A DNA stretch of 64,000 bases from Bacteroides acidifaciens (GTDB lineage Bacteria > Bacteroidota > Bacteroidia > Bacteroidales > Bacteroidaceae). Below the pieces are notes generated by a model. That model saw only the letters and a program-made list of their open reading frames with translations. It did no database searches and had not been told where the DNA came from. Location: the NCBI RefSeq assembly GCF_903181435.1, contig NZ_CAEUHO010000004.1, forward strand, positions 682,001 through 746,000, in the 5' to 3' direction. Position 1 is the stretch's first letter, and every line of letters begins with the position of its first letter. Made by a program: the position numbers and the translations under genes. Positions 1 through 64,000 of the stretch are shown here, piece after piece.

Positions 1-1
1 G

Positions 2-112
2 TTGGAGCCTGCCGGTGAAGAGGCTAGACCGGATTATATGCGCAGACTTCGTGTGGACTTCAAAAGCAAGGAGTGTCCTGTAGTGACTTGTACAGGAATG
101 GAATCTATCTAA
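2..112 (+). CDS. C-terminal 36 residues of an unrecognised protein (5' end outside window)
   Basis: An open frame enters from the left edge and stops with TAA at 110-112. The visible tail is basic then mixed (contains PDYMRRLRVDFKSKECPV) and matches no family I can name. It is followed by a perfect 11-bp hairpin, which fits the end of a transcription unit. The codon use looks like the neighbouring chromosomal genes, and the gene lies outside the integrated element that begins near 287. Function unknown; the frame itself is reasonably secure because the hairpin sits where a terminator would be expected. Confidence 0.5.
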   Translation: MEPAGEEARPDYMRRLRVDFKSKECPVVTCTGMESI

Positions 113-180
113 GGTCGTTTGAGATATGCATTTAAAATGAAAACAATGCAAGCGTATATATCCACAGTTAACCCCGAATA

Positions 181-206
181 ATGATGAAAAGGAAGCTTTT
201 CATCAT
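181..206 (+). terminator. Perfect 11-bp hairpin after the left-edge gene
   Basis: ATGATGAAAAG and CTTTTCATCAT pair perfectly around a 4-nt loop, 69 nt after the stop of the partial gene. There is no strong T-run, so it may be a weak terminator or an mRNA 3'-end stabiliser. Confidence 0.5.
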
Positions 207-286
207 ATCTTTAAACGCAATTCTTCCGTTTCTATTTTCCTTTTATTCAAACCATGAAATTAAAACTTCTGACTAATTTTGCGCAA

Positions 287-301
287 TAGTTTCAAATAAA
301 A
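287..301 (+). repeat. attL candidate (15-bp direct repeat)
   Basis: TAGTTTCAAATAAAA, identical to 5231-5245. It lies 115 nt before the integrase start codon, the usual place for an attachment site in integrase-borne elements. Confidence 0.65.
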
Positions 302-369
302 ATACAACCGATTTCAGGAGAGGGTTATAGGAACTATCTGTTGTTAGTTCTTTAGTGGAAAAGGCTTTG

Positions 370-416
370 TTAAGAACAGAATTTAAGTACCACTTTAAAG
401 AACCGTTTTTAAGAAC
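370..416 (+). promoter_or_regulatory. Repeated TTAAGAAC motifs before the integrase (possible arm sites)
   Basis: TTAAGAAC occurs exactly at 370-377 and 409-416, with a near copy (TTTAAAGAACC) between them; inverted near copies (GTTCTTTA at 5164, TTCTTAA at 5201) lie near the other end of the element. Short repeats close to both ends are what integrase arm-binding sites look like. They could also be integrase autoregulation operators. Confidence 0.35.
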
Positions 417-1970
417 ATGGAAGTATTACAGCAGCATTTTTTCGATTTAAGTTTGAATTACAATTTACGCAATCCCAAGAGTAAAAGACCTACCATTGTA
501 TATGCAGTGTTTCGTATTTCAGGGAAACAGTATAAGATTAACATCGGTGCAAAGGTTTATCCCAATCAATGGGATAGCCGTTTGCAGATGCCGATTATAC
601 ACAATATTTCTAATCTTGATGTTGATAATAACAGAATTGTTCTAGCACAAATTAACCAAACAAGGTTGGCATTTGATAACGTCAGGTCGTATATTTGCAA
701 TAATCCGCATGAATTGGAGTATCCGAAGCGGTGTTTAGAGATTATCAAACAGAATTTTAATTTAAAACCTTATACTATGAAGAATAGGGATTCAATAACT
801 CAATGGCTCATGGGGTACATTGAGGCAAATAAACGTGGTAATACATTAGTGAAAGAATTACAGAATGTAAACTTCTTAAGGCGATTTTTCAAAGAACATA
901 GTCAGTACCAAGATGACTTTACCCAAATTAGTTTTGAGATGATAAATGATGCTTTCCGTTATATGGAACAGATGAAGCAGCCTAACGGGAAGCAGTATGC
1001 AGTATCAACGATACGTGAGGCGCAAAAGAAACTTAAGGCGGCTTTAAAGGTTGCTGCGGGTAGAGAGTTCCGTAAATTTAATTGGCAGGCAACAGAAATT
1101 GATGAGGTGCAAATCACGAAAAACCTTATACCTAAACCTGAACGGGGTGCAAAGAATGCTCCCCTTACTGCTGACGAGGTTGCAAAACTACGGGAATACG
1201 AGTGTGGTGGTAGCAGTAAAGTGGCAAGGGATTTATTTTTAATTCAATGTTATACAGGGCAGCGTAAATCAGACTTAATGCAGTTATTGGATAGTAAGAA
1301 TATAGATTGGAGTAAGGGTATTATTACAGTCAATAAGCAGACTAAAGGCAAATGTGCAGCGTATATTCCGATAAAAGATACATTATTGGTAAATCTAATA
1401 AAAAATTATGAGGGACAACTTCAACGATTACCTGTAAAATATAATGATAATTTGCGGAAAGTGGCTAAAAATGCAGGATTGACACGAGTAGTTGAATATA
1501 CGGAGCAGAGAGGGAAGATTGTCGAAGAACATAAAGGACATATCCATGAATTGATACATAATCATTTAGGGAGACATACTTTTATAAGCCGAATGGCAGA
1601 AGCAGGAGCACGTAAAGACGAAATAAAGTCTATTACGGGGCATACTTGCGACAGTACAGTTGATGATATATACACGCACATAGACCAACTGAAAGCAGCC
1701 CAAAAGGGGGCAGAACATCAAAGGGGATTGTATGATACTAAAGGAAATGATACGGTTTCTTTCCCACAACAAGCGGCATCTAATAATGGAGTAGTGGATA
1801 GTGGCATATTAGATACTGTTGTTGATTTAAAAATTAAATGTCGGGATTTGCAACGAGAAAAGCAGGAACTTGCTTCAATAATTGCTCGCCAAGAATACGA
1901 AGATGCCATAGAAGAGATTGCATGGCTTCCCCCCACCGAAGAAGATTTTGTTATACACCCTGTTGGGTAG
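417..1970 (+). CDS. Tyrosine recombinase / integrase
   Basis: The 517-residue protein has the layout of Bacteroides element integrases: an N-terminal arm-binding beta domain (about 10-100), a SAM-like core-binding domain (about 125-225) and a C-terminal catalytic domain (about 245-430). The catalytic set is visible: Arg283 (in GQRKSD), His383 and Arg386 (HLGRH), His409 (TGH) and the nucleophile Tyr419 (DDIYTH). A further 90 residues, partly coiled-coil-like and acidic, follow the catalytic domain, which makes it longer than the common 400-residue form. It sits next to the left 15-bp direct repeat, so its expected job is integration and excision of this element at that sequence. ATG at 417 is the first in-frame start that gives a whole arm domain. 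Confidence 0.93.
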   Translation: MEVLQQHFFDLSLNYNLRNPKSKRPTIVYAVFRISGKQYKINIGAKVYPNQWDSRLQMPIIHNISNLDVDNNRIVLAQINQTRLAFDNVRSYICNNPHELEYPKRCLEIIKQNFNLKPYTMKNRDSITQWLMGYIEANKRGNTLVKELQNVNFLRRFFKEHSQYQDDFTQISFEMINDAFRYMEQMKQPNGKQYAVSTIREAQKKLKAALKVAAGREFRKFNWQATEIDEVQITKNLIPKPERGAKNAPLTADEVAKLREYECGGSSKVARDLFLIQCYTGQRKSDLMQLLDSKNIDWSKGIITVNKQTKGKCAAYIPIKDTLLVNLIKNYEGQLQRLPVKYNDNLRKVAKNAGLTRVVEYTEQRGKIVEEHKGHIHELIHNHLGRHTFISRMAEAGARKDEIKSITGHTCDSTVDDIYTHIDQLKAAQKGAEHQRGLYDTKGNDTVSFPQQAASNNGVVDSGILDTVVDLKIKCRDLQREKQELASIIARQEYEDAIEEIAWLPPTEEDFVIHPVG

Positions 1971-2251
1971 GTGTATCGTTGCCGAATTTGTGTGAAAATA
2001 TATAATTGTGAAATTACGGGTAGAAGTACTTGTAGGGGGCTTTTTGTGTTTTGGAACTACTCAAAGTCAGATGAATTTGCGCAAGTATGGTATTTAGTGT
2101 ATCCCCGCTCTTAGAATTGACGTATGTTTCAACCTATCTACTCCATAGCCGTTAGAAAAACATCTCGGATAATTTTTTTTCTGATTTTTTTTGAGCTAAA
2201 TATTGAACTTAGCTACTATTCTGACTACTTATATATAAACCAATATTTAGT

Positions 2252-2446
2252 ATGACAGAAGAAACAAAGAAAAAAATCAGTGTGCGTTTAAAAGGACGCA
2301 AAAAACTTGCAAATCATTGCAAGCACATATCCCAATCCTTGCAAGGATTGAAAAAGACAAAAGAGCATAAGGAACATTTAAGTGCCTCACTAAAGGCATT
2401 CCACAATAATAATAAAACAAAAGAAGAAAGAAATGAGAAAGAATAA
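2252..2446 (+). CDS. Small NUMOD3-like DNA-binding peptide
   Basis: This 64-residue, very basic protein consists almost entirely of two or three copies of a motif of the type TEETKKKISVRLKGRKK and KEHLSASLKAF. That pattern is the NUMOD3 module normally found as a DNA-binding repeat in GIY-YIG and HNH homing endonucleases. No nuclease domain is attached, which is unusual. It overlaps the start of the following replication-initiator-like gene by 14 nt, suggesting translational coupling and a shared role such as origin recognition or control of copy number. That role is inference. The alternative is a decayed remnant of a homing endonuclease, but the frame is open and intact from a good ATG. Confidence 0.6.
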   Translation: MTEETKKKISVRLKGRKKLANHCKHISQSLQGLKKTKEHKEHLSASLKAFHNNNKTKEERNEKE

Positions 2447-3341
2447 GAGTGTAATTAGTGTTGATAAGCTAACACTATGCTATAAAGCCACAAGAGAACT
2501 TGTGGACAGATTGAATGAATATAATGAGTTGATAGATGGAGATGATTGTTTCAGATTGGTACGTGTTCCAAGCGATGAAGCACTATTTGCCAACTGTTTC
2601 CATGTGATGATAAAGTTTTCTTTCGGCAATGCCGGAGGCATTGTCGAAAAAAAACTTGCTACATTGAAAACAAAATTGCGTAGCATGGATGATAGTAAGG
2701 TTAACTATGTGTGGTTGTATCTTGAAAATTGGGTCTTCTATGAAGTTTTTGGTGTCTATGATGGCAGTAAATGTAATTGGTTGAGCAGCGTTGATTACAT
2801 TGTAGACGAATTGGGTCTGCGCTTCAACAATATAACTGACTTGCATATTTCTTTAGATACAAATATTAATTTTGCAAAGAGGATAAAGCATGCACAATTT
2901 AGTGATGATTATAAAGTAATACTGAATGGCACTTTACGCTCCAATAAGAAAGAAATATTGGGTGAGATTTTGCATATACAAACAGGCGACCAATGCCGAT
3001 TGAGAACTTTGACTATCTATGTTAACCCTAAGAAACAGGATGGATTATCATTAAAAATATACGATAAAAAAAAGGAATTAGAAAAATCACATAAAAGCTA
3101 TATTCCAAAATGGCATGGATTGAAAGATAAAAATTATCGGGTAGAATTGACGGTTAAGAATGAACATCTGAAAGAGTTTTATCAATGGAAAAACGAAACA
3201 TTTCCCAATGAATTGCTAATGGCTACATTAGCGTCACAATCACAAAGTCAAGATTTGCTTTTTGATATGCTTTATTATTTTTCCAATAGATTACTACGTT
3301 TTTCTTATAATGGAAAAGGCATTTCAATTTTCCAACTCTGA
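2433..3341 (+). CDS. Replication-initiator-like protein (Rep_trans-type, tentative)
   Basis: The 302-residue protein has no close match I can name with certainty. Its C-terminal half contains a basic stretch of the form SLKIYDKKKELEKSH followed by YRVELTVKNEHLKEF, which resembles the catalytic region (lYdKxxE, Tyr plus following Glu) of rolling-circle initiators of the Rep_trans family carried by small plasmids and filamentous phage. Tyr at the YDKKKE site would be the candidate nicking residue. It overlaps the NUMOD3-like peptide and is followed by a strong hairpin. In an element with an integrase and no other replication gene, an initiator is the likeliest role. Confidence is moderate for the gene and low to moderate for the function. 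Confidence 0.5.
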   Translation: MRKNKSVISVDKLTLCYKATRELVDRLNEYNELIDGDDCFRLVRVPSDEALFANCFHVMIKFSFGNAGGIVEKKLATLKTKLRSMDDSKVNYVWLYLENWVFYEVFGVYDGSKCNWLSSVDYIVDELGLRFNNITDLHISLDTNINFAKRIKHAQFSDDYKVILNGTLRSNKKEILGEILHIQTGDQCRLRTLTIYVNPKKQDGLSLKIYDKKKELEKSHKSYIPKWHGLKDKNYRVELTVKNEHLKEFYQWKNETFPNELLMATLASQSQSQDLLFDMLYYFSNRLLRFSYNGKGISIFQL

Positions 3342-3345
3342 TATT

Positions 3346-3400
3346 AAGGTTGCTTTTAGTGGGGGTATTAGCAAAGCCCCCTGCGAAAGCAGCCTTTCTT
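3346..3400 (+). terminator. Nested hairpin terminator after the Rep-like gene
   Basis: AAGGTTGCTTT (3346-3356) pairs with AAAGCAGCCTT (3386-3396) with one G-U pair, and an inner GGGGG/CCCCC stem (3361-3365 with 3377-3381) lies within. A TTTCTTG tail follows. Confidence 0.65.
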
Positions 3401-3462
3401 GTTTTAATTAATTATAGATTAAAGTTTTATATGGTACAAAATGTGTGGCATAATATCTTTAT

Positions 3463-3557
3463 GTATTCAAAATGGAAGTGTATTCAAATAAATCTATAAT
3501 GCGATAAAAAGAATACTATGTATTGTGTTCAATTTAGTCTTTGAATAATTTGAATAC
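3463..3557. repeat. Cluster of GTATTCAAA motifs upstream of the serine recombinase
   Basis: GTATTCAAA occurs at 3463-3471 and 3480-3488 and inverted (TTTGAATAC) at 3549-3557, with a degenerate copy GTGTTCAAT at 3525-3533. The group sits immediately upstream of the recombinase promoter. It could be the recombinase's crossover or accessory site, or an operator. The inverted copy overlaps the -33 box. Confidence 0.4.
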
Positions 3558-3580
3558 AATAAAGAAAAGAACTATCTTTG
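3549..3580 (+). promoter_or_regulatory. Bacteroides-type promoter of the serine recombinase gene
   Basis: TTTG at 3549-3552 and TATCTTTG at 3573-3580 are separated by 20 nt, an exact fit to the Bacteroides -33/-7 consensus. The start codon is 23 nt downstream. Confidence 0.7.
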
Positions 3581-3603
3581 TGGTATAATTAATAAGTAAG
3601 AAT

Positions 3604-4233
3604 ATGAGAGCAGTAATATACGCACGAGTTAGCAGCATTAATGATAGGCAGTCAACAGACCGCCAAGTTATAGACCTTCAAAAATATGCGGAACAGAATA
3701 ATTATGAAGTAGCTCAAGTTTTTGAAGAACATATCAGCGGAGCAAAGCGAAATGAAGACCGTCTCATTTTATGTGAGTGCTTAGATTATTGTATCTCTAA
3801 CAAGATAGATATTCTTCTTATCAGTGAATTAAGCCGTCTAGGTCGTAATGTTGATGAAGTCTTAGCTAATGTGAAGCGTTGTAAGGATAACACCCTTAAT
3901 ATCTACTTTCAAAAAGAAAACCTTTCGATTTTTCAAGCGGATGGTACTAAGAACCCTTTTCTTAATATTTTTATTTCGGTATTAGGCACATGTGCTGAGA
4001 TGGAAAGAGATAATATCAAGTTTCGTCTAAATAGTGGACGGCAACAATACATTGCTAAAGGTGGGCAGCTTGGACGGAGAGCAGGCAGTACGAAAAGTTT
4101 AGACAAAAAGAAAGAAGAGTATAAAGAGGTGATTAAATTGCTTCGACAAAGCTTATCAGTGCGAAAGGTGGCGAAATTGACTGGTGTGTCAGTCTCAACC
4201 GTTCAGCGTCTTAAAAAAGAGTTTGGATTATAA
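3604..4233 (+). CDS. Serine recombinase (resolvase/invertase family)
   Basis: A 209-residue small serine recombinase. The N-terminal catalytic domain starts with the signature YARVSS, giving nucleophile Ser10, and continues with the conserved ISELSRLGRN segment and the long E-helix region (about 100-140). A short C-terminal helix-turn-helix (about 165-205, with VRKVAKLTGVSVSTVQRL) completes the usual resolvase/invertase size. It probably resolves dimers of the element's circular form or inverts a small segment. The GTATTCAAA cluster upstream is the obvious site to test. It has its own promoter and a strong terminator. Confidence 0.92.
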   Translation: MRAVIYARVSSINDRQSTDRQVIDLQKYAEQNNYEVAQVFEEHISGAKRNEDRLILCECLDYCISNKIDILLISELSRLGRNVDEVLANVKRCKDNTLNIYFQKENLSIFQADGTKNPFLNIFISVLGTCAEMERDNIKFRLNSGRQQYIAKGGQLGRRAGSTKSLDKKKEEYKEVIKLLRQSLSVRKVAKLTGVSVSTVQRLKKEFGL

Positions 4234-4259
4234 AAAAAGTCTCCAAATGGAGACTTTTT
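4232..4259. terminator. Terminator between convergent serine recombinase and lipoprotein genes
   Basis: AGTCTCC (4238-4244) and GGAGACT (4249-4255) pair around AAAT, flanked by an A-run on the left and a T-run on the right. It would work in both directions. Confidence 0.85.
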
Positions 4260-4271
4260 GTGTTATACTAA

Positions 4272-4853
4272 TTAATCAGGAATGTATTGTATTGTTCCGT
4301 TGATTATTGTTTCAGCTTTTGCCTCATAGTTGGTAAAACTAAAGTTTTTAAGTTCAAGTGTTAAGTTTTTACCATTGATACTCTTTACGATTATGTCTCC
4401 GTTGGGCTTTGATGCGCCATAGGTTTCTTCATCACTCATGCTTCCTTCTAAAAAGTAAAATAGACGCTTTGTGGAAACAACTAAGTGAGTACCTGCTTTT
4501 AAGTCACTTATGTTTGTAAATTCTTTGATTTGATTACTTTCTGTGTCTTTGTATTGTTCAATGTGAAATTGAAAATAATATCCCGTTAAATCATCTTTAT
4601 CCTCTGAAAATACGGCTCTAAAAGTAATTTCGTTACTCGGAGCAATTGAACTCGCTGAATAGTCCATGTAATCGGCTCTGATAACATGATAGTTGTTGAT
4701 TGTACCCGTAGCGGCATGTTTTACAGACACCATGCTGCCATTATTACCTCCCTCTGCGTCATCATCGCTACTACAAGCTGTAAATGTCAGTGCAATAAGG
4801 GCTGCAATAGCCATAAATGACATTTGAACCACATCAATAAATTTCTTTTTCAT
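4272..4853 (-). CDS. Small exported lipoprotein of unknown function
   Basis: A 193-residue protein with a lipoprotein signal peptide: basic N-terminus, hydrophobic core, lipobox FTAC with Cys27, then CSSDDDAEGG, a Ser-Asp run of the kind that directs Bacteroides lipoproteins towards the outer surface. The mature part looks beta-rich and has no catalytic motif I recognise. The signal-peptide region closely resembles that of many small Bacteroides lipoproteins carried on accessory elements. It is the only apparent cargo gene of the element, is convergent with the serine recombinase, and is preceded by a long structured leader with its own promoter. Confidence 0.8.
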   Translation of the reverse strand: MKKKFIDVVQMSFMAIAALIALTFTACSSDDDAEGGNNGSMVSVKHAATGTINNYHVIRADYMDYSASSIAPSNEITFRAVFSEDKDDLTGYYFQFHIEQYKDTESNQIKEFTNISDLKAGTHLVVSTKRLFYFLEGSMSDEETYGASKPNGDIIVKSINGKNLTLELKNFSFTNYEAKAETIINGTIQYIPD

Positions 4854-4909
4854 ATAAAATAAGATTTTGTGTGTTCGACAGACCCAACCGAACGATTAAT
4901 ATAAAAAGA

Positions 4910-5077
4910 AAGAGCGCAGGCACTGTTAATATATCGGTATCAAGCATCGCCAAACGCTTCACTGCAATATACAACAATAGCCCACGCTCCATATAGGTGC
5001 GTGAGCATTTAGTTGTAATCCTTGCAGTTTTTTAGAAATTGGCGATTTCGATACCAAGGATTATACTAAACGCTCTT
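4910..5077 (-). ncRNA. Long nested stem structure in the lipoprotein leader (candidate structured RNA)
   Basis: Six complementary pairs are perfectly nested: 4910-4916 with 5071-5077, 4936-4941 with 5050-5055, 4946-4953 with 5039-5046, 4961-4967 with 5022-5028, 4971-4975 with 5012-5016 and 4983-4987 with 4999-5003. A minus-strand TACCTTTG box just upstream would transcribe all of it, giving a leader of about 240 nt before the lipoprotein start at 4853. It does not match a riboswitch class I know. It could be a cis-regulatory leader, an independent RNA, or a DNA hairpin used in mobilisation or replication. Confidence 0.5.
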
Positions 5078-5099
5078 ACGTTATTTTAAAATGTCGGCA

Positions 5100-5107
5100 C
5101 AAAGGTA
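5100..5107 (-). promoter_or_regulatory. Minus-strand -7 box (TACCTTTG) for the structured leader and lipoprotein
   Basis: CAAAGGTA on the plus strand reads TACCTTTG on the minus strand. It matches the Bacteroides -7 box, though no clear -33 TTTG is found at the ideal distance. Confidence 0.5.
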
Positions 5108-5230
5108 CAAATAAAAGTTTTATTCATTTTATTATTGTTAGGAAAAAGTTCTATATTTGCGATGTTCTTTATGGAGTAATAACCGCTTTTAATAACCCTT
5201 TTCTTAAATAATTAATTCTCAACATAGAAT

Positions 5231-5245
5231 TAGTTTCAAATAAAA
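5231..5245 (+). repeat. attR candidate (15-bp direct repeat)
   Basis: Exact copy of 287-301, placed 4 nt before the -7 box of the acyl-CoA synthetase gene. Joining the left flank to this repeat would restore the pre-insertion sequence. Confidence 0.65.
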
Positions 5246-5249
5246 CCAA

Positions 5250-5257
5250 TACCTTTG
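5250..5257 (+). promoter_or_regulatory. -7 box (TACCTTTG) of the acyl-CoA synthetase gene
   Basis: TACCTTTG lies 25 nt before the ATG at 5283. The -33 region now falls within the direct repeat and the end of the inserted element, so upstream control may have changed on insertion. A second TATATTTG box at 5152-5159 inside the element could also read out. Confidence 0.6.
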
Positions 5258-5282
5258 TGCCATATTTATTAATACAAAGAGT

Positions 5283-7094
5283 ATGACTTATCATCATTTA
5301 TCTGTCTTAGTCCATCGTCAGGCTGAAAAATATGGCAACAAGGTAGCTCTGAGATATCGCGACTATGAGACAGCACAATGGATTCCGATTACCTGGAATC
5401 AGTTCTCCGGAACGGTGAGACAGGCGGCCAACGCACTTGTGGCACTAGGAGTAGAGGAACAAGAAAATATCGGAATCTTTTCGCAGAATAAACCTGAATG
5501 GTTTTATGTAGACTTTGGAGCATTTGCTAATCGGGCTGTTACTATTCCGTTCTATGCAACCAGTTCTCCGGCGCAAGCACAATATATTATCAATGATGCA
5601 CAAATACGTTATCTTTTTGTAGGTGAGCAATTCCAGTATGATGCTGCTTTCAGTATCTTCGGTTTTTGTACTTCCCTGCAACAACTGATTATCTTTGACC
5701 GTTCGGTGATGAAGGATCCTCGTGACGTATCCTCTATCTATTTTGACGAATTTATGGCGATGGGAGAGGGACTGCCTCACAATGATACGGTAGAAGAGCG
5801 TACCGAACGGGCTTCATACGATGATTTGGCAAACATTCTCTATACATCCGGCACAACGGGTGAACCGAAGGGCGTCATGCTTCATCATTCCTGTTATCTG
5901 GAACAGTTTCAAACACACGATGACCGTTTGACAACGATGTCGGATAAGGATGTGTCTATGAATTTCCTCCCCTTGACACACGTGTTTGAGAAAGCATGGT
6001 GTTATTTTTGTATTCATAAAGGAGTGCAGATTTGTATCAATCTCCGTCCGGCGGATATTCAGACAACGATTAAGGAAATTCGTCCGACGCTGATGTGTAG
6101 TGTTCCCCGTTTCTGGGAGAAAGTGTATGCAGGCGTACAGGAGAAAATAAACGAAACAACAGGGTTGAAGAAAGCACTGATGCTTGATGCTATCCGGGTA
6201 GGTAAAATCCATAATCTGGATTATCTGCGTTTGGGTAAGACTCCTCCGGTGATGAATCAACTGAAATATAAATTCTACGAAAAGACCATCTACGCTCTAC
6301 TGAAGAAAACAATTGGTATTGAGAATGGTAACTTTTTCCCGACTGCCGGTGCTGCCGTACCTGATGAAATCAATGAATTCGTCCATTCGGTAGGAATCAA
6401 TATGGTGGTAGGATATGGGTTGACAGAATCTACGGCTACTGTATCCTGTACGTTGCCCGTAGGCTATGACATCGGTTCGGTAGGTGTCGTATTACCCGGA
6501 ATTGAAGTGAAGATAGGTGAGGATAATGAAATCCTGCTTCGCGGTAAGACTATTACAAAAGGATATTATAAGAAAGCGGAAGCTACGGCTGCTGCCATTG
6601 ATTCCGACGGATGGTTTCACACGGGGGATGCGGGTTACTTCAAGAATGGTCAGCTTTTCCTGACGGAACGTATCAAGGATTTGTTCAAGACTTCGAATGG
6701 CAAGTATATTGCTCCGCAGGCTTTGGAAACGAAACTGGTCATCGACCGGTATATCGACCAGATTGCCATTATTGCCGATCAGCGTAAGTTTGTCTCCGCT
6801 CTGATTGTTCCTGTATATGGATATGTGAAAGAGTATGCAAAGGAGAAAGGTATCGAATACAAAGATATGGCTGATTTGTTGCAGCATCCTAAGATTGTAG
6901 GTTTGTTCCGTGCGCGGATAGAGACCTTGCAACAGCAGTTTGCGCATTACGAGCAAATCAAACGTTTCACTTTGCTTCCTGAACCATTCAGCATGGAACG
7001 TGGGGAACTGACTAATACGTTGAAGTTGAAGCGTTCGGTTGTTTCGGAAAATTATAAGGACTTGATTGAAAAGATGTATGAAGAAAACGCATAG
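5283..7094 (+). CDS. Long-chain fatty-acid-CoA ligase (AMP-forming)
   Basis: A 603-residue member of the ANL adenylating superfamily. The P-loop-like AMP-binding signature ILYTSGTTGEPKG is at about 185-197; later motifs are GYGLTES (substrate/ATP site) and DGWFHTGDAG with the following hinge RIKDLFKTSNGKYIAPQ, and a C-terminal lid ending near LKLKRS. These are typical of FadD/FAA-type long-chain acyl-CoA synthetases. It activates fatty acids with ATP and CoA, probably at the inner face of the cytoplasmic membrane, for phospholipid recycling or degradation. No signal peptide is present. It is followed after 84 nt by prfB on the same strand. Confidence 0.9.
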   Translation: MTYHHLSVLVHRQAEKYGNKVALRYRDYETAQWIPITWNQFSGTVRQAANALVALGVEEQENIGIFSQNKPEWFYVDFGAFANRAVTIPFYATSSPAQAQYIINDAQIRYLFVGEQFQYDAAFSIFGFCTSLQQLIIFDRSVMKDPRDVSSIYFDEFMAMGEGLPHNDTVEERTERASYDDLANILYTSGTTGEPKGVMLHHSCYLEQFQTHDDRLTTMSDKDVSMNFLPLTHVFEKAWCYFCIHKGVQICINLRPADIQTTIKEIRPTLMCSVPRFWEKVYAGVQEKINETTGLKKALMLDAIRVGKIHNLDYLRLGKTPPVMNQLKYKFYEKTIYALLKKTIGIENGNFFPTAGAAVPDEINEFVHSVGINMVVGYGLTESTATVSCTLPVGYDIGSVGVVLPGIEVKIGEDNEILLRGKTITKGYYKKAEATAAAIDSDGWFHTGDAGYFKNGQLFLTERIKDLFKTSNGKYIAPQALETKLVIDRYIDQIAIIADQRKFVSALIVPVYGYVKEYAKEKGIEYKDMADLLQHPKIVGLFRARIETLQQQFAHYEQIKRFTLLPEPFSMERGELTNTLKLKRSVVSENYKDLIEKMYEENA

Positions 7095-7178
7095 TCCGCT
7101 GTTTCTTTTTAGTAGCGGAATTTTGCTTATCTTTGTGCCCGATATCTGAAATCTGTAAATAATAAAATTGTAAATCAA

Positions 7179-8295
7179 ATGATTACTATTGAACAACTTA
7201 AAGACGTGAAAGAGCGCACTGATGCGCTGAGGAGGTATCTTTGACGTCGACGGGAAGAAAATTCAAGTCGAAGAAGAACAATTAAGGACACAAGCTCCGG
7301 GATTCTGGGATGACCAAAAGAGAGCCGAAGCTCAAATGAAACTGGTGAAAGACCTGCAAAAGTGGATTGACGGCTATAATGAAGTCAAGACGCTGGCAGA
7401 CGAACTCGAACTGTCTTTTGATTTCTATAAGGAAGAATTGGTGACTGAGGAAGATGTGGACGCAGCTTATGCGAAAGCTTACGAAGCTGTAGAAGCACTC
7501 GAACTCAAAAATATGCTTCGCGATGAAGCCGACCAGATGGCTTGCGTATTGAAAATCAATTCCGGTGCCGGTGGTACGGAAAGTCAGGACTGGGCTTCCA
7601 TGCTGATGCGTATGTATTTGCGTTATGCCGAAACAAACGGCTATAAAGCTACCATTGCCAACCTTCAGGAAGGCGATGAGGCGGGAATTAAAACCTGTAC
7701 AATCAATATCGAAGGAGATTTTGCTTACGGTTATCTGAAGGGGGAAAATGGCGTACACCGCCTGGTTCGCGTTTCTCCATACAATGCACAAGGCAAACGT
7801 ATGACTTCCTTTGCTTCCGTATTCGTCACTCCATTGGTAGATGATAGCATTGAGGTGAATATCCTGCCTGCCAATATCTCGTGGGATACATTCCGGAGTG
7901 GTGGTGCCGGCGGACAGAATGTGAACAAGGTGGAATCCGGTGTCCGTCTGCGTTATCAGTACAAAGACCCTTATACGGGCGAGGAAGAAGAAATCCTGAT
8001 TGAAAATACCGAAACCCGTGACCAGCCGAAGAACCGTGAGAATGCAATGCGCCAATTGCGCTCTATCTTATATGATAAGGAGTTGCAGCACCGCATGGCA
8101 GAACAGGCAAAGGTGGAAGCTGGCAAGAAGAAGATTGAATGGGGCTCACAGATACGAAGCTATGTATTTGATGACCGCCGTGTGAAAGACCATCGTACCA
8201 ACTATCAGACTTCGGACGTGAACGGAGTGATGGACGGTAAGATAGATGGCTTTGTCAAAGCCTATCTGATGGAATTTTCCTCACAAGAGTCATAA
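7179..8295 (+). CDS. prfB: Peptide chain release factor 2, programmed +1 frameshift
   Basis: Translation starts at ATG 7179 and reads 21 codons to an in-frame TGA at 7242-7244; a +1 shift at CTT-TGA continues in the frame of the downstream long ORF, giving a 371-residue protein. The downstream part has the full class-I release factor layout, with the GGQ peptidyl-hydrolysis motif at about 244-246 of the joined product and the stop-codon recognition tripeptide appearing as SPY (about 199-201) where E. coli RF2 has SPF. RF2 reads UGA and UAA. The frameshift is autoregulatory: low RF2 slows termination at the UGA and favours shifting. ATG 7336 is only an internal Met and should not be taken as the start. 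Confidence 0.95.
7230..7245 (+). promoter_or_regulatory. prfB programmed +1 frameshift site
   Basis: AGGAGGTATCTTTGAC contains the internal Shine-Dalgarno-like AGGAGG, the slippery CTT codon and the UGA followed by C, the weakest termination context. This is the canonical RF2 site. Confidence 0.95.
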
Positions 8296-8379
8296 AGTGC
8301 AAAATTAGCAAGTGTTATTTTTGGAAAGTTAAAAGATTTGTTCTTACTTTGTTAGCGTTGAACTTTAAAGCTAACTAGT

Positions 8380-8514
8380 ATGGGTAAGGGTAAGAAAAAA
8401 ACAGCAATAAGCAAAAAGGAAGAAGAGCAAGCCCAAAGAGTTGTCAAAATAGTGTTTGTCTCATTGATTATTTTGGCGCTGATTATGCTTATCGCATATT
8501 CCTTTTTTGGCTGA
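8380..8514 (+). CDS. Small single-pass membrane protein, 44 aa
   Basis: ATG 8380 to TGA 8512-8514 encodes 44 residues. The first 20 are highly basic and then acidic (MGKGKKKTAISKKEEEQ), and residues 21-43 form one strong hydrophobic helix (VVKIVFVSLIILALIMLIAY). The positive N-terminus would stay in the cytoplasm. The frame is intact, starts 84 nt after prfB, and is followed by a long inverted repeat that may terminate transcription. Function unknown. The composition is too protein-like to be chance, but conservation would need a search. Confidence 0.55.
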   Translation: MGKGKKKTAISKKEEEQAQRVVKIVFVSLIILALIMLIAYSFFG

Positions 8515-8519
8515 TTATT

Positions 8520-8586
8520 CACCACAGATTACATGGATTATACAGATTTTCTCCCATAATTTGTATAATCTGTGTAATCTGTGGTG
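8520..8586. repeat. Long imperfect inverted repeat (intergenic, terminator-like)
   Basis: CACCACAGATTAC at the left pairs with GTAATCTGTGGTG at the right, and the arms continue inward with GATTATAC against GTATAATC, interrupted by two mismatches, for arms of about 25 bp. This sequence type (repeated GATTACA/CAGATT words) is seen as an intergenic repeat in Bacteroides, to my knowledge. It may act as a bidirectional terminator. Confidence 0.6.
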
Positions 8587-8670
8587 AACTCTTTTAATTT
8601 GTAACACATCCGTAATCCATGTAATAGGAATGTAACTTTTCTGTAATTTATCCGTATTCAAATTGTCATT

Positions 8671-8698
8671 TTTGTGTATTCTCGCAGTTGTACTTTTG
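8671..8698 (+). promoter_or_regulatory. Promoter of the porin gene
   Basis: TACTTTTG at 8691-8698 is a -7 box and TTTG at 8671-8674 a possible -33 box, with a spacer of 16 nt, slightly short. The ATG is 27 nt downstream. Confidence 0.5.
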
Positions 8699-8725
8699 CC
8701 ACGAATTAAGTAGCAAACAACTGAA

Positions 8726-9778
8726 ATGAGTAGAATCACAACAACAGTCGTTACGCTTTTGCTAGCGACATCGGTCTTCGGACAGGCCAAGGAAGATGCC
8801 GGGGATGGTAAAAAGCAGGAGATGAAAACAATGGAATTTAAAGATTATCTGCCTGAAATTCATGGAACCATCCGAGGAAAATATGAATACCAGACGGAAA
8901 CGCAGGAAAGCCGTTTCGAGGTACGTAATGCGCGTTTCAGCGTTTCAGGAAATGTGCATCCGTTGGTGGCTTATAAAGCGGAAATCGACCTTTCGGACGA
9001 AGGCTCTATTAAAATGCTTGATGCCTATGCGCGTGTCTTTCCGCTGCAAGACTTGAATTTTACGATTGGACAAATGCGTGTTCCTTTCACGATAGACGCA
9101 CATCGCTCTCCCCATCAACAATATTTCGCAAACCGTTCGTTCATTGCCAAACAAGTCGGGAATGTACGCGATGTTGGTTTTACTACGGCTTATATAAATA
9201 AAGGAAGCGTCCCATTTATCCTTGAAGGAGGATTATTCAACGGTTCCGGCTTGACGAATCAGAAAGAATGGCATAAGACGTTGAATTATTCGGTGAAAGC
9301 GCAACTGTTGCCTGATAAGAATTGGAATGTAACACTCAGCACCCAAATGATAAAACCGGAAGATGTACGAATCAATGTGTATGATGTTGGTATTTATTAT
9401 CAGAATAACCGTTTCCATATTGAAGCAGAATACTTATATAAGATGTATGGGCACGAAACGTTCAAGGATGTGCATGCTGTGAATAGTTTCATTAATTACG
9501 ATTTACCATTGAAAAAGGTATTCAACAAGATTTCATTTCTTGCCCGTTATGACATGATGACGGATCATAGTGACGGCAGGAAAGATGAAAGAACCAAGGC
9601 TTTGATAATCAATGATTATGCCCGCCATCGTGTGACAGGCGGAATCACACTAAGTCTTTCTAAAGCCTTTATCGCTGACCTGCGGCTGAATTTCGAAAAA
9701 TATTTCTATAAGAAGTCCGGTGTACCTAAAGAATCCGAACAGGATAAGATCGTAATTGAATTTATGACGAGATTCTGA
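8726..9778 (+). CDS. OprP/OprO-family outer membrane porin
   Basis: A 350-residue protein with a short Sec signal peptide ending at VFGQ, then an acidic/basic linker and a run of amphipathic beta strands. The segment SRFEVRNARFSVSGNVHP, the motif LDAYARVFPLQDLNFTIGQMRVPF and the terminal phenylalanine (FMTRF) are typical of the phosphate-selective porin O/P family in Bacteroidetes. It would form an outer-membrane channel, probably for anions, though selectivity cannot be read from sequence. The length is a little short for the family but the barrel ends properly at Phe. It is a single-gene transcription unit with its own promoter. Confidence 0.8.
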   Translation: MSRITTTVVTLLLATSVFGQAKEDAGDGKKQEMKTMEFKDYLPEIHGTIRGKYEYQTETQESRFEVRNARFSVSGNVHPLVAYKAEIDLSDEGSIKMLDAYARVFPLQDLNFTIGQMRVPFTIDAHRSPHQQYFANRSFIAKQVGNVRDVGFTTAYINKGSVPFILEGGLFNGSGLTNQKEWHKTLNYSVKAQLLPDKNWNVTLSTQMIKPEDVRINVYDVGIYYQNNRFHIEAEYLYKMYGHETFKDVHAVNSFINYDLPLKKVFNKISFLARYDMMTDHSDGRKDERTKALIINDYARHRVTGGITLSLSKAFIADLRLNFEKYFYKKSGVPKESEQDKIVIEFMTRF

Positions 9779-9880
9779 AATAATTTGAGAATTAAAAAAT
9801 GAGAATTAAGCTGTTGCGGTTCTTTTGTGGATAGTGTGAGGGGTACTAAACAATCATTTTTTAATTCTCAATTTTTAATT

Positions 9881-9888
9881 TATCTTTG
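9881..9888 (+). promoter_or_regulatory. -7 box of the CYTH gene; fixes its start
   Basis: TATCTTTG at 9881-9888 is 4 nt before ATG 9893. Transcription would begin at or near this ATG, so the longer in-frame ORF starting at 9827 cannot be the real reading frame start. Confidence 0.6.
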
Positions 9889-9892
9889 CGTC

Positions 9893-10360
9893 ATGGCACA
9901 AGAAATAGAACGTAAATTTTTAGTTTCCGGAGAATTCAAACCTTTTGCATTTGCGCAGAGCCGTATTGTGCAAGGGTATATCAGCAGTGCTCGCGGGAGA
10001 ACTGTCCGGGTCCGTATTCGTGACAACAGAGGTTATCTGACTATTAAGGGAGCGTCTAATGCTTCCGGCACTAGTCGCTACGAGTGGGAAAAGGAACTCC
10101 CTCTGTCTGAAGCGGAAGAACTGATGAAACTTTGCGAACCGGGTATCATTGATAAAACCCGTTATCTGGTGCGCAGCGGCGAACATATATTTGAAGTTGA
10201 CGAGTTTTATGGTGAGAACGACGGTCTTATCGTGGCGGAAGTGGAGCTTGAATCTGAGTATGAGGCTTTTGTAAAACCGGACTTTATCGGTGAAGAGGTG
10301 ACGGGAGATATACGCTATTACAACTCCCAACTAATGAAAAAACCGTATAAAACGTGGTGA
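9893..10360 (+). CDS. CYTH-domain protein (triphosphate tunnel metalloenzyme)
   Basis: A 155-residue cytoplasmic protein. It opens with AQEIERKFLV, the ExExK signature of CYTH enzymes, and carries alternating charged beta strands such as RTVRVRIRDNRGYLTIKG and FEVDEFYGENDGLIVAEVELESE, which line the triphosphate tunnel. Bacterial members hydrolyse inorganic triphosphate or nucleoside triphosphates; a few are class IV adenylate cyclases. The C-terminus YYNSQLMKKPY is also typical of the family. Substrate cannot be decided here. The start at 9893 is chosen because a -7 box lies directly upstream and because MAQEIERK is the conserved N-terminus. Confidence 0.88.
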   Translation: MAQEIERKFLVSGEFKPFAFAQSRIVQGYISSARGRTVRVRIRDNRGYLTIKGASNASGTSRYEWEKELPLSEAEELMKLCEPGIIDKTRYLVRSGEHIFEVDEFYGENDGLIVAEVELESEYEAFVKPDFIGEEVTGDIRYYNSQLMKKPYKTW

Positions 10361-10378
10361 ACGTTAACAAATAAACTG

Positions 10379-10386
10379 TATATTTG
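10379..10386 (+). promoter_or_regulatory. -7 box of the DUF4010 gene
   Basis: TATATTTG lies 24 nt before ATG 10410. No convincing -33 box is seen. Confidence 0.45.
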
Positions 10387-10409
10387 TTCTTATCTAAAAA
10401 GAGCAATGT

Positions 10410-11708
10410 ATGGATATGGAACAGTTGTACAATTATGTGCCGCGGGAATTGGTTACTTTTGTATTGGTAACCTTGTTCTCTTTATTAATCGGACTCTCGC
10501 AACGCCGGATCAGTTTGAAACGTGAGGGAGAAACGACTCTTTTCGGAACCGACCGTACTTTTACTTTCATAGGTATATTGGGATACCTGCTCTATATACT
10601 GGATCCTACCGATATGCGTTTGTTTATGGGTGGTGGCGCAGTGCTGGGCTTATTGTTGGGATTAAACTATTATGTGAAGCAATCCCAGTTCCATGTCTTT
10701 GGCGTTACAACTATTATCATTGCCTTGATTACGTATTGTATGGCTCCCATTGTGGCTACACAACCTTCCTGGTTCTACGTCATGGTGATAGTGACTGTAC
10801 TTTTATTGACTGAACTCAAACACACCTTCACCGAGTTTGCCCAACGCATGAAGAATGACGAAATGATAACGTTGGCAAAATTCCTGGCCATCAGTGGCAT
10901 TATATTGCCTATGCTTCCGAATAAGAATCTGATTCCTGATATAAAACTGACCCCTTATTCTATTTGGCTGGCAACGGTTGTGGTATCCGGTATCTCCTAT
11001 CTTTCTTATCTGCTGAAGCGGTATGTATTCCATGAATCGGGAACTTTGGTTTCCGGCATTATTGGTGGATTGTATAGCAGTACGGCTACTATCTCGGTGC
11101 TGGCCCGTAAGAGCCGGAAAGCCTCGGAACAAGAAGCTACCGAATATGTGGGCGCCATGTTGCTGGCTGTTAGCATGATGTTCTTGCGTTTTATGATACT
11201 GATACTTATCTTTAGCAGGGAAATCTTCCTTTCTATTTATCCGTATTTGCTGATTATGTCAGTCGTAGCAGCCGTTGTGGGATGGTTTATCCATTCCCGG
11301 CAAAAACGCCCGAAAGGTCGGTCTGCTACCGAAGAAGACGATGATAGCAGCAACCCGTTGGAGTTCAAGGTAGCATTGATTTTTGCCGTACTTTTTGTAG
11401 TCTTTACTATTCTGACTCACTATACATTGGTTTATGCCGGTACAGGCGGACTGAATCTTCTTTCTTTTGTATCAGGCTTTAGCGATATCACGCCTTTCAT
11501 ATTAAACCTGTTGCAAAATACAGGCAGTGTTGCTGTGCTGGTTATTACGGCTTGTAGCATGCAGGCTATCATCAGTAATATACTAGTTAATATGCTCTAT
11601 GCGCTGTTTTTTGCCGGAAAGGGGAGCAGACTCCGCCCTTGGATTTTGGGAGGATTCGGTGTGGTGATTGGCTGTAATCTTGTTTTGTTACTATTCTTCT
11701 ATCTTTAA
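10410..11708 (+). CDS. MgtC/SapB-DUF4010 family integral membrane protein
   Basis: A 432-residue membrane protein with about eleven to twelve hydrophobic segments. The N-terminal third (LVTLFSLLIGLSQRR followed by TLFGTDRTFTFIGILGYLL) resembles the MgtC/SapB domain, and the C-terminal part has the DUF4010 hallmark SGIIGGLYSSTATISVLARKS. Proteins of this kind are predicted inner-membrane transporters or regulators linked to magnesium or other ions; no substrate is proven. A charged loop with an acidic run (TEEDDDSSN, about 306-314) divides the two membrane halves. A second ATG at 10416 is an equally possible start. It is followed by a strong hairpin. Confidence 0.82.
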   Translation: MDMEQLYNYVPRELVTFVLVTLFSLLIGLSQRRISLKREGETTLFGTDRTFTFIGILGYLLYILDPTDMRLFMGGGAVLGLLLGLNYYVKQSQFHVFGVTTIIIALITYCMAPIVATQPSWFYVMVIVTVLLLTELKHTFTEFAQRMKNDEMITLAKFLAISGIILPMLPNKNLIPDIKLTPYSIWLATVVVSGISYLSYLLKRYVFHESGTLVSGIIGGLYSSTATISVLARKSRKASEQEATEYVGAMLLAVSMMFLRFMILILIFSREIFLSIYPYLLIMSVVAAVVGWFIHSRQKRPKGRSATEEDDDSSNPLEFKVALIFAVLFVVFTILTHYTLVYAGTGGLNLLSFVSGFSDITPFILNLLQNTGSVAVLVITACSMQAIISNILVNMLYALFFAGKGSRLRPWILGGFGVVIGCNLVLLLFFYL

Positions 11709-11827
11709 AGAAAAGTATTGCTATGTTGTTTTACTGCTAACTTGTTTCTTTTCTTTGTGTTATGACTTTTGGGGACGTAAATAGTATGAAAAAGTAGAAG
11801 ATTTAGCTTGTATTTTAATTTTCTTTT

Positions 11828-11860
11828 ATTCCTGTCCGCTAAACTTTAGCGGACAGGAAT
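11828..11860. terminator. 16-bp stem hairpin
   Basis: ATTCCTGTCCGCTAAA pairs with TTTAGCGGACAGGAAT around a very short loop, 120 nt after the membrane-protein gene. It is a strong intergenic terminator in both directions, although the T-tails are modest. Confidence 0.75.
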
Positions 11861-11862
11861 AA

Positions 11863-12087
11863 TTTGGAGTAGAGATTTTGGCAGGTCCGGTACTGGCTTT
11901 TGGTTCAGAACCTAATAAGACAACCTTTGGTCTGGAAGGCGGCTTACATTGTTATTATAAATTGATAAAAGGATTCGGAGTTTTTGCAGAACCTCGCTTG
12001 CGTATGTTTACTAAAGATATTTTTGCAGGTGGAGATTTGACTCCTGTACATGCTGCATTTTCGGTGGGGACTTCTTATCGATTTTAA
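11863..12087 (+). pseudogene. Remnant: C-terminal end of an outer membrane beta-barrel protein
   Basis: An open frame with no usable start codon encodes about 74 residues (FGVEILAGPVLAFGSEP ... FSVGTSYRF). It shows alternating beta-strand pattern and ends in an aromatic residue, as outer membrane beta-barrels do. The frame is closed upstream by TAA at 11860-11862, inside the terminator hairpin, so the N-terminal part and signal peptide are missing. I read it as a decayed barrel gene. A TTG start at 11878 is formally possible but would give a barrel fragment without export signal. Confidence 0.6.
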
Positions 12088-12552
12088 ATAGCAATATATT
12101 AATGCTTTGCATTGATTTCAAATATTGCAATGTAGAAATAGTTTCTCTACGAAAGGAATAGGGGCTTTCCTTACTTTAGTAAGCAAGAATAACAGTTGGT
12201 TATTGATGTTTGTGTTTTTTTTCTCTTTCAAAAGGATATGGTCATCTATGATTAACTGTTTTTTTTGTTTGATATTTGTGGGTATTAGTACAGTGTTTGG
12301 CTTAATATTTTATAGGTTTAATATCATTTTGACTTCTAGTGTTTGCAACTCTCTATTAAAACTTTTTTGGATTCGATTGCTTATTTAAATATTTGTTTCT
12401 ATATTTGTTATTCTAAACGAACAAAAGTAGACTGAAGTATATAGAGAGGGAGAGTTTGGAATGTATATTATTATTGTATTGTTCTTGTAATGAGAATGTA
12501 ATCTACTTATCTTTATTTTGCCCGCTCTAATGGATGACTTAATTTGAGACAG
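12088..12552. other. AT-rich intergenic region without a supported gene
   Basis: About 465 nt. A short ORF with a TTG start at 12125 has a composition typical of chance hydrophobic translation of AT-rich DNA. TATATTTG at 12400-12407 could be the -7 box of the downstream nuclease operon, leaving a leader of about 140 nt. Confidence 0.4.
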
Positions 12553-14130
12553 ATGGGAAAAAGACATGTGTTGTATGCCATAGTGTTACTATTGGCGTTA
12601 GGTTCTTGCACTAAGGAAGCGCAGCAAGAAACAGAGAGTGGGAAACAGCAGTTTGTACGTTTCACCTCGGTGGTTGAAGGTACGTACACAAGAGCGGCCG
12701 GAGCTTCGTGGGCTCCAAGTGACGCTATCGGTGTTTATATGAAAAAAAATGGGTCTGAACTAAGTGCAAGTTCCATTGTTGGTGAAGGTGATAATGTCGA
12801 ATACTTCACAGAGAATGGTGATGGTAATTTCTTGCCAGCATCAACCTATCTTTCTTTTCCGGATGATGGCACTAAAGTCGATTTTATAGCATATTATCCA
12901 CATCAGGAAACAATTAACAACTTTATTTATCCGGTTGATGTAACGAATCAGGCATCTCCAGAGGCAATTGATTTATTATATGCTGATAAGTTGGAAGGAA
13001 TTGGTGAACGCTCCAATGCGCTTAATCTTTCTTTTTCACATCAATTAGCCCGTCTAGTATTCAATATCAAGAGTGTAGAAGGTACTTCGTTGAGTGGATT
13101 GACAGTGTCTATTTCGGGTGTGAAGACTAAAGGAGAATTTAAGTTGGCAGACGGGACGCTAACGATCAATACGGATTCTGAAGGAGTGGTGGATATGCAT
13201 ATGGTAAGAGGTGAGGGATTGATAGCTGAGGCTATTTTGTTACCCGAAGGTACTCTTGTTGATGTAGAACTGGTGCTCAATCAGGATGGAAAGACTCATA
13301 AACAACCTTTGCCTAATCTCATGTTGGAGAAAGGACATACTTATACCTACACCGTAAACTTTAAAAACGGTGAGGGACAAGTCGATCCTGAGGCTAAATA
13401 TGCTAAATGGAGAGAAACTCCTGTCATTACAGAAAGTCAATTGAAAGATCCTAAAATAATGTACGTCATACATGATATGCCTAACTCAATGGTAGATCCA
13501 GTCTCTAAAAAGAAATTGCGCAACTATAGTATGCTTTATGATACGAACTTGAAGTTTGCTTATTGGGTGGCTTATCCTTTGTTTAAGAATGCATTGGGTA
13601 ACTCAGGTAGAACTGAAGCGTGGCAGTACGACCCTAGTATTTCTTCAAACTTGCAGGCTGATTTGAAGAAAAGTTTTGGGAATGGTTACGACAGAGGACA
13701 TCAGATTCCTAGTGGTGACCGTACATGTGATAAAGCTACTAATAATACTACTTTTTATTATTCGAATATGACTCCACAAGTCGGATCGAAAATGAATCAA
13801 ACTATTTGGGCCGCATTGGAAAACAAAGTACGTGAGTGGATTCCTGCTTCAGATACGCTTTTTGTTGTAACTGGCGCAATGCCGCCTAAAAGTAATATTC
13901 AATATATGAAGGAGATGGCTGTGCCTGAATATTACTTTAAAGCGCTGGCTCGTAAGGTGAATGGGATATTCTATACAATAGCTTTTAAAATGGGTAATCA
14001 AAATTATACGGGCACTAACTATATGAATGAGGCCCGTTCTGTTGAACAGTTGGAACAAGAAACAGGCTTTACTTTCTTCCCGACTTTGGATGCTCAGGCT
14101 AAAAAGTTGGATAAATCAAAATGGCAATAA
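12553..14130 (+). CDS. Fimbrillin-like lipoprotein fused to a NUC1 DNA/RNA non-specific endonuclease
   Basis: A 525-residue surface-lipoprotein candidate. The signal peptide ends at the lipobox LALGSC (Cys19). Residues of about 30-275 form a fimbrillin-like (Mfa-type) beta module containing FIAYYPH, AIDLLYAD and LSFSHQLARLVFNI. From about 300 to 510 lies a DNA/RNA non-specific endonuclease domain (NUC1 family): it has the catalytic DRGH motif at about 380-383 (YDRGHQIPSGDR), so His383 is the general base, and the metal-ligand Asn segment YYSNMTPQ. It would cleave DNA and RNA outside the cell. It is the first gene of a five-gene plus-strand run that ends with another nuclease. ATG 12553 is chosen over TTG 12544. 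Confidence 0.88.
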   Translation: MGKRHVLYAIVLLLALGSCTKEAQQETESGKQQFVRFTSVVEGTYTRAAGASWAPSDAIGVYMKKNGSELSASSIVGEGDNVEYFTENGDGNFLPASTYLSFPDDGTKVDFIAYYPHQETINNFIYPVDVTNQASPEAIDLLYADKLEGIGERSNALNLSFSHQLARLVFNIKSVEGTSLSGLTVSISGVKTKGEFKLADGTLTINTDSEGVVDMHMVRGEGLIAEAILLPEGTLVDVELVLNQDGKTHKQPLPNLMLEKGHTYTYTVNFKNGEGQVDPEAKYAKWRETPVITESQLKDPKIMYVIHDMPNSMVDPVSKKKLRNYSMLYDTNLKFAYWVAYPLFKNALGNSGRTEAWQYDPSISSNLQADLKKSFGNGYDRGHQIPSGDRTCDKATNNTTFYYSNMTPQVGSKMNQTIWAALENKVREWIPASDTLFVVTGAMPPKSNIQYMKEMAVPEYYFKALARKVNGIFYTIAFKMGNQNYTGTNYMNEARSVEQLEQETGFTFFPTLDAQAKKLDKSKWQ

Positions 14131-14179
14131 ATTTTAGTTCTTTTATTATATCTATGTTTAACTAATCACTAAACGAATT

Positions 14180-16123
14180 ATGAAATTAGGGAAATTCTTA
14201 TTTATGGGTTCATTATCACTCTTTACTCTTGCTGCATGTGTGAGTAATGATGATAAAAGTGAATGGAACGACGGGAGTCAGCCTATCAGCTTTACTTCTT
14301 CAATTCAGGGACTTAACACAAGGGCTGCCAATGCCAAGTGGACTACTGGTGATAAGGTCGGTATTTTTATGAAAGCTGCTAACGGAGACTTATCTACTGC
14401 AATTGCTGCGAATAAGTTACATACAACAGACGAAAATGGAAATTTGACTGCTTCTAATGCGGAAAATGCTTTGTATTATCCGACAGATGGTAGCTCTGTC
14501 GATTTTGTAGCATACTATCCTTATGTAACTTCTTTGACAGGAACTACATATAAGGTAGATGTTGCCACCCAAACAGATCAGCCGGCTATCGATCTTCTTT
14601 ATTCAGACAATGCAAAAGGCTTTGCAAAAGGCACATCAAGTACTCCGCAGCTACAGTTTGCTCATATGTTGAGCCAAATTGTATTTAATATTGAAAAAGA
14701 TGCTACTATTCCCACATTGAACGGGCTTAAAGTAACATTTAAAGGATTGAATACTAAGGCTGATTTTACATTGGCTGATGGTAAATTAAGTAATGCTGGA
14801 ACTGTGGCTGATATTGCGGCTAATGTAGACGTGAATGGTGCTACTGCTACTACCATAGTATTACCGGCTACGGCGTTGAGCGATATAAAAGTTGTGTTTG
14901 ATTTGAATGGAAAGTCTTATACAGCTGACTATCCACAGACTGTTCTGGACGCAGGACGTAAATATGTGCATAAAGTAAAACTGAGTGATAGTAATGGTCA
15001 GCCTGTGATTGTTATGGATGCTGCTACTATAACTGACTGGATTGAGGTGCCGGGTGGCGATATTGATGTAGACTTTGGTGGTGGTAGTGTAACTCCTGGA
15101 GAGGTGATTTTGCTGGATGAATCGTTTAATAAAGGTATGGGTTCATTTACTATTGATAATAAAAATCTTCCTTCTGAGCTAACTTTTGTTTGGAATCATG
15201 GCGTTTATAATGAGGTGGGTTATATGAAGGCATCTGGCTATAAAAATCCGAATAAATACGCAACAGAGAGTTGGCTGGTTTCTCCAGTTATTGATTTAAG
15301 TAAAGCTACTACTGCTACATTGACTTTTATGCACTGTGATAAAAATAGTGCTGGTACACGAACAGAAGAAATGACTTTGTGGATGACTAACGCTTCGGAA
15401 GAAAATTGGGAACAGGTAACAATTCCTAATTATGGAACAGGAACTACTTATGATTATGTTTCATCCGGAGAAATCAGTTTGTCTAAATATGCAGGTAAAT
15501 CTATGAAATTTGCTTTTAAATATATTAGTACAGCGTCTTCTGCTGTTACTTGGCAAATTCAAAATGTAAAGGTAGTGGCTGATGGTGGTAGTGCAGTTGA
15601 TCCGGACCCATCAGAACCAGATGATTCAAAACCGGGAGAAGAGGTTGTATTTATAGAAGAAACTTTTGGGGATCCAGTAAAAGAGGGTAATTATTATCCT
15701 AATCTAGATAAATATACAGGATGGACTGATACACATAATCTTACTTACACAGATCCATTGCAAACTGCTAGTTATAGCGAAGCCTCTGTAAGAGCAACTA
15801 GTCAAATGAATGGTCATGTTTGGTTTCCTGCATCAAAAGATTGTGCATTGAAAATTTCAGGATTTGACACAAGCAAATGCACTAATTTGAAGCTTACATA
15901 TGACATTACTGCTAATAAGGCTGGTGATCAGAATGTAATAACAGTGAGTACAGATAAGGGAGACGTAGCAGTTCCGAGTAAATCTGTTGCTCAGAACACA
16001 TATCAATCGGTAGAACTAACTTTGCCGGATGATATAATTTATGTTCAGTTTACAAGTTTGAGCACAAAGAATACTCTTGGTTTCCGTGTCGATAATGTAA
16101 AGTTGGTCGGAACAGGTAAATGA
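14180..16123 (+). CDS. Modular lipoprotein: fimbrillin-like plus choice-of-anchor-J-type and C-terminal beta domains
   Basis: A 647-residue lipoprotein (lipobox LAAC, Cys20). The N-terminal 300 residues are a clear paralogue of the fimbrillin module of the preceding nuclease (shared VDFVAYYPY, PAIDLLYSD, FAHMLSQIVFNI). About 310-470 resembles a choice-of-anchor-J/jelly-roll domain (LDESFNKGMGSF, ESWLVSPVIDLSKA, KMSF-like strands). About 490-647 is a second beta domain (EETFGDPVKEGNYYPNL ... FRVDNVKLVG) that recurs at the C-terminus of the DUF5689 lipoprotein 3 kb downstream. No catalytic residues are evident; binding of the locus substrate, perhaps nucleic acid, is my inference from context. 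Gap to the upstream gene is 49 nt. Confidence 0.8.
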   Translation: MKLGKFLFMGSLSLFTLAACVSNDDKSEWNDGSQPISFTSSIQGLNTRAANAKWTTGDKVGIFMKAANGDLSTAIAANKLHTTDENGNLTASNAENALYYPTDGSSVDFVAYYPYVTSLTGTTYKVDVATQTDQPAIDLLYSDNAKGFAKGTSSTPQLQFAHMLSQIVFNIEKDATIPTLNGLKVTFKGLNTKADFTLADGKLSNAGTVADIAANVDVNGATATTIVLPATALSDIKVVFDLNGKSYTADYPQTVLDAGRKYVHKVKLSDSNGQPVIVMDAATITDWIEVPGGDIDVDFGGGSVTPGEVILLDESFNKGMGSFTIDNKNLPSELTFVWNHGVYNEVGYMKASGYKNPNKYATESWLVSPVIDLSKATTATLTFMHCDKNSAGTRTEEMTLWMTNASEENWEQVTIPNYGTGTTYDYVSSGEISLSKYAGKSMKFAFKYISTASSAVTWQIQNVKVVADGGSAVDPDPSEPDDSKPGEEVVFIEETFGDPVKEGNYYPNLDKYTGWTDTHNLTYTDPLQTASYSEASVRATSQMNGHVWFPASKDCALKISGFDTSKCTNLKLTYDITANKAGDQNVITVSTDKGDVAVPSKSVAQNTYQSVELTLPDDIIYVQFTSLSTKNTLGFRVDNVKLVGTGK

Positions 16124-16151
16124 CGTAGAAATAGAGACGAAACTCTATAAA

Positions 16152-16243
16152 CTTGAAATCATTTCAAGATATACATAGCTTGGAAGAGTGGTAAGCGCAG
16201 ATAATATATTCTATGAGGAATGTTTATCTGCGTAAGCCACCTC
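16152..16243 (+). promoter_or_regulatory. Two hairpins between the lipoprotein and TonB-receptor genes
   Basis: CTTGAAAT/ATTTCAAG (16152-16168) is a small palindrome; CGCAGATAA (16196-16204) pairs with TTATCTGCG (16224-16232) and the outer AGAGTGG/CCACCTCT ends extend the stem. No T-run follows, so these look like mRNA processing or partial-termination signals inside the operon. Confidence 0.5.
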
Positions 16244-16269
16244 TAAATAATAATATATAACTGATAATT

Positions 16270-19044
16270 ATGAAACAAACTTTTGTGCTTTTACTAACAC
16301 TCCTTTTCCCGGCTCTCCTCTTTTCTCAGGAGTCAGAGACAGGCATAGAAGGACGTGTGATTGGTTCGGAAAGCAAACAGCCCGTTCCTGGAGTAATTGT
16401 GACTCTGAACGGAGAAAACAGGCAGACCAGAACTGATGTGAAAGGAGCTTTCTTCTTTAATAATATATCCCCTGGAAAGGATGTACTTATTTTTAATTCA
16501 GTAGGCATTGCTCCAAAGAATATTTTAGTAGACATAGCTAAGGGAGTAGTTACTGATGTCGGCACTATTGAAGTTGTCGAGTTGACTGCTACTGAAGATT
16601 TGTCATTGATTGGTGTGGTTGATGAAGCCATGGTAGATGATGATGTAGAAGGCGCTTCGCAAGAGATTAGTTCGAAAGTAATCCTTTCTAACGATGTGTT
16701 TCTGAATAAGGCGGCTTATCAGTTATCACCTATGCGCTTCCGTGCCAGAGGGTACGAAAGTCCTTATGAAAAAAAATACATCAACGGAGTCAATTTCAAT
16801 GACCAATTGAGAGGAGTATTCAATTACTCTTCTATTGGTGCATTAAACGATATGACCCGTAACGGAGACGTAGTAAATTATAATGCACCGTCTGCTTTCA
16901 CCTACGGTTCTATTGGTGGAGCAGAAAATGTAAATATGCGCGCATCCGGATATACTCCGGGTACTAAAGCTACACTTACTTATACTAACCGCAACTATTA
17001 TTTGCGTGGAATGGTCACATATTCCACAGGTCTGATGGATAATGGATGGGCATTTTCTGCATCTGTCGGTGGTCGGTATTCGCATGAAGGAGCAATAGAC
17101 GGTACATTCTACCGTAACTTCTCTTATGCGCTTTCTGCGGAGAAACAATGGCAAGGCGGCAAGCACAGTCTTTCTATTGTAACTTTCGGTTCGCCAGTCG
17201 TGCGCGGACAACAAAGTGCTTCTTATCAACAGGTTTACGAATACCTGGACAATTATCTCTATAATCCGAACTGGGGATATCAAGACGGTAAAAAAAGAAA
17301 TGCGAAAGTAGTGAAAGCTTTCGATCCCACTCTAATTCTTTCACATATATGGAAGATTAATGACGATATGACACTGACTACCGGTTTAGGTACTCATTAT
17401 GGACGTTATGGGAATACTGCTCTGAATTGGTATAACGCTCCGGATCCACGTCCGGATTATTATCGTCAGCTTCCTTCTTACTTCAAGTATGCCGTTGAAG
17501 GGTTTGATAATCAAGAGGGGGCTGATAAGTGTGAACTGCTTTGGAGAAGAAATGATACAAATTATACTCAAATCAATTGGGATAATATGTATCTGACAAA
17601 TGCCTTAGGTGACGGTTCTGCAGAATATATGGTAGAGGAACGTCGAAGTGACTTATTCGAGACAACTCTAAACTCTACTTTCAACGCTCGTCTGAATGAC
17701 CATCACACATTGACTGCCGGTATAGAAGCACGTTCTACTCTTTCCCGGCAGTTTAAAACGGTGAACGACCTTTTAGGCGCATCATATGTCTGGGATTATG
17801 ATAAATATGCCGAACAAGATTTCTACGGGGATAAGTTGAGAAAACAAAATGACTTGAACCGTCCCGATCGTAAAGTATATGAAGGCGGAATTTTTGGTTA
17901 TAATTTCGATCTGAATATTTTTAAAGCAGGAGGATGGATAGTAGATAAGTATACATCTGCCAAATTGGATGCTTATTATGGTGTGAAAATAGACTATACG
18001 AGCTTTTATCGTGACGGAAAGATGAGAAATGGGCGTTACCCTAATGATTCATACGGCAAAGGAAGTACATACACTTTCGTTGATATGGGAGTAAAGACCG
18101 GGCTTACTTATAAGATTAATGGCCGGCATTTTCTGACAGCTAATATCAGTTATGGGACAGAGGCTCCTCTGCCTAATTATGTCTATCTTTCTCCTCGTAT
18201 TTCCGATTATACGACGACCTCTGTATCAAAAGAGGATTTGAAGAGTGGAAGAGTATTTTCTGCTGATATTAATTATATATTCTCTCTACCTTCACTTACT
18301 GGACGGGTGTCTTTGTTCCAAACTAATTTCTATGATCAAATGGATCGTAATAGTTATTTCAATGGAACATCGTATTTGAATCATGTGCTGTATAATATGA
18401 ATAAGGTGCATCGTGGTATTGAGTTGGGTGCAACTTATAAACTGGATAATCACTGGAGTTTTGATTTGGCAGGTACAATATCCGAATATTATTATAGCAA
18501 TAATCCGATGGGAGTTGAGAATTACGAAGCTGATCCTGAGAACGAGGATAAAAGTAGTACGGTCTACATGAAGAATCTTCATGTAGGAGGTATGCCTCAA
18601 TTTGCAGGAACTTTTGGCGTTCGCTATTTTATTGATTATTGGTTTTTGGGAGCAAACTTGAATGCCTTTGGACGTAACTATGTAGACGTATCGCCTAGCC
18701 GGCGTTTGGCGGAAACTTATGACCAAGTTGATCCTGTGGCCGATCCGGTACAATACCAGTACTATAAGGAAACGGTTGCTCAGGAGCGCTTCGGTAGTGC
18801 TTGCACTGTAGATTTGTCTATTGGAAAGATATTCTATTTACCACATAGACAGTCTATCAATGTTAATTTATCGGTGAACAACGTTCTCAATAAAACAGAC
18901 GTGCGTACTGGCGGTTATGAGCAAGGACGTGTTGTTACGGTAAAGAATGGAAAGAAATCTTTGTTGAACCCAAGACTTCTTCCTAATAAATATTATTATA
19001 TGCAAGGAATCAACTGCTTCATGAATATCAGCTACCGGTTCTAA
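16270..19044 (+). CDS. TonB-dependent outer membrane receptor
   Basis: A 924-residue receptor. After a signal peptide (ending LLFSQE) comes a carboxypeptidase-regulatory-like domain (about 22-105, GIEGRVIGSESKQPVPGV), then a plug domain (about 140-250, with FRARGYESPYEKKYINGV) and a 22-strand-type barrel ending in ISYRF. It lacks the long N-terminal extension of SusC proteins and there is no SusD partner, so it is a receptor of another class. It should import a product or substrate of the surface proteins encoded beside it across the outer membrane using TonB energy. The last strand ending in Phe supports completeness. Confidence 0.9.
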   Translation: MKQTFVLLLTLLFPALLFSQESETGIEGRVIGSESKQPVPGVIVTLNGENRQTRTDVKGAFFFNNISPGKDVLIFNSVGIAPKNILVDIAKGVVTDVGTIEVVELTATEDLSLIGVVDEAMVDDDVEGASQEISSKVILSNDVFLNKAAYQLSPMRFRARGYESPYEKKYINGVNFNDQLRGVFNYSSIGALNDMTRNGDVVNYNAPSAFTYGSIGGAENVNMRASGYTPGTKATLTYTNRNYYLRGMVTYSTGLMDNGWAFSASVGGRYSHEGAIDGTFYRNFSYALSAEKQWQGGKHSLSIVTFGSPVVRGQQSASYQQVYEYLDNYLYNPNWGYQDGKKRNAKVVKAFDPTLILSHIWKINDDMTLTTGLGTHYGRYGNTALNWYNAPDPRPDYYRQLPSYFKYAVEGFDNQEGADKCELLWRRNDTNYTQINWDNMYLTNALGDGSAEYMVEERRSDLFETTLNSTFNARLNDHHTLTAGIEARSTLSRQFKTVNDLLGASYVWDYDKYAEQDFYGDKLRKQNDLNRPDRKVYEGGIFGYNFDLNIFKAGGWIVDKYTSAKLDAYYGVKIDYTSFYRDGKMRNGRYPNDSYGKGSTYTFVDMGVKTGLTYKINGRHFLTANISYGTEAPLPNYVYLSPRISDYTTTSVSKEDLKSGRVFSADINYIFSLPSLTGRVSLFQTNFYDQMDRNSYFNGTSYLNHVLYNMNKVHRGIELGATYKLDNHWSFDLAGTISEYYYSNNPMGVENYEADPENEDKSSTVYMKNLHVGGMPQFAGTFGVRYFIDYWFLGANLNAFGRNYVDVSPSRRLAETYDQVDPVADPVQYQYYKETVAQERFGSACTVDLSIGKIFYLPHRQSINVNLSVNNVLNKTDVRTGGYEQGRVVTVKNGKKSLLNPRLLPNKYYYMQGINCFMNISYRF

Positions 19045-19090
19045 GGAAATCAAAATATGTAAATATACTAATTAATAAATAATCAATGAT

Positions 19091-20476
19091 ATGAAACTAA
19101 TTCAGAAAATATATACTTTGCCACTATTGGTTATGGCTGTTTTGATGACCAGTTGTGAACGTGACTATGATGCTCCGCCGTTGAACGAACCGGTTTATAC
19201 TGGCGCACAGCCCAATACGACTTTGGCGCAATTGAAAGAAAAATACAGTGCGGCTACTGCTGAAACTCCTATAGTGATTACGGAGGATTATGTAGTGAAA
19301 GCCTATATTACGGGTAATGATGAATCCGGTAATATCTACAAGCAAATTATTGTGCAAGATGCTACGGCAGCCTTGCCGATACAGTTGGATCAAGGGAATG
19401 TGTACACTACCTATCGTCGTGGTCAGGAAGTATTCATCAATCTGAAAGGCATGTGTGTATCCGTATATGGCGGTGAACAGCAATTAGGCTGGCCGGACGC
19501 TTATCTTTATCGTATGACGTTTGCTACTTTCCAAGAGTTGGTGAAGAAAAATGGATGGCCATATGCTGATAATGTAAAGCCAGAAGTTATCACGGATATA
19601 AGTGTGGTGAATCTTGATGTAAGCAAAATGACCTATCGTCTTGTACAACTCGAAGGGGTACATTTTGTAAATGGAGGGAAAAATACATTTGCTAAAACAG
19701 GTGGTTTCGGAGAGGAAACGTTGAAAGATGCTCATGGCAATACTATTACAGTGCGTACAAGTAATTATGCTTCTTTTGCGTATGAGACGTTGCCGGTAGG
19801 AACTGGTACAGTTGTTGGTATCTTAGGACGTTTTAATGGAACATGGCAATTGACTATTCCTGCTTATTCAGATGTGTTTGGTTTTGACGGTGTTGAACCG
19901 AACGAAGGAGAAGGCGGTGGCGGTGAAACAGGAGAGACAGTACTGTTCAGTGAAACATTTGGTGAACCGCAAAAAGAAGGAAATTATTGGCCTTTCTTGA
20001 AAGACTACACTGGATATGATAACCCGAAAGAGCTATTTTCAGGTAGTGTAGATAATCTTTCTGCCCGTATGCAAAGTGGTGATGGTAATGTGTGGTTCCC
20101 TGCAGGAGGTGATTATTCACTTTCCATTGGAAGTATAGACTTGAAGGGGGCTACTAAAGTGTCGTTGATTTATAAAATGGGTGTTAATGTATATCAGCCC
20201 GCTGATGTGCAGAATATCAATACGCTGAGTGTGAAATGTAACGATACGGATTTGGCAGTACCTAGCAAAGAACTGGCAGGTACAAGTAACCCGTATGTAT
20301 TGGAAGAGATACGTATAGATGATATTGCCGTATCTGGAACTGCTACGCTGACATTCAGTTGTGCTAGTGCTACCAATGTAAAAGGCATACGTCTGTATGA
20401 TGTGAAACTAATCGCTCCTGGAACAGGTGAAGGTGATGGTGGTGATGTAATCGCTCCGGTGCCTGACGGCGAATAA
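19091..20476 (+). CDS. DUF5689 lipoprotein with C-terminal beta module
   Basis: A 461-residue lipoprotein (lipobox MTSC, Cys22). About 35-280 matches my knowledge of DUF5689, an OB-fold-like domain found beside TonB receptors in Bacteroidetes: VITEDYVVKAYITGNDESGN, IIVQDATAALPIQL, GQEVFINLKGM and GTVVGILGRFNGTWQL. After an acidic Gly-rich linker comes a module (about 300-445) homologous to the C-terminus of the 14180-16123 protein: both start with ETFGxPxKEGNY, include a VWFPA motif and end with RxYDVKLI/RVDNVKLV. OB folds often bind nucleic acids or oligosaccharides, which fits the two nucleases of the locus, but binding is not shown by sequence. Confidence 0.82.
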   Translation: MKLIQKIYTLPLLVMAVLMTSCERDYDAPPLNEPVYTGAQPNTTLAQLKEKYSAATAETPIVITEDYVVKAYITGNDESGNIYKQIIVQDATAALPIQLDQGNVYTTYRRGQEVFINLKGMCVSVYGGEQQLGWPDAYLYRMTFATFQELVKKNGWPYADNVKPEVITDISVVNLDVSKMTYRLVQLEGVHFVNGGKNTFAKTGGFGEETLKDAHGNTITVRTSNYASFAYETLPVGTGTVVGILGRFNGTWQLTIPAYSDVFGFDGVEPNEGEGGGGETGETVLFSETFGEPQKEGNYWPFLKDYTGYDNPKELFSGSVDNLSARMQSGDGNVWFPAGGDYSLSIGSIDLKGATKVSLIYKMGVNVYQPADVQNINTLSVKCNDTDLAVPSKELAGTSNPYVLEEIRIDDIAVSGTATLTFSCASATNVKGIRLYDVKLIAPGTGEGDGGDVIAPVPDGE

Positions 20477-20509
20477 TAGACACAACAATTCCCTTATAAT
20501 CGTAATCTG

Positions 20510-21544
20510 ATGATAAAGAGAAATATATTGCTAATCTTACTGTTTGCCCTGTCCATCGGAGTGGTGGGGCAAACACGTTTGGGCGTGTATGTTGCAGGAT
20601 TCTATAATCTGGAGAATCTGTTTGATACGGAAGACGACCCGAATAATCCCGGTGATGATGAATTCCTGCCGAATGGCCCATATTCTTGGACTCCTGCGAA
20701 GTACCGTCAAAAGTTGAGTAATATGGCGAAAGTGATTGCTAAACTTGCGAGGGAGAAGTGTCCGGGTGGTCCAGCTATCCTTGGTGTATCGGAAGTAGAG
20801 AACCGTCGGGTATTGGAAGATTTGGTGAAAACAGAACCGCTTGCTTCTATGGGATACGAGATTGTGCATTATGATTCACCGGATCGCCGGGGAGTAGATG
20901 TTGCCTGTTTATATAATCCCAAACTGTTTACCCTGCTTTCATCTAAGGCATATCCTTTTTTCATGTCTTCCAAACCGAATTATCGTTCTCGTGACCAGCT
21001 GTTAGTAAGTGGGTTGTTGGCGGGAGAGTCCTTTCATATGATTGTAAATCATTGGCCGTCCCGTTACGGTGGTGACCGCTCATCCATTTATAGAGAAGCT
21101 GCCGCTGCTATAACTAAGCATATTGCAGACTCCATTCATGCGGCTGACCCGCAGGCCAAAGTCTTGATTGTCGGTGATATGAATGATGATCCTACTGATA
21201 AAAGTACGAAAGAAGTATTGAAAGCCCGTCGTAAAGCTGCGGATACAGAACCGGATGGATACTTCAATGCAACGTGGCCATTATTTGACAAGGGAATCGG
21301 ATCACTTTGCTACCAGGATAAATGGAACCTGTATGACCAGTTGATTATATCAGGAAACTTGTTAGGCAAAGACCGCTCTACCTTGAAATTCTGGAAAGCG
21401 GAAATCTTTAACCGTGATTTCCTGACAACACAAGAGGGAAAACGCAAAGGATACCCGTGGCGTACTTTCTCCAGTAATACTTTTATAAATGGATATAGTG
21501 ACCACTTCCCGGCCTTGATTTATTTTGTGAAAGAAATACGTTAA
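20510..21544 (+). CDS. Exported endonuclease/exonuclease/phosphatase family protein
   Basis: A 344-residue protein with a cleavable signal peptide (ends VVGQ). The EEP fold signatures are present: NLENLFDTEDD near the N-terminus (metal-binding Asn/Glu region), GVSEVENRRVLEDL (catalytic Glu), DRRGVDVACLYN, VNHWPSR (His), VGDMNDDPTD (Asp/Asn) and the terminal YSDHFP (Asp-His pair). Such enzymes hydrolyse phosphodiesters, including DNA and RNA. It lies 33 nt after the DUF5689 gene and closes the operon in front of a T-rich terminator. With the NUC1 lipoprotein, the locus would have two extracytoplasmic nucleases of different chemistry. Confidence 0.88.
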   Translation: MIKRNILLILLFALSIGVVGQTRLGVYVAGFYNLENLFDTEDDPNNPGDDEFLPNGPYSWTPAKYRQKLSNMAKVIAKLAREKCPGGPAILGVSEVENRRVLEDLVKTEPLASMGYEIVHYDSPDRRGVDVACLYNPKLFTLLSSKAYPFFMSSKPNYRSRDQLLVSGLLAGESFHMIVNHWPSRYGGDRSSIYREAAAAITKHIADSIHAADPQAKVLIVGDMNDDPTDKSTKEVLKARRKAADTEPDGYFNATWPLFDKGIGSLCYQDKWNLYDQLIISGNLLGKDRSTLKFWKAEIFNRDFLTTQEGKRKGYPWRTFSSNTFINGYSDHFPALIYFVKEIR

Positions 21545-21563
21545 TAGTATTCTTGTATATTGT

Positions 21564-21613
21564 AAATGCATAGATTTGAATAACTTGATGTTGTTTGAAT
21601 CTATGCATTTTTT
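21564..21613. terminator. Terminator between the nuclease operon and the convergent AAA gene
   Basis: AAATGCATAGATT (21564-21576) pairs with AATCTATGCATTT (21598-21610) and is followed by a T-run; the A-rich other side would serve the minus-strand gene as well. Confidence 0.85.
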
Positions 21614-21634
21614 CAATGTGCGGGAATATCTCAT

Positions 21635-23188
21635 TCAGGATTCCACCACCCATTTCTCGATATTACGGGTTTTCTCACTGAAGTTAATCCCTATCTTGAA
21701 CAGTTTTCGCCCATCTGCTTCGAAAGGCAATGCATATCGTTTGTCGTTAATCTGCTGCAACGCCTCTTTCGCTGTACCATTCAGCTTAAACTCCATTATA
21801 TAAATGAATTTGTCTGTCTGCAGGATGAGGTCTATGCGTCCGTTATTGGTGTGGTATTCCACTTTGGTATAGAAACCAACCAGTTTGAAAACGATGAAAA
21901 GTACATTTTCATAATGTAATTCCTGCTCCCGGATTACTTCGTAAGTCGTATCAGCGAAGAAACTCTGCAGGCGGCGGAAGAAAGAGTTATAGTCTCCGGC
22001 CTCTATTTCACGAACGAATTTTTGAATTTCAAACGGAGATTCCACCTTATTCACATTCGCATAAAAAGGAAGTAAGAAACGCATGAAGCCTTCGTCCACT
22101 TCACGGTTGGGAAAACCTAGACGATATATGCCAAAACGTTCGTCATATCCCTTAATGGTAAGGTATCCGCTCTGATAAATTACCGGAATCGGGTTGGTTG
22201 ATTCGGAATCTATGCTATTCAATACCTGTGCATCGGTTTCCTCGTGTGCCATCCGTTCCAGATCATAATGATGCTTTTTCAGTAACTTCACCAGATAGGT
22301 AGGTGTTCCCGTTTCAAACCAATAATTGCCGAACTCTTTACGCTTGAACGCGTTGAGCAGGCTGAACGGATTATACATGCCGATGGAATTATGAGTAAAG
22401 TGATAACCGTCATAGCACTCCTTTAATTCAGTACAAAGTTTTTCATATGTCGTTCCCCGTGCATCGGCAAATTCATGAAGCTCAGCCTCCAGATTCTCGT
22501 GGATTTCCCGTTCGCTGACACCGCAAATTTCGATATATTCGTTCCACATTGATATATCGTCCAGATTATTCAGATCACTGAACACGCTGACTTTGCTAAA
22601 TTTGGTAACTCCTGTCAGCATGGCGAATTTGATACATCCATCCTGGCTTTTCAATGCACCATAAAAAGCCTTTAAAGTGTTACGAAAATTTTTTTGTAAT
22701 TCTTCATTGCCGATAGCTTGCAACATTGGTTTGTCGTATTCATCCACAAGAATGGCTACGCGTTGCCCCTCTTGTCGGCAGGTACGTTTGATAATGCCTT
22801 CAAAGCGTGTGGCTAAAGATTTTTCCGATGGCTCTGCTCCGTATTTTTTTTCCCATTCCACCAATACTCCATTCAACTTATTCTCCAAACTTTCCGGAGT
22901 ATCGTATTTTTCGGTGTTAAGGTCGATATGTAACACGGGATATTTTATCCAGTTTTTTTCCAACTTTTCTACTGCCAGTCCCGTGAACAGCTCCTTCTTT
23001 CCTTGAAAATAAGCTTCCAGAGTGGAGATGAGCAGGCTCTTTCCGAAGCGGCGCGGGCGGCTTAAGAAATAGTAGCTGCCGGTTTTAACCATTTGATAAA
23101 TCAATGCCGTTTTATCAATATAGAAATAACCGTCATTACGAATCTTTTCGAAATTCTGTATGCCAATAGGGTAAATTTTACTACTCAT
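21635..23188 (-). CDS. AAA-ATPase-like protein with C-terminal PD-(D/E)XK nuclease domain
   Basis: A 517-residue protein of the large Bacteroidetes family combining an AAA-ATPase-like domain with a DUF1703 nuclease-fold domain. The N-terminus IYPIGIQNFEKIR and YIDKTALIY leads to the nucleotide-binding loop FLSRPRRFGKSLL (about 42-54), then VAILVDEYDKPM is the Walker B-like strand. The C-terminal region has the PD-(D/E)XK pattern RIDLILQTDKFIYIMEFKL (Asp, then Glu-x-Lys). The role is unproven; the family is common, multicopy and often sits in variable regions. It has its own promoter and terminator, and a shortened paralogue lies divergently beside it. Confidence 0.88.
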   Translation of the reverse strand: MSSKIYPIGIQNFEKIRNDGYFYIDKTALIYQMVKTGSYYFLSRPRRFGKSLLISTLEAYFQGKKELFTGLAVEKLEKNWIKYPVLHIDLNTEKYDTPESLENKLNGVLVEWEKKYGAEPSEKSLATRFEGIIKRTCRQEGQRVAILVDEYDKPMLQAIGNEELQKNFRNTLKAFYGALKSQDGCIKFAMLTGVTKFSKVSVFSDLNNLDDISMWNEYIEICGVSEREIHENLEAELHEFADARGTTYEKLCTELKECYDGYHFTHNSIGMYNPFSLLNAFKRKEFGNYWFETGTPTYLVKLLKKHHYDLERMAHEETDAQVLNSIDSESTNPIPVIYQSGYLTIKGYDERFGIYRLGFPNREVDEGFMRFLLPFYANVNKVESPFEIQKFVREIEAGDYNSFFRRLQSFFADTTYEVIREQELHYENVLFIVFKLVGFYTKVEYHTNNGRIDLILQTDKFIYIMEFKLNGTAKEALQQINDKRYALPFEADGRKLFKIGINFSEKTRNIEKWVVES

Positions 23189-23215
23189 ATACTCCGGTTT
23201 TATAACTCAATTACA

Positions 23216-23223
23216 CAAAGGTA
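23216..23223 (-). promoter_or_regulatory. -7 box of the minus-strand AAA/PD-(D/E)XK gene
   Basis: Plus-strand CAAAGGTA reads TACCTTTG on the minus strand, 28 nt before the start codon. Confidence 0.55.
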
Positions 23224-23317
23224 GTAAATTTCCAACTACTTCATTGTTTTTAGAAAGAGAAAAGTATAAGATGATTGCTTTTAACAGAATGAGGTGTAGA
23301 AAACAGTATGTACTGTT

Positions 23318-23346
23318 TGTGGTATCTTTTTTAATCCCTATATTTG
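23318..23346 (+). promoter_or_regulatory. Promoter of the plus-strand AAA paralogue
   Basis: TTTG at 23318-23321 and TATATTTG at 23339-23346 with a 17-nt spacer, 31 nt before ATG 23378. So the truncated copy still has a promoter. Confidence 0.55.
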
Positions 23347-23377
23347 TCTGCATTTCATTTTAATAAAGATAGGCATT

Positions 23378-24514
23378 ATGGATACAACTTTCAGAATATA
23401 TCCGATAGGGATACAGAATTTTGAGCGGTTACGCAATAATAATAACGTATATGTAGATAAGACGGAGTTAATATATCGTTTGGCAAATACTAATAAGGTA
23501 TATTTCTTGAGTCGTCCCCACCGTTTTGGGAAAAGTTTGCTGGTATCTACTCTTGATGCTTATTTTCGGGGGAAGAAAGATTTGTTCCAAGGATTGGCGA
23601 TGGAACGTTTGGAGAAAGAATGGAATGTCTATCCGGTGTTGCACATAGATTTCAGTATGACGAAGTACACAGCACTTTCCGACCTGACAGGGCAGTTGAA
23701 CCTGAATCTGCACGATTGGGAAAAACTTTATGGAAAGGAAGAAGTGGAAGAAACGCCGGCAGAACGTTTCCGGGGAGTGATTCGTCGTGCTTATGAAAAG
23801 ACGGGCAAACCGGTAGTAGTGCTCGTTGACGAATATGACGCTCCTTTATTAGACAGTAATCATTTGCCGGAACTACAAAACGATCTTCGTGAAGAAATGC
23901 GTAAATTCTTCAGTCCTTTGAAAGCACAAGGAGAATATCTACGCTTTCTTTTCCTGACAGGTATCAGTCCGTTTAGTCAAATGAATAGCATTTTTAGCGG
24001 ATTGAATAATATGCTAAATATTAGTATTCTAGGTAACTATAGCGCTATCTGTGGTATTACCGAGCAGGAATTGCGTACCCAGTTGAAAACTGATATTGAG
24101 ATGATGGCACAGGCCAATAATGAAACCTATGAGGAGGCTTGTGTACATTTGAAACAGCAGTATGGCGGATACCATTTTAGTGAAAACAGCGAGGAAACTT
24201 GTAATCCATTTAGTTTATTCAATGCATTTTCTCAAAAGAACTACGGGAATTTTATGATCGTACCTACTTTTTTAGTTGATATGTTACAACAAAATAAGAT
24301 GGATATTTGTAAGCTGGAGGGTACTATGGCAACCGTTGCCCAACTTGATATGGCAATTAACCCTGCAGTGGATATTTTACCTGTGCTTTATCAAAATGGT
24401 TATTTTACTATTAATGAGTATGACCCTGAATTCCAACTTTATACACTTGCTTGTCCCAATAAAGAAGTACGGGAAGGATTGATTCGACTTTTTAGAACTT
24501 CTTTAGTCGTTTGA
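23378..24514 (+). pseudogene. AAA-ATPase-like paralogue lacking the PD-(D/E)XK domain (3'-truncated)
   Basis: The 378 residues align along their length with the neighbouring 517-residue protein: YPIGIQNFERLR, VDKTELIY, FLSRPHRFGKSLL and VVVLVDEYDAPL. The match ends at ACPNKEVREGLIRLF, where the complete copy continues GFPNREVDEGFMRFL and adds about 140 residues carrying the nuclease motif. Here only a few unrelated residues and a stop follow, and 37 nt later begins the inverted repeat of the XRE-PIN-VapE module. I infer that the module's arrival, or a deletion at its edge, removed the 3' end. The ATPase part is uninterrupted, so a truncated product may still be made. No trace of the missing part is seen beyond the other repeat. 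Confidence 0.7.
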
Positions 24515-24551
24515 GTATTTGTGTTTTTTTCGCCTCATAGTGATTTCACCA

Positions 24552-24660
24552 ATTCCTCTTTCAACCTATCACCACCCCTCTGAAACTCCCTGTTCATCGT
24601 GCTTACAGAACGGTGATAGATTGTCTCTGACCTATCACCTCATCTATCACCTATCACCGT
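24552..24660 (+). repeat. Left copy of about 109-bp inverted repeat with iterated TATCACC
   Basis: The 100-nt core 24561-24660 differs from the reverse complement of 28846-28945 at about 10 positions by my alignment, and CCTCTTTCAAC extends the match outward. It contains several copies of TATCACC or its complement GGTGATA. It begins 37 nt after the truncated AAA gene and ends 16 nt before the VapE stop. Confidence 0.85.
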
Positions 24661-24676
24661 ACCGAGAACTGTATAT

Positions 24677-26788
24677 TTATTCTCTTTTCGGCTTAATCCG
24701 AACCACTTTGTAGACATTCCCCCGTTTGGTATGCACGGAAGGCACTTGATTCCTTTGCAATATTCTGCCGAATTGAATAATATTGCAATTTGATACATGA
24801 ATCCTGCTGTCATGTTGCACCTGTTCCAGTATCTCGATGGCGAGAAGTTGCTCGTATTCTTCCTCGTCTTCTCGGGCAGCCCGGAAATACTGGTGGAATA
24901 ATTGCTCCGCGATGGGGATAACTTGAAATTCCTGATTGCTTTCAGTCATCAGCTTTTCATCTTCGTGGTCGAACCAGTAACGTTCTCCCCTGTAAATATC
25001 ATGCATTGCTTGTGCATAAAGTTGTTCATAGTCAATCGGGGAGCAGTCGATGGGGGCGGTTACGTTGATGACGATGTAGCGTCGGCTGCCGGAAGTGTCC
25101 GTCAGCAAGTCCTTGTGGTTGCTCGTTCCGATGAATGAAGCGTAGCGGCGCATCTCTTGCGTGGCTGTGCCATGAGGCCGGCGGACATTGACCACCGGCT
25201 TTTGGAGAATATGCTTCAGGAAAGCCTGCTGATGCACCCCGTTCTGGTCGAACTCGTCCATGTTGATGAGCGCGAAACGGTTCAGTGACAGTTCGGCATC
25301 TCTTTTATTGCTGAAATCAATGTGGTCGGTGTAGTATGTCTGCAACTCGGGCGGTAACAGGTTCCGGCAGAAGGTGGATTTCCGGTAGGCTTGCGGGCCG
25401 ACAAGCAACGGGACGGTGCAGTTTGAATATTTGCGGTCGGTATGACGCCAGTGCGCTACCATGTTCAGAAACCAGCGGTAGAACAGGTCGGGCCAATGGG
25501 CGTTGTTGCAAGGGACACGGGTGGCCAGTTCACGAATCCGGTCGCGGCCGTCCCAACGGACATCCACTCCGAAGAGGAAATCCTCGATAGGGTTGAATAT
25601 CGGGATGCGGTCGGAATCCAGATAGCGGGCGACGTCCCTGTCCCAAAGGCTGAGCCCTTCCAGGCGGGCGTTCATGGCAATGCTGTTTCGTACCCGGTTG
25701 GTGATGGGGCGGAAGCAGAAACAAAATGTGTTCCGTTCGCGATATTCCGTTACGGTCGTCATCGTATTGTAACGGAATTCGTATCGGCGTTGCATGAATT
25801 CTTCCGTTCGGAGTTCCAGTTCCTGTTCGGTTGATAAGGGAGATTTTTGTCCGAATCCTTTGGCGTGAGTATATATGTTCTGTACGGTTTGGCGGACAAG
25901 AAACTCTTTCTTCTTGGTGTAGAAATGAGCGATGGCCCAACGGGCGGTTTCTTCTTCCGGTATACCCGCCTGGAAGCAATTTTCCGCAAGGCGGACTAAC
26001 AGTGGCTTGAGGTCTTCGTCCGAATGGAGATGTACGTTGGGCTGGAGTTCGCTTAATGATTGGTAAGCCTTGTTCAGAGCGCTCTCGAAGAGGGCGGACA
26101 AGGTTTCGAAACTATCATAACCCGGAATTAGCCGTTTGAATGGCGATGCTTCCGCTTGTACGGATTCTTTATAGGTGATGTCCGACGGCATTTCCAGCGG
26201 TTGCCGCATGTAGATGACGGTGGCATCGGAGTTGTAATAAAGTTCCGGGTCGTAGGTCTGCCGGCAGAATTGCTCCAAGGTCGGGTTCTTGAGTTCGATG
26301 GAGTAGGAGAGAGCCGGTTGGTACAGGCTGACTGCTTTTCTGTAGGCGTGGGCCTGGAATATTTCCGCTTCTTCCCGGGTTTTGGGTAGTGAACCGTCCG
26401 GGCGGGTGAAGCGTAGCCATATTTTCACGGAATGTCCGCCGGAACCCATGAAGGCGGCGAGGGTTTGCGTAAGCTCTGCCGCTTCCTGCTTCACGCGGTT
26501 TACTTCCGTCCGGTTTGCGAGGTGGTTGACTTCTATTTGTACAATGCCGTTGTATTCCGTCATTTGTACGCCGTTGGCTGTTTTGCGGAAGTTGGCTGCT
26601 GGGATGACTTTGGCCAGTCGCTGGGCTTCTTCCAGTTTGGTGTCCGGTGATGCGTAACGAATGATCGTCCGAAGATTGCTAATCGGGCGGGCTTTCGTTT
26701 CATGCTTCATCGCTTCTATTTGTAGGTTTATATCCAGCGTCCGCATGGTTGACGTTTCGCCGTAGTCCCGCATCAAAGTAAGTTTCAT
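24677..26788 (-). CDS. VirE/VapE-type protein (BT4734-like N-terminus, P-loop helicase/primase-like, DUF3874)
   Basis: A 703-residue protein. The N-terminal 200 residues (SNLRTIIRYASPDTKLEEAQ, MTEYNGIVQIEVNHL) look like the BT4734-type VirE N-terminal domain, related to primase-like folds. About 370-600 is the VapE/DUF3874-like ATPase: VPLLVGPQAYRKSTFCRNLL is a Walker A variant with Arg before the Lys-Ser, INMDEFDQ is Walker B, and GTSNHKDLLTDTSGSRRY holds the sensor and arginine finger region. Such proteins resemble the replicative D5-like helicases of phages and satellites. It is the last gene of the XRE-PIN-VapE operon, 25 nt after the PIN gene. GC content is visibly higher than that of the PIN and XRE genes upstream, so the operon may be composite. 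Confidence 0.8.
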   Translation of the reverse strand: MKLTLMRDYGETSTMRTLDINLQIEAMKHETKARPISNLRTIIRYASPDTKLEEAQRLAKVIPAANFRKTANGVQMTEYNGIVQIEVNHLANRTEVNRVKQEAAELTQTLAAFMGSGGHSVKIWLRFTRPDGSLPKTREEAEIFQAHAYRKAVSLYQPALSYSIELKNPTLEQFCRQTYDPELYYNSDATVIYMRQPLEMPSDITYKESVQAEASPFKRLIPGYDSFETLSALFESALNKAYQSLSELQPNVHLHSDEDLKPLLVRLAENCFQAGIPEEETARWAIAHFYTKKKEFLVRQTVQNIYTHAKGFGQKSPLSTEQELELRTEEFMQRRYEFRYNTMTTVTEYRERNTFCFCFRPITNRVRNSIAMNARLEGLSLWDRDVARYLDSDRIPIFNPIEDFLFGVDVRWDGRDRIRELATRVPCNNAHWPDLFYRWFLNMVAHWRHTDRKYSNCTVPLLVGPQAYRKSTFCRNLLPPELQTYYTDHIDFSNKRDAELSLNRFALINMDEFDQNGVHQQAFLKHILQKPVVNVRRPHGTATQEMRRYASFIGTSNHKDLLTDTSGSRRYIVINVTAPIDCSPIDYEQLYAQAMHDIYRGERYWFDHEDEKLMTESNQEFQVIPIAEQLFHQYFRAAREDEEEYEQLLAIEILEQVQHDSRIHVSNCNIIQFGRILQRNQVPSVHTKRGNVYKVVRIKPKRE

Positions 26789-26813
26789 GTCAAGTGTATT
26801 TACTGTTTATTAT

Positions 26814-27317
26814 TTATTTGCTCCATATCTCTATTCTTTTCTCAATTTCTTTAGATGGTAGTCTTCCGTTTATTTGTCTGAGCAATTGGAGTTTCTCGCA
26901 AGCTTTTTGGGGTGTGAGCAACTTCTCTTCTACCAGTTTGTCAAAAATGTATAGAATTCCGCGGACATTCGTGCCTTCTTTGATTGCAGTTTTGCGAAGT
27001 TTGCCATCTCCGGTAAGTAAGATATAACCGTTATCTTGTGCATATAACCAAACGGAACAGTCCTGGATGCTAACGTTAGTTTTATCCTGCATTTTTCGTT
27101 GAAAACCTACCAGTTCAATCATTTCGCGCATATCAAACTTTTTAATAAAAAGTTTGTCATAACCAAGTATCTTACTTTTTTGCTCCATTACTTTCAGTTC
27201 ATGGATGATAAAGTCTGTCGTGTGGATATGGATAGTTAATGAAAAGAATTCGTCCAACAGGTCTGTTGTGTATAAGTCGATAAAGATATTTGTATCGCTG
27301 ACTACTACAATCTCCAT
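26814..27317 (-). CDS. PIN-domain protein (DUF4411-like), putative toxin ribonuclease
   Basis: A 167-residue protein with the four acidic residues of a PIN nuclease: Asp8 in VVSDTNIFID, Glu40 in IIHELK, Asp86 in IQDCSVW and Asp104 in LTGDGKL. PIN enzymes cut RNA with Mg2+. Its start codon shares one base with the stop of the XRE-ImmA gene (TAATG), so the two are translationally coupled. That pairing, PIN with XRE-ImmA/IrrE, is known in toxin-antitoxin-like modules. It could act as a toxin restrained by the upstream protein; the sequence alone does not prove toxicity. Confidence 0.85.
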   Translation of the reverse strand: MEIVVVSDTNIFIDLYTTDLLDEFFSLTIHIHTTDFIIHELKVMEQKSKILGYDKLFIKKFDMREMIELVGFQRKMQDKTNVSIQDCSVWLYAQDNGYILLTGDGKLRKTAIKEGTNVRGILYIFDKLVEEKLLTPQKACEKLQLLRQINGRLPSKEIEKRIEIWSK

Positions 27318-28393
27318 TATATAAGATTTAATCGGTTACGTACATCTTCAATCGAAATATTCAAGAGAGAAGCTGCTTTTGAAGTTGTTATTATATCACT
27401 GGCAATGGCCCTGAATACAAGGCTTACAAAACGTTTGGGCTTTTTCTCTCGAAATCTGGATGCAGTTACCAATTTTTTAAATCTCTCGTCTTGATTTTTC
27501 TTGATGTAGTAAGTGCGGCATCTTGCTTCTGTTATAATGTTGAGTTCTTTGGCTTTCATCATCATGGCGTCAATCGAGATGCCGTACAGAATTTGTAGGT
27601 CTGTCAGTTCATTTAATGATATATCTCTTCTGTTTTCTCCGATTATACCACTGAAGACACAGCTTGGAATCAACATTTCGTTAGCGAAAATGGTGCAAAG
27701 TCCTTCTTTTTGTCTTGGACTTAATGCCGGGTCAAAACAGGTATTAAACAAAAGATGTCCCAGTTCGTGCAAAGCAGTCATTCTGCGACGTTCGGATTGT
27801 TCGATGTTGGAGTTTAAGACAATGATAGGATATTTATCGTTAACCATGCCACTCAAACCGTCGAATCCTTCCGGTGCATCCACGTCTATAACTTTAATGA
27901 AATGTGTTTCCAACATTGCCTGGACATTATTGATGGCATCTTTGCCCAATTTCCATTCTTCGCGGAGACGGATAGCCTGCATTTTTATGTCCTGTGTATT
28001 GGAAATGATAGCATTGGAATAGGCAGTGGGTTGAAACTTATTCTCCAATCCTAAGATGTTTTCTATTTCCAGGTAACGTTCTACTTTATCACGTATCTTT
28101 TCCTTTATAGCATTGGTTTCAAATACTTTAACTTTATTCTTCTTTCTGAAACTGACCTCAAATTCGTCCAGCTCAAATAAGAAAGGACGGAAAAAATAGT
28201 CCGGATCTAAGTTTAATGCATTGGAAATAGCTATAAGGACGGAGCTGTCAGGCATCATTTTCCCGTTCTCATATTTAGAAATAGATTGCTTGCTAATCAG
28301 ATTGCCGATTTTTTCGCAAAGCATATCCATAGACCAGCCTGCCATAATTCGTGCGCTCTTTAAGCGTTTTGCAAAAATCTCTTCTATCTTCAT
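27317..28393 (-). CDS. XRE regulator with ImmA/IrrE metallopeptidase domain
   Basis: A 358-residue two-domain protein. Residues 5-65 form an XRE helix-turn-helix (RLKSARIMAGWSMDMLCEKI, SKQSISKYENGK). About 140-290 is an ImmA/IrrE domain with the zinc-binding HELGH at 209-213 (MTALHELGHLLFN). ImmA-type proteins cleave or regulate repressors in phages and mobile elements. The protein is likely both DNA-binding and the regulator of the operon it heads; the repeat array about 230 nt upstream of its start may be its operator. It is coupled by TAATG to the PIN gene. Confidence 0.9.
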   Translation of the reverse strand: MKIEEIFAKRLKSARIMAGWSMDMLCEKIGNLISKQSISKYENGKMMPDSSVLIAISNALNLDPDYFFRPFLFELDEFEVSFRKKNKVKVFETNAIKEKIRDKVERYLEIENILGLENKFQPTAYSNAIISNTQDIKMQAIRLREEWKLGKDAINNVQAMLETHFIKVIDVDAPEGFDGLSGMVNDKYPIIVLNSNIEQSERRRMTALHELGHLLFNTCFDPALSPRQKEGLCTIFANEMLIPSCVFSGIIGENRRDISLNELTDLQILYGISIDAMMMKAKELNIITEARCRTYYIKKNQDERFKKLVTASRFREKKPKRFVSLVFRAIASDIITTSKAASLLNISIEDVRNRLNLI

Positions 28394-28623
28394 ATTGATA
28401 ACCTTTTATTGGTTTACAAAAATATAAATAATTATTGAAGTGTCAACCAAAATGCGCATCTTTAATCTCTGATGCATATAAGATTAATAATATTTAATGT
28501 ATTGTATGTGCGGTCATTAGCTTTAATGGGAACTGGGGCATTGGGGCGGATTCGAGTTCTTTGGTACTTATTCTTTATTGTTTTCTATAAGGGTGTTAAG
28601 TACAGGCCGTAGTGGAACAAAAT

Positions 28624-28775
28624 GTTTTCAAGGCTTGAAACACTTCGTTTCATGGTGAGAAACACTTGGTTTCAAGCCTTGGAAACTTTAGTTTCAAGGG
28701 CTGGAAACTAAAGTGTCAAGTGCTTGAAACTAAAGTTTCCTACCGGGGAAACACTGGTTTCACGGCAGGAAATGG
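28624..28775. repeat. Tandem array of about six 21-23-bp GAAAC-N4/5-GTTTC dyads
   Basis: Units begin with GAAAC at 28637 and recur at intervals of 22, 23, 22, 22, 22 and 21 nt; most contain GAAAC followed by GTTTC after 4-5 nt (for example GAAACACTTGGTTTCAAG, GAAACTTTAGTTTCAAGG). Each unit is an imperfect dyad, and the spacing is close to two helical turns. The array lies between the XRE-ImmA start codon and the right inverted repeat. It looks like a multi-site operator or an iteron origin. Confidence 0.75.
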
Positions 28776-28845
28776 AATGTATCCCCTGTTGGTACTTTTG
28801 TTTGCACGTGGGCTTCTGTTTGTATGTCGGTTTGGATTTTGGCGG

Positions 28846-28954
28846 ACGGTGATAGGTGATAGATGAGGTGATAGGTTATTGACAACCTATCACCGTTCTG
28901 TAAGTGCGATGAATAGGGCGTTTCAGAATGGTGGTGATAGGTTGAAAGAGGATT
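28846..28954 (-). repeat. Right copy of about 109-bp inverted repeat
   Basis: Reverse-complement counterpart of 24552-24660, about 90% identical by eye, including GGTGATAGGTGATAG and the palindromic-looking GATAGGTT/AACCTATC part. It lies 250 nt before the TonB receptor gene. Confidence 0.85.
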
Positions 28955-29230
28955 TTCACTTTTGTGTATAGTGGAGAGGGGAATCAAAAAAACATATATC
29001 TTTGCAATACGCTTTCTGCTCATCAGCGTGGTGAAATCGCAGGGCTTCCCGAAGAGGAGAAGCTTTGTAGGGCATTTGTGATGCTTTAGTAAGAAATTTT
29101 ATCTATTCGTTTTACTTTCTTAACTCCGAATGTTCCGTAATTGACACGAAACCAACTATTTTTATCCCCACATTTGCAGCATTTCAGAATGTCCTGCGTC
29201 TAATAAATAAAAAACTAAATCATTCTAGTC
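28955..29230 (+). other. Intergenic region with a promoter-like box before the TonB receptor
   Basis: TATCTTTG at 28997-29004 is a good -7 box. It is followed by about 85 nt of locally GC-richer sequence containing short possible stems (GCTTC/GAAGC) and no convincing ORF, then AT-rich sequence up to the receptor start. It may be the receptor's promoter with a leader of about 220 nt, or the leader of a lost gene. Confidence 0.35.
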
Positions 29231-31795
29231 ATGAAACACAGACTGTTGCTACTATTACTATTCATGTTTGCTACATGTGCGACGGGGTGGGCGCAAAAAG
29301 ATGTAGCTCCTTCTTTTACCATCAAAGGCGTTCTTCTGGATTCGTTAACCCAAGAGGGAGAACCGTATGCCACCATCAGGATTACCAAGAAAGGCGTTCC
29401 GGACAAAGCTGTAAAAATGGCGGTGACCGGGGCAAACGGTAAGTTCCAGGAGAAATTGAATGTACCGGCAGGCGATTATGTAATCAGCATTTCTTCGATA
29501 GGTAAAGCGCCTGTTGTGAAAGACTTCACTTTGAAATCTTCTACGAAAATAACCGACCTTGGGACGTTGTATTCTTCGGAAGCCAATAATGAGTTGAAGG
29601 GAGTGGAAGTTGTCGCCCAGAAGCCTTTGGTGAAGGTAGATGTGGACAAGATAGAATATAACATTGAAGACGACCCCGACTCCAAGTCGAACAGTATCCT
29701 GGAGATGCTGCGCAAAGTTCCTTTGGTGACGGTGGACGGGGAAGATAATGTGCAGGTGAACGGGAGCAGCAGTTTCAAGATACATGTGAACGGGAAGCCG
29801 AACAACATGATGAGCAATAATCCGAAAGAAGTGCTGAAGAGTATGCCGGCAAATACCATTAAATATATTGAGGTGATTACTTCGCCGGGTGCGAAGTACG
29901 ATGCGGAAGGCGTAGGCGGTATTCTGAATATCGTCACCGTGGGCAGCGGATTTGAGGGATATACGGCTACATTCCGGGGAAATGTCACTAACAACGGAGC
30001 CGGAGCCGGTACTTATGCGATGGTGAAACAGGGGAAGATGACTATTTCCGTCAATTATAACTACAATTATAATAATCATCCGCGCAGCTATTCGGACAGT
30101 TACCGTGAGAATTACGAGCCGGGGGCGAGGGACGAGAAGTTTCTCGAATCTCAAAGCAGTTCCAAATCGAAAGGAAATTTCCAGTATGGCAACCTGGAAG
30201 CGAGTTATGAGATTGATACGTTGAGACTGCTGACGGCGGCTTTCGGAATGTATGGCAGCAGTAATAAGAGCGACAACAACGGAAATACGGTAATGTATAG
30301 GACGAACCATGAGGACGTGGCTTATCGTTACCGGACGGATAGCCGTAATAAAAACTCGTGGTATTCCATAAATGGAAATATAGACTATCAGCGTACTTCG
30401 CGGAAGAATAAGCAGCGGATGCTGACCTTATCTTATAAGATAAATACGCAACCTCAAACTGATAATTCCAAGAATGTTTATCTGGACATATTCCCCGACG
30501 AGCAGAAAGAGGAACTGGCGGAACGGCTGCGGTTGGAAAATTACCATTCGGATGGAAAGACAAATACGATGGAGCAGACTTTCCAGGTGGATTATACGAC
30601 TCCGATAGGGAAATTGCATACCATTGAGACGGGAGCGAAATACATTTTCCGTCGCAATAGCAGTGATAACGCGCTTTATGAGGCGGCAGGCGGAAGCGAT
30701 AATTATGCGTATAATGAAGACCGCAGCAGTGAGTACCGCCATCTCAACCATATCCTGTCGGCTTATGTGGGATATACCCTAAAGTATAAGGACTTTTCGT
30801 TCAAGCCGGGAGTACGTTATGAGCAGACCATACAACGGGTGAAATATATCGTAGGACCGGGTGAGGACTTCCATACGAATTACAGTGATTTGGTTCCGTC
30901 CGTCTCTTTGGGAATGAAAATCGGCAAGACGCAGAATCTGCGTGCCGGTTATAATATGCGCATCTGGCGTCCGGGAATCTGGAGCCTGAATCCTTACTTT
31001 AACAATCAAGACCCGATGTCTATCAGTCAGGGAAATCCGGACTTGAAGAGTGAGAAAAGCCATGCTTTTGATATTGCGTACAGTAATTTCAGTGCCAAGT
31101 TCAATATAAACGTTTCGTTGCGCCATTCATTCGGGAATAACGGGATAGAGAGGGTGAGCCGCTTGATAACCAATGAGAACGGAGAAATCTTTGATGATAA
31201 TCCGGAGCACATGGCGCCGGACGGGGCTATGTACAGCACTTATGACAATATCGGCAAGAATCGGGATACCGGTTTGTCCCTTTATCTGAACTGGAACGCT
31301 TCTTCTAAAACACGTATTTACGTGAACGGACGCGGAAGTTACAGGGACTTGAAAAGTGAGGCGCAAGGGTTGCACAATTATGGATGGAACGCTTCTTGCC
31401 ACGGGGGTATCCAGCATACGTTGCCTTTGAAAATCCGTTTGAGCCTGAATGGGGGCGGGGGTACTCCGTATATCAGTTTGCAGGGAAAAGGTTCCGGCTA
31501 TCAGTATTACGGCATTGGGTTGAACCGTTCATTCCTGAAGGATGACCGTCTCACGCTGAACCTATATTGCAACAATATTTTTGAGAAGTACAGGACGTAT
31601 AACAGTCATACGAAAGGTGACAATTTTATATCAAAGAGTAGCGGGAAATATCCGAGCCGTTATGTTGGCTTCAGTATCAGCTACCGGATTGGAGAACTGA
31701 AAGCCAGCGTGAAGAAAGCTGCCCGGAGCATCAATAATGATGATGTGAAAGGTGGAGAAGGCGGTGGAAACGCCGGTGGCGGAGGTGGTCAGTAA
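29231..31795 (+). CDS. TonB-dependent receptor of the OMP_b-brl_3 type
   Basis: An 854-residue outer membrane protein. After a signal peptide (TGWAQKD) comes a carboxypeptidase-regulatory-like domain (about 28-115), a TonB plug (about 125-225, LVKVDVDKIEYNIEDDPDSKSNSILEML shortened here; key words NSILEMLRKVPLVTVDG and ITSPGAKYDAEGVGG) and a large beta-barrel with SYRIGELKAS near the end. The pattern EMLRKVPLV and GAKYDAEG is typical of the outer membrane beta-barrel family linked to carboxypeptidase-like domains. Beyond the barrel there is a Gly-rich tail (GGEGGGNAGGGGGQ), unusual because most receptors end with the last aromatic strand. Substrate unknown; it has no SusD partner. Confidence 0.85.
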   Translation: MKHRLLLLLLFMFATCATGWAQKDVAPSFTIKGVLLDSLTQEGEPYATIRITKKGVPDKAVKMAVTGANGKFQEKLNVPAGDYVISISSIGKAPVVKDFTLKSSTKITDLGTLYSSEANNELKGVEVVAQKPLVKVDVDKIEYNIEDDPDSKSNSILEMLRKVPLVTVDGEDNVQVNGSSSFKIHVNGKPNNMMSNNPKEVLKSMPANTIKYIEVITSPGAKYDAEGVGGILNIVTVGSGFEGYTATFRGNVTNNGAGAGTYAMVKQGKMTISVNYNYNYNNHPRSYSDSYRENYEPGARDEKFLESQSSSKSKGNFQYGNLEASYEIDTLRLLTAAFGMYGSSNKSDNNGNTVMYRTNHEDVAYRYRTDSRNKNSWYSINGNIDYQRTSRKNKQRMLTLSYKINTQPQTDNSKNVYLDIFPDEQKEELAERLRLENYHSDGKTNTMEQTFQVDYTTPIGKLHTIETGAKYIFRRNSSDNALYEAAGGSDNYAYNEDRSSEYRHLNHILSAYVGYTLKYKDFSFKPGVRYEQTIQRVKYIVGPGEDFHTNYSDLVPSVSLGMKIGKTQNLRAGYNMRIWRPGIWSLNPYFNNQDPMSISQGNPDLKSEKSHAFDIAYSNFSAKFNINVSLRHSFGNNGIERVSRLITNENGEIFDDNPEHMAPDGAMYSTYDNIGKNRDTGLSLYLNWNASSKTRIYVNGRGSYRDLKSEAQGLHNYGWNASCHGGIQHTLPLKIRLSLNGGGGTPYISLQGKGSGYQYYGIGLNRSFLKDDRLTLNLYCNNIFEKYRTYNSHTKGDNFISKSSGKYPSRYVGFSISYRIGELKASVKKAARSINNDDVKGGEGGGNAGGGGGQ

Positions 31796-31807
31796 GACCA
31801 CCACCGC

Positions 31808-33454
31808 TCAACTTAGCCAGAAGGATGTAACGTGTCTTACGTCATATTTATCCAGTATGGCTAAGAATCTTTTATCTTCGAGACATTCTTTGTAGATATA
31901 GAACATTTCGTCATACTTCACCCAGCGCAAGTCGTAGTTGTATTTCAACGCAAGTTCTATATTTCGGAAGAAGTCAAGTTTCTCATTCATACGATATTTG
32001 ATTTCTGCAAGAGTGATATAGGCCATAGCTGATTCGGAATCAATCTCTAAAGTTTCATAAATGGCTTCAAGCGCACTGGCGTATTTTTTATAGAAATTCC
32101 ACATTTTAGCCTCCTCATTGCGGTATTTCACATTGTCAGGATGTGCTTTTATTAGCTTTGTGATTGCTTTTATATCGTGTTCTTCATTATGAAACATCAT
32201 GTGGTCTATCTTGACCTTGAGAAATTCAGTAAACTCATTATCTTTATCATAAATTTTATTCAAGAGGTTTTCGCTTCTCTGATAATTTCCTAATAAAAGG
32301 TTTAGATGAATCTCTTTGAGTTGTATTGGGAGCAAGTCGGGGCCAAGGGTGGCAGTAGCTTTTTGTGCATATTCTAATGCCTTCTCAAATTCAAAACGGT
32401 CAAAATAATAGTTACTAATGAATGAATATCCATATGAAAATTGCGGGTATGAGTTAACCAGTAACTCTGCTTGTTCCATGAAGTGGCTGTCGTTTCCTCT
32501 ATAGTAGCGCAATGCTTTGTCTACTTCTAATTGAAGCTGCTTGTATCCGTCAAAAGTGACAAGGTCTTCTTTAGAGAAATAATTCTTTACCAAAGAATCA
32601 TACAAGGCCATATATTCTTTGACGGAAGAAGTTTTGGAGACTTCGTATATATAAGAAGTGTTGCAAAGCTCGTTCTCTTCCAGGCAGCGGTCTGAATGGA
32701 TTACATTCGCGCTTTCGAGGGTGGTGCCGTTCTTTGCGAGACATTCTTTGATGATATTTGTCTTTTGCTCTACAATGATGTTATGTTTTACTTTTTCATC
32801 GGGACTGTCCGGCAGAGGAATACGGGTCAGGACAAAATGATAGGTCCTCTTGACTCCCAGCAGGTTGTTTTCCGGTGCGGAGAGCGAGTTCAGGACTTTA
32901 CAGCAGCCTTTGATGTTTTCTTCGTTATTGGCTGCCAAAAAGACAACGTCGTCGGCAAGTAAGGACATCGTGATAGCGGACATTTCCGTGATTCCTGTCC
33001 TGGAGTCTATCAGTAAGAAATCGGGAGCCAGTTCCTCTTCTATCTGTTTCTTCAGGCTCAGAAAGAAATCAATGCCATAACTGTTTTCTGCATAGAATAA
33101 GTTCCACCAATTGATGCGTGCGAGTTTTTTCCAGTAATCACTTGAGTCAACATCCCCTGCCGCACATAAATGGATGGTATTTATTGCGTTGTTTAAATGA
33201 ATGTCAACCATATAATCTGATATATGGCGGGGTTGTACATTCTCCACAGCATATGCATAAATATAATCCACCAATCCTTTGTAGATAGGCTGTTGAAGTT
33301 CCTTGGCATATTTGCTTTGCAATCCCGGAGCTTCCAAATCAAAGTCGAGGATACACACTTTCTTTCCAAATTCAGCCAAGCGATTGGCTACGTTGACTAA
33401 CGCCAATGTCCGTCCGACTCCTCCTTTGTAGGAATAAAAAGTAAATGTTTTCAT
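31808..33454 (-). CDS. ParA/MinD-like ATPase (KGGVGR variant) with C-terminal TPRs
   Basis: A 548-residue protein. The N-terminus is a deviant Walker A of the ParA/MinD/ArsA class, but with Arg in place of the usual Lys: YKGGVGRTLALVNVA at 9-23. ILDFDLEAPGLQSKY follows as the second signature and FLLIDSRTGITEMS as Walker B. About 310-548 is a helical TPR-like region. ATPases with the KGGVGR variant occur in signalling or conflict systems as I recall, and are not ordinary chromosome partitioners. It is the last gene of a tight three-gene operon; 5 nt separate it from the XRE gene upstream. Confidence 0.83.
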   Translation of the reverse strand: MKTFTFYSYKGGVGRTLALVNVANRLAEFGKKVCILDFDLEAPGLQSKYAKELQQPIYKGLVDYIYAYAVENVQPRHISDYMVDIHLNNAINTIHLCAAGDVDSSDYWKKLARINWWNLFYAENSYGIDFFLSLKKQIEEELAPDFLLIDSRTGITEMSAITMSLLADDVVFLAANNEENIKGCCKVLNSLSAPENNLLGVKRTYHFVLTRIPLPDSPDEKVKHNIIVEQKTNIIKECLAKNGTTLESANVIHSDRCLEENELCNTSYIYEVSKTSSVKEYMALYDSLVKNYFSKEDLVTFDGYKQLQLEVDKALRYYRGNDSHFMEQAELLVNSYPQFSYGYSFISNYYFDRFEFEKALEYAQKATATLGPDLLPIQLKEIHLNLLLGNYQRSENLLNKIYDKDNEFTEFLKVKIDHMMFHNEEHDIKAITKLIKAHPDNVKYRNEEAKMWNFYKKYASALEAIYETLEIDSESAMAYITLAEIKYRMNEKLDFFRNIELALKYNYDLRWVKYDEMFYIYKECLEDKRFLAILDKYDVRHVTSFWLS

Positions 33455-33459
33455 AACTC

Positions 33460-33954
33460 TTATATGATTAGCATGAGTGAAGCTCTTTCTTTGGCAATAC
33501 GGGTGGCTCTGGCTGATTCTTCCGTCTGTTTGAATGGAGCCGGCATCTGGCTGGAGTCATTAAACTGAAAGTTCAATTCGCATTTTTTTGCGAGTACCCG
33601 TATGATTTGTACGACTCTCTCAAATTTAACTTTACCGTATTCTTGTTGTTCATAACGTTGGATTTGTTGTTCCGGCACTCCTATTTTGTCTGCCAGTTCC
33701 TTTTGGGTGTATCCGGAAGCTATACGCAAGGCTATGATAGATTTAGGAAGGTTTTCGTTCGTAAAAGACAGGTGTTGCCGGTTTCTTAACTTCTCGAATT
33801 CTTCGATTTCCGAACTCAAGTCTTTCAACCGGCAGCAGTATGCTGCTTTTTGCATACGGTCGGTCAGTTCTTCTCCTTTTATCTGATACAAGGCATCCAG
33901 CAACTCTTCCATTTCCTGTTTGGCGCGTGTCAGTTGGCTTTCGTTCTTAATCAT
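33460..33954 (-). CDS. XRE-family helix-turn-helix protein with N-terminal coiled coil
   Basis: A 164-residue protein. The first 65 residues are charged and helical (SQLTRAKQEMEELLDALYQ), likely a coiled coil for dimerisation. About 70-125 is an XRE/Cro HTH (ALRIASGYTQKELADKIGV, QQIQRYEQQEYGKVKF). The short tail ends LMLII. It lies 3 nt after the nucleotidyltransferase-like gene and 5 nt before the ATPase gene, so it probably controls this operon, and may act as an antitoxin-like partner. Confidence 0.85.
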   Translation of the reverse strand: MIKNESQLTRAKQEMEELLDALYQIKGEELTDRMQKAAYCCRLKDLSSEIEEFEKLRNRQHLSFTNENLPKSIIALRIASGYTQKELADKIGVPEQQIQRYEQQEYGKVKFERVVQIIRVLAKKCELNFQFNDSSQMPAPFKQTEESARATRIAKERASLMLII

Positions 33955-33957
33955 ATC

Positions 33958-34398
33958 TTAGTTCAGATTTATTTTTATTATTCCCTTTTTCTTCCTCTTT
34001 GCTCCTTTTCTTCCTTGAAAGAAATCCAGATAGGAGATATTCAAGCCTGCATAAAGGCTGTAAAAGAATAGCTCTCCTTTGAATTTTTGTTTTTGCGTTT
34101 CCCGCAGTTTATAATCGTCAGTGAGGAGCAGGCAAGGTTCTTGGCTTTTTAGTGTCTTAAGAGATTGTGTGCTTCCTTTGAAACAGGCATCCCAGTCGTC
34201 GGGTTCCAATTTGTCGGTGACGAAGCTACCGTCGATATAGATAGCTTCGCAACCACAAATTTTTAGTATATTTATAACTTGGAGTAAGCCTTCCAGCAGT
34301 TCTTTACGTTTGGGGCTGAATCCGAAAGTTGTTTCAAATTCTTCCCAACTGAGCGTGTGAATTCCTTCGGGCAAATACCCTTCTTTATTAAATTCCAT
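33958..34398 (-). CDS. DUF6932-like protein with minimal-nucleotidyltransferase signature
   Basis: A 146-residue protein. It begins MEFNKEGYLPEGIHTLSW, as DUF6932 members do to my knowledge, and carries IDGSFVTDKLEPDDWDACF, where GS (57-58) and DxD (68, 70) match the active site of MNT-type nucleotidyltransferases. The rest is short, and the third acidic ligand is not obvious. MNT-like proteins act in HEPN/MNT toxin-antitoxin pairs and AMPylate or polyadenylate targets. Here the partner is an XRE protein and an ATPase instead of a HEPN protein. It is the first gene of the operon and has its own -7 box. Confidence 0.75.
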   Translation of the reverse strand: MEFNKEGYLPEGIHTLSWEEFETTFGFSPKRKELLEGLLQVINILKICGCEAIYIDGSFVTDKLEPDDWDACFKGSTQSLKTLKSQEPCLLLTDDYKLRETQKQKFKGELFFYSLYAGLNISYLDFFQGRKGAKRKKKGIIKINLN

Positions 34399-34421
34399 AA
34401 TAACACATCATTTCTGTTGTG

Positions 34422-34429
34422 CAAATATA
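34422..34429 (-). promoter_or_regulatory. -7 box of the NT-XRE-KGGVGR operon
   Basis: Plus-strand CAAATATA reads TATATTTG on the minus strand, 24 nt before the start of the nucleotidyltransferase-like gene. Confidence 0.55.
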
Positions 34430-34480
34430 GAAAAAATACCTGGATATTGAAGGATGGATAGTTTTATTTCCGTCTTACAT

Positions 34481-35890
34481 TTATTTTTGTTTCACATCCT
34501 GTTTGTTGGTATTAAAACCCAGCTTCGTCAGTCCCGCCTGTACGTCGGGGTGGCTCATGAAGAGGTTCCATAACAAGCCTGTGCGGTAGTTCTCAATCAT
34601 GACGGCGATAGGGCCCTGGTCGATGGCGAGGTAGCGTTGCGGATACCAGTTGTCCGTTTCGCTGAAAGCGTCGTAGAATCCGAAGGGGCCGAAAACTTTG
34701 TCGCCCATATTATAGAGGTGGCGCATCACTTGCATGGAGTATTCCGGCGTGTAGGCGATGGATGAGAGGGCGGCGGTAGGAGAGATGACACCCTTGTCGT
34801 CCTGCTCGTTGGGTGAGTGGGCGGCATATCCGTCTACGGAGTAACTGGCAGTCAGTCCCCAGCAATCGGGGCCGAACCCTTTGTAATGTTTGGGGTTGCG
34901 GATGCAATAGGCACGGTTTACTAACGTCAGGTTGCGCATTTCGTAGAAATAACTGGGGCAATATTCATCTTTCAGTCCCACAGGGTCGAGTCCGAGGAAA
35001 GAATATTGTGCCCAGAAAAGCGGTCCGGCTTCCGTCCCCTGGTAGCGGAGATGAAGTTCGATTCCTTCTACCTTATGCGGGGAGATGATGGCACCGTTCT
35101 GCGCCCATCCGTCATGGTAGACGGCGGCGGGTACTCCGTGCGTTGGCGAAGCGGCGGCAAGGATATACATAATCATGCATTCGTTGTAACCGTGTACGGG
35201 AAAATTCATTTCCCAGCCGTAGGTAGGGCTCCAGTGCCAGTAAAGGACGTTTTGTCCGCCTTTCCGGTACCAGTCCCAGTCAACATCGCGCCAGATTTGG
35301 TCGATGCGCTGGGCGAGCGCTTTTTCTTTCTCGTTGCCGTTTACGTAATATTGGTGCACGGCGAGAAGTCCCTGGATAAGGAAAGCTGTTTCCACCAGGT
35401 CACCGCCGTTGTCTTTCTGTCCGAAAGGTTTCACCTTTCCCGTGTCGCCATACCACCAGTGAGGGTACGCTCCGTGAAAGCGGTCGGCTTTCTCAAGGAA
35501 GGATACGATACGCTCCATGCGTGCCAGTCCCTCTTCACGGGTGACATAGCCGCGGTCTATTCCGGCAAGGATAGCCATGATGCCGAAGCCGCTGCCGCCG
35601 GAAGTGACGACGTTGGCGTCGTCCTGCGGATATACGCCGTCTACATGATAGCGTTCGGGGGCAAGACCGCTGTTCGGTTCCGCACCTTCCCAAAAGTAGA
35701 GGAAGGTCCGTCGCTGGACGGTATCCATCAGGGCATCATCCGACAGTGAGTCGGTGACGGCGGAAAGGTTGTCGCTTTTGCTTTTCCCCTTACAGTTCTG
35801 GAAGGTCAGGGCTACAGCGGACAGGAACAGCAGCATGAGAGGGAGTGCGCTCATTTCTGCGAGTCTTTTATATTTATTGTTCATAATCAA
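34481..35890 (-). CDS. GH144-family glucanase lipoprotein (endo-beta-1,2-glucanase candidate)
   Basis: A 469-residue exported protein with a lipobox-like QNCKG (Cys at about 33). The mature part is the glucoamylase-like (alpha/alpha)6 fold of GH144: TFLYFWEGAEPNSGLAPERY, VTSGGSGFGIMAILAGIDRG, YWHWSPTYGWEMNFPVHGYNE and TAALSSIAYTPEYSM are characteristic. GH144 enzymes attack beta-1,2-glucan endolytically, releasing sophorose units. It is the last gene of a SusC-SusD-GH3-GH144 run, the order described for the beta-1,2-glucan locus of B. thetaiotaomicron. Start could be ATG 35890 or ATG 35884. It probably acts at the cell surface. Confidence 0.85.
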   Translation of the reverse strand: MIMNNKYKRLAEMSALPLMLLFLSAVALTFQNCKGKSKSDNLSAVTDSLSDDALMDTVQRRTFLYFWEGAEPNSGLAPERYHVDGVYPQDDANVVTSGGSGFGIMAILAGIDRGYVTREEGLARMERIVSFLEKADRFHGAYPHWWYGDTGKVKPFGQKDNGGDLVETAFLIQGLLAVHQYYVNGNEKEKALAQRIDQIWRDVDWDWYRKGGQNVLYWHWSPTYGWEMNFPVHGYNECMIMYILAAASPTHGVPAAVYHDGWAQNGAIISPHKVEGIELHLRYQGTEAGPLFWAQYSFLGLDPVGLKDEYCPSYFYEMRNLTLVNRAYCIRNPKHYKGFGPDCWGLTASYSVDGYAAHSPNEQDDKGVISPTAALSSIAYTPEYSMQVMRHLYNMGDKVFGPFGFYDAFSETDNWYPQRYLAIDQGPIAVMIENYRTGLLWNLFMSHPDVQAGLTKLGFNTNKQDVKQK

Positions 35891-35935
35891 GGTGATAATT
35901 TATTAGATTAGGCACGGTAATCCGTGCCTAAGAGT

Positions 35936-38245
35936 TTAGTTCAACGTAAATTTCGCCGTTTTCACATCCCGGCTGTTCGTCCCAATCATCACTTCAAAGT
36001 CACCCGGTTCGGCCACCAGTTGAAGGTCATAGTTATAATATCTCAGCATTTCCGGAGCAATCTTGAAGCGGACAATCTTCATTTCTCCCGGTTCAAGGAA
36101 TATCTTCTGGAAACCTTTCAGCTCTTTCACGGGGCGGGTGCTGCTGCCTACTACGTCACGGATATAGAGTTGCACGACTTCCGAGCCGGGCCATGTGCCG
36201 GTATTGGTCACTTCCACTGCTGCGGTCAGTGAACCGTTCATGTCCATGCTGGAGTGGCTGAGGTCAATGTCACTGTAGGAGAAAGTGGTATAAGAAAGCC
36301 CGTAGCCGAACGGATAAAGCGGGTCATTGTCCACATCCAGGTAGTTGCTGCGGAACTTCTCGAACCATTTGCCTTCTTTCAACGGGCGTCCGGTATTCTT
36401 ATGCGCATAGTAAAGAGGTATCTGACCGACGTTCTTCGGGAAAGTCATTGTCAGTTTGCCACCCGGATTGACATAGCCGAAGAGGGCGTCGCCGATGGCA
36501 TAAGCTGCTTCACTGCCGCCGAACCATACATTCAGGATGGCGGGCACGTGTTCCTGTTCCCAGTTCAGTGTAAGCGGGCGGCCGGTGAACAGTACAAGCA
36601 CTACCGGTTTCCCTGTCTTTACTAATTCTTTCAGCAGGTTTTGCTGCACGTCAGGGATATTCAAGTCCGTACGGCTGCTGCTTTCACCGCTCATCTCAGA
36701 GGATTCTCCAAGGGCTGCGATGATAATGTCCGACCGGCGGGCTACGTTGAGCGCTTCGTCCAGCAATTGCTGGTCGGTGCGATTGTCACGGCTCAGTGAA
36801 CGGCCGAACATTGTGGCACGTTCTTCGTAGGCGGCATCACTAATCAGGTTGCTGCCTTTGGCGTACATGATATTCGCTTTTCCGGCAGTCATCTCTTTCA
36901 GTCCCTCTACTAATGAAGGACAGCGGTCGAGCACAGCAGCTACGCTCCAAGTACCCGGCATATTGCTGCGGCTGTTTGCCAGCGGGCCGATAACGGCGAT
37001 ATTTCCTTTGGGATTGAAAGGCAGTAGCGGATTTCCGTTCGGGTTCCCGTCGGGGCTGTCGTTTTTCAAGAGAACGAAACTTTCGGCGGCTATTCTGCGG
37101 GCTGCGTCACGGTGCGCTTTCGTAAATATGTCGCGTGTCGGACGTTTCGGGTCGCAATATTTATAAGGATTGTCAAACAACCCGAGCTTGTATTTCGCTT
37201 CCAGGATGCGGCGGCAGGCGGTATTCAGCGTTTCCATAGAAACCTTGCCTTCCTGGACGGATTTCTTCAGCGTGCCTACAAAGCCTTCGCTGACCATATC
37301 CATGTCCACTCCGGCATTGATGGCACGGGCGGATACTGTCTGAAGGTCGCCGATGCCATGGTCTATCATTTCGGAGATTCCCGTATAGTCGGTTACAACG
37401 AAGCCGTTGAATCCCCATTGTCCGCGCAGGATGTCCGTCATCAGCCATTTGTTGGCGGTGGCAGGTATTCCGTCCACTTCGTTGAACGATGCCATCACGC
37501 TGCCTACACCGGCTTCGACGGCTGCTTCATAAGGTAGCATATAGTCGTTGAACATCCGTTGGCGGCTCATATCCACGGTGTTGTAGTCACGTCCCGCTTC
37601 GCTTGCCCCGTATAGGGCAAAGTGCTTCACGCACGCCATGATTTCGTCGTTGCGTTGCATGTTCTTTCCCTGATAGCCGCGTACCATTGCTTCGGCAATC
37701 ATGGCGCCGAGGAACGGGTCTTCACCGTTCCCCTCGGACACACGTCCCCAGCGGGGGTCGCGCGAGATGTCCACCATCGGGCTGAATGTCCATGAGATTC
37801 CGTCGGCACTGGCTTCTACGGCTGCGATGCGGGCAGACTCTTCGATGGCTGCCATATCCCAGGTGCACGACAGGCCGAGCGGGATGGGGAACATCGTCTC
37901 ATATCCGTGGATGACGTCCATGCCAAACAGTAACGGAATACCCAGGCGGGATTGTTCGACCGCCTGTTTCTGTACTTCGCGTATCTTCTCCACTCCTTTC
38001 AGGTTGAACAGTCCGCCTACTTCGCCTTTCTTGATTTTGGCGGCAATATCGCTGCTCTTGGCTTGTCCGGTGGTAATCTCTCCGGTGACGGGAAGGTTTA
38101 ACTGCCCTATCTTTTCTTCCAATGTCATTCTTCTCATCAGGGCATCGATGAAGCGGTTCATGTCCTGTGGCGACTTTTGTGCCGCCACGTTCAGGAATCC
38201 TGCCAAAAGTAACAGAATGACGGAACTTAGTTTCTTATTTATCAT
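35936..38245 (-). CDS. GH3 beta-glucosidase
   Basis: A 769-residue glycoside hydrolase of family 3. The signal peptide ends near NVAAQKS. The catalytic Asp286 lies in GFVVTDYTG; the substrate-pocket motifs DISRDPRWGRVSEGNGEDP (about 159-177) and MACVKHFALYG (about 203-213) are intact, and a C-terminal FnIII-like domain ends the protein (LQLVAEPGDFEVMIGTN). In the context of a GH144 gene it should cleave sophoro-oligosaccharides (beta-1,2 glucose) to glucose in the periplasm. The preceding genes encode SusC and SusD; the SusD stop is 15 nt before this start. Confidence 0.92.
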   Translation of the reverse strand: MINKKLSSVILLLLAGFLNVAAQKSPQDMNRFIDALMRRMTLEEKIGQLNLPVTGEITTGQAKSSDIAAKIKKGEVGGLFNLKGVEKIREVQKQAVEQSRLGIPLLFGMDVIHGYETMFPIPLGLSCTWDMAAIEESARIAAVEASADGISWTFSPMVDISRDPRWGRVSEGNGEDPFLGAMIAEAMVRGYQGKNMQRNDEIMACVKHFALYGASEAGRDYNTVDMSRQRMFNDYMLPYEAAVEAGVGSVMASFNEVDGIPATANKWLMTDILRGQWGFNGFVVTDYTGISEMIDHGIGDLQTVSARAINAGVDMDMVSEGFVGTLKKSVQEGKVSMETLNTACRRILEAKYKLGLFDNPYKYCDPKRPTRDIFTKAHRDAARRIAAESFVLLKNDSPDGNPNGNPLLPFNPKGNIAVIGPLANSRSNMPGTWSVAAVLDRCPSLVEGLKEMTAGKANIMYAKGSNLISDAAYEERATMFGRSLSRDNRTDQQLLDEALNVARRSDIIIAALGESSEMSGESSSRTDLNIPDVQQNLLKELVKTGKPVVLVLFTGRPLTLNWEQEHVPAILNVWFGGSEAAYAIGDALFGYVNPGGKLTMTFPKNVGQIPLYYAHKNTGRPLKEGKWFEKFRSNYLDVDNDPLYPFGYGLSYTTFSYSDIDLSHSSMDMNGSLTAAVEVTNTGTWPGSEVVQLYIRDVVGSSTRPVKELKGFQKIFLEPGEMKIVRFKIAPEMLRYYNYDLQLVAEPGDFEVMIGTNSRDVKTAKFTLN

Positions 38246-38260
38246 ATTATTATACTTGTT

Positions 38261-39790
38261 TTATTGATAATCCGGATTTTGTACCAGCACTCCTTTGGAC
38301 TTGTCTATCTCGGTCTGAGGCAATGGAAGCAAGGCGTTCTTGTCCTGATAATTCTTGCCGGCTGCCTGCAATACTTGTTTGGCAATGCCCCAGCGGACCA
38401 GGTCGTAGAAACGGTCGAACTCAAGCCCCAGTTCCACGCGGCGTTCATGGCGGATGGCTTCACGCAGTTCGCCTTGGTCGGTAGTGGTTACTTTGGGCAA
38501 TATGTTGCTATTCGTACCTCTAGCACGTTCACGTACCTGTTCGAGGTAGTCTACCGCTTCGCCGGGGATGCCTTTTTCATTGGCGGATTCGGCTCCCATC
38601 AGCAATACGTCCGCATAGCGGATGAGGCGGATATTTACCCAATAGCCTTTGTTGGTGTATTCCTTACGCAGGGCTGGGTCGGTGTAGGCTTTTTTATTGA
38701 AATAGGCTCCCATAGCCGGAGAAACCGGAGATTCGCCGTAAGGCTCGTTGGTATTCTCGGGGGTAATCGGCTCGTCGTCCGAGTGACGGAAGTAGAGCAG
38801 GGTGGCGTTTTTACGCGGGTCGCCCTGTTCGTAGGCTTGTGCCATATATTCTGTCGCCATGTGCCATCCCCATCCCAAGTCCCATTGACCTGCTCCGCGC
38901 ACACCTTGCACTTCGCAGAACTGGCTGCCGATAACATCGCTTTGGGGGAGAGCGGCGGTGGCGGTACATTGCAGTTCGAATACAGAACCGCCGTTGTTTT
39001 CGCCTTCGTCCGTAAATATCTCGTTGTACGGGGTTTTCAGGTTATAAAGCCCTTTTTTAATGACGTCGGTAGAGGCTGTGTACATATTGTTCCAGTCGTT
39101 GCGCATCATATAGGTACGTGCGTGCAGCGAACGTGCGGCTCCCCAGGTGAGGCGTCCGAGGTATTCGGTGCTCCATGTTTCCGGTAGTGACTCCTCGGCG
39201 GTTTTCAGGTCGGTGTCAATCTGCTCGTAGATTTTCTCGACGGTTGTTTTCGGAATATTGGCTTCCGAAGCGTCATTGATTTTGTAGGTCACGAGGGGGA
39301 CTTCGCCGAAAGCTCTTACCAGATTGAAGTAGCAGTAGGCACGGAAGAAAGAGGCTTCGCCTTTGTTGATGATATCTTCGGCTTCGGTTTGTCCGGCTGT
39401 CTCTTTATCTGCGATGGATTCGAGAATGTCATTGCACTGGTAGATGATGGCATAATTCTGTCCCCAGTAGGCACCCAGCAAACCGTTGTTGGCGGTATAT
39501 AGGAAGTCGTCGTACATTTCCGCTACGTCGGAACCGTCGCTGGCTATACTTCCCTTTTCCGAGTCTTCGGAACGGAAGCAGTGGATGGCAAATGCGGGAG
39601 GACCGGCGGTGATGTTGTAATTACGCATCATCGTGTAGACATTGTAAATCTTACCGTTGACGAGCGCATTGGGGTTGTCGTCTTCGGTGAACTGTCCTTG
39701 CGGACTGCGGTCGAGAAAGTCGCTGCAACTGCCCAGAAAGAGCGTGGCGGCGGCAATAAGGGCTGAAAATATATATTTATCCAGTTTCAT
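38261..39790 (-). CDS. SusD/RagB-family surface glycan-binding lipoprotein
   Basis: A 509-residue lipoprotein (lipobox LGSC, Cys22; CSDFLDRSPQG is the standard SusD opening). The RagB/SusD features continue with ALVNGKIYNVYTMM, EASFFRAYCYFNLVRAFGEVPLV and, near the end, the helix LREAIRHERRVELGLEFDRFYDLVRWG and a C-terminal NPDYQ. It forms the lid of the SusC transporter and binds the glycan at the surface. It lies 12 nt after the susC-like gene. The long N-terminal TPR-like helices are complete, so the pair appears functional. Confidence 0.95.
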   Translation of the reverse strand: MKLDKYIFSALIAAATLFLGSCSDFLDRSPQGQFTEDDNPNALVNGKIYNVYTMMRNYNITAGPPAFAIHCFRSEDSEKGSIASDGSDVAEMYDDFLYTANNGLLGAYWGQNYAIIYQCNDILESIADKETAGQTEAEDIINKGEASFFRAYCYFNLVRAFGEVPLVTYKINDASEANIPKTTVEKIYEQIDTDLKTAEESLPETWSTEYLGRLTWGAARSLHARTYMMRNDWNNMYTASTDVIKKGLYNLKTPYNEIFTDEGENNGGSVFELQCTATAALPQSDVIGSQFCEVQGVRGAGQWDLGWGWHMATEYMAQAYEQGDPRKNATLLYFRHSDDEPITPENTNEPYGESPVSPAMGAYFNKKAYTDPALRKEYTNKGYWVNIRLIRYADVLLMGAESANEKGIPGEAVDYLEQVRERARGTNSNILPKVTTTDQGELREAIRHERRVELGLEFDRFYDLVRWGIAKQVLQAAGKNYQDKNALLPLPQTEIDKSKGVLVQNPDYQ

Positions 39791-39802
39791 ATGAGTATAG
39801 TT

Positions 39803-42800
39803 TTAGAATGTTAAGTTGATTCCGAATGTATAAACTGCCGGTACAGGGTAACTGCCGTTGTCTACTCCGAATGCGGTAGCGGTACCGCCCAGTTCGGGGG
39901 TATAGCCGGTGTTATGCTTCCACGTCTTCAGGTTCTGTATGTTGACATATACTTTGAGGGCTTGCAGGCGGATTTTCGCGAGCAGGCTTTTGTCGAATGC
40001 ATAAGCAAGTTGCACATTGCGGATGCGGAAGAAACGGCCGCTTTCGATGTAATAATCCGAATTCAGCGTGTTGATGGAATGTTTGGAGTTCAGCAATGGC
40101 TGGCTGTCGGAAGTCCCTTCGCCGTGCCAGCGTCCCAAGCGTTGCTCCATGTAGTTGAACTGGGCAAAGTTGTAGTTGTCCCACGTGCGGAAAATCTGGT
40201 TTCCGCCTTGCCCCATCATGTCGATATCCAACGACCAGTTGCGGTAGTTCACTCCGAGAGAGAAACCGTAAGTTACTTTCGGGGTCGGGTTACCTATCAT
40301 GGTACGGTCTTCCGGGGTAATCTTGCCGTCACCGTTGACATCTGCGAATTTTAAATCACCGGGGGTGACAGTGGCAAGCGTATTCTCCGGAGATGAGTTG
40401 ATGTCGGCTTGCGACTGGTAAACACCCGCTACCTTATATCCGTAGAAATAGCCGATAGGATAACCTGCCATTGTATAGCTCTGCTGCTTGTCTCCGGCAA
40501 TGATGGAATATCCTTCCTGGACAAGGCTTTTCACTTCGTTCTTGATAGTGGTCAGGTTGGCGCTGACGGTATATCCCCATTCGCCTATCTGGTCGCGCCA
40601 GGTTACTGCCATTTCCACACCTTTGTTCTGAATCTGTCCTAGGTTGCCGATGCCCGGAACTGTTCCGGAGATACCGGGAACCTCTGCCAACAGGTCTTTT
40701 GTGTTTTTCTTGTAATAAACACCTTCGAAATGCAGGCGGTTGCGGAGCAGGTTAGTCTCAAATCCGGCTTCCCAGGCTTCTACCTTTTCCCAACGGAGAT
40801 TCGGGTTGGGCAGATATGCCAGCTGGTATCCCGGATAGATGATGGAAGGCTTGCCGAATACGGCAGAGTAAGCGTTGCTCAACAACGGTTCGGCAGGATA
40901 GGCCCTGTCCAGGTTCTGGTTTCCCAGTGTACCGTAAGATGCCTTAATTTTCAACATGTCCAGCCACTTGATGTCTTTCATGAATTCTTCTTCGCTTATC
41001 AGCCAGCCGCCGCCTAATGAGAAGAAGTTCTGCCATTCGTTGCCCGTATAGGAGAATGCTGAAGAACCATCGCGGCGGAATGAACCGTTGAACAGGTATT
41101 TGCCTTTATAATTGTAAATGACACGTGCGAGCATGGACAATGTGCTGCGTTCCCATTGCGTACTTCCGTTGGTGGCAGTGGCGGCATCTCCGATGCTGAC
41201 AAACCACTTGTCGGGGTTGTTCGGTATCATCAGCCCTACTCCCTGCTTGCGTGCTCCGTCGAGCCGGCTCAGTGAGTTGTAATAGGTAGTGAAGCCTGCG
41301 GTAGCAGTCAGGTTATGATTGCCGTTGTCGAAGCTGTTGGTATATGTCAGTACGTAGTCGCTCTGTACTTTCGTTTCATTTTCTTTGAATTGGCTGACTT
41401 CCGTCTTTCCTGTTCCCAAAGTGGCGATGTCACCATTGACGGTAGAGTCGTATACTTTGACAATAGGGGTGTAGGTACGTCCGTTGTTGGATGCATAGTC
41501 CATGGAGAAGGTAGCTCTGAATTTGAAATGTTTCAGGAAATCCACTTCACCGTAGATATTGCCCGATGCGCGGTAGTTTTCGGCTTTGGTAGTGTTCGCC
41601 TTCAAATCTACGTCCACCATCGGGTTGTTGATTTGTGCCTTTTGGAATTCGGGCAGGGCGGTGTATAGTCCATATTCATTATTGTATACGGGAGCGATAG
41701 GAGTGGCACGAAGTGCGTTCAATACCTGTTTGGAATCGGCAGGAAGCATACGTGCACCGTTGAACTGGAAACCGACTTTCAGGAAATCCGTGATTTTATA
41801 ATCATTGCTGGCATTGATGGTCACCTTGCTGAATTTCTCATGCTCGATGTTGCCTTGCTCGTAAGAGTAGCCTACGCCCAGGTAGAAACTATGTTTGGGC
41901 GAAGCTCCTGTGATGCTGATATTGTTGTTGGTGATAAAAGCGTTTTGGAAAATCTCGTCCTGCCAGTTGGTGTTTGCATCCCATCCGGTGTAATCGAACG
42001 GAGCATCTCCCTGGTTGGCGAGTTGTTCGCTATACAGTTCCTTGAATTGCTCGCCATTCACCATTTTCACCTTATCTACTACTTTCTTGAATCCGAAGGA
42101 CGTGTTTATGTTCACTAATGTCTGTCCTTCTTTCGCTTTTTTGGTGGTGATGATGATAACGCCGTTCGCACCGCGTACACCGAAGATGGCGAGGGATGAC
42201 GGGTCTTTCAGAATCTCCATGGATTCGATGTCTTCGGGGTTGAGGAAGTTGATGTTGTCGTTGAACAGTCCGTCAACGATGTAGAGGGGTTTGTATCCGT
42301 TGATGGAGTTTGTCCCGCGGATACGGATTTCCGGGTCGGCACCGGCACGTCCCGAGTTTACGATTTGCACGCCTGCCACCTTGCCTTGCAGGGAGGAAAG
42401 CGGGTTCATCGCCGGCTTGTTGGCCAGTTCTTCCCCTTTGATGTTGGTGATGGAACCCGTCAAGTCTCTTTTCTTCGCACTACCGTATCCGATAACCACT
42501 GTTTCGGCAAGTACTTGCGAATCTTCTTTCAGGGTGACGTTGATAACGGTCTGCGTACCGACCTTGACGCTCTGTGAGGTCATTCCCACGTAGGAGAATA
42601 CCAGTACATCGTCTGGGGTGACAGAGATTGAATACTTACCGTCCATGTCCGTGATGGTTCCGGTGGAAGTTCCTTGTACGAGTATCGATGCGCCGATCAA
42701 TGGTTCATTGGCAGCGTCCGTCACTGTTCCTGTCACCGTCTTTGTCTGTGCAAAGGCAGATGTGGTGGCCAGTAGCAGGCAAACAAGCGTCATGATGCTC

Positions 42801-42868
42801 CTTGACCTGATGGCTTTTTTCTGAAGATGTTGTAAAAGTCTAGTCCTCATTGCATTAAATTTTTCCAT
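39803..42868 (-). CDS. SusC-type TonB-dependent transporter
   Basis: A 1021-residue SusC/RagA receptor. The N-terminus has a signal peptide (ATTSAFAQTK) and a carboxypeptidase-regulatory-like domain (KTVTGTVTDAANEPLIGASI), then the SusC plug with VVIGYGSAKKRDLTGSI and NPLSSLQGKVAGVQI, the IRIRGTNSING and YIVDGL words typical of the family, and a barrel ending FGINLTF. It transports oligosaccharides with its SusD partner. The longer start MEKFNAMRTR is used, but MRTRLL (6 codons in) may be the true one. A divergent regulator gene starts about 200 nt upstream. Confidence 0.95.
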   Translation of the reverse strand: MEKFNAMRTRLLQHLQKKAIRSRSIMTLVCLLLATTSAFAQTKTVTGTVTDAANEPLIGASILVQGTSTGTITDMDGKYSISVTPDDVLVFSYVGMTSQSVKVGTQTVINVTLKEDSQVLAETVVIGYGSAKKRDLTGSITNIKGEELANKPAMNPLSSLQGKVAGVQIVNSGRAGADPEIRIRGTNSINGYKPLYIVDGLFNDNINFLNPEDIESMEILKDPSSLAIFGVRGANGVIIITTKKAKEGQTLVNINTSFGFKKVVDKVKMVNGEQFKELYSEQLANQGDAPFDYTGWDANTNWQDEIFQNAFITNNNISITGASPKHSFYLGVGYSYEQGNIEHEKFSKVTINASNDYKITDFLKVGFQFNGARMLPADSKQVLNALRATPIAPVYNNEYGLYTALPEFQKAQINNPMVDVDLKANTTKAENYRASGNIYGEVDFLKHFKFRATFSMDYASNNGRTYTPIVKVYDSTVNGDIATLGTGKTEVSQFKENETKVQSDYVLTYTNSFDNGNHNLTATAGFTTYYNSLSRLDGARKQGVGLMIPNNPDKWFVSIGDAATATNGSTQWERSTLSMLARVIYNYKGKYLFNGSFRRDGSSAFSYTGNEWQNFFSLGGGWLISEEEFMKDIKWLDMLKIKASYGTLGNQNLDRAYPAEPLLSNAYSAVFGKPSIIYPGYQLAYLPNPNLRWEKVEAWEAGFETNLLRNRLHFEGVYYKKNTKDLLAEVPGISGTVPGIGNLGQIQNKGVEMAVTWRDQIGEWGYTVSANLTTIKNEVKSLVQEGYSIIAGDKQQSYTMAGYPIGYFYGYKVAGVYQSQADINSSPENTLATVTPGDLKFADVNGDGKITPEDRTMIGNPTPKVTYGFSLGVNYRNWSLDIDMMGQGGNQIFRTWDNYNFAQFNYMEQRLGRWHGEGTSDSQPLLNSKHSINTLNSDYYIESGRFFRIRNVQLAYAFDKSLLAKIRLQALKVYVNIQNLKTWKHNTGYTPELGGTATAFGVDNGSYPVPAVYTFGINLTF

Positions 42869-43044
42869 TTGTTAATATTTAGGTTGAAGTCTTTTTTCTG
42901 CCGTCTTTTGACAAGAGTAACAAAGGAAACAAACGAAAGTCGAAAAAGATTAGGAAAAGAGGGAGAAAGGGTAATTTTAACATTGCGGGGGGAATGTGGA
43001 AAGTTTTTATTTGTCATTTTGTTGCTTGTTTGTTTTATTTTATA

Positions 43045-43052
43045 TACATTTG
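43045..43052 (+). promoter_or_regulatory. -7 box of the TPR regulator; argues against a longer start
   Basis: TACATTTG lies 5 nt before ATG 43057 and 17 nt before ATG 43069. It falls inside a longer in-frame ORF that opens at 42994, so that extension is unlikely to be translated. Confidence 0.55.
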
Positions 43053-43068
43053 TGAAATGGAACAAACT

Positions 43069-44694
43069 ATGAAGTTACTTTTTTCTTGTATTATAGGATT
43101 GTCTCTGATATTGTTTCTTTCTACTTGTCATGTTGGAAGCGATGCAGGTATTCTTTTACGTCGGGCTGACTTGCTGCTGCAACAGTTTCCTGATAGTGCC
43201 TTGATGCTCCTTGAGTCCATTCCTCATCCTGAAAAGTTGTCCGGTTCTGAAAGAGCTGATTATGCAATATTCTTGGCTCGTGCAAGAACTAAGTTGTATG
43301 TTCATGAGCCAAATGATTCATTGATTCGGTTTGCAGTAGATTATTATAAAAGAAGCCGGAATAACGAGCGTAAGATGCAAGCTTATTATTATCGAGGTTG
43401 TGTGTATCAAGACATGCGTTGTATGGATTTGGCGGTGAAAGACTTTTTGCAGGCACTAAAAGTAATTCCTAAAGAGAGCGAGTATCTTTATTTGGGGGCT
43501 ATTTATGAGCATTTGGCTGGATGTTATGAAGAACAGAATCTTTATGAAGATGCTATGTGTGCCCATCATAAGGCATACGAAATTTATCTTGAGCAAAAGA
43601 ATAGTGGTCAATTATTTTATGCTTTAAGAGGGATTGGGCATATATTTGTTTTACAACATCAATTAGATAGTTCTTTGATATATAACAAGAAGGCGCTTGA
43701 TATAGCTGAAGCTACAAGGAAAAATTATCATAAATCTTTAATATTGGGTGAAATGGGGATGTTGTTTAATGAAATGGGGGAATATCATAAAGCGAATCAA
43801 TATATTACTGCATCTATATCTGTTGCGCCGGCAGGTACTAGTTTGTTCACAGAATATCTTTGGAAAGGGAATGTTTTGCGAAACTTACAGCAAATGGACT
43901 CTGCACGATACTATTTGAACTTGAGCAAATCTTCTCCTTATATATTCAATCGTGGTGGAAGTTATGGAGAATTATATAAATTGGAGAAAGAAGAGAATAA
44001 TTTTCCAGCAGCTATAGCGGCGGCTGATTCTCTTATTTATTATCTCGATTTAATTCATGATACAACAAAAGCTACTGAAACGGCTCGTTTGGCTGATAAA
44101 TATGAAATCGAACTTTATCAGCAGAAACTTGCAGGGAGATATAAAATTGAAGTTTTATTTATTTTGCTGTTCTTCATTATTGTAGGAGCGGTTTATTTTG
44201 GGATTGACAAGCGTCGAAAAAAGAAGTATCTTGAGTTACAAAATCAATTGATGAAGAGTCGCACAGATATTCTATCCGGAGACCTTGAGGAGCAGGATAA
44301 TGCTGAGACAGATTTAATGGGGATGTTGGAGCCGAGTTTAGAACTTTGTCTTCAGTTGTTTCGAAGGACGGAAACCTATGAGAGGCTTCTTTCTTTGGAG
44401 AAAAAGATGGGCGTAGCTACCTCTTTGAGTATTCATGAAGGACAGATGATTTGTGAAAGCATTTATGATACTTTTGGCGACATTATGCTTAAATTGAAAA
44501 TTCAATATGTTGATTTAACTAAAGAAGACTTGCTCCATTGCGTATTTTTCTTATTGGGTTGCTCCAAAGAAACAATCTTATTATGTACACGTGCTTCTGA
44601 AGGGGCATTTAAAAGTCGGAAAAGTCGCATGAAAGTTAAGTTAGGAGAAGAATTCTTTGGATGGATGACTACACGACAATGCCTTGTTCCATAG
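43069..44694 (+). CDS. Membrane-anchored TPR protein with degenerate C-terminal HTH (regulator candidate)
   Basis: A 541-residue protein. A lipoprotein-like N-terminus (FLSTCHVGSD) is followed by roughly six TPR units to about 350 (LAVKDFLQALKVIP, EDAMCAHHKAYEIY, ALDIAEATRKNYH), one transmembrane helix (VLFILLFFIIVGAVYFGI, about 365-382), a coiled segment and a C-terminal domain of about 100 residues (LTKEDLLHCVFFLLGCSKETILLCTRAS ... FKSRKSRMKVKLG) that looks like a divergent LuxR-type HTH. Bacteroides has many such periplasmic-TPR/cytoplasmic-HTH regulators. It diverges from the susC gene and may sense the glycan. ATG 43057 is the alternative start. Confidence 0.72.
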   Translation: MKLLFSCIIGLSLILFLSTCHVGSDAGILLRRADLLLQQFPDSALMLLESIPHPEKLSGSERADYAIFLARARTKLYVHEPNDSLIRFAVDYYKRSRNNERKMQAYYYRGCVYQDMRCMDLAVKDFLQALKVIPKESEYLYLGAIYEHLAGCYEEQNLYEDAMCAHHKAYEIYLEQKNSGQLFYALRGIGHIFVLQHQLDSSLIYNKKALDIAEATRKNYHKSLILGEMGMLFNEMGEYHKANQYITASISVAPAGTSLFTEYLWKGNVLRNLQQMDSARYYLNLSKSSPYIFNRGGSYGELYKLEKEENNFPAAIAAADSLIYYLDLIHDTTKATETARLADKYEIELYQQKLAGRYKIEVLFILLFFIIVGAVYFGIDKRRKKKYLELQNQLMKSRTDILSGDLEEQDNAETDLMGMLEPSLELCLQLFRRTETYERLLSLEKKMGVATSLSIHEGQMICESIYDTFGDIMLKLKIQYVDLTKEDLLHCVFFLLGCSKETILLCTRASEGAFKSRKSRMKVKLGEEFFGWMTTRQCLVP

Positions 44695-44800
44695 GTGCTT
44701 ATGTTGGATTGTGACATTTCTGTAACTTGCAGTCGAGATCTATAGTTATCTTGTAACTTTATTGTGACCAGGCATCTAGATTTATTTTAATCTTATTCCT

Positions 44801-44808
44801 TACATTTG
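44801..44808 (+). promoter_or_regulatory. -7 box of the lipoprotein/OMP pair
   Basis: TACATTTG, 131 nt before ATG 44940 and 26 nt before the start of a 31-codon leader ORF. Confidence 0.55.
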
Positions 44809-44834
44809 TAACATAACCAATAAAAATAAGTGTT

Positions 44835-44930
44835 ATGAAAGCGTTTGTTGGAAGGCACATTTACCGTGCAATAAAAGAAGTGTCGGTTAATATATTACAA
44901 CTAAATTCATTTATGTTTAATAATAAATAA
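44835..44930 (+). CDS. 31-codon leader ORF (uncertain)
   Basis: ATG 44835 to TAA 44928-44930 gives a basic peptide (MKAFVGRHIYRAIKEVSVNI...). It lies between the -7 box and the lipoprotein start, 9 nt before the latter. It could be a leader peptide, but length and composition alone do not prove translation. Confidence 0.25.
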   Translation: MKAFVGRHIYRAIKEVSVNILQLNSFMFNNK

Positions 44931-44939
44931 TACAATATT

Positions 44940-45881
44940 ATGAAAGCAAAGAGTAAAGAAGTTAGAAAGACGACAATTGTATTGACTTCGATTTTTATTT
45001 TATTATTCTTAGGTGCCTGCTCTTCTAACGAATTCACTCCAAATGGAGAAGAGAAAGTAAAGGCTGATGCATATACCCAATTGAGTGAAAACCTAGATTT
45101 ATATAACCAATCTTATTTGAAGGTCAATACTTGCCCACAAACAAGAGGCTGGTGGCATAAGTGGAATTGGTTTAATACTAGAGGAAAATATATTGTAAGT
45201 TGTGATGCTTTGGGGGCGAGAGTTGGTGCAAGATGGGGACGTTGGGGAGCTTTAGGAGGAGCGGTAGGAGCTTCTTTAATTGCAGCACTGTTTTCTGATA
45301 ATCAAGTAGTAACAGTTGATGATAAATTTACATGTAAATTACAAAATGCATCTTTACCGTTGAACTCAAATGAAGATCGAATGATAGATTCTGAATCTTT
45401 GGAATTGGATAGTATAGGCTATTATCATAATGAAATAATGTTGTCAATAGAGAGGAAGATTCCAGATGTTTATAATCAAAATTTGGATACTGATGAAGTG
45501 ATGTCTATTGTTAGTGGAGAAATGAAAGAACTTGATTGTCCAATGCCTGAGGAGCGAATAATAAAAGAAATTTTTAATGAGACTAGTGCCCTTATTCCAA
45601 GTAAAGATATTTTTCTTTCAGAGGAAGCTTTTGTGTCACACCTTGAGTCTGTACAACCTGAATATTTGCAAGATTATAAGATTATTAATGATTACTTAAT
45701 AACTACCCAAAAGATAGCGAAAGAAAATATACAGGATTATACAGAAGGGGTTGTTAGGGTTGTACAAGAATCAGAATTACAGCAGGAAGAGAAACAGGCG
45801 CTAGTTGGTTCCATTTTAGTTGGTGGAAATAGTGTGCTTTTATGGACAGAAGTGGATTCGGAAATATCAGACGAAGATTGA
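44940..45881 (+). CDS. Lipoprotein with a glycine-rich hydrophobic segment, unknown function
   Basis: A 313-residue exported lipoprotein (lipobox LGAC, Cys27; CSSNEFTPNGEEK). The striking part is about 88-118, CDALGARVGARWGRWGALGG followed by AVGASLIAALF, a run of small residues spaced GxxxG that could insert in or pack against a membrane, a glycine-zipper-like pattern. The C-terminal 190 residues are acidic and helical, with no catalytic motif. It is followed 23 nt later by a small barrel protein, so the two may work as an outer-membrane pair. I do not recognise the family. Confidence 0.7.
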   Translation: MKAKSKEVRKTTIVLTSIFILLFLGACSSNEFTPNGEEKVKADAYTQLSENLDLYNQSYLKVNTCPQTRGWWHKWNWFNTRGKYIVSCDALGARVGARWGRWGALGGAVGASLIAALFSDNQVVTVDDKFTCKLQNASLPLNSNEDRMIDSESLELDSIGYYHNEIMLSIERKIPDVYNQNLDTDEVMSIVSGEMKELDCPMPEERIIKEIFNETSALIPSKDIFLSEEAFVSHLESVQPEYLQDYKIINDYLITTQKIAKENIQDYTEGVVRVVQESELQQEEKQALVGSILVGGNSVLLWTEVDSEISDED

Positions 45882-45904
45882 AATGATTTAAAATCGTGTT
45901 AAAT

Positions 45905-46555
45905 ATGAAAAGATGTTATTTGTCACTTTTCTTGTTGTTTTTTGTAATGGTACTATTGGCTCAGAAGAAGTCAGATGAAAAATTTCTGATTTCTGTAGAA
46001 GCGGGAAAGGGCTGTTTAATTGGTAAATCTAATGTTTCCCCTGTTGGAGTAAATTATCGGAATCAATATAGCAGTGGCATTTCTATTAATACTAAGGTAA
46101 TGTATTTTTGGAATAGCTGGATAGGAGTAGGTTTAAAAGGGAACTCCTTTACTACTTCAGGAGACTATCTATTAAACGGAAAAGTAAATTATGCTGATGA
46201 TATTGTGACTTACTACGTTGCGCCGCAATTAGAAATGAGACGATCCTTCAGAAACAATTTTTTGATAAGTTTTGGAATGGGAATAGGGTATATGTATTAT
46301 AAGAACGAAAGTGCTAATGAAATAAATATGAAAACAATATCTCATTCAGATGCAGCCAATATGGATTTAATGTTTGAATATAAGATTATGAAAAGATTAT
46401 CTATTCGAGGAGGTGTATCATGTATTGCAGCTGATAATTTTAAAAAGATGAAGAGGACTATTGAGCAAGAAACAATTATTATTAAACCTCAAAAATGGGA
46501 TAAAATTCAAATGTTCCGCATAGATTATATATTTGGTATAGTTGGTGCATTCTGA
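45905..46555 (+). CDS. Small outer membrane beta-barrel protein
   Basis: A 216-residue protein with signal peptide (LFFVMVLLAQKK) and about eight predicted amphipathic strands (VNYRNQYSSGISINTKVMYF, MFRIDYIFGIVGAF). It resembles PorT/OmpW-like small barrels of Bacteroidetes. ATG 45905 is chosen; a GTG at 45896 would add three residues. It is 23 nt after the glycine-rich lipoprotein and ends at a strong terminator. Function unknown, perhaps an anchor or pore for the lipoprotein. Confidence 0.75.
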   Translation: MKRCYLSLFLLFFVMVLLAQKKSDEKFLISVEAGKGCLIGKSNVSPVGVNYRNQYSSGISINTKVMYFWNSWIGVGLKGNSFTTSGDYLLNGKVNYADDIVTYYVAPQLEMRRSFRNNFLISFGMGIGYMYYKNESANEINMKTISHSDAANMDLMFEYKIMKRLSIRGGVSCIAADNFKKMKRTIEQETIIIKPQKWDKIQMFRIDYIFGIVGAF

Positions 46556-46627
46556 TATTCTTATTTTACTTGGTTTATAGCAATCTTTGTATTTCTAAGT
46601 AAAAGAATATACTGATTATTCTCATTC

Positions 46628-46666
46628 GGTACTGTCCCTAATTTTATGTAAATTAGGGACAGTACC
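46628..46666. terminator. Perfect 17-bp bidirectional terminator
   Basis: GGTACTGTCCCTAATTT (46628-46644) pairs with AAATTAGGGACAGTACC (46650-46666) around a 5-nt loop between convergent genes; it ends 3 nt before the kinase stop. Confidence 0.9.
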
Positions 46667-46668
46667 AA

Positions 46669-47565
46669 TTAAAACATTTCCTTTGCAGTCGTCATGCAGT
46701 GAATGACGTCTTCTTTGCTTCCGCTGAAAGGACCGGATTTCTCAATTTTCAATGTAGACATGGCTGCCGCAAAGCGTCCTGCGTCTTCAATGCTTGCGCC
46801 TGATACCCGTTGGTATAAGTAGCCGATGGTATAAGTGTCTCCGCATCCTGTCGCGTCTACTACTTTTTCGGGTTGGTAAGCCGGGATACGGTAAAAATCG
46901 GTTCCGTCGAAAATAAGGGAACCCATGCTTCCGAGGGTGACCAGCACTTCTTTTACTCCCCATTCGTGTAACCGGCGGGCGGCTTCGTGCGGGTCGGCAA
47001 GCCCGGTCAGTACTTCCATTTCGTGCTCATTAACTTTGAGGAAATGGATATATTGCAGCGCTTCCCGTTTGTCTGTCCAGTCTATCGGATACACGTGTGT
47101 GTCGCGTACCTCGCGAAGGTAACCTTGCGAGTCTACCGCTATCAATCCTTTCCGGGAAAGTTCCTTGATTACTTCCAATGAGAAATCGTCTGCCAGCAGG
47201 GAGCCGAGATGGTAAATCTCTGCGTCTATTTCTTTGAGTTGGAGGGCGGTGAAAGGGTCTGCTTTGGCCAATACACGTTGGGTACGGTCGTCGGGATTGG
47301 CTCCATAGATATTTTCAAAATATACCGAGTACTTGCTGGGCAATGTGGTAACATTAATGCCTGCTTCGCGTAGTTGTTCTACTACGTTCATTTCGGTAGC
47401 ACCGACTGCTGTCACCAATGCATAGTCAATATCATTAAAATGGCGGATGGCATGCGAACAATAGAAGGCGGTTCCGCCAGGCATATAGACTGTGCTTTGT
47501 GGAGTAACCACTTTGTCCAGTGTGATGTGACCGATACAGCAGAGTTGATGTTTATTCATATCCAA
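46669..47565 (-). CDS. PfkB-family carbohydrate kinase
   Basis: A 298-residue ribokinase-fold kinase. GHITLDKVVTP and the glycine pair MPGGTAFYCSHAI (substrate-binding) come first; the second PfkB signature VDATGCGDTYTIGYLYQR (about 246-263) contains the catalytic base Asp in GCGD and the anion hole. It phosphorylates a sugar or nucleoside, but which one cannot be told. It is separated from the upstream tRNA-Leu by only a terminator that ends 6 nt before its start codon, which leaves no room for a promoter of its own. Confidence 0.9.
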   Translation of the reverse strand: MDMNKHQLCCIGHITLDKVVTPQSTVYMPGGTAFYCSHAIRHFNDIDYALVTAVGATEMNVVEQLREAGINVTTLPSKYSVYFENIYGANPDDRTQRVLAKADPFTALQLKEIDAEIYHLGSLLADDFSLEVIKELSRKGLIAVDSQGYLREVRDTHVYPIDWTDKREALQYIHFLKVNEHEMEVLTGLADPHEAARRLHEWGVKEVLVTLGSMGSLIFDGTDFYRIPAYQPEKVVDATGCGDTYTIGYLYQRVSGASIEDAGRFAAAMSTLKIEKSGPFSGSKEDVIHCMTTAKEMF

Positions 47566-47570
47566 TCAAT

Positions 47571-47603
47571 TAAAAAGCCTTCAAGACAGTATCTTGAAGG
47601 CTT
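47571..47603 (-). terminator. Terminator of tRNA-Leu
   Basis: Read on the minus strand, AAGCCTTCAAG and CTTGAAGGCTT form an 11-bp stem with a 7-nt loop followed by TTTTAA, a textbook intrinsic terminator 16 nt after the tRNA. Confidence 0.85.
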
Positions 47604-47618
47604 CTAGTTTTATTTCTG

Positions 47619-47700
47619 TGCGGATGATAGGACTCGAACCTACACGCCTCACGGCACCAGATCCTAAGTCTGGCGCGGCTACCAATTACGCCACATCCGC
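47619..47700 (-). tRNA. tRNA-Leu (anticodon TAG)
   Basis: On the minus strand the acceptor arms GCGGATG and CATCCGC pair; the anticodon loop CTTAGGA is closed by CCAGA/TCTGG, giving anticodon TAG; the T arm carries GGTTCGAGTCC. A long variable arm (GTGCCGTGAGGCG-like) is typical of leucine tRNAs. The 82-nt gene ends with discriminator A and no CCA is encoded. Confidence 0.95.
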
Positions 47701-47726
47701 ATGTGTAGCTTTTTTGTTTAGCGGTG

Positions 47727-47757
47727 CAAAGATAGGAAGATTTTCTGATTTGACAAA
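47727..47757 (-). promoter_or_regulatory. Promoter of tRNA-Leu
   Basis: On the minus strand, TTTG (plus CAAA 47754-47757) and TATCTTTG (plus CAAAGATA 47727-47734) are separated by exactly 19 nt, a full match to the Bacteroides consensus. It lies 27 nt upstream of the tRNA. Confidence 0.8.
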
Positions 47758-47773
47758 TTATTCGGTAATAAAG

Positions 47774-48796
47774 TTATTCACTTAATATCTCGAATGCCTT
47801 TTCAATCAGGGTATCTTTCTTTTTAAGTTGGTCTGCTTCAGACATATTGATGGCAATATCCGGTGCGATACCTTCTTCTAGCGGTTGTTCGTTTTTGTCG
47901 AAGTGCGGGCTGGCAGAGAAACGGATGCTCCATCCGTTTGGCAATTCCGATGAGAAAGGAAGTCCCGAACCGCCACCGGTCCAATCGCCGACTTGGATAA
48001 TTTCTGTATCTTCTATGCTGCGCATCGCATTAACAAAATCGTTTGTCGCGCTGTAACAACGACGGTTGGTTAATATAACGACCTTTTTTTGCCAACGGAT
48101 ACTGCTAGATGGTTCCAGATAAATCGGTTCCTTCTTAGAGAAGTCATTATGTCCCGGTCCTGTTTTGTGCTGAATGTATCCGGTCAGCGTCTTTTGGTTG
48201 GTAAACCGGGCGGCAATGCGGGTAGAGTTCGTCAGATTTCCACCACCGTTGTCGCGTACATCAATGATTAATCCGTTGCAAGGTGCCAGATAGAGAAGAA
48301 CCTCGTCCAAGTTGCCGTTTCCGACTCCGGCGCTGAAACTTTCATAACGGATATATCCTATATTATTATCGAATATCTTATATTTTAAGCCGGAAGCTGT
48401 GTAATAACCACTGCTGGCACTGCCCAGATAAGTCTGATAAAGAATATCTTCCCGGTAGTTCCAGTCGTATCCCTGATACCAATCATCGTAGAAAGAAGTG
48501 CGTTTTGCAGAAGAAAGATTGACATGCCCGTCTTTCAGGATATACAGCATCTGGCTTAGAATGTCGAACAGGTCATCGTTGGACATGGTCGGTATAATCA
48601 GTTTTCTGTATTCTTCGTGAACGGCATCCCAGTCAATTCCTTTTGCTTCCAGAAAACAGTACTGTTCGTCAATAATCTTCCATAGTTGCTCGAAGTTGCC
48701 TACGGGATCATTAGCGTACTCATCCTCCCTGATGCAGCCGGTCAGCGCCGGCAGGCAGCAGATTAGCAAAAGTAGTTGTATAATCTTATTTTTCAT
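47774..48796 (-). CDS. S41-family peptidase lipoprotein
   Basis: A 340-residue lipoprotein (lipobox LTGC, Cys21). The central part has LKDGHVNLSS, then VRDNGGGNLTNS (oxyanion region) and the catalytic Ser in NRRCYSATNDF. These are the signatures of C-terminal processing (tail-specific) proteases, but there is no PDZ domain visible, so the substrate mode may differ from Prc. It would act in the periplasm or at the surface. It follows the DUF3316 gene after 49 nt and may be co-transcribed with parC. Confidence 0.85.
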   Translation of the reverse strand: MKNKIIQLLLLICCLPALTGCIREDEYANDPVGNFEQLWKIIDEQYCFLEAKGIDWDAVHEEYRKLIIPTMSNDDLFDILSQMLYILKDGHVNLSSAKRTSFYDDWYQGYDWNYREDILYQTYLGSASSGYYTASGLKYKIFDNNIGYIRYESFSAGVGNGNLDEVLLYLAPCNGLIIDVRDNGGGNLTNSTRIAARFTNQKTLTGYIQHKTGPGHNDFSKKEPIYLEPSSSIRWQKKVVILTNRRCYSATNDFVNAMRSIEDTEIIQVGDWTGGGSGLPFSSELPNGWSIRFSASPHFDKNEQPLEEGIAPDIAINMSEADQLKKKDTLIEKAFEILSE

Positions 48797-48845
48797 TCTT
48801 GTTATCTCTCACGCTTTGAAGTTTCAACATTAAATTTTTGCTCTC

Positions 48846-49709
48846 TTAGTAGGCTCTTACCGATGATGGTAAGACGCTTGCTCCTTTTTTATTTCGGATA
48901 CGGTATAGGTCTTTCACAAATCCTACCATGAATACATGGGAGTAGGTGTGTGTCTTGATATTATTTACTTTGTATTGCTGCAAATCGGCCAGATAGCTGA
49001 AACGCATTTTGGTATATCCTATCGGCAGGTCGACGGAAAGCATCTGGCGGAGTGAAGGCTGGTTGTGCAGGGAAGTGAATTTTATCACTCCGCTCGAGTT
49101 GCCCAAGGAGAATATCTCATAATAGGATTGTCCGTAGTGTGGTGAGAAAAGCATTCCCATTACAGGCAAATTGACCTGATAACGCAACACCATCGGATAT
49201 CGTTTGATTTTCAGATGCCAGATTGCCATTCCCGAAGCGTCCAGGTTGACGTAAGCTCTTGCGGAAGCGGGATTGTTGGTGTTTCGAAGGTTGTAAACAA
49301 AGCCACCGTTAGCGTCTATCAATCCACCTGCCAGTAACTTGAAGTTCTCCGTCAGCCGGAACTGGTAGTGAAGACCGTAATTCCAGTTGACCAGACCGGA
49401 GAATGTATTATTGTTGTCGGCACGGTTGTGCGTATAACCGATGTCTGCCTGGAAGAAATTCTGCACGGAAATATTCCCGTCGAACAGTTTGGTCATCCGA
49501 ATTGTTTCGCGGGAAACACGGAAGTCGATTCCTTTGTATTCCTGAGGCGAAAGATAGGTATCGAATACGTTGGTAAATCCGATACCGTACATGGTGGCAC
49601 GTGTTACATAGCGATGGGTTTGCAGGCTGTCGGTCTGCGCTTGTAATTTGGTGCAGAGGGCGAACAGGATGCATCCTGTCAGCCCCCAGTATATTAGTTT
49701 TTTCTTCAT
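48846..49709 (-). CDS. DUF3316 exported beta-rich protein
   Basis: A 287-residue protein with a signal peptide (TKLQAQTDS). The mature portion has many short amphipathic strands (YVTRATMYGIGFTNVFDTYL, FKLLAGGLIDANGGFVYNL), consistent with a small outer-membrane barrel of the DUF3316 type common in Bacteroides. Function unknown. Its start codon overlaps the parC stop (TGATG), so it is translated by coupling to a topoisomerase gene, an odd partner for an envelope protein. The overlap is conserved in Bacteroides as far as I recall, without a known functional link. Confidence 0.8.
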   Translation of the reverse strand: MKKKLIYWGLTGCILFALCTKLQAQTDSLQTHRYVTRATMYGIGFTNVFDTYLSPQEYKGIDFRVSRETIRMTKLFDGNISVQNFFQADIGYTHNRADNNNTFSGLVNWNYGLHYQFRLTENFKLLAGGLIDANGGFVYNLRNTNNPASARAYVNLDASGMAIWHLKIKRYPMVLRYQVNLPVMGMLFSPHYGQSYYEIFSLGNSSGVIKFTSLHNQPSLRQMLSVDLPIGYTKMRFSYLADLQQYKVNNIKTHTYSHVFMVGFVKDLYRIRNKKGASVLPSSVRAY

Positions 49710-52354
49710 CAGAATAACTTCATCTGCCCGGTGATTTCGTCAATAATATCTCCTTCACTCTTGCCGTTGTCCGGGTCCAGATTCTCCGGTTCTTCTTCCG
49801 GTTCGTCCTGCGTTTGCTGTTCGGGTTCGGGGAAACGGGTCGGCTCAAGTTCGTTAATCGTCTCAACCGTGTAGGTGGTGATACGTTTGCCTTTTGCTTT
49901 GAACCCTTTGACAGCGATAAATTCATCCGCATCAATTTCCAACGGGTCGCGGAAACTGTCGTGTCCGCCGAATACAACTTCCAGGCGCGGGTAGTATTCG
50001 TCGGTCAGTAAGATGAGACGGTTGTTTTTGTTCTCGCCCAAGTAGTTCTGTTTGCGGTTGGAACCTTCAAAACAGAAACGTTTCAGGTACGGATAATTTT
50101 GTTGGTCGGCATCATAAAGCGCGGCAGTCCATATCTTGTGGGGGTCGAACTTCTCGACGATGCTTACATTATCTTCATAGTGGTTGCTCAGGTCGAAGTT
50201 GCTGTTGTAGAAGTCACCGTTGTTCAGAACGACCAGTATGGTGTCTTCACTCTGGAACTCGCCCAGATATTCGCCCCGGCCGTCATAGTTGAGGCGGAGA
50301 ATGTCACGGTCGAACCATACCTTACGCCCGCCGAGGGTCGAACCGCCTTTCTGTTTCAGGGTAATTTTGTGTATCGGCAGACGGGTGAGGATGATACCGC
50401 GTGCCTGTCGGCCTTTAATGCCCACTTCGCTGAAGTCTTGCTCGAAGATGATGCGGCGTACGCGTGGGTTAGGTTTCAACGTAACCTTGATGATTTCGGC
50501 TTCCCCGTTCGGATTGGCACTGAAATAGGTGATACGTGAATCGGGGGTACCTTGGGTGACGTCATATTCACGGTCACGGACTACGGAAGTCACGGCGAAA
50601 CGTTTGACATAGGTCGTTCCCTCTTTCCCGTCGCGGTATGCTACGTTGTAAATCGTCCGTTTGTCGTTCTTCTTGAATACGTTGACGTAAAGAACGTTCT
50701 TGCCGACAAACTTCTTGTCGGCAACAGGCGTAACGAGGTACTTGCCGTCGCGGAAGAAGATGATGACATCATCAATATCCGAACAAGAAGCCACAAATTC
50801 GTCCTTCTTCAAGGCTGTTCCGATAAATCCTTCTTCACGGTTGATATAGAGTTTTTCGTTCGCTTCCACTACTTTGGCGGCTTCGATGGTGTCGAAGTTG
50901 CGCAGTTCCGTGCGGCGCGGGAAGTTCTTGCCGTATTTGTTCTTCAACATCAGATACCAGTTGACGGTATAATCTACGATATGAGCCAGATGGTCGTCAA
51001 TTTCGGCGATGTCCTCTTTCATCCGGGCGATGAGTTCGTCCGCTTTGTCCGAGTTGAATTTCAGGATACGTCCCATTTTGATTTCCATCAGTTTGAGAAT
51101 ATCCTCTTTGGTCACTTCGCGGATAAATGTCGGATAATAGGGTGTCAGGCGTTCGTCGATATGTGCGCAGGCTGCGTCCATATCTTTGGATTGCTCGAAC
51201 TCTTTGTCCTTATAGATACGTTCTTCGATAAATATCTTCTCGAGAGAAGAGAAGTGCAGTGCTTCCAGTATTTCACCTTTCTTGATTTCCAGTTCTTGTT
51301 TCAGCAAGTCCATCGTGTTGTCTGCCGACTTTTTCAGGACTTTACTGACAGTGAGGAAGTGCGGTTTGCTATCGTCGATAACACAGCAGTTGGGCGAAAT
51401 GCTCACTTCGCAGTCAGTGAAAGCATAGAGGGCGTCTATCGTTTTGTCCGATGACGTGCCGGGTGCCAGGTGCACTAATATTTCTACGTTGGCAGCCGTG
51501 TTGTCGTCTACCTTGCGAATCTTGATTTTTCCTTTGTCGACAGCTTTCAGGATGGAGTCGATGACGGATGAAGTGGTCTTACCGTAAGGAATCTCCGTGA
51601 TGGCAAGTGTCTTGTTGTCGAGCTTGTTGATTTTAGCGCGTACTTTCACTGCTCCGCCGCGTTCGCCGTCATTGTATTTGGCTACGTCGATGGAACCGCC
51701 CGTCTGGAAGTCGGGATAGAGTTGGAACTCTTCGCCGCGCAGGTAACTGATAGAAGCGTCACAAAGTTCGTTGAAGTTGTGCGGCAGAATCTTGGAAGAA
51801 AGTCCTACGGCGATACCTTCCACGCCCTGTGCTAGTAATAATGGGAATTTCACGGGAAGAGTGACCGGTTCCTTGTTTCGTCCGTCATAGGATAGCTTCC
51901 ATTCGGTAGTTTTGGGATTGAAAACAACATCCAAAGCAAACTTGGAAAGGCGCGCTTCGATATAACGGGGAGCGGCAGCACCGTCTCCGGTAAGGATATT
52001 ACCCCAGTTACCTTGGCAGTCGATTAACAAATCTTTCTGTCCGAGCTGCACCAGGGCGTCTCCGATTGAAGCGTCACCATGCGGATGGAACTGCATGGTG
52101 TGTCCCACAATGTTGGCAACTTTGTTATATCGTCCGTCGTCCAGACGCTTCATGGAATGCAGGATACGTCGCTGGACAGGTTTTAAACCGTCATTAATAT
52201 GGGGGACGGCACGCTCGAGAATCACATACGAAGCATAGTCCAGAAACCAGTTCTGGTACATGCCTGTCAGTTGATGTTTTACGTTTTCGTCCCGCGCGTC
52301 CGCCGGTTTGTAGTCTGAATGTCCTTCTGGTATCTCGTTAATTTCGTCACTCAT
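49709..52354 (-). CDS. parC: DNA topoisomerase IV subunit A
   Basis: An 881-residue type IIA topoisomerase A subunit. It opens with the breakage-reunion domain: VILERAVPHINDGLKPVQRR, then MQFHPHGDASIGDALV, and the active-site Tyr131 in APRYIEARLS. After the coiled-coil (about 370-480) the C-terminal beta-pinwheel is short and ends with an acidic tail. The absence of a QRRGGKG GyrA-box marks ParC over GyrA. It decatenates daughter chromosomes with ParE. The positions equivalent to quinolone-contact Ser and Glu of E. coli ParC are Ala95 and Asp99. ParE is not in the window. Operon-like with DUF3316 and S41 downstream. Confidence 0.92.
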   Translation of the reverse strand: MSDEINEIPEGHSDYKPADARDENVKHQLTGMYQNWFLDYASYVILERAVPHINDGLKPVQRRILHSMKRLDDGRYNKVANIVGHTMQFHPHGDASIGDALVQLGQKDLLIDCQGNWGNILTGDGAAAPRYIEARLSKFALDVVFNPKTTEWKLSYDGRNKEPVTLPVKFPLLLAQGVEGIAVGLSSKILPHNFNELCDASISYLRGEEFQLYPDFQTGGSIDVAKYNDGERGGAVKVRAKINKLDNKTLAITEIPYGKTTSSVIDSILKAVDKGKIKIRKVDDNTAANVEILVHLAPGTSSDKTIDALYAFTDCEVSISPNCCVIDDSKPHFLTVSKVLKKSADNTMDLLKQELEIKKGEILEALHFSSLEKIFIEERIYKDKEFEQSKDMDAACAHIDERLTPYYPTFIREVTKEDILKLMEIKMGRILKFNSDKADELIARMKEDIAEIDDHLAHIVDYTVNWYLMLKNKYGKNFPRRTELRNFDTIEAAKVVEANEKLYINREEGFIGTALKKDEFVASCSDIDDVIIFFRDGKYLVTPVADKKFVGKNVLYVNVFKKNDKRTIYNVAYRDGKEGTTYVKRFAVTSVVRDREYDVTQGTPDSRITYFSANPNGEAEIIKVTLKPNPRVRRIIFEQDFSEVGIKGRQARGIILTRLPIHKITLKQKGGSTLGGRKVWFDRDILRLNYDGRGEYLGEFQSEDTILVVLNNGDFYNSNFDLSNHYEDNVSIVEKFDPHKIWTAALYDADQQNYPYLKRFCFEGSNRKQNYLGENKNNRLILLTDEYYPRLEVVFGGHDSFRDPLEIDADEFIAVKGFKAKGKRITTYTVETINELEPTRFPEPEQQTQDEPEEEPENLDPDNGKSEGDIIDEITGQMKLF

Positions 52355-52446
52355 AAATTCGTATATATACTATAATTTTATGCATACGCAGGCAAAAATA
52401 CAAAAATAAACGAGATTTAGGAAAAGAAAGAGCGAGATTCCTTGTG

Positions 52447-55400
52447 TTAAAAGGATGTAATTTCTTGATTTCTTTCAACATACTCTGTTGGGGAGCAGCC
52501 ATAAATTGCCTTGAAGCAACTACAGAAATAAGAATGACTGTTGAAACCAACTAAAGTCGAGACTTCTGAAATGGTAATTTTCTTTTCTATTAACAGGCGT
52601 GCTGCCATTTGTAAACGTGACCGTCGCATGAATTCGGTGGGAGAGAAGTTAGTCAGTTGTTTGATTTTATAGTAGAGGTTGGTCTTGCTCATTCCAATTT
52701 CATTACAGAATTTTTCAATGTTCAGTTCTGGATTCGACATATTTTCTTCCATGACGGCATATAGCTTTTGTAAAAAGCGGTCGTCAGCCGAAGTTATATT
52801 GGCGCCGATATCATGTGTGTTGAAGTTTTTGCTATATATTTCTTTTAATTTATCTCTGGAAGTGAGCAGGTTTGTAATGCGAACTTTCAGATGCGTCATG
52901 TTGAATGGTTTGGTGATATAATCGTCGGCTCCTATTTTTAAGCCTTCTTCTACTTGCAAAACAGTAGTCCGCGCGGTGAGCAAAATGACGGGAATATGCC
53001 CGGTACGTAAGTCTCCTTTTATGATACGGCATAACTGAATACCGTCTGTTCTAGGCATCATGATATCACTGACTATCAAATCAGGCATATAGCTGAATGA
53101 TTTTATTTTGGCTTCTTCACCATCGGCGGCCTCTATGACATTATAGAACTTTGATAAGTTCTGTTTTATGTAGTGACGTAATTCTTTGTTGTCTTCCACG
53201 ATTAATATCGTATACTTCTTGTTCGTAACTTGTTCCTCTGTTTCATTGAATTGTTCGTTGGAGTAAAATTCATTTAATGATAAATTAATGTAACGTGTGA
53301 TGTCTTCACTGTCCTTGTAGTTTTCAATAATCTCATCTGTGGACAAATGAGCATTTCCAGTTGGTAATTCAACGAAGAAGGTACTTCCTTTTCCTTGGAC
53401 GCTTTCTACATAAATACGTCCCTTATGCATTTCTACAATAGCTTTTGTAAGATATAACCCGATACCGGTTCCAGGAGTGGACGAATCTGACTCGTTGACT
53501 TGATAGAAAGGGTCAAAGATGGCGTTTAACTTGTTTTGTGGAATGCCGATGCCTGTATCTTTTATAGTCAATAAGATTGATTGTCCGGTTGTTTCATTAT
53601 AAACGGTTCCTATATCTATTCTTCCACTATCAGGGGTATTCTTTATGGCATTTGACAGTAGATTGAACAAGACTTTTTCCATTAGTCCGCGGTCATACCA
53701 TAGGTTGATAGGTGCATCCGGTAGATTATAACAAAGAGTAATACCTTTGGAGTGTGTGAGTTCCTGAAAAGCCAGTACAATTTCTTCTATGAACTTGGAG
53801 AAGTTGCCTTCTGCCGCTCTTAGACTCATCTTGCCGGCTTCTTTTTTCCTGAAATCCATAAGCTGGTTAATCAGGAATAGGAGACGTTTGGAATTGCTGT
53901 ACATCAGTTCCAAAGGTTTCTTTACAGTAGAGGATAAATCCGGACGGTTTAATAATTCCTCTAAAGGGGCAATGATTAGAGTCAAAGGTGTGCGTAACTC
54001 GTGAGAGAAATTTGTGAATAAGTTGATGCGGTCATTATGCAATTTCTCGGAGTTTTCCTGCTCCATTTGCTTTATATGTACGTCATTCGTTAATTTTATT
54101 CTTACTTTTAAATAATGCAGGTATGAAACGATGATGCCTAATAAGATAAGAATATAGATACCTATCGCCCACCAGGTTTTCCAAGGTGGCGGTAATACTT
54201 CCAGCCGGACGCTGACTCCTTCTTCATTCCATACGTTATCGTTGTTGCAGGCTTTTACATGAAAAGTATATTTTCCTGCGGGCAGGTTGGTGTAATGCGC
54301 CATTGTCCGGTCACTGACATATATCCAGTCCTTATCGAACCCTTCCATGTAGTATGCATATTGGTTCTGGTCGGAACGTATAAAATTCAGGGCGCGATAG
54401 TCGAATGTAATATTAGATTCATTATAATCTACTACAATTGCATCTTTGTGAATATTCAACTGCTTTAGTGGAATTCTCTTGTTATTGATTGAGATGTTTT
54501 TTATTACAACAGGCGGGATGTTGGTATTTGTGCTCCGGTGGGAAGGATTGAAAGACACGATACCGATATCACCTCCGAAATAGCAGATAGAGTCTGTGCG
54601 CAGGCAGGAGCGTAATGCGAATTCATTGACTTGGAATCCTGTGAAGTTACTGATACTTTTTTCTTCCGGAGTAATCTTGGCTACAGAAGAAAAGGTCGAG
54701 GCCCAGATATTCCCGTTTGCATCTCCGGTGATGGCACAAATAGTGTTTGATTTTAAGCCATCGTCAATGGTATATTGGTGGGCGACTTTCTTGTCGCTTG
54801 TCAGCCCGATAATACCTTGTCTGGCTGTTGCTACCCAAATTTGGTTGTTGATGTCACGATATAACTGGTTGACACAGATATTTAATCCGTTTTTGTCCGT
54901 ATGTAGAAAAGAAGAACAGTCGCGGGTCTGGAAGTTGTAGCGGTAGATTCCATGTGAATTACTTCCTAATAAGAAATAGCCGTTCTCGTCTTCTAAAATA
55001 GAACAAATATTACTGAATGTGATTTCTTTACCGGAAGGCAGATAGAAACAGGTTTGTATCTGTCCGTCTGCGGAAATGTAGACCAGCCCTCTTGTACCGG
55101 AAATACCTAATAAGATGTTACCTTTGGAGTCGGGATGAATAGTGATGATAGAAGAGCCGCCGGGTAGTGTAACAGTACGAAGTATTTTTCTTTGTCGAAT
55201 ATCGAAAAGAGAGAGTTTCCCGCTGTTTGTTCCTATGTATAATATGGAACCGTTGTTATATAGACAGGTCACAATATTGGAACGGAAATCAAAATCTCCT
55301 TCTTTATTGTTGATATTGTATCTTGTATATTCTTTTCTTGATATATCATAATGAAGGAGACCGCCGCCTTCGAGCCCTATCCATATCCCATTATTATCAT

Positions 55401-56499
55401 TGGCTAGTGGACCTACAATACCGAGTAGTCTTTTTCCTTCAAAGGTAGGAGTGTAGAATTGGAAAAAGTTATTGTTTTGCAGATTGAAGTAGTTGACACC
55501 ACCTGCCCAGGTACCTAACCAAATCGTATTGTCTTTATCGCAATAAGCGGAGTGTATGGAAAAGTGAGACAGCCCGTTTTGATTATCGGATTTTTGTTGA
55601 TAGGTTATGAACGTTTTTTTCAGAGGATTGAAGATGTTAATTCCGTTGAATGTTCCGATTATAATATCGCCATCATGGTCTTCGGTAATACATCTGATAG
55701 AATTATTACTTATACTGTTAGGATTATAGGTTTGATTTGCATAATGTGCTTTAATATCCAATTGGTGATCTAATACAAACAAACCATTTTCGGCTGTACC
55801 GATATATATGGAACTATCTGTACCTTTATACAATATTTTAATTCCGGAGATCATCTGTTTATCGGGTAGTGGGATAAACTTATTTTGTGAAGGATTGAAA
55901 AGCAGCAATTCGCTGTCAGTACCGACCAGATAATTGTTGTTGGCATCCAGATCGATAATTGTATTGATTCGGAAGCTTTTTGTTGAGTCCGGAGAATAGT
56001 GGGTAAAGTTTCGGTGCTCAGGGTCAAACAGGTTTAACCCGTTATCTGTGCATATCCAGACTTTCTCTTTAGGGTCTATATAGACCCTGCGAATAATACT
56101 TGAACTAAGAGATTGTTTATCGTCTTCTTTAGCGTAAAACTGTTCAAATTCTTCGGTTTCTGAAGAGTAGCGGTTGAGCCCGTACAATGTACCAATCCAT
56201 AATGCTCCTTTTTTGTCTTTTCCTACCGATATTACATAGTTGTTTGATAAGGAAAGGGAATCATTTGCCCGGTTTTGAAAGACATCTATCGAGTATCCGT
56301 CGTATCGTGCCATACCGTCTCTGGTGGCAAACCAAATATAACCTTGGTCATCCTGAATAATATCGAGTACGCTCATTTGGGGCAAGCCCTGGCGTGTTGT
56401 CAGGGATTCGAATGATACATTCTCAGCGTATACAGCTTTTGTATATGCAATGAGTAATATAATAAGTAGAATATGAAAAGCAGATGAATGATGACGCAT
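52447..56499 (-). CDS. Hybrid two-component system sensor/regulator (HTCS)
   Basis: A one-protein phosphorelay of about 1350 residues. A signal peptide (AYTKAVYAEN) leads to a periplasmic two-bladed beta-propeller sensor (about 30-690, repeats such as GYIWFATRDGMARYDG and TIWLGTWAGGVNYF), a Y_Y_Y domain (about 695-760), one transmembrane segment (WAIGIYILILLGIIVSYL), HisKA with the phospho-His in FSHELRTPLTL, HATPase, a receiver domain with the phospho-Asp in LIVSDIMMPRTDG, and a C-terminal AraC HTH (about 1255-1350). It should sense a hexosamine glycan fragment and activate the operon upstream. ATG 56499 gives the best signal peptide; a longer start at 56580 would overlap the previous gene by 14 nt. 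Confidence 0.95.
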   Translation of the reverse strand: MRHHSSAFHILLIILLIAYTKAVYAENVSFESLTTRQGLPQMSVLDIIQDDQGYIWFATRDGMARYDGYSIDVFQNRANDSLSLSNNYVISVGKDKKGALWIGTLYGLNRYSSETEEFEQFYAKEDDKQSLSSSIIRRVYIDPKEKVWICTDNGLNLFDPEHRNFTHYSPDSTKSFRINTIIDLDANNNYLVGTDSELLLFNPSQNKFIPLPDKQMISGIKILYKGTDSSIYIGTAENGLFVLDHQLDIKAHYANQTYNPNSISNNSIRCITEDHDGDIIIGTFNGINIFNPLKKTFITYQQKSDNQNGLSHFSIHSAYCDKDNTIWLGTWAGGVNYFNLQNNNFFQFYTPTFEGKRLLGIVGPLANDNNGIWIGLEGGGLLHYDISRKEYTRYNINNKEGDFDFRSNIVTCLYNNGSILYIGTNSGKLSLFDIRQRKILRTVTLPGGSSIITIHPDSKGNILLGISGTRGLVYISADGQIQTCFYLPSGKEITFSNICSILEDENGYFLLGSNSHGIYRYNFQTRDCSSFLHTDKNGLNICVNQLYRDINNQIWVATARQGIIGLTSDKKVAHQYTIDDGLKSNTICAITGDANGNIWASTFSSVAKITPEEKSISNFTGFQVNEFALRSCLRTDSICYFGGDIGIVSFNPSHRSTNTNIPPVVIKNISINNKRIPLKQLNIHKDAIVVDYNESNITFDYRALNFIRSDQNQYAYYMEGFDKDWIYVSDRTMAHYTNLPAGKYTFHVKACNNDNVWNEEGVSVRLEVLPPPWKTWWAIGIYILILLGIIVSYLHYLKVRIKLTNDVHIKQMEQENSEKLHNDRINLFTNFSHELRTPLTLIIAPLEELLNRPDLSSTVKKPLELMYSNSKRLLFLINQLMDFRKKEAGKMSLRAAEGNFSKFIEEIVLAFQELTHSKGITLCYNLPDAPINLWYDRGLMEKVLFNLLSNAIKNTPDSGRIDIGTVYNETTGQSILLTIKDTGIGIPQNKLNAIFDPFYQVNESDSSTPGTGIGLYLTKAIVEMHKGRIYVESVQGKGSTFFVELPTGNAHLSTDEIIENYKDSEDITRYINLSLNEFYSNEQFNETEEQVTNKKYTILIVEDNKELRHYIKQNLSKFYNVIEAADGEEAKIKSFSYMPDLIVSDIMMPRTDGIQLCRIIKGDLRTGHIPVILLTARTTVLQVEEGLKIGADDYITKPFNMTHLKVRITNLLTSRDKLKEIYSKNFNTHDIGANITSADDRFLQKLYAVMEENMSNPELNIEKFCNEIGMSKTNLYYKIKQLTNFSPTEFMRRSRLQMAARLLIEKKITISEVSTLVGFNSHSYFCSCFKAIYGCSPTEYVERNQEITSF

Positions 56500-56566
56500 A
56501 AACAGTTTGCTATTACCGATACAAATAAAAACAATTATTTTATAACCTGCAAAAATAATGCTGCGT

Positions 56567-57664
56567 TTAAAATGTGTCAAGTGTGTTCTCTAGCATAATT
56601 TCCAGTCCGTCGTATTCAAAAAAGTCCATGCCACGGAAACTTGGATGCTGATTACCACGGGCATAAATATCGGATAGGGTTTCAATCAGGTATTTCCAGC
56701 CTTTGGGTTGCAAGGAGGTATTCTCGTTTCCCTCATCACCATAAGTATTTACACTCACTTTGACACATACGCTTACTGCATTCTTGTAAAGTTTATTTGC
56801 ATCCTCAAGTAAGGGAAGACTACGGTTCCATATTACTTCTGCACGATTGTAATAAGCCATGACATGAACGGACTCGCATTGTTGCAAAAACTGTGTTGCA
56901 CTACCATAAGACAAACGACCTTCATCATATTTGGGCTGATATAAAAAAGATACCGATTCTTTGTGCTTAAGGGGGGATAGCTCAAAAGAAGCGCGTTGAA
57001 GTATATTTAGTGTGCGTTTGAGAAGTTGGTCGTTTTCTTTTCCGATGCCATAATGGTTGTTACTGTCCCAATATATGTCTAGTCCTTCCGGAGCCTGTTC
57101 GTTTTCCGACTTAAGGGTATGAGGTTCAAGGTCGGCCATAACGCCATCTAGTTTCTCGGAATTATGGACTGTCTGGTTATACAACTCCAGGTTACCAAGA
57201 TCCTCAAAAAGAAGATCTTGGTTGGTATATAATCGGGGATTGCTTAACAATAAGGCAAACACTTGGATATTGTATGTGTGTAAAAATGAGATGAATGTTC
57301 GCATCCACTGAAAGTTAGCACTTTGTATAGTGCATAAGGTCGATTTGGGGGTAGATAAATAAACTTCGCTGAATCCTGATAAAATGATTCGGGCGGCTAA
57401 CTTTTCGGGTGCATCCAAGTATTTGTCTATTGTTTTAGAATATACATATATACCGTTCCGGCTGGAATTTGTAGGATGAGTAGTGGCTTGGAACTGTTTT
57501 ACTCTCTCCATTGTCGATGATGTGAAATCAGCTTGTTCAATCAAGATTTGATTGTCTGTAACTGAACTTCCCTTACCGGGCTTTTCCTCTGTTTCTTCAT
57601 TCGCCCCGCAAGAGGTGACAAACAGTAAAAGGAATAAAAAGAAGTATGTCCCTATATGTTTCAT
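56567..57664 (-). CDS. Lipoprotein, TIM-barrel-like, DGxxxDxEP motif; paralogue of next gene
   Basis: A 365-residue lipoprotein (lipobox VTSCG, Cys19). No family is certain, but it aligns along its length with the 350-residue protein upstream: SRNGIYVYSKTIDKYLDAP, LAARIILSGFSEVYLS, DGVMADLEPHTL (173-184), YDEGRLSYGSATQFLQQC and MDFFEYDGLEIM. The block DGxxxDxEP, with beta-strand flanks, recalls the catalytic loop of GH18-type hydrolases, where Glu is the acid. The gene overlaps its paralogue by 4 nt (ATGA). In a GH20/nagBA operon, an endo-acting hexosaminidase-like role is a reasonable guess, nothing more. Confidence 0.7.
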   Translation of the reverse strand: MKHIGTYFFLFLLLFVTSCGANEETEEKPGKGSSVTDNQILIEQADFTSSTMERVKQFQATTHPTNSSRNGIYVYSKTIDKYLDAPEKLAARIILSGFSEVYLSTPKSTLCTIQSANFQWMRTFISFLHTYNIQVFALLLSNPRLYTNQDLLFEDLGNLELYNQTVHNSEKLDGVMADLEPHTLKSENEQAPEGLDIYWDSNNHYGIGKENDQLLKRTLNILQRASFELSPLKHKESVSFLYQPKYDEGRLSYGSATQFLQQCESVHVMAYYNRAEVIWNRSLPLLEDANKLYKNAVSVCVKVSVNTYGDEGNENTSLQPKGWKYLIETLSDIYARGNQHPSFRGMDFFEYDGLEIMLENTLDTF

Positions 57665-58713
57665 TGATTAATTCTTTTATTTCCATTGTCTTTCCACATT
57701 ATTTCAAAACCTTGAAACTCAAAAATGTCGATACCTCTGAAAGATACGAACCGAGACGATTCATTCATTAAAAACTGGAGTGCGTTGATCATATAATCCC
57801 AACCATGAGTTTGAAAAGAAGTAATAGGCCCTTCGTCACCGACTGTACCTAGACTTGTTTTGACGCATACACTGACCGTTTTTTCTTTGTCTTCGGCAGC
57901 GGTTAAGATGGGTTTTGCCATTTCAAATACCCGTTCGGCCTTATAGTTATAAGCCATGATGATTAATTGATTACAATATTGCAAGAATTCTTTGGCACCA
58001 CCATGTTTCAGTAATCCGTTGTCCACTCTTGGTTGGAAAAAGAATCCCAATGCTTGGCTCAAGGGAAGTGGTTTCAGTTCCTTTTGTGCCATTTTCATTA
58101 CTTCCACCGTCCGTTTCAATAACAGGTCGTTGTCTTTTCCTATTCCGAAATTGTTTTTAGAATCCCAGTATAGGGTCAATCCTTTGGGATAGTCTATAAA
58201 GCCTTTTTTGAGAATATGGGGTTCCAAGTCTGCCGATACACCGTCAAACCGCTGTTTCTTTTTTACAGAATAGTTATAGTCGTTTACTAATTTACAATCT
58301 TCCAATACACGCATGTCATCAACATATAAGCGGGCACTGCTCAGTCTGAGGGCATGTACTTTCATTCCATATAGATGGGCTTCTTCAATGAACTTCTTCT
58401 GCCATTTTAAGTAATCATCCGATTTTCCTGACAGGGCTTTCTCTGAACCTAAATATACATCTGTAAATCCCAATACTGCCAGGCGGGCTGCCAGTATGTC
58501 CGGTGTCGCCAGATAATCGTTGATACTTCGTTTGGTATAAATATATACTCCGCTTCTGTATCCTTCACCGGTCCTTAATACCTTTTTGAATTCAGCGGCC
58601 CGTTGCAACTGCTTTTCGGTGAGCTCTGCCTTAGAGGTCGGGTCTTCTGTTGCCAATGACAGGCTGCATTGTTGGCAGATAATAAATAATAGTAGTAACA
58701 GTTTGGTTCTCAT
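57661..58713 (-). CDS. Exported TIM-barrel-like protein with DGxxxDxEP motif
   Basis: A 350-residue protein with a signal peptide (CSLSLATED). It is the paralogue of the gene just downstream. Key segments: GVYIYTKRSINDYLATP, AARLAVLGFTDVYLGSEKA, the motif DGVSADLEPHIL (157-168), GFFFQPRVDNGLLKHG and FRGIDIFEFQGFEIMW. Predicted alternating strands and helices fit a TIM barrel. No signature matches a CAZy family I can assert. The start lies 19 nt after the GH20 stop. Tandem duplication of the gene suggests the two copies act on related substrates or at different cell sites (one is a lipoprotein, the other is not clearly so). Confidence 0.7.
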   Translation of the reverse strand: MRTKLLLLLFIICQQCSLSLATEDPTSKAELTEKQLQRAAEFKKVLRTGEGYRSGVYIYTKRSINDYLATPDILAARLAVLGFTDVYLGSEKALSGKSDDYLKWQKKFIEEAHLYGMKVHALRLSSARLYVDDMRVLEDCKLVNDYNYSVKKKQRFDGVSADLEPHILKKGFIDYPKGLTLYWDSKNNFGIGKDNDLLLKRTVEVMKMAQKELKPLPLSQALGFFFQPRVDNGLLKHGGAKEFLQYCNQLIIMAYNYKAERVFEMAKPILTAAEDKEKTVSVCVKTSLGTVGDEGPITSFQTHGWDYMINALQFLMNESSRFVSFRGIDIFEFQGFEIMWKDNGNKRINQ

Positions 58714-58732
58714 AACTCTATTTGTATTAATC

Positions 58733-61093
58733 TTATTTTATTTCAATTTCATCGATAAACAGTAGTCCCAATTCTCCTTCACGTTTTTCGGGAACGGGGA
58801 AATCACCCAATTTGTGGGGTAATTTTCCATTCTTGAATCTCAATTTCACATAACGTGCCTTTTGTGATTCAAAATTAAACTTTTGTTCGAACATTTGCCA
58901 TTTATTTACAATAGTATAGGTGAACTTTTTAGAAGCAATCCGTTTGAAAGAGATTGAATCGTTTGAGATTTCAATATCCACTGATTCGGGGGCAACCGCT
59001 TCCTGCCCGTATCCATTCATTACTCCATAACGTATTTTACGGAAAGAGGTTATGGTGTCAAGATCGACAATAATTTCAGTATATTGAGCTGGTTTGAAGG
59101 CAACCCAAGGATGTACGTGGTTTAAATAGCCGCGTATACCGTTGGTTAGTCCACAGAAATTAAACTCGCTGTAATCCTTGGCGCCGGGATTATCGGGTTT
59201 GAATCTATAGGCTACATTTGAAGAGGTGCTTTTCCCTGTTGCTTTGTTTACGAAAAAAGATTTTTGTGTGACTTTGCCGACTTGCGCTCCGTTCTTAAAA
59301 ACAACTGCTTTAACCTGAGTATCTTTCGTTACTTTAATGGGCTGGGTGTATATGGCAGCTTTGCTTGTCGGCTCATTCCCGTCTAATGTGTAGTGAATTA
59401 CCGAGCCGGGCATCATTCCTTTAAGCCGTATTTCGAAAGCACGGGTACGCGGGTTGTATGCCCCATCGATATAGGCATCGAAATAATTGCGGCAAGCATG
59501 AATCGACTGGTAATCCAGACGTTTATAGTGCGGGCCGATATTCGCAAGGAACTCTTGATAGCGTTCAGGCTTGTTTGTGCCCCAGGCAACTTCTGCGAAT
59601 GCATAGAAACGGGGATACATATAATAGTCCACTATTTGGGGATTTTTCATGTATGGTGTCCATAATGCAGCTTCGGTGCCAAGTACATATTGGCTCAATT
59701 TGCCTTTTAGTAGCGTGGATAACGGGTTGAAACGATATACTTGTTCCATGGGAAGGAAACTGCCGGAACCTACCGGAGCAAATTCCGGATCTTCCTGATA
59801 ATAATTCAGGTAGGTATCCGCATTGGGAATCATAATGACCGGATGACCTGCTTGGGCAGCTTCGATACCGCCTTGTTCGCCTCTCCATGACATGACGGTG
59901 GAATTAGGTGCCAGACCGCCTTCCAATATTTCGTCCCAACCAATCAGTTGTTTACCTTTGTTGTTTAGTATTTTTTCCACACGGTGGATGAAGTAACTTT
60001 GCAGGCTGCTTTCATCTTTTAATTGTAATTCCTTTATTAACAGCTGGCAATGCTTGCATTGTTTCCAGGCTGTTTTAGGACATTCATCTCCGCCGATATG
60101 GATATACTTTCCGGGGAAAAGGGCTGCGACTTCAGTGAATACGTCATCCAAGAATTGGAATGTTGTTTCTTTCGGGCAGAAAACATTATCAAAAATCCCG
60201 AAGTTCTTTACTACTTCATATTCTTTTTTTATTCCGCATGACAGTTCCGGATAAGCGGCTACCGCAGCCGAACTATGTCCCGGAAGTTCTATTTCGGGAA
60301 TGATAGTAACATATCGCTTCTCTGCGTATGCTACTATTTCCTTGATGTCTTCCTGGGTATAAAATCCTTGGTGTTCCACTTCATCGGGAATAACCGGTGC
60401 ATGAAAATGTTTGTATCCTGTTTGGGTATAGGGTCTGTATGCACCTACTGAAGTGAGCCGCGGATATTTTTTGATTTCAATCCGCCATCCTTGGTCTTCT
60501 GTCAGATGAAAGTGGAAATAGTTGATTTTTTGTGCGGCTAACCGGTCTATAAAGTCTAATACATATTGCTTGGGCATAAAGTATCTGGCAACATCCAGCA
60601 TCATTCCCCGATAACTGAAACTTGGCTCATCTATGATATGAGCACAAGGAATTTGCCAGATGACATGATTTCCGATGAAGTCCGGAGAGCAAATCTCCGC
60701 AGGCAATAATTGCAGGATACTTTGTACTGCGTAGAAAAAACCGTTGGGAGTTGCCGCCTTGACAACGATTCTTTCCGGCGCTATGTTTAACAGATATGCT
60801 TCATTACCTAATGAATTATCTTTTGTGAATATGATATCTGCTTTTGTGTTCTCTTGAGAGATTGACAGATGCAGGCCGGATACTTCCGATAACTTTTTGA
60901 TGAAATCATCAGCAATCTGATGTACTTTTTTATTCTCGAAAGGTACTGAAATCTGCATATTGTTTTTAAGGATAAAGTATCCTTCCATAGCCCGCAGACT
61001 TTTAGGATAAGGAATAATGGGATATTTGCCACAGGCATGGACTTGGCTGATTCCCGATAGAATGACGATTAATAAAAATATAAAGTGTTTCAT
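58733..61093 (-). CDS. GH20 beta-N-acetylhexosaminidase
   Basis: A 786-residue hexosaminidase. A signal peptide (ending VHAC) precedes the GH20b domain (about 25-150) and the catalytic TIM barrel (about 155-500): RGMMLDVARYFMPK, NYFHFHLTEDQGWRIEI, PEIELPGHSSAAV and HIGGDECPK, where Asp336 and Glu337 are the catalytic pair of substrate-assisted hydrolysis. After it come a chitobiase-C-like strand region and a discoidin-like C-terminal domain (about 640-786). It removes terminal GlcNAc or GalNAc from glycans, most likely in the periplasm. It is 6 nt after nagB, within the operon. Confidence 0.95.
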   Translation of the reverse strand: MKHFIFLLIVILSGISQVHACGKYPIIPYPKSLRAMEGYFILKNNMQISVPFENKKVHQIADDFIKKLSEVSGLHLSISQENTKADIIFTKDNSLGNEAYLLNIAPERIVVKAATPNGFFYAVQSILQLLPAEICSPDFIGNHVIWQIPCAHIIDEPSFSYRGMMLDVARYFMPKQYVLDFIDRLAAQKINYFHFHLTEDQGWRIEIKKYPRLTSVGAYRPYTQTGYKHFHAPVIPDEVEHQGFYTQEDIKEIVAYAEKRYVTIIPEIELPGHSSAAVAAYPELSCGIKKEYEVVKNFGIFDNVFCPKETTFQFLDDVFTEVAALFPGKYIHIGGDECPKTAWKQCKHCQLLIKELQLKDESSLQSYFIHRVEKILNNKGKQLIGWDEILEGGLAPNSTVMSWRGEQGGIEAAQAGHPVIMIPNADTYLNYYQEDPEFAPVGSGSFLPMEQVYRFNPLSTLLKGKLSQYVLGTEAALWTPYMKNPQIVDYYMYPRFYAFAEVAWGTNKPERYQEFLANIGPHYKRLDYQSIHACRNYFDAYIDGAYNPRTRAFEIRLKGMMPGSVIHYTLDGNEPTSKAAIYTQPIKVTKDTQVKAVVFKNGAQVGKVTQKSFFVNKATGKSTSSNVAYRFKPDNPGAKDYSEFNFCGLTNGIRGYLNHVHPWVAFKPAQYTEIIVDLDTITSFRKIRYGVMNGYGQEAVAPESVDIEISNDSISFKRIASKKFTYTIVNKWQMFEQKFNFESQKARYVKLRFKNGKLPHKLGDFPVPEKREGELGLLFIDEIEIK

Positions 61094-61099
61094 ATAAGT

Positions 61100-61864
61100 C
61101 TATTTAAGCATGAATATGCTGGAACTATCATTGTCGATGTATAATGTGGCATGAGGATGATTTCTTAATATGGATGCCGGACATCGGGGAGATACTGCCC
61201 CTGTTAATGTTTCGTTTACAGCCCATGCTTTGGTTTTTCCGGGTACCATGCAGAAAATGTAACCGGTTCTATATAAAGCAGGAATTGTCAGCGTAAGTGC
61301 ATGAGTCGGTACTTTGGCAATACTGCTGAAACAACCATCGTTTACTTGTTGCTGACGGCATTTTTCATCAAGGTCTACGATTTTTACCAAATATGGATCC
61401 TGAAAATCCGCTACATGTGGGTCGTTGAAGGCTATATGCCCGTTTTCACCAATTCCCATAAAGACAATGTCGGCAGGATAATTTAGCAAAAGGTCTGTAT
61501 ATTCCTGACATGCTTCCTGTATGTTATCCGCTTGTCCATTGAGATAAAAAACAGTCCGGAAAGGGACTTTTGAAAAGATATGTTCCCGCAAGAAATTGCC
61601 GAACCCTTGTGGAGCATCTTTATCCAGCCCGATATATTCATCCATGTGAAACGCATTTACTCTTCTCCAGTCGATTCCTTCTGTTTTGCTGAGTGCATCC
61701 AGCAATTCATTTTGGGATGGTGCGGCTGCGAATATGATGTTGGTTGTTTCTTTCTCTTCTAATAATCGTTTTAAACATGTAGCGGCTTCGGAAGCTGCAT
61801 GAGTTCCCATTAAAGTACGGTTTTTGCTTATTTTTACAGATAAATTATCTACTTTCAGTTCCAT
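61100..61864 (-). CDS. nagB: Glucosamine-6-phosphate deaminase
   Basis: A 254-residue cytosolic enzyme. The catalytic elements are in place: HMDEYIGL with Asp75 (proton acceptor region) and GIGENGHIAFNDP with His143, at the same number as E. coli NagB. It converts glucosamine-6-phosphate to fructose-6-phosphate and ammonia. The allosteric-site residues of hexameric NagB are not clearly conserved, and the protein is slightly shorter than E. coli NagB (266). It follows nagA by 11 nt, so the GlcNAc-6-P pathway is complete within two genes. Confidence 0.93.
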   Translation of the reverse strand: MELKVDNLSVKISKNRTLMGTHAASEAATCLKRLLEEKETTNIIFAAAPSQNELLDALSKTEGIDWRRVNAFHMDEYIGLDKDAPQGFGNFLREHIFSKVPFRTVFYLNGQADNIQEACQEYTDLLLNYPADIVFMGIGENGHIAFNDPHVADFQDPYLVKIVDLDEKCRQQQVNDGCFSSIAKVPTHALTLTIPALYRTGYIFCMVPGKTKAWAVNETLTGAVSPRCPASILRNHPHATLYIDNDSSSIFMLK

Positions 61865-61875
61865 TATTTTTCTTT

Positions 61876-63072
61876 TTATAGGTTTTCGTATACAATATTT
61901 CCCTTGATCATGGTCATTTTTATTTCAATGTTTTCATTGAATAAAAGTAAGTCAGCGTCTTTCCCTTTCTGTAAACTCCCTTTATGTTGCTGGATACCCA
62001 TAATCCGGGCGGGAGTTGCCGACGTCATTCTGACAGCTTCGCATAGAGGAATCTCGGCTATTTTAGTGGCAGTTCGTACCAGTCTGTCGGTAGTAGCAAC
62101 ACTGCCTGCGAAAGCAGAACGATCCGGTAGTTTGGCAACACCGTCTTCTATGAGTACCTCTTGTCCTTCTTCAATACTGCCGAGAATACTTTTTCCATCC
62201 GGCATGCCGGCGGCTCGCATCGAATCCGTAACCAAGGCAATGTTCTCTGCGCCTTTGATTTTATAAGCTAATTGCATCAGACTTTTAGGTACATGTATTC
62301 CATCTGCTATAATTTCAATAGTCATTCCATCCATTAAATAACCACTTTCAATGACGCCTGCATAACGGAAGGCATTTCTCCGGGTAATTCCTGACATGGC
62401 AGAGTAAAAGTGGGTGATATGCCTGTATCCACAATCGAATGCTTTCTGTACTTCCTCGTAAGTGGCGTCGGTATGGGCAATGGAAGGCAATATTCCCTGT
62501 TTGTCAAGATAGCAGCCTAAGTCAAGTGCGCCCGGAAGTTCAGGTGCTATGCTCCATCGAACTATGTGACTTGTATGGGATAATATTTCCTGATAATCCG
62601 ATGGAACAGGTTTTTTGAGAAATTTAGGATCTTGTGCTCCGCATTGGCTTTGGGCAAAATAGGGCCCTTCTAAATGTATTCCGCCAAAGGCTGCTCCTTG
62701 ATGATTGCGTGAACAGGCCTCTTCATACTTTGCAAAACTCTTGAAAAGAGCGTCATTGGTGCTTGTCAGAGTGGTCGGAAACAGTAATGTGGTGCCGTGG
62801 CATGCATGGGTACGTGCGGCTTCCAAATAGGCTTCTACACTTCCGTCCATGAAGTCGTGGTTGTCGGCACCGTGTGTATGCAAATCTATAAAACCGGGAG
62901 AAACATACATTCCGTTTCCGTTAATTTCTTTTGCATCAGTAATTTCTATTCTATTTGTTGTCACCTCTTCTATTACTCCGTCTTTTACGATGACCATTGC
63001 ATCCGGTAGAATATGAGAAGGCGTTATTGCTTTACAGTTGTATATTTTGATGAGTCTCATTTTATTTTCCAT
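61876..63072 (-). CDS. nagA: N-acetylglucosamine-6-phosphate deacetylase
   Basis: A 398-residue amidohydrolase. PGFIDLHTHGADN holds the metal-binding His pair, GGIHLEGPYFAQSQ the metal-bridging Glu, and SIAHTDATYEE plus ITHFYSAM contain further His ligands. ALVTDSMRAAGMPDG holds the catalytic Asp. It removes acetate from GlcNAc-6-P, feeding NagB. The ORF start at 63072 (MENKMRLIK) overlaps the transporter stop; the second Met at 63060 is an equally likely start. The gene order transporter-nagA-nagB fits a single mRNA. Confidence 0.93.
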   Translation of the reverse strand: MENKMRLIKIYNCKAITPSHILPDAMVIVKDGVIEEVTTNRIEITDAKEINGNGMYVSPGFIDLHTHGADNHDFMDGSVEAYLEAARTHACHGTTLLFPTTLTSTNDALFKSFAKYEEACSRNHQGAAFGGIHLEGPYFAQSQCGAQDPKFLKKPVPSDYQEILSHTSHIVRWSIAPELPGALDLGCYLDKQGILPSIAHTDATYEEVQKAFDCGYRHITHFYSAMSGITRRNAFRYAGVIESGYLMDGMTIEIIADGIHVPKSLMQLAYKIKGAENIALVTDSMRAAGMPDGKSILGSIEEGQEVLIEDGVAKLPDRSAFAGSVATTDRLVRTATKIAEIPLCEAVRMTSATPARIMGIQQHKGSLQKGKDADLLLFNENIEIKMTMIKGNIVYENL

Positions 63073-64000
63073 GTTTTTATTTTATGACCGTATACTGCAT
63101 AAAAGACCAGATATATGAAACAGGGAATCAGTACCCAGTATCCCGTGCGTACATCATATGCATCAGCAATAGCTCCATAGGCCATTGGCAAGAAAGCGTT
63201 GCCGCATAATGCCATGACCAGCAGTGAGGAGCCTAAATTAGTGTGACGCCCCAAATCATGGATGGCAAGAGGCCATATTCCGGCATATATTAGCGCATTC
63301 GGAAGCCCGAGCAATACAAGAAGACATATGGATATGTCCACTTGCATTCCCATAAAAACAATCTCTTTTGATACTATTACTACTCCCACAGATAACAATA
63401 GCCCTAATATAGTGCATATTTGTAAAGCGCGGGTTTGGGAAATAATTTTAGGAATCAGACAGACGCCTATTGTGTATCCGGTTAATGTACAGATTAAAGT
63501 GTACGACGGAAAATGTTTTGCGTCAATGAGACTCACGTTCATACTTTCGGCATATCCGATAATTGTATCGATGGCGATGACTTGAGTCCCTACATGAAAA
63601 AAGAGAGCCCAAACACCTAATATCAGATAGGGGTAATCCCAAATGCTGCCTTTCTTTTGCAGGGTTACGGTTTCCTCTTTTTCCTGTTTCCGAAGATTCA
63701 TCTCCGGGAGAGAGGAATAGCGGATAAACAGTCCGAACACAAATAGAATGAATGCAAGGATCGCATAGGGGAGCATAACTCTGCCGATAAGTTCATCAAG
63801 TGCGGTGATGCGCTCTTCGTCAATCAGGATGTTTTGATTGAGTTGCCTGAATAGTTCATTGTCGGATGTCTTTAAGACTAGTGCGGCAAAAATTAAAGGA
63901 GAGATGATTCCTGCAAACTTGTTACATAGCCCCATAATGCTAATCCGTTTGGCGGCACTCTCAATCGGGCCTATATTGGTGATGTATGGATTGGCGGCAG
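63057..64000 (-). CDS. Sugar MFS transporter (FucP/NagP-type), 5' end beyond window
   Basis: The frame runs to the right edge without a stop: before Met at 63935 the sequence continues upstream as ...ANPYITNIGPIESAAKRIS, the NPY-containing loop of FucP/GluP/NagP-like symporters. About eight membrane segments are visible (ISPLIFAALVL, LPYAILAFILFVFGLFI, YLILGVWALFFHVGTQV, LLVMALCGNAFLPMAYG). With nagA and nagB directly downstream it is most likely an N-acetylglucosamine (or related hexosamine) permease. Its stop overlaps the nagA start. The start codon lies outside the window, so length is unknown. Confidence 0.85.
   Translation of the reverse strand, partial: AANPYITNIGPIESAAKRISIMGLCNKFAGIISPLIFAALVLKTSDNELFRQLNQNILIDEERITALDELIGRVMLPYAILAFILFVFGLFIRYSSLPEMNLRKQEKEETVTLQKKGSIWDYPYLILGVWALFFHVGTQVIAIDTIIGYAESMNVSLIDAKHFPSYTLICTLTGYTIGVCLIPKIISQTRALQICTILGLLLSVGVVIVSKEIVFMGMQVDISICLLVLLGLPNALIYAGIWPLAIHDLGRHTNLGSSLLVMALCGNAFLPMAYGAIADAYDVRTGYWVLIPCFIYLVFYAVYGHKIKTWKIK

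Follow-up and report, generated by a model that had tools for sequence, protein, structure and literature searches.

What is the function of a three-gene operon of Bacteroides acidifaciens in which a nucleotidyltransferase-like protein and an XRE regulator are followed by a P-loop ATPase, and is the ATPase a regular part of this unit or an addition to it? The operon lies in a window of 64,000 nucleotides, by which we mean the whole stretch of DNA that was analyzed.

Organization of the operon

ORF calling gives three genes on the minus strand in the order DUF6932, XRE and KGGVGR ATPase (Table 1), separated by gaps of only 3 and 5 nt, in agreement with the tight operon of the preliminary description of this DNA. 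That description had also placed all three genes behind one promoter. A box upstream of gene 1, TATATTTG, which we take to be a -7 element from the Bacteroidota consensus TAnnTTTG, speaks for this, whereas a generic sigma-70 scan found 9 promoter-like sites against a mean of 7.0 in shuffled sequences, i.e. no excess. Judged from such signals, a single promoter for all three genes is plausible, and further promoters within the genes are possible.

Table 1. Features of the operon and its surroundings (window coordinates)
Feature	Position	Strand	Basis or remark
-7 promoter box, Bacteroidota type, TATATTTG	34422-34429	minus	abuts palindrome; ahead of gene 1
18-bp palindrome CACAACAGAAATGATGTG, 13/14 matches to CACAACAnnnnTGTTGTG; putative operator	34404..34421	minus	5 bp from gene 1 start codon
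Gene 1, DUF6932, Pol-beta/MNT-like nucleotidyltransferase, 146 aa; putative toxin or modifying enzyme	33958..34398	minus	PF22014
GS...DxD motif, GSFVTDKLEPDDWD, residues 57-70 of gene 1	34189..34230	minus	alignment of 82 sequences
Gene 2, XRE HTH protein, 164 aa, with helical hairpin at the N terminus and tail at the C terminus; putative antitoxin/autorepressor	33460..33954	minus	HTH_3, model
XRE C-terminal stretch, residues 123-164, end KERASLMLII; candidate ATPase docking tail	33463..33588	minus	length comparison; role inferred
Gene 3, ATPase with KGGVGR variant, ParA/MinD-like, TPR region at the C terminus, 548 aa; putative NTP-dependent controller	31808..33454	minus	NF047398
KGGVGR, variant Walker A, residues 10-15 of gene 3	33410..33427	minus	alignment
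Accessory insert between two convergent genes	31811..34480	.	absent from orthologous sites in genus

The three proteins

The first gene matches DUF6932 in a Pfam search (PF22014, E 3e-35), a family to which Pfam assigns no function. It carries the GS...DxD pattern of Pol-beta superfamily nucleotidyltransferases (G57-S58 and D68-x-D70), which forms the active site in that family; GS is kept in 82/82 aligned DUF6932 sequences and each D of DxD in 81/82, with one gap. Searching solved structures with the DUF6932 profile returned no sequence match at E <= 10, and most of the upper PDB matches of the structure model (pLDDT 93) are Pol-beta-family nucleotidyltransferases, at weak scores. The invariant motif, together with these weak fold matches, supports the assignment of gene 1 as a minimal-nucleotidyltransferase-like protein, as the preliminary description had proposed.

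The XRE regulator named there as the second product is likewise recovered by HTH_3 (E 6e-10), and in its model residues 5-24 and 30-58 form two long helices at the N-terminal end. It shows a weak similarity to the MqsA family (TIGR03830, 7.9e-8), below the cut-off of that model, and Pfam matched neither a peptidase nor another effector domain in it.

The third protein had been described as an ATPase with a variant Walker A motif and TPRs, and both parts of this description hold. It reaches 177 bits with NF047398, 'KGGVGR-motif variant AAA ATPase', whose cut-off is 90, and KGGVGR is invariant in 20 aligned ATPase sequences. Homologues of this ATPase number 4493 in the search made here. Its own TPR part falls below Pfam cut-offs, but with the family profile TPR proteins of solved structure are matched at 5e-29, and two orthologues (L079 and L187) pass the TPR cut-off.

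A widespread gene pair and a third gene of one lineage

Among the best 80 of 220 DUF6932 relatives, 78 have an XRE gene directly downstream on the same strand, overlapping by 4-17 nt in 62 of these 78; in the two remaining loci the downstream gene overlaps as well. Two small linked genes kept across lineages are what characterizes type II toxin-antitoxin systems, and in this respect the earlier reading of MNT plus XRE as a toxin-antitoxin pair stands. The part that does not extend beyond one lineage is the ATPase, which is the third gene in 8/8 Bacteroidota loci of this set and in 0/72 others (Bacteroidota and cyanobacterial loci being assigned by record title). The preliminary description had called for a look at neighborhood conservation and would have been refuted by families that do not co-occur elsewhere: they do co-occur in Bacteroidota, the trio being also present in a further locus (L187). 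Three loci (L018, L021 and L075) contain weak ATPase-profile matches elsewhere than in the third gene.

Divergence of the three proteins is correlated over 10 trios (r 0.83, 0.77 and 0.89, with 0/2000 permutations as high), in a test on physically linked genes whose statistic ignores shared species history; leaving out L001, r is 0.69, 0.65 and 0.85, reached by 2, 3 and 0 of 2000 permutations, respectively. We rejected the trio as a general DUF6932 unit, because the loci of the set of 80 outside Bacteroidota have no ATPase third gene and many DUF6932 loci of a phylum sample are divergent and have other partners. DUF6932-XRE is usually a two-gene unit and the ATPase is the addition of one lineage. 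Genome searches scored no more than 3-5 candidates per genome and may have missed some. Since most of the 80 loci lack the ATPase, the pair must have a function of its own.

The trios also have long XRE tails: in 10 of their XREs the recognition helix is followed by 61-69 residues, whereas 27 two-gene XREs from outside Cyanobacteria have 21-41 there. However, cyanobacterial two-gene XREs (n=32) reach 39-74 residues, and the long tail was therefore rejected as a trio-only trait. Near its end, the tail is modestly conserved in 20 sequences. It is a candidate docking site for the ATPase.

A conserved palindrome in front of the pair

A palindrome, CACAACAnnnnTGTTGTG, lies near the DUF6932 start codon in 8/10 Bacteroidota, 32/38 other and 3/34 cyanobacterial upstream regions. 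At least 11 of its 14 positions match in 35/72 non-Bacteroidota upstream regions against 0.86 expected, a held-out comparison that is not fully blind because the arms were taken from Bacteroidota upstream regions but the spacer was fixed after a scan that included the other loci; the downstream control regions contain it in 1/70. An operator form with a 5-nt spacer was dropped, one site at 13/14 pointing to the 18-bp form. The XRE protein probably represses its own operon through this putative operator, which is conserved outside Cyanobacteria.

An accessory cassette

Thirty glycoamylase loci of a genus sample were examined for the state of the insertion site, 22 of which were uninformative. 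Five genomes (L150, L151, L154, L156 and L158, the flanking gene of L158 being only 53% like that of the window) have an empty site, and in two others it is filled otherwise. The cassette is accessory within the genus. At E 1e-5, DUF6932 has no match among 50,697 phage records, and phage carriage was rejected, while 28 plasmid records have DUF6932 matches; three viral contigs also contain DUF6932, none of them matching the ATPase profile in the stretches examined.

This plasmid distribution would fit an addiction module of the plasmid kind, or a regulator of some cellular process, in either case without a part in phage defence, as would a published test of the related two-gene system PDC-M63AB: the pair is reported from an E. 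coli prophage, and its deletion in E. coli NILS69 provided no evidence of defence against 10 phages (PMC12409345). Against this explanation, the copy in the window is accessory and the same site holds a caspase-domain gene in another genome, and we consider this explanation improbable. A role of the operon in phage defence is plausible.

Relationship to known systems

PDC-M63 is the DUF6932 candidate of PADLOC, and gene 1 matches PDC-M63A at 1.8e-14; the XRE protein has no match to PDC-M63B at E <= 1 among the PADLOC models, and the Bacteroides operon differs by its extra third gene. The modules MntA-HepT and MenAT/AbiE, each of two genes, also contain a small nucleotidyltransferase of Pol-beta fold, but no HEPN gene was found in the operon by Pfam search, and its partners are XRE and the ATPase.

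The literature matches listed for RosmerTA, PD-lambda-2, MinD-like/TIR, MqsA/ParA/tripartite and nucleotidyltransferase-toxin/XRE systems do not include this operon. Searches by name found neither DUF6932, PDC-M28 nor KGGVGR ATPases, and for PDC-M63 a single paper, the string KGGVGR occurring only within a word in a mushroom-lectin review.

PD-lambda-2 resembles the operon in having an XRE gene downstream of a small partner. It consists of a HigB-like first gene, an XRE-peptidase fusion and a P4-antitoxin-like third gene (PMC9519451). None of these traits was seen in the three genes, gene 1 being DUF6932 and gene 2 having no Peptidase_M78, and membership was rejected. Nevertheless, in two DUF6932-linked XRE-ImmA proteins the part from residue 127 or 88 on matches PD-Lambda-2_B (L051, 1e-85; L080, 3e-83), while two further proteins (L006 and L098) do not match it. 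The same source reports that PD-lambda-2B is toxic alone and rescued by PD-lambda-2A (PMC9519451), so that roles in DUF6932-XRE may be reversed: the XRE protein, alone or with the ATPase, would be harmful and DUF6932 would neutralize it, perhaps by nucleotidylating it. MNT antitoxins are among the solved folds nearest to DUF6932, which would fit such an arrangement. MntA nucleotidylates HEPN toxins. However, PD-lambda-2A is HigB-like, the XRE protein of the window has no recognizable peptidase or effector domain, and an XRE protein that has an operator is, as a rule, the antitoxin; on balance we consider reversed polarity unlikely.

The P-loop part of gene 3 (residues 2-183) matches PDC-M28B at 1e-34 in the PADLOC models. 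PDC-M28 differs in having its own A and C genes, as in L189, where it stands beside a KGGVGR ATPase, and another C-terminal part; we rejected membership, since none of the three proteins matches PDC-M28A or PDC-M28C at E <= 1. Such neighbors, and a TIR-like gene adjoining other KGGVGR ATPases in L193 and L194, would suit an ATPase that itself acts as effector in a conflict system, or as the switch that transduces its signal, and is only regulated or licensed by DUF6932-XRE. MinD/ParA-like domains do occur in predicted conflict systems, but that survey predicts them to be inactive there (PMC7159879), and in most of the 80 loci DUF6932-XRE stands without the ATPase, which makes an effector ATPase quite doubtful.

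An analogy can be drawn with the toxin-antitoxin-chaperone (TAC) systems (CmdTAC, MqsRAC), which share three genes with a non-toxin third component, a C-terminal extension of the (here putative) antitoxin, long also in two-gene cyanobacterial XREs, and, weakly, similarity of the XRE protein to the MqsA family. They differ in that the SecB-like chaperone is replaced here by a KGGVGR ATPase with TPRs and that the first gene is nucleotidyltransferase-like. For chaperone-dependent toxin-antitoxin systems, phage defence is demonstrated (PMC9519451).

A possible mechanism

By analogy with TAC, we give about even chances to a toxin-antitoxin-like module that is accessory, probably represses itself and has gained an NTP-driven third component; its biochemical steps, the roles of toxin and antitoxin and the connection with infection are inferred as follows. 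Free DUF6932 would most likely modify an essential target by nucleotide transfer, either tRNA or a protein, as do other small nucleotidyltransferase toxins. XRE would bind DUF6932, perhaps via its N-terminal helical hairpin, and repress the operon by binding the promoter palindrome. The NTP-bound ATPase would hold or stabilize the antitoxin like a SecB-like chaperone, perhaps by contact of its TPR arm with the tail of XRE. Infection would titrate, consume or remodel the ATPase, whereupon the complex would open, repression would be lifted and the nucleotidyltransferase would arrest the cell.

KGGVGR ATPases in a second family of operons

In six loci (L203, L204, L216, L217, L219 and L220), the gene directly behind an MqsA-family antitoxin is likewise a KGGVGR ATPase, and in a related MqsA operon (L226) the third slot is taken by a gene annotated SecB. 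Neighbors were read for three (L203-L205) of 13 viral-contig ATPase loci: no MqsA ORF was seen in L205, and L203 has no small upstream ORF of at least 40 aa. A HicA-like reading of the pair in L218, made by eye only, was set aside, NCBIfam matching neither protein and Pfam not the 221-aa one. Two unrelated families of antitoxin-bearing operons have the ATPase as third gene.

We tentatively propose, at clearly less than even chances, that KGGVGR/TPR ATPases serve toxin-antitoxin systems generally as an exchangeable third component driven by NTP, recruited separately by nucleotidyltransferase-XRE pairs in Bacteroidota and MqsA-antitoxin pairs in Pseudomonadota. They would use nucleotide hydrolysis to do what SecB does in TAC, holding a tailed antitoxin until infection. 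If the mechanism outlined above is true, DUF6932 would be a nucleotidyltransferase of toxin-antitoxin systems, and TPR-armed P-loop ATPases would represent a second solution, beside SecB chaperones, for tying the action of such a pair to infection.

Operon architecture and putative operator

The preliminary description had claimed a tight three-gene DUF6932-XRE-KGGVGR ATPase operon, and this is borne out: the three genes follow each other on the minus strand of the window, separated by 3 and 5 nt. Gene 1 is preceded by an 18-bp palindrome, a putative operator, that stops 5 bp short of the start codon and is directly adjoined by a TATATTTG box.

Coordinates of the features discussed, in the window and in compared loci
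Source	Coordinates	Strand	Feature
Window	34404-34421		Putative operator
Window	34398-33958	-	Gene 1, DUF6932, 146 aa
Window	33954-33460	-	Gene 2, XRE HTH protein, 164 aa
Window	33454-31808	-	Gene 3, KGGVGR-variant ParA/MinD-like ATPase + TPR region, 548 aa
Window	27317-28393	-	XRE + Peptidase_M78 (ImmA/IrrE-like), 358 aa
Window	27253-27270	+	Operator-like site, two mismatches
L018, Hormoscilla genome	3869-9030		Three tandem DUF6932-XRE pairs
L074	6423-6872		DUF6932 partner with MIKNE-start hairpin
L093	515-2001		Divergent DUF6932 and adjoining protein
L095	530-1998		Divergent DUF6932 and adjoining protein
L107	528-2028		Divergent DUF6932 and adjoining protein
L183 (L153 site)	6567-11473		Four-gene insert
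L185	6253-8112		619-aa gene at insertion site
L193	4457-6701		TIR-like gene directly 5' of KGGVGR ATPase
L194	3053-5763		TIR-like gene directly 5' of KGGVGR ATPase
L218, Polymorphobacter plasmid	1591-4342		Hypothetical small pair 5' of KGGVGR ATPase
L228, Fibrella plasmid	1-2936		MqsA-family antitoxin gene and CBASS pair

Sites that agree with CACAACAnnnnTGTTGTG at 11 or more of 14 positions are present in 8/10 upstream regions of Bacteroidota trios (0.08 expected) and in 35/72 non-Bacteroidota ones (0.86 expected), in a test that is not fully blind because the operator spacer was fixed after a first scan covering the non-Bacteroidota loci too. Among control regions past the XRE stop of the same loci, the palindrome occurs in 1/70. 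It is found in 3/34 cyanobacterial regions and 32/38 of the remainder of the 72, and in 29 of the 35 non-Bacteroidota cases the end of the site lies no more than 5 bp before or after the start codon. The best match in L014, a trio, lies far upstream. A TAnnTTTG box is present in 9/10 Bacteroidota upstream regions, the exception being L002. The operon's site is the only one in the window with fewer than two mismatches; sites with up to three number 6 (2.9 expected), and one with two mismatches, possibly by chance, lies just beyond an XRE-Peptidase_M78 gene.

Features of the XRE protein and the ATPase

Gene 2 codes for an HTH_3 protein in which the domain is preceded by a long helical hairpin. 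After the recognition helix come 61-69 residues in 10/10 trio XREs, 21-41 in 27 non-cyanobacterial two-gene XREs, and 39-74 in 32 cyanobacterial ones; across 20 sequences this tail has a variable linker and modest conservation near its end (RxSL-like). The DUF6932 partner in L074 starts with MIKNE, as the XRE hairpin does, but its remainder differs and does not match our XRE profile. This common start suggests that the N-terminal hairpin may contact DUF6932.

Gene 3 scores 177 bits against NF047398. KGGVGR, DFDLEAPG, and an LLID-RTG stretch are invariant across 20 aligned ATPases, which makes an active nucleotide site likely, despite an arginine in place of the usual P-loop lysine. The ATPase family profile matches solved TPR proteins (5e-29), and TPR_1 matches the L079 ATPase (2e-18).

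Distribution and co-inheritance of the trio

A scan of genome contigs gave 220 DUF6932 relatives, and the best 80 were kept for examination. An XRE protein matching our profile lies directly downstream of DUF6932 in 78 of these 80 loci, with an overlap of 4-17 nt in 62 of the 78 pairs. The partners in L043 (HExxH-bearing) and L074 (no HTH match) also overlap DUF6932. By partner, the 80 loci comprise 59 short XREs, 11 long XREs with HExxH, 8 trios, and 2 without profile match; six long XREs, four from the 80 loci and two from the phylum sample, were compared with Peptidase_M78, and five gave a match, in one case below the cut-off. The trios (L001-L004, L014, L073, L077, L079) are the 8 Bacteroidota, by record title, among the 80. 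The Hormoscilla genome carries its three tandem pairs within about 5 kb.

The trio is rare. It is present in 1/251 genomes in the family of G001, the sample centre itself, and 2/296 genomes in the order of a Psychroserpens genome (that centre and L187) both have trios. In the phylum sample, 24/395 genomes pass the DUF6932 cut-off. Among 30 loci from it, fetched with 1.5-kb flanks, one has the ATPase (L090, the centre genome), six have an XRE matching our profile, and several others have a divergent DUF6932 with other partners, for example a protein of roughly 303 aa. DUF6932 thus combines with different partners, the trio being the form found in one lineage. In L093, L095, and L107, the protein adjoining the divergent DUF6932 has roughly 303-317 aa and no clear family.

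Over 10 physically linked trios, distance matrices correlate, with shared species history left in, at r = 0.83 (DUF6932-XRE), 0.77 (DUF6932-ATPase), and 0.89 (XRE-ATPase), values that 0/2000 permutations reach. Leaving out L001, which is nearly a twin of the window, gives 0.69, 0.65, and 0.85 (reached by 2, 3, and 0 of 2000 permutations). In the tree, the ATPases of the trios group as a single clade (100/99), inside which L199, a long-branched row of another kind, falls with unsure placement.

Insertion site

The outer-membrane-type and glycoamylase genes that flank the operon adjoin directly, without it, in L180 and L181. In the genus sample, 28/60 genomes have the glycoamylase gene, and 30 glycoamylase loci were compared, 22 without a readable site state. 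Five loci (L150, L151, L154, L156, and L158) have an empty site, L152 (the genome of L001) has the operon, and L153 and L155 have other genes there. The L153 insert includes genes for a CHASE2 and a Sel1-caspase protein. A third genome (L185) has a gene of another kind there, so the site takes varied inserts.

No integrase was seen by eye among the ORFs of window 28000-38500, and no direct repeat flanks the operon in 31780-34520. GC content is about 0.40-0.42 in the operon and 0.45-0.47 and 0.50-0.56 on its two sides; since 26800-29199 is even lower (0.36-0.39), composition by itself is no proof. The XRE-Peptidase_M78 protein, encoded some 3.4 kb away from gene 3, is a regulator of a kind known from toxin-antitoxin operons.

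KGGVGR ATPases in other operons

Neighbours were read for 3/13 viral-contig ATPase loci, plus plasmid and genome loci. The ATPase lies directly 3' of an MqsA-family antitoxin in six loci, assigned by PF15731 over the cut-off (L203, L204, L220), TIGR03830 over the cut-off (L216), PF15731 under the cut-off together with MqsA-family annotation (L217), or annotation only (L219). A small protein of no known family stands upstream in L204, L205, L216, L217, and L219 (aligned), and a like one, by eye, in L220. L218 has a different small pair, without family match and HicA-like by eye. Seven such ATPases (six from kin of the MqsA-type loci plus L218, with L220 left out) cluster on an unstarred branch (88/90), separate from the trio clade. 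The MqsA-linked ATPases are rare too: 2/385 genomes of the class sample pass E 1e-40, L220 being full length.

MqsA-family operons without the ATPase exist, as in L226, where the third gene is annotated SecB and has no Pfam match. The upstream proteins of L225-L227 have no detectable likeness to that of L216; the resemblance of such operons to the ATPase-bearing ones is therefore taken as a parallel in layout rather than as evidence of common descent. In L228 the antitoxin gene adjoins a CBASS cyclase-phospholipase pair.

In the phylum sample, a KGGVGR ATPase stands beside a TIR-like protein in L193 (over the Pfam cut-off) and L194 (under it), possibly as a TIR-based conflict pair. In L189 it lies within PADLOC PDC-M28 (A 2e-49, B 3e-183, C 8e-189).

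Relation to known systems

PD-lambda-2 consists of a HigB-like A, an XRE-peptidase B, and a P4-antitoxin-like C, where B is toxic, A rescues, and C is required for defence; the same source describes CmdTAC and MqsRAC as defence systems that depend on a chaperone (PMC9519451). For PDC-M63AB of E. coli NILS69, two prophage genes, a test with 10 phages gave no evidence of a defence function (PMC12409345). MinD/ParA-like domains occur in predicted conflict systems, where they are predicted to be inactive (PMC7159879). The literature searched has no mention of DUF6932, nor of KGGVGR at a word start, and the accessible portions of PMC8195603 and PMC11980606 have nothing on the KGGVGR ATPase family.

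The best reading of the operon, to which we give an even chance, is a toxin-antitoxin-like module with an NTP-driven third component. What is new is the third slot, where a TPR-bearing KGGVGR ATPase stands behind two unrelated antitoxin-bearing pairs.
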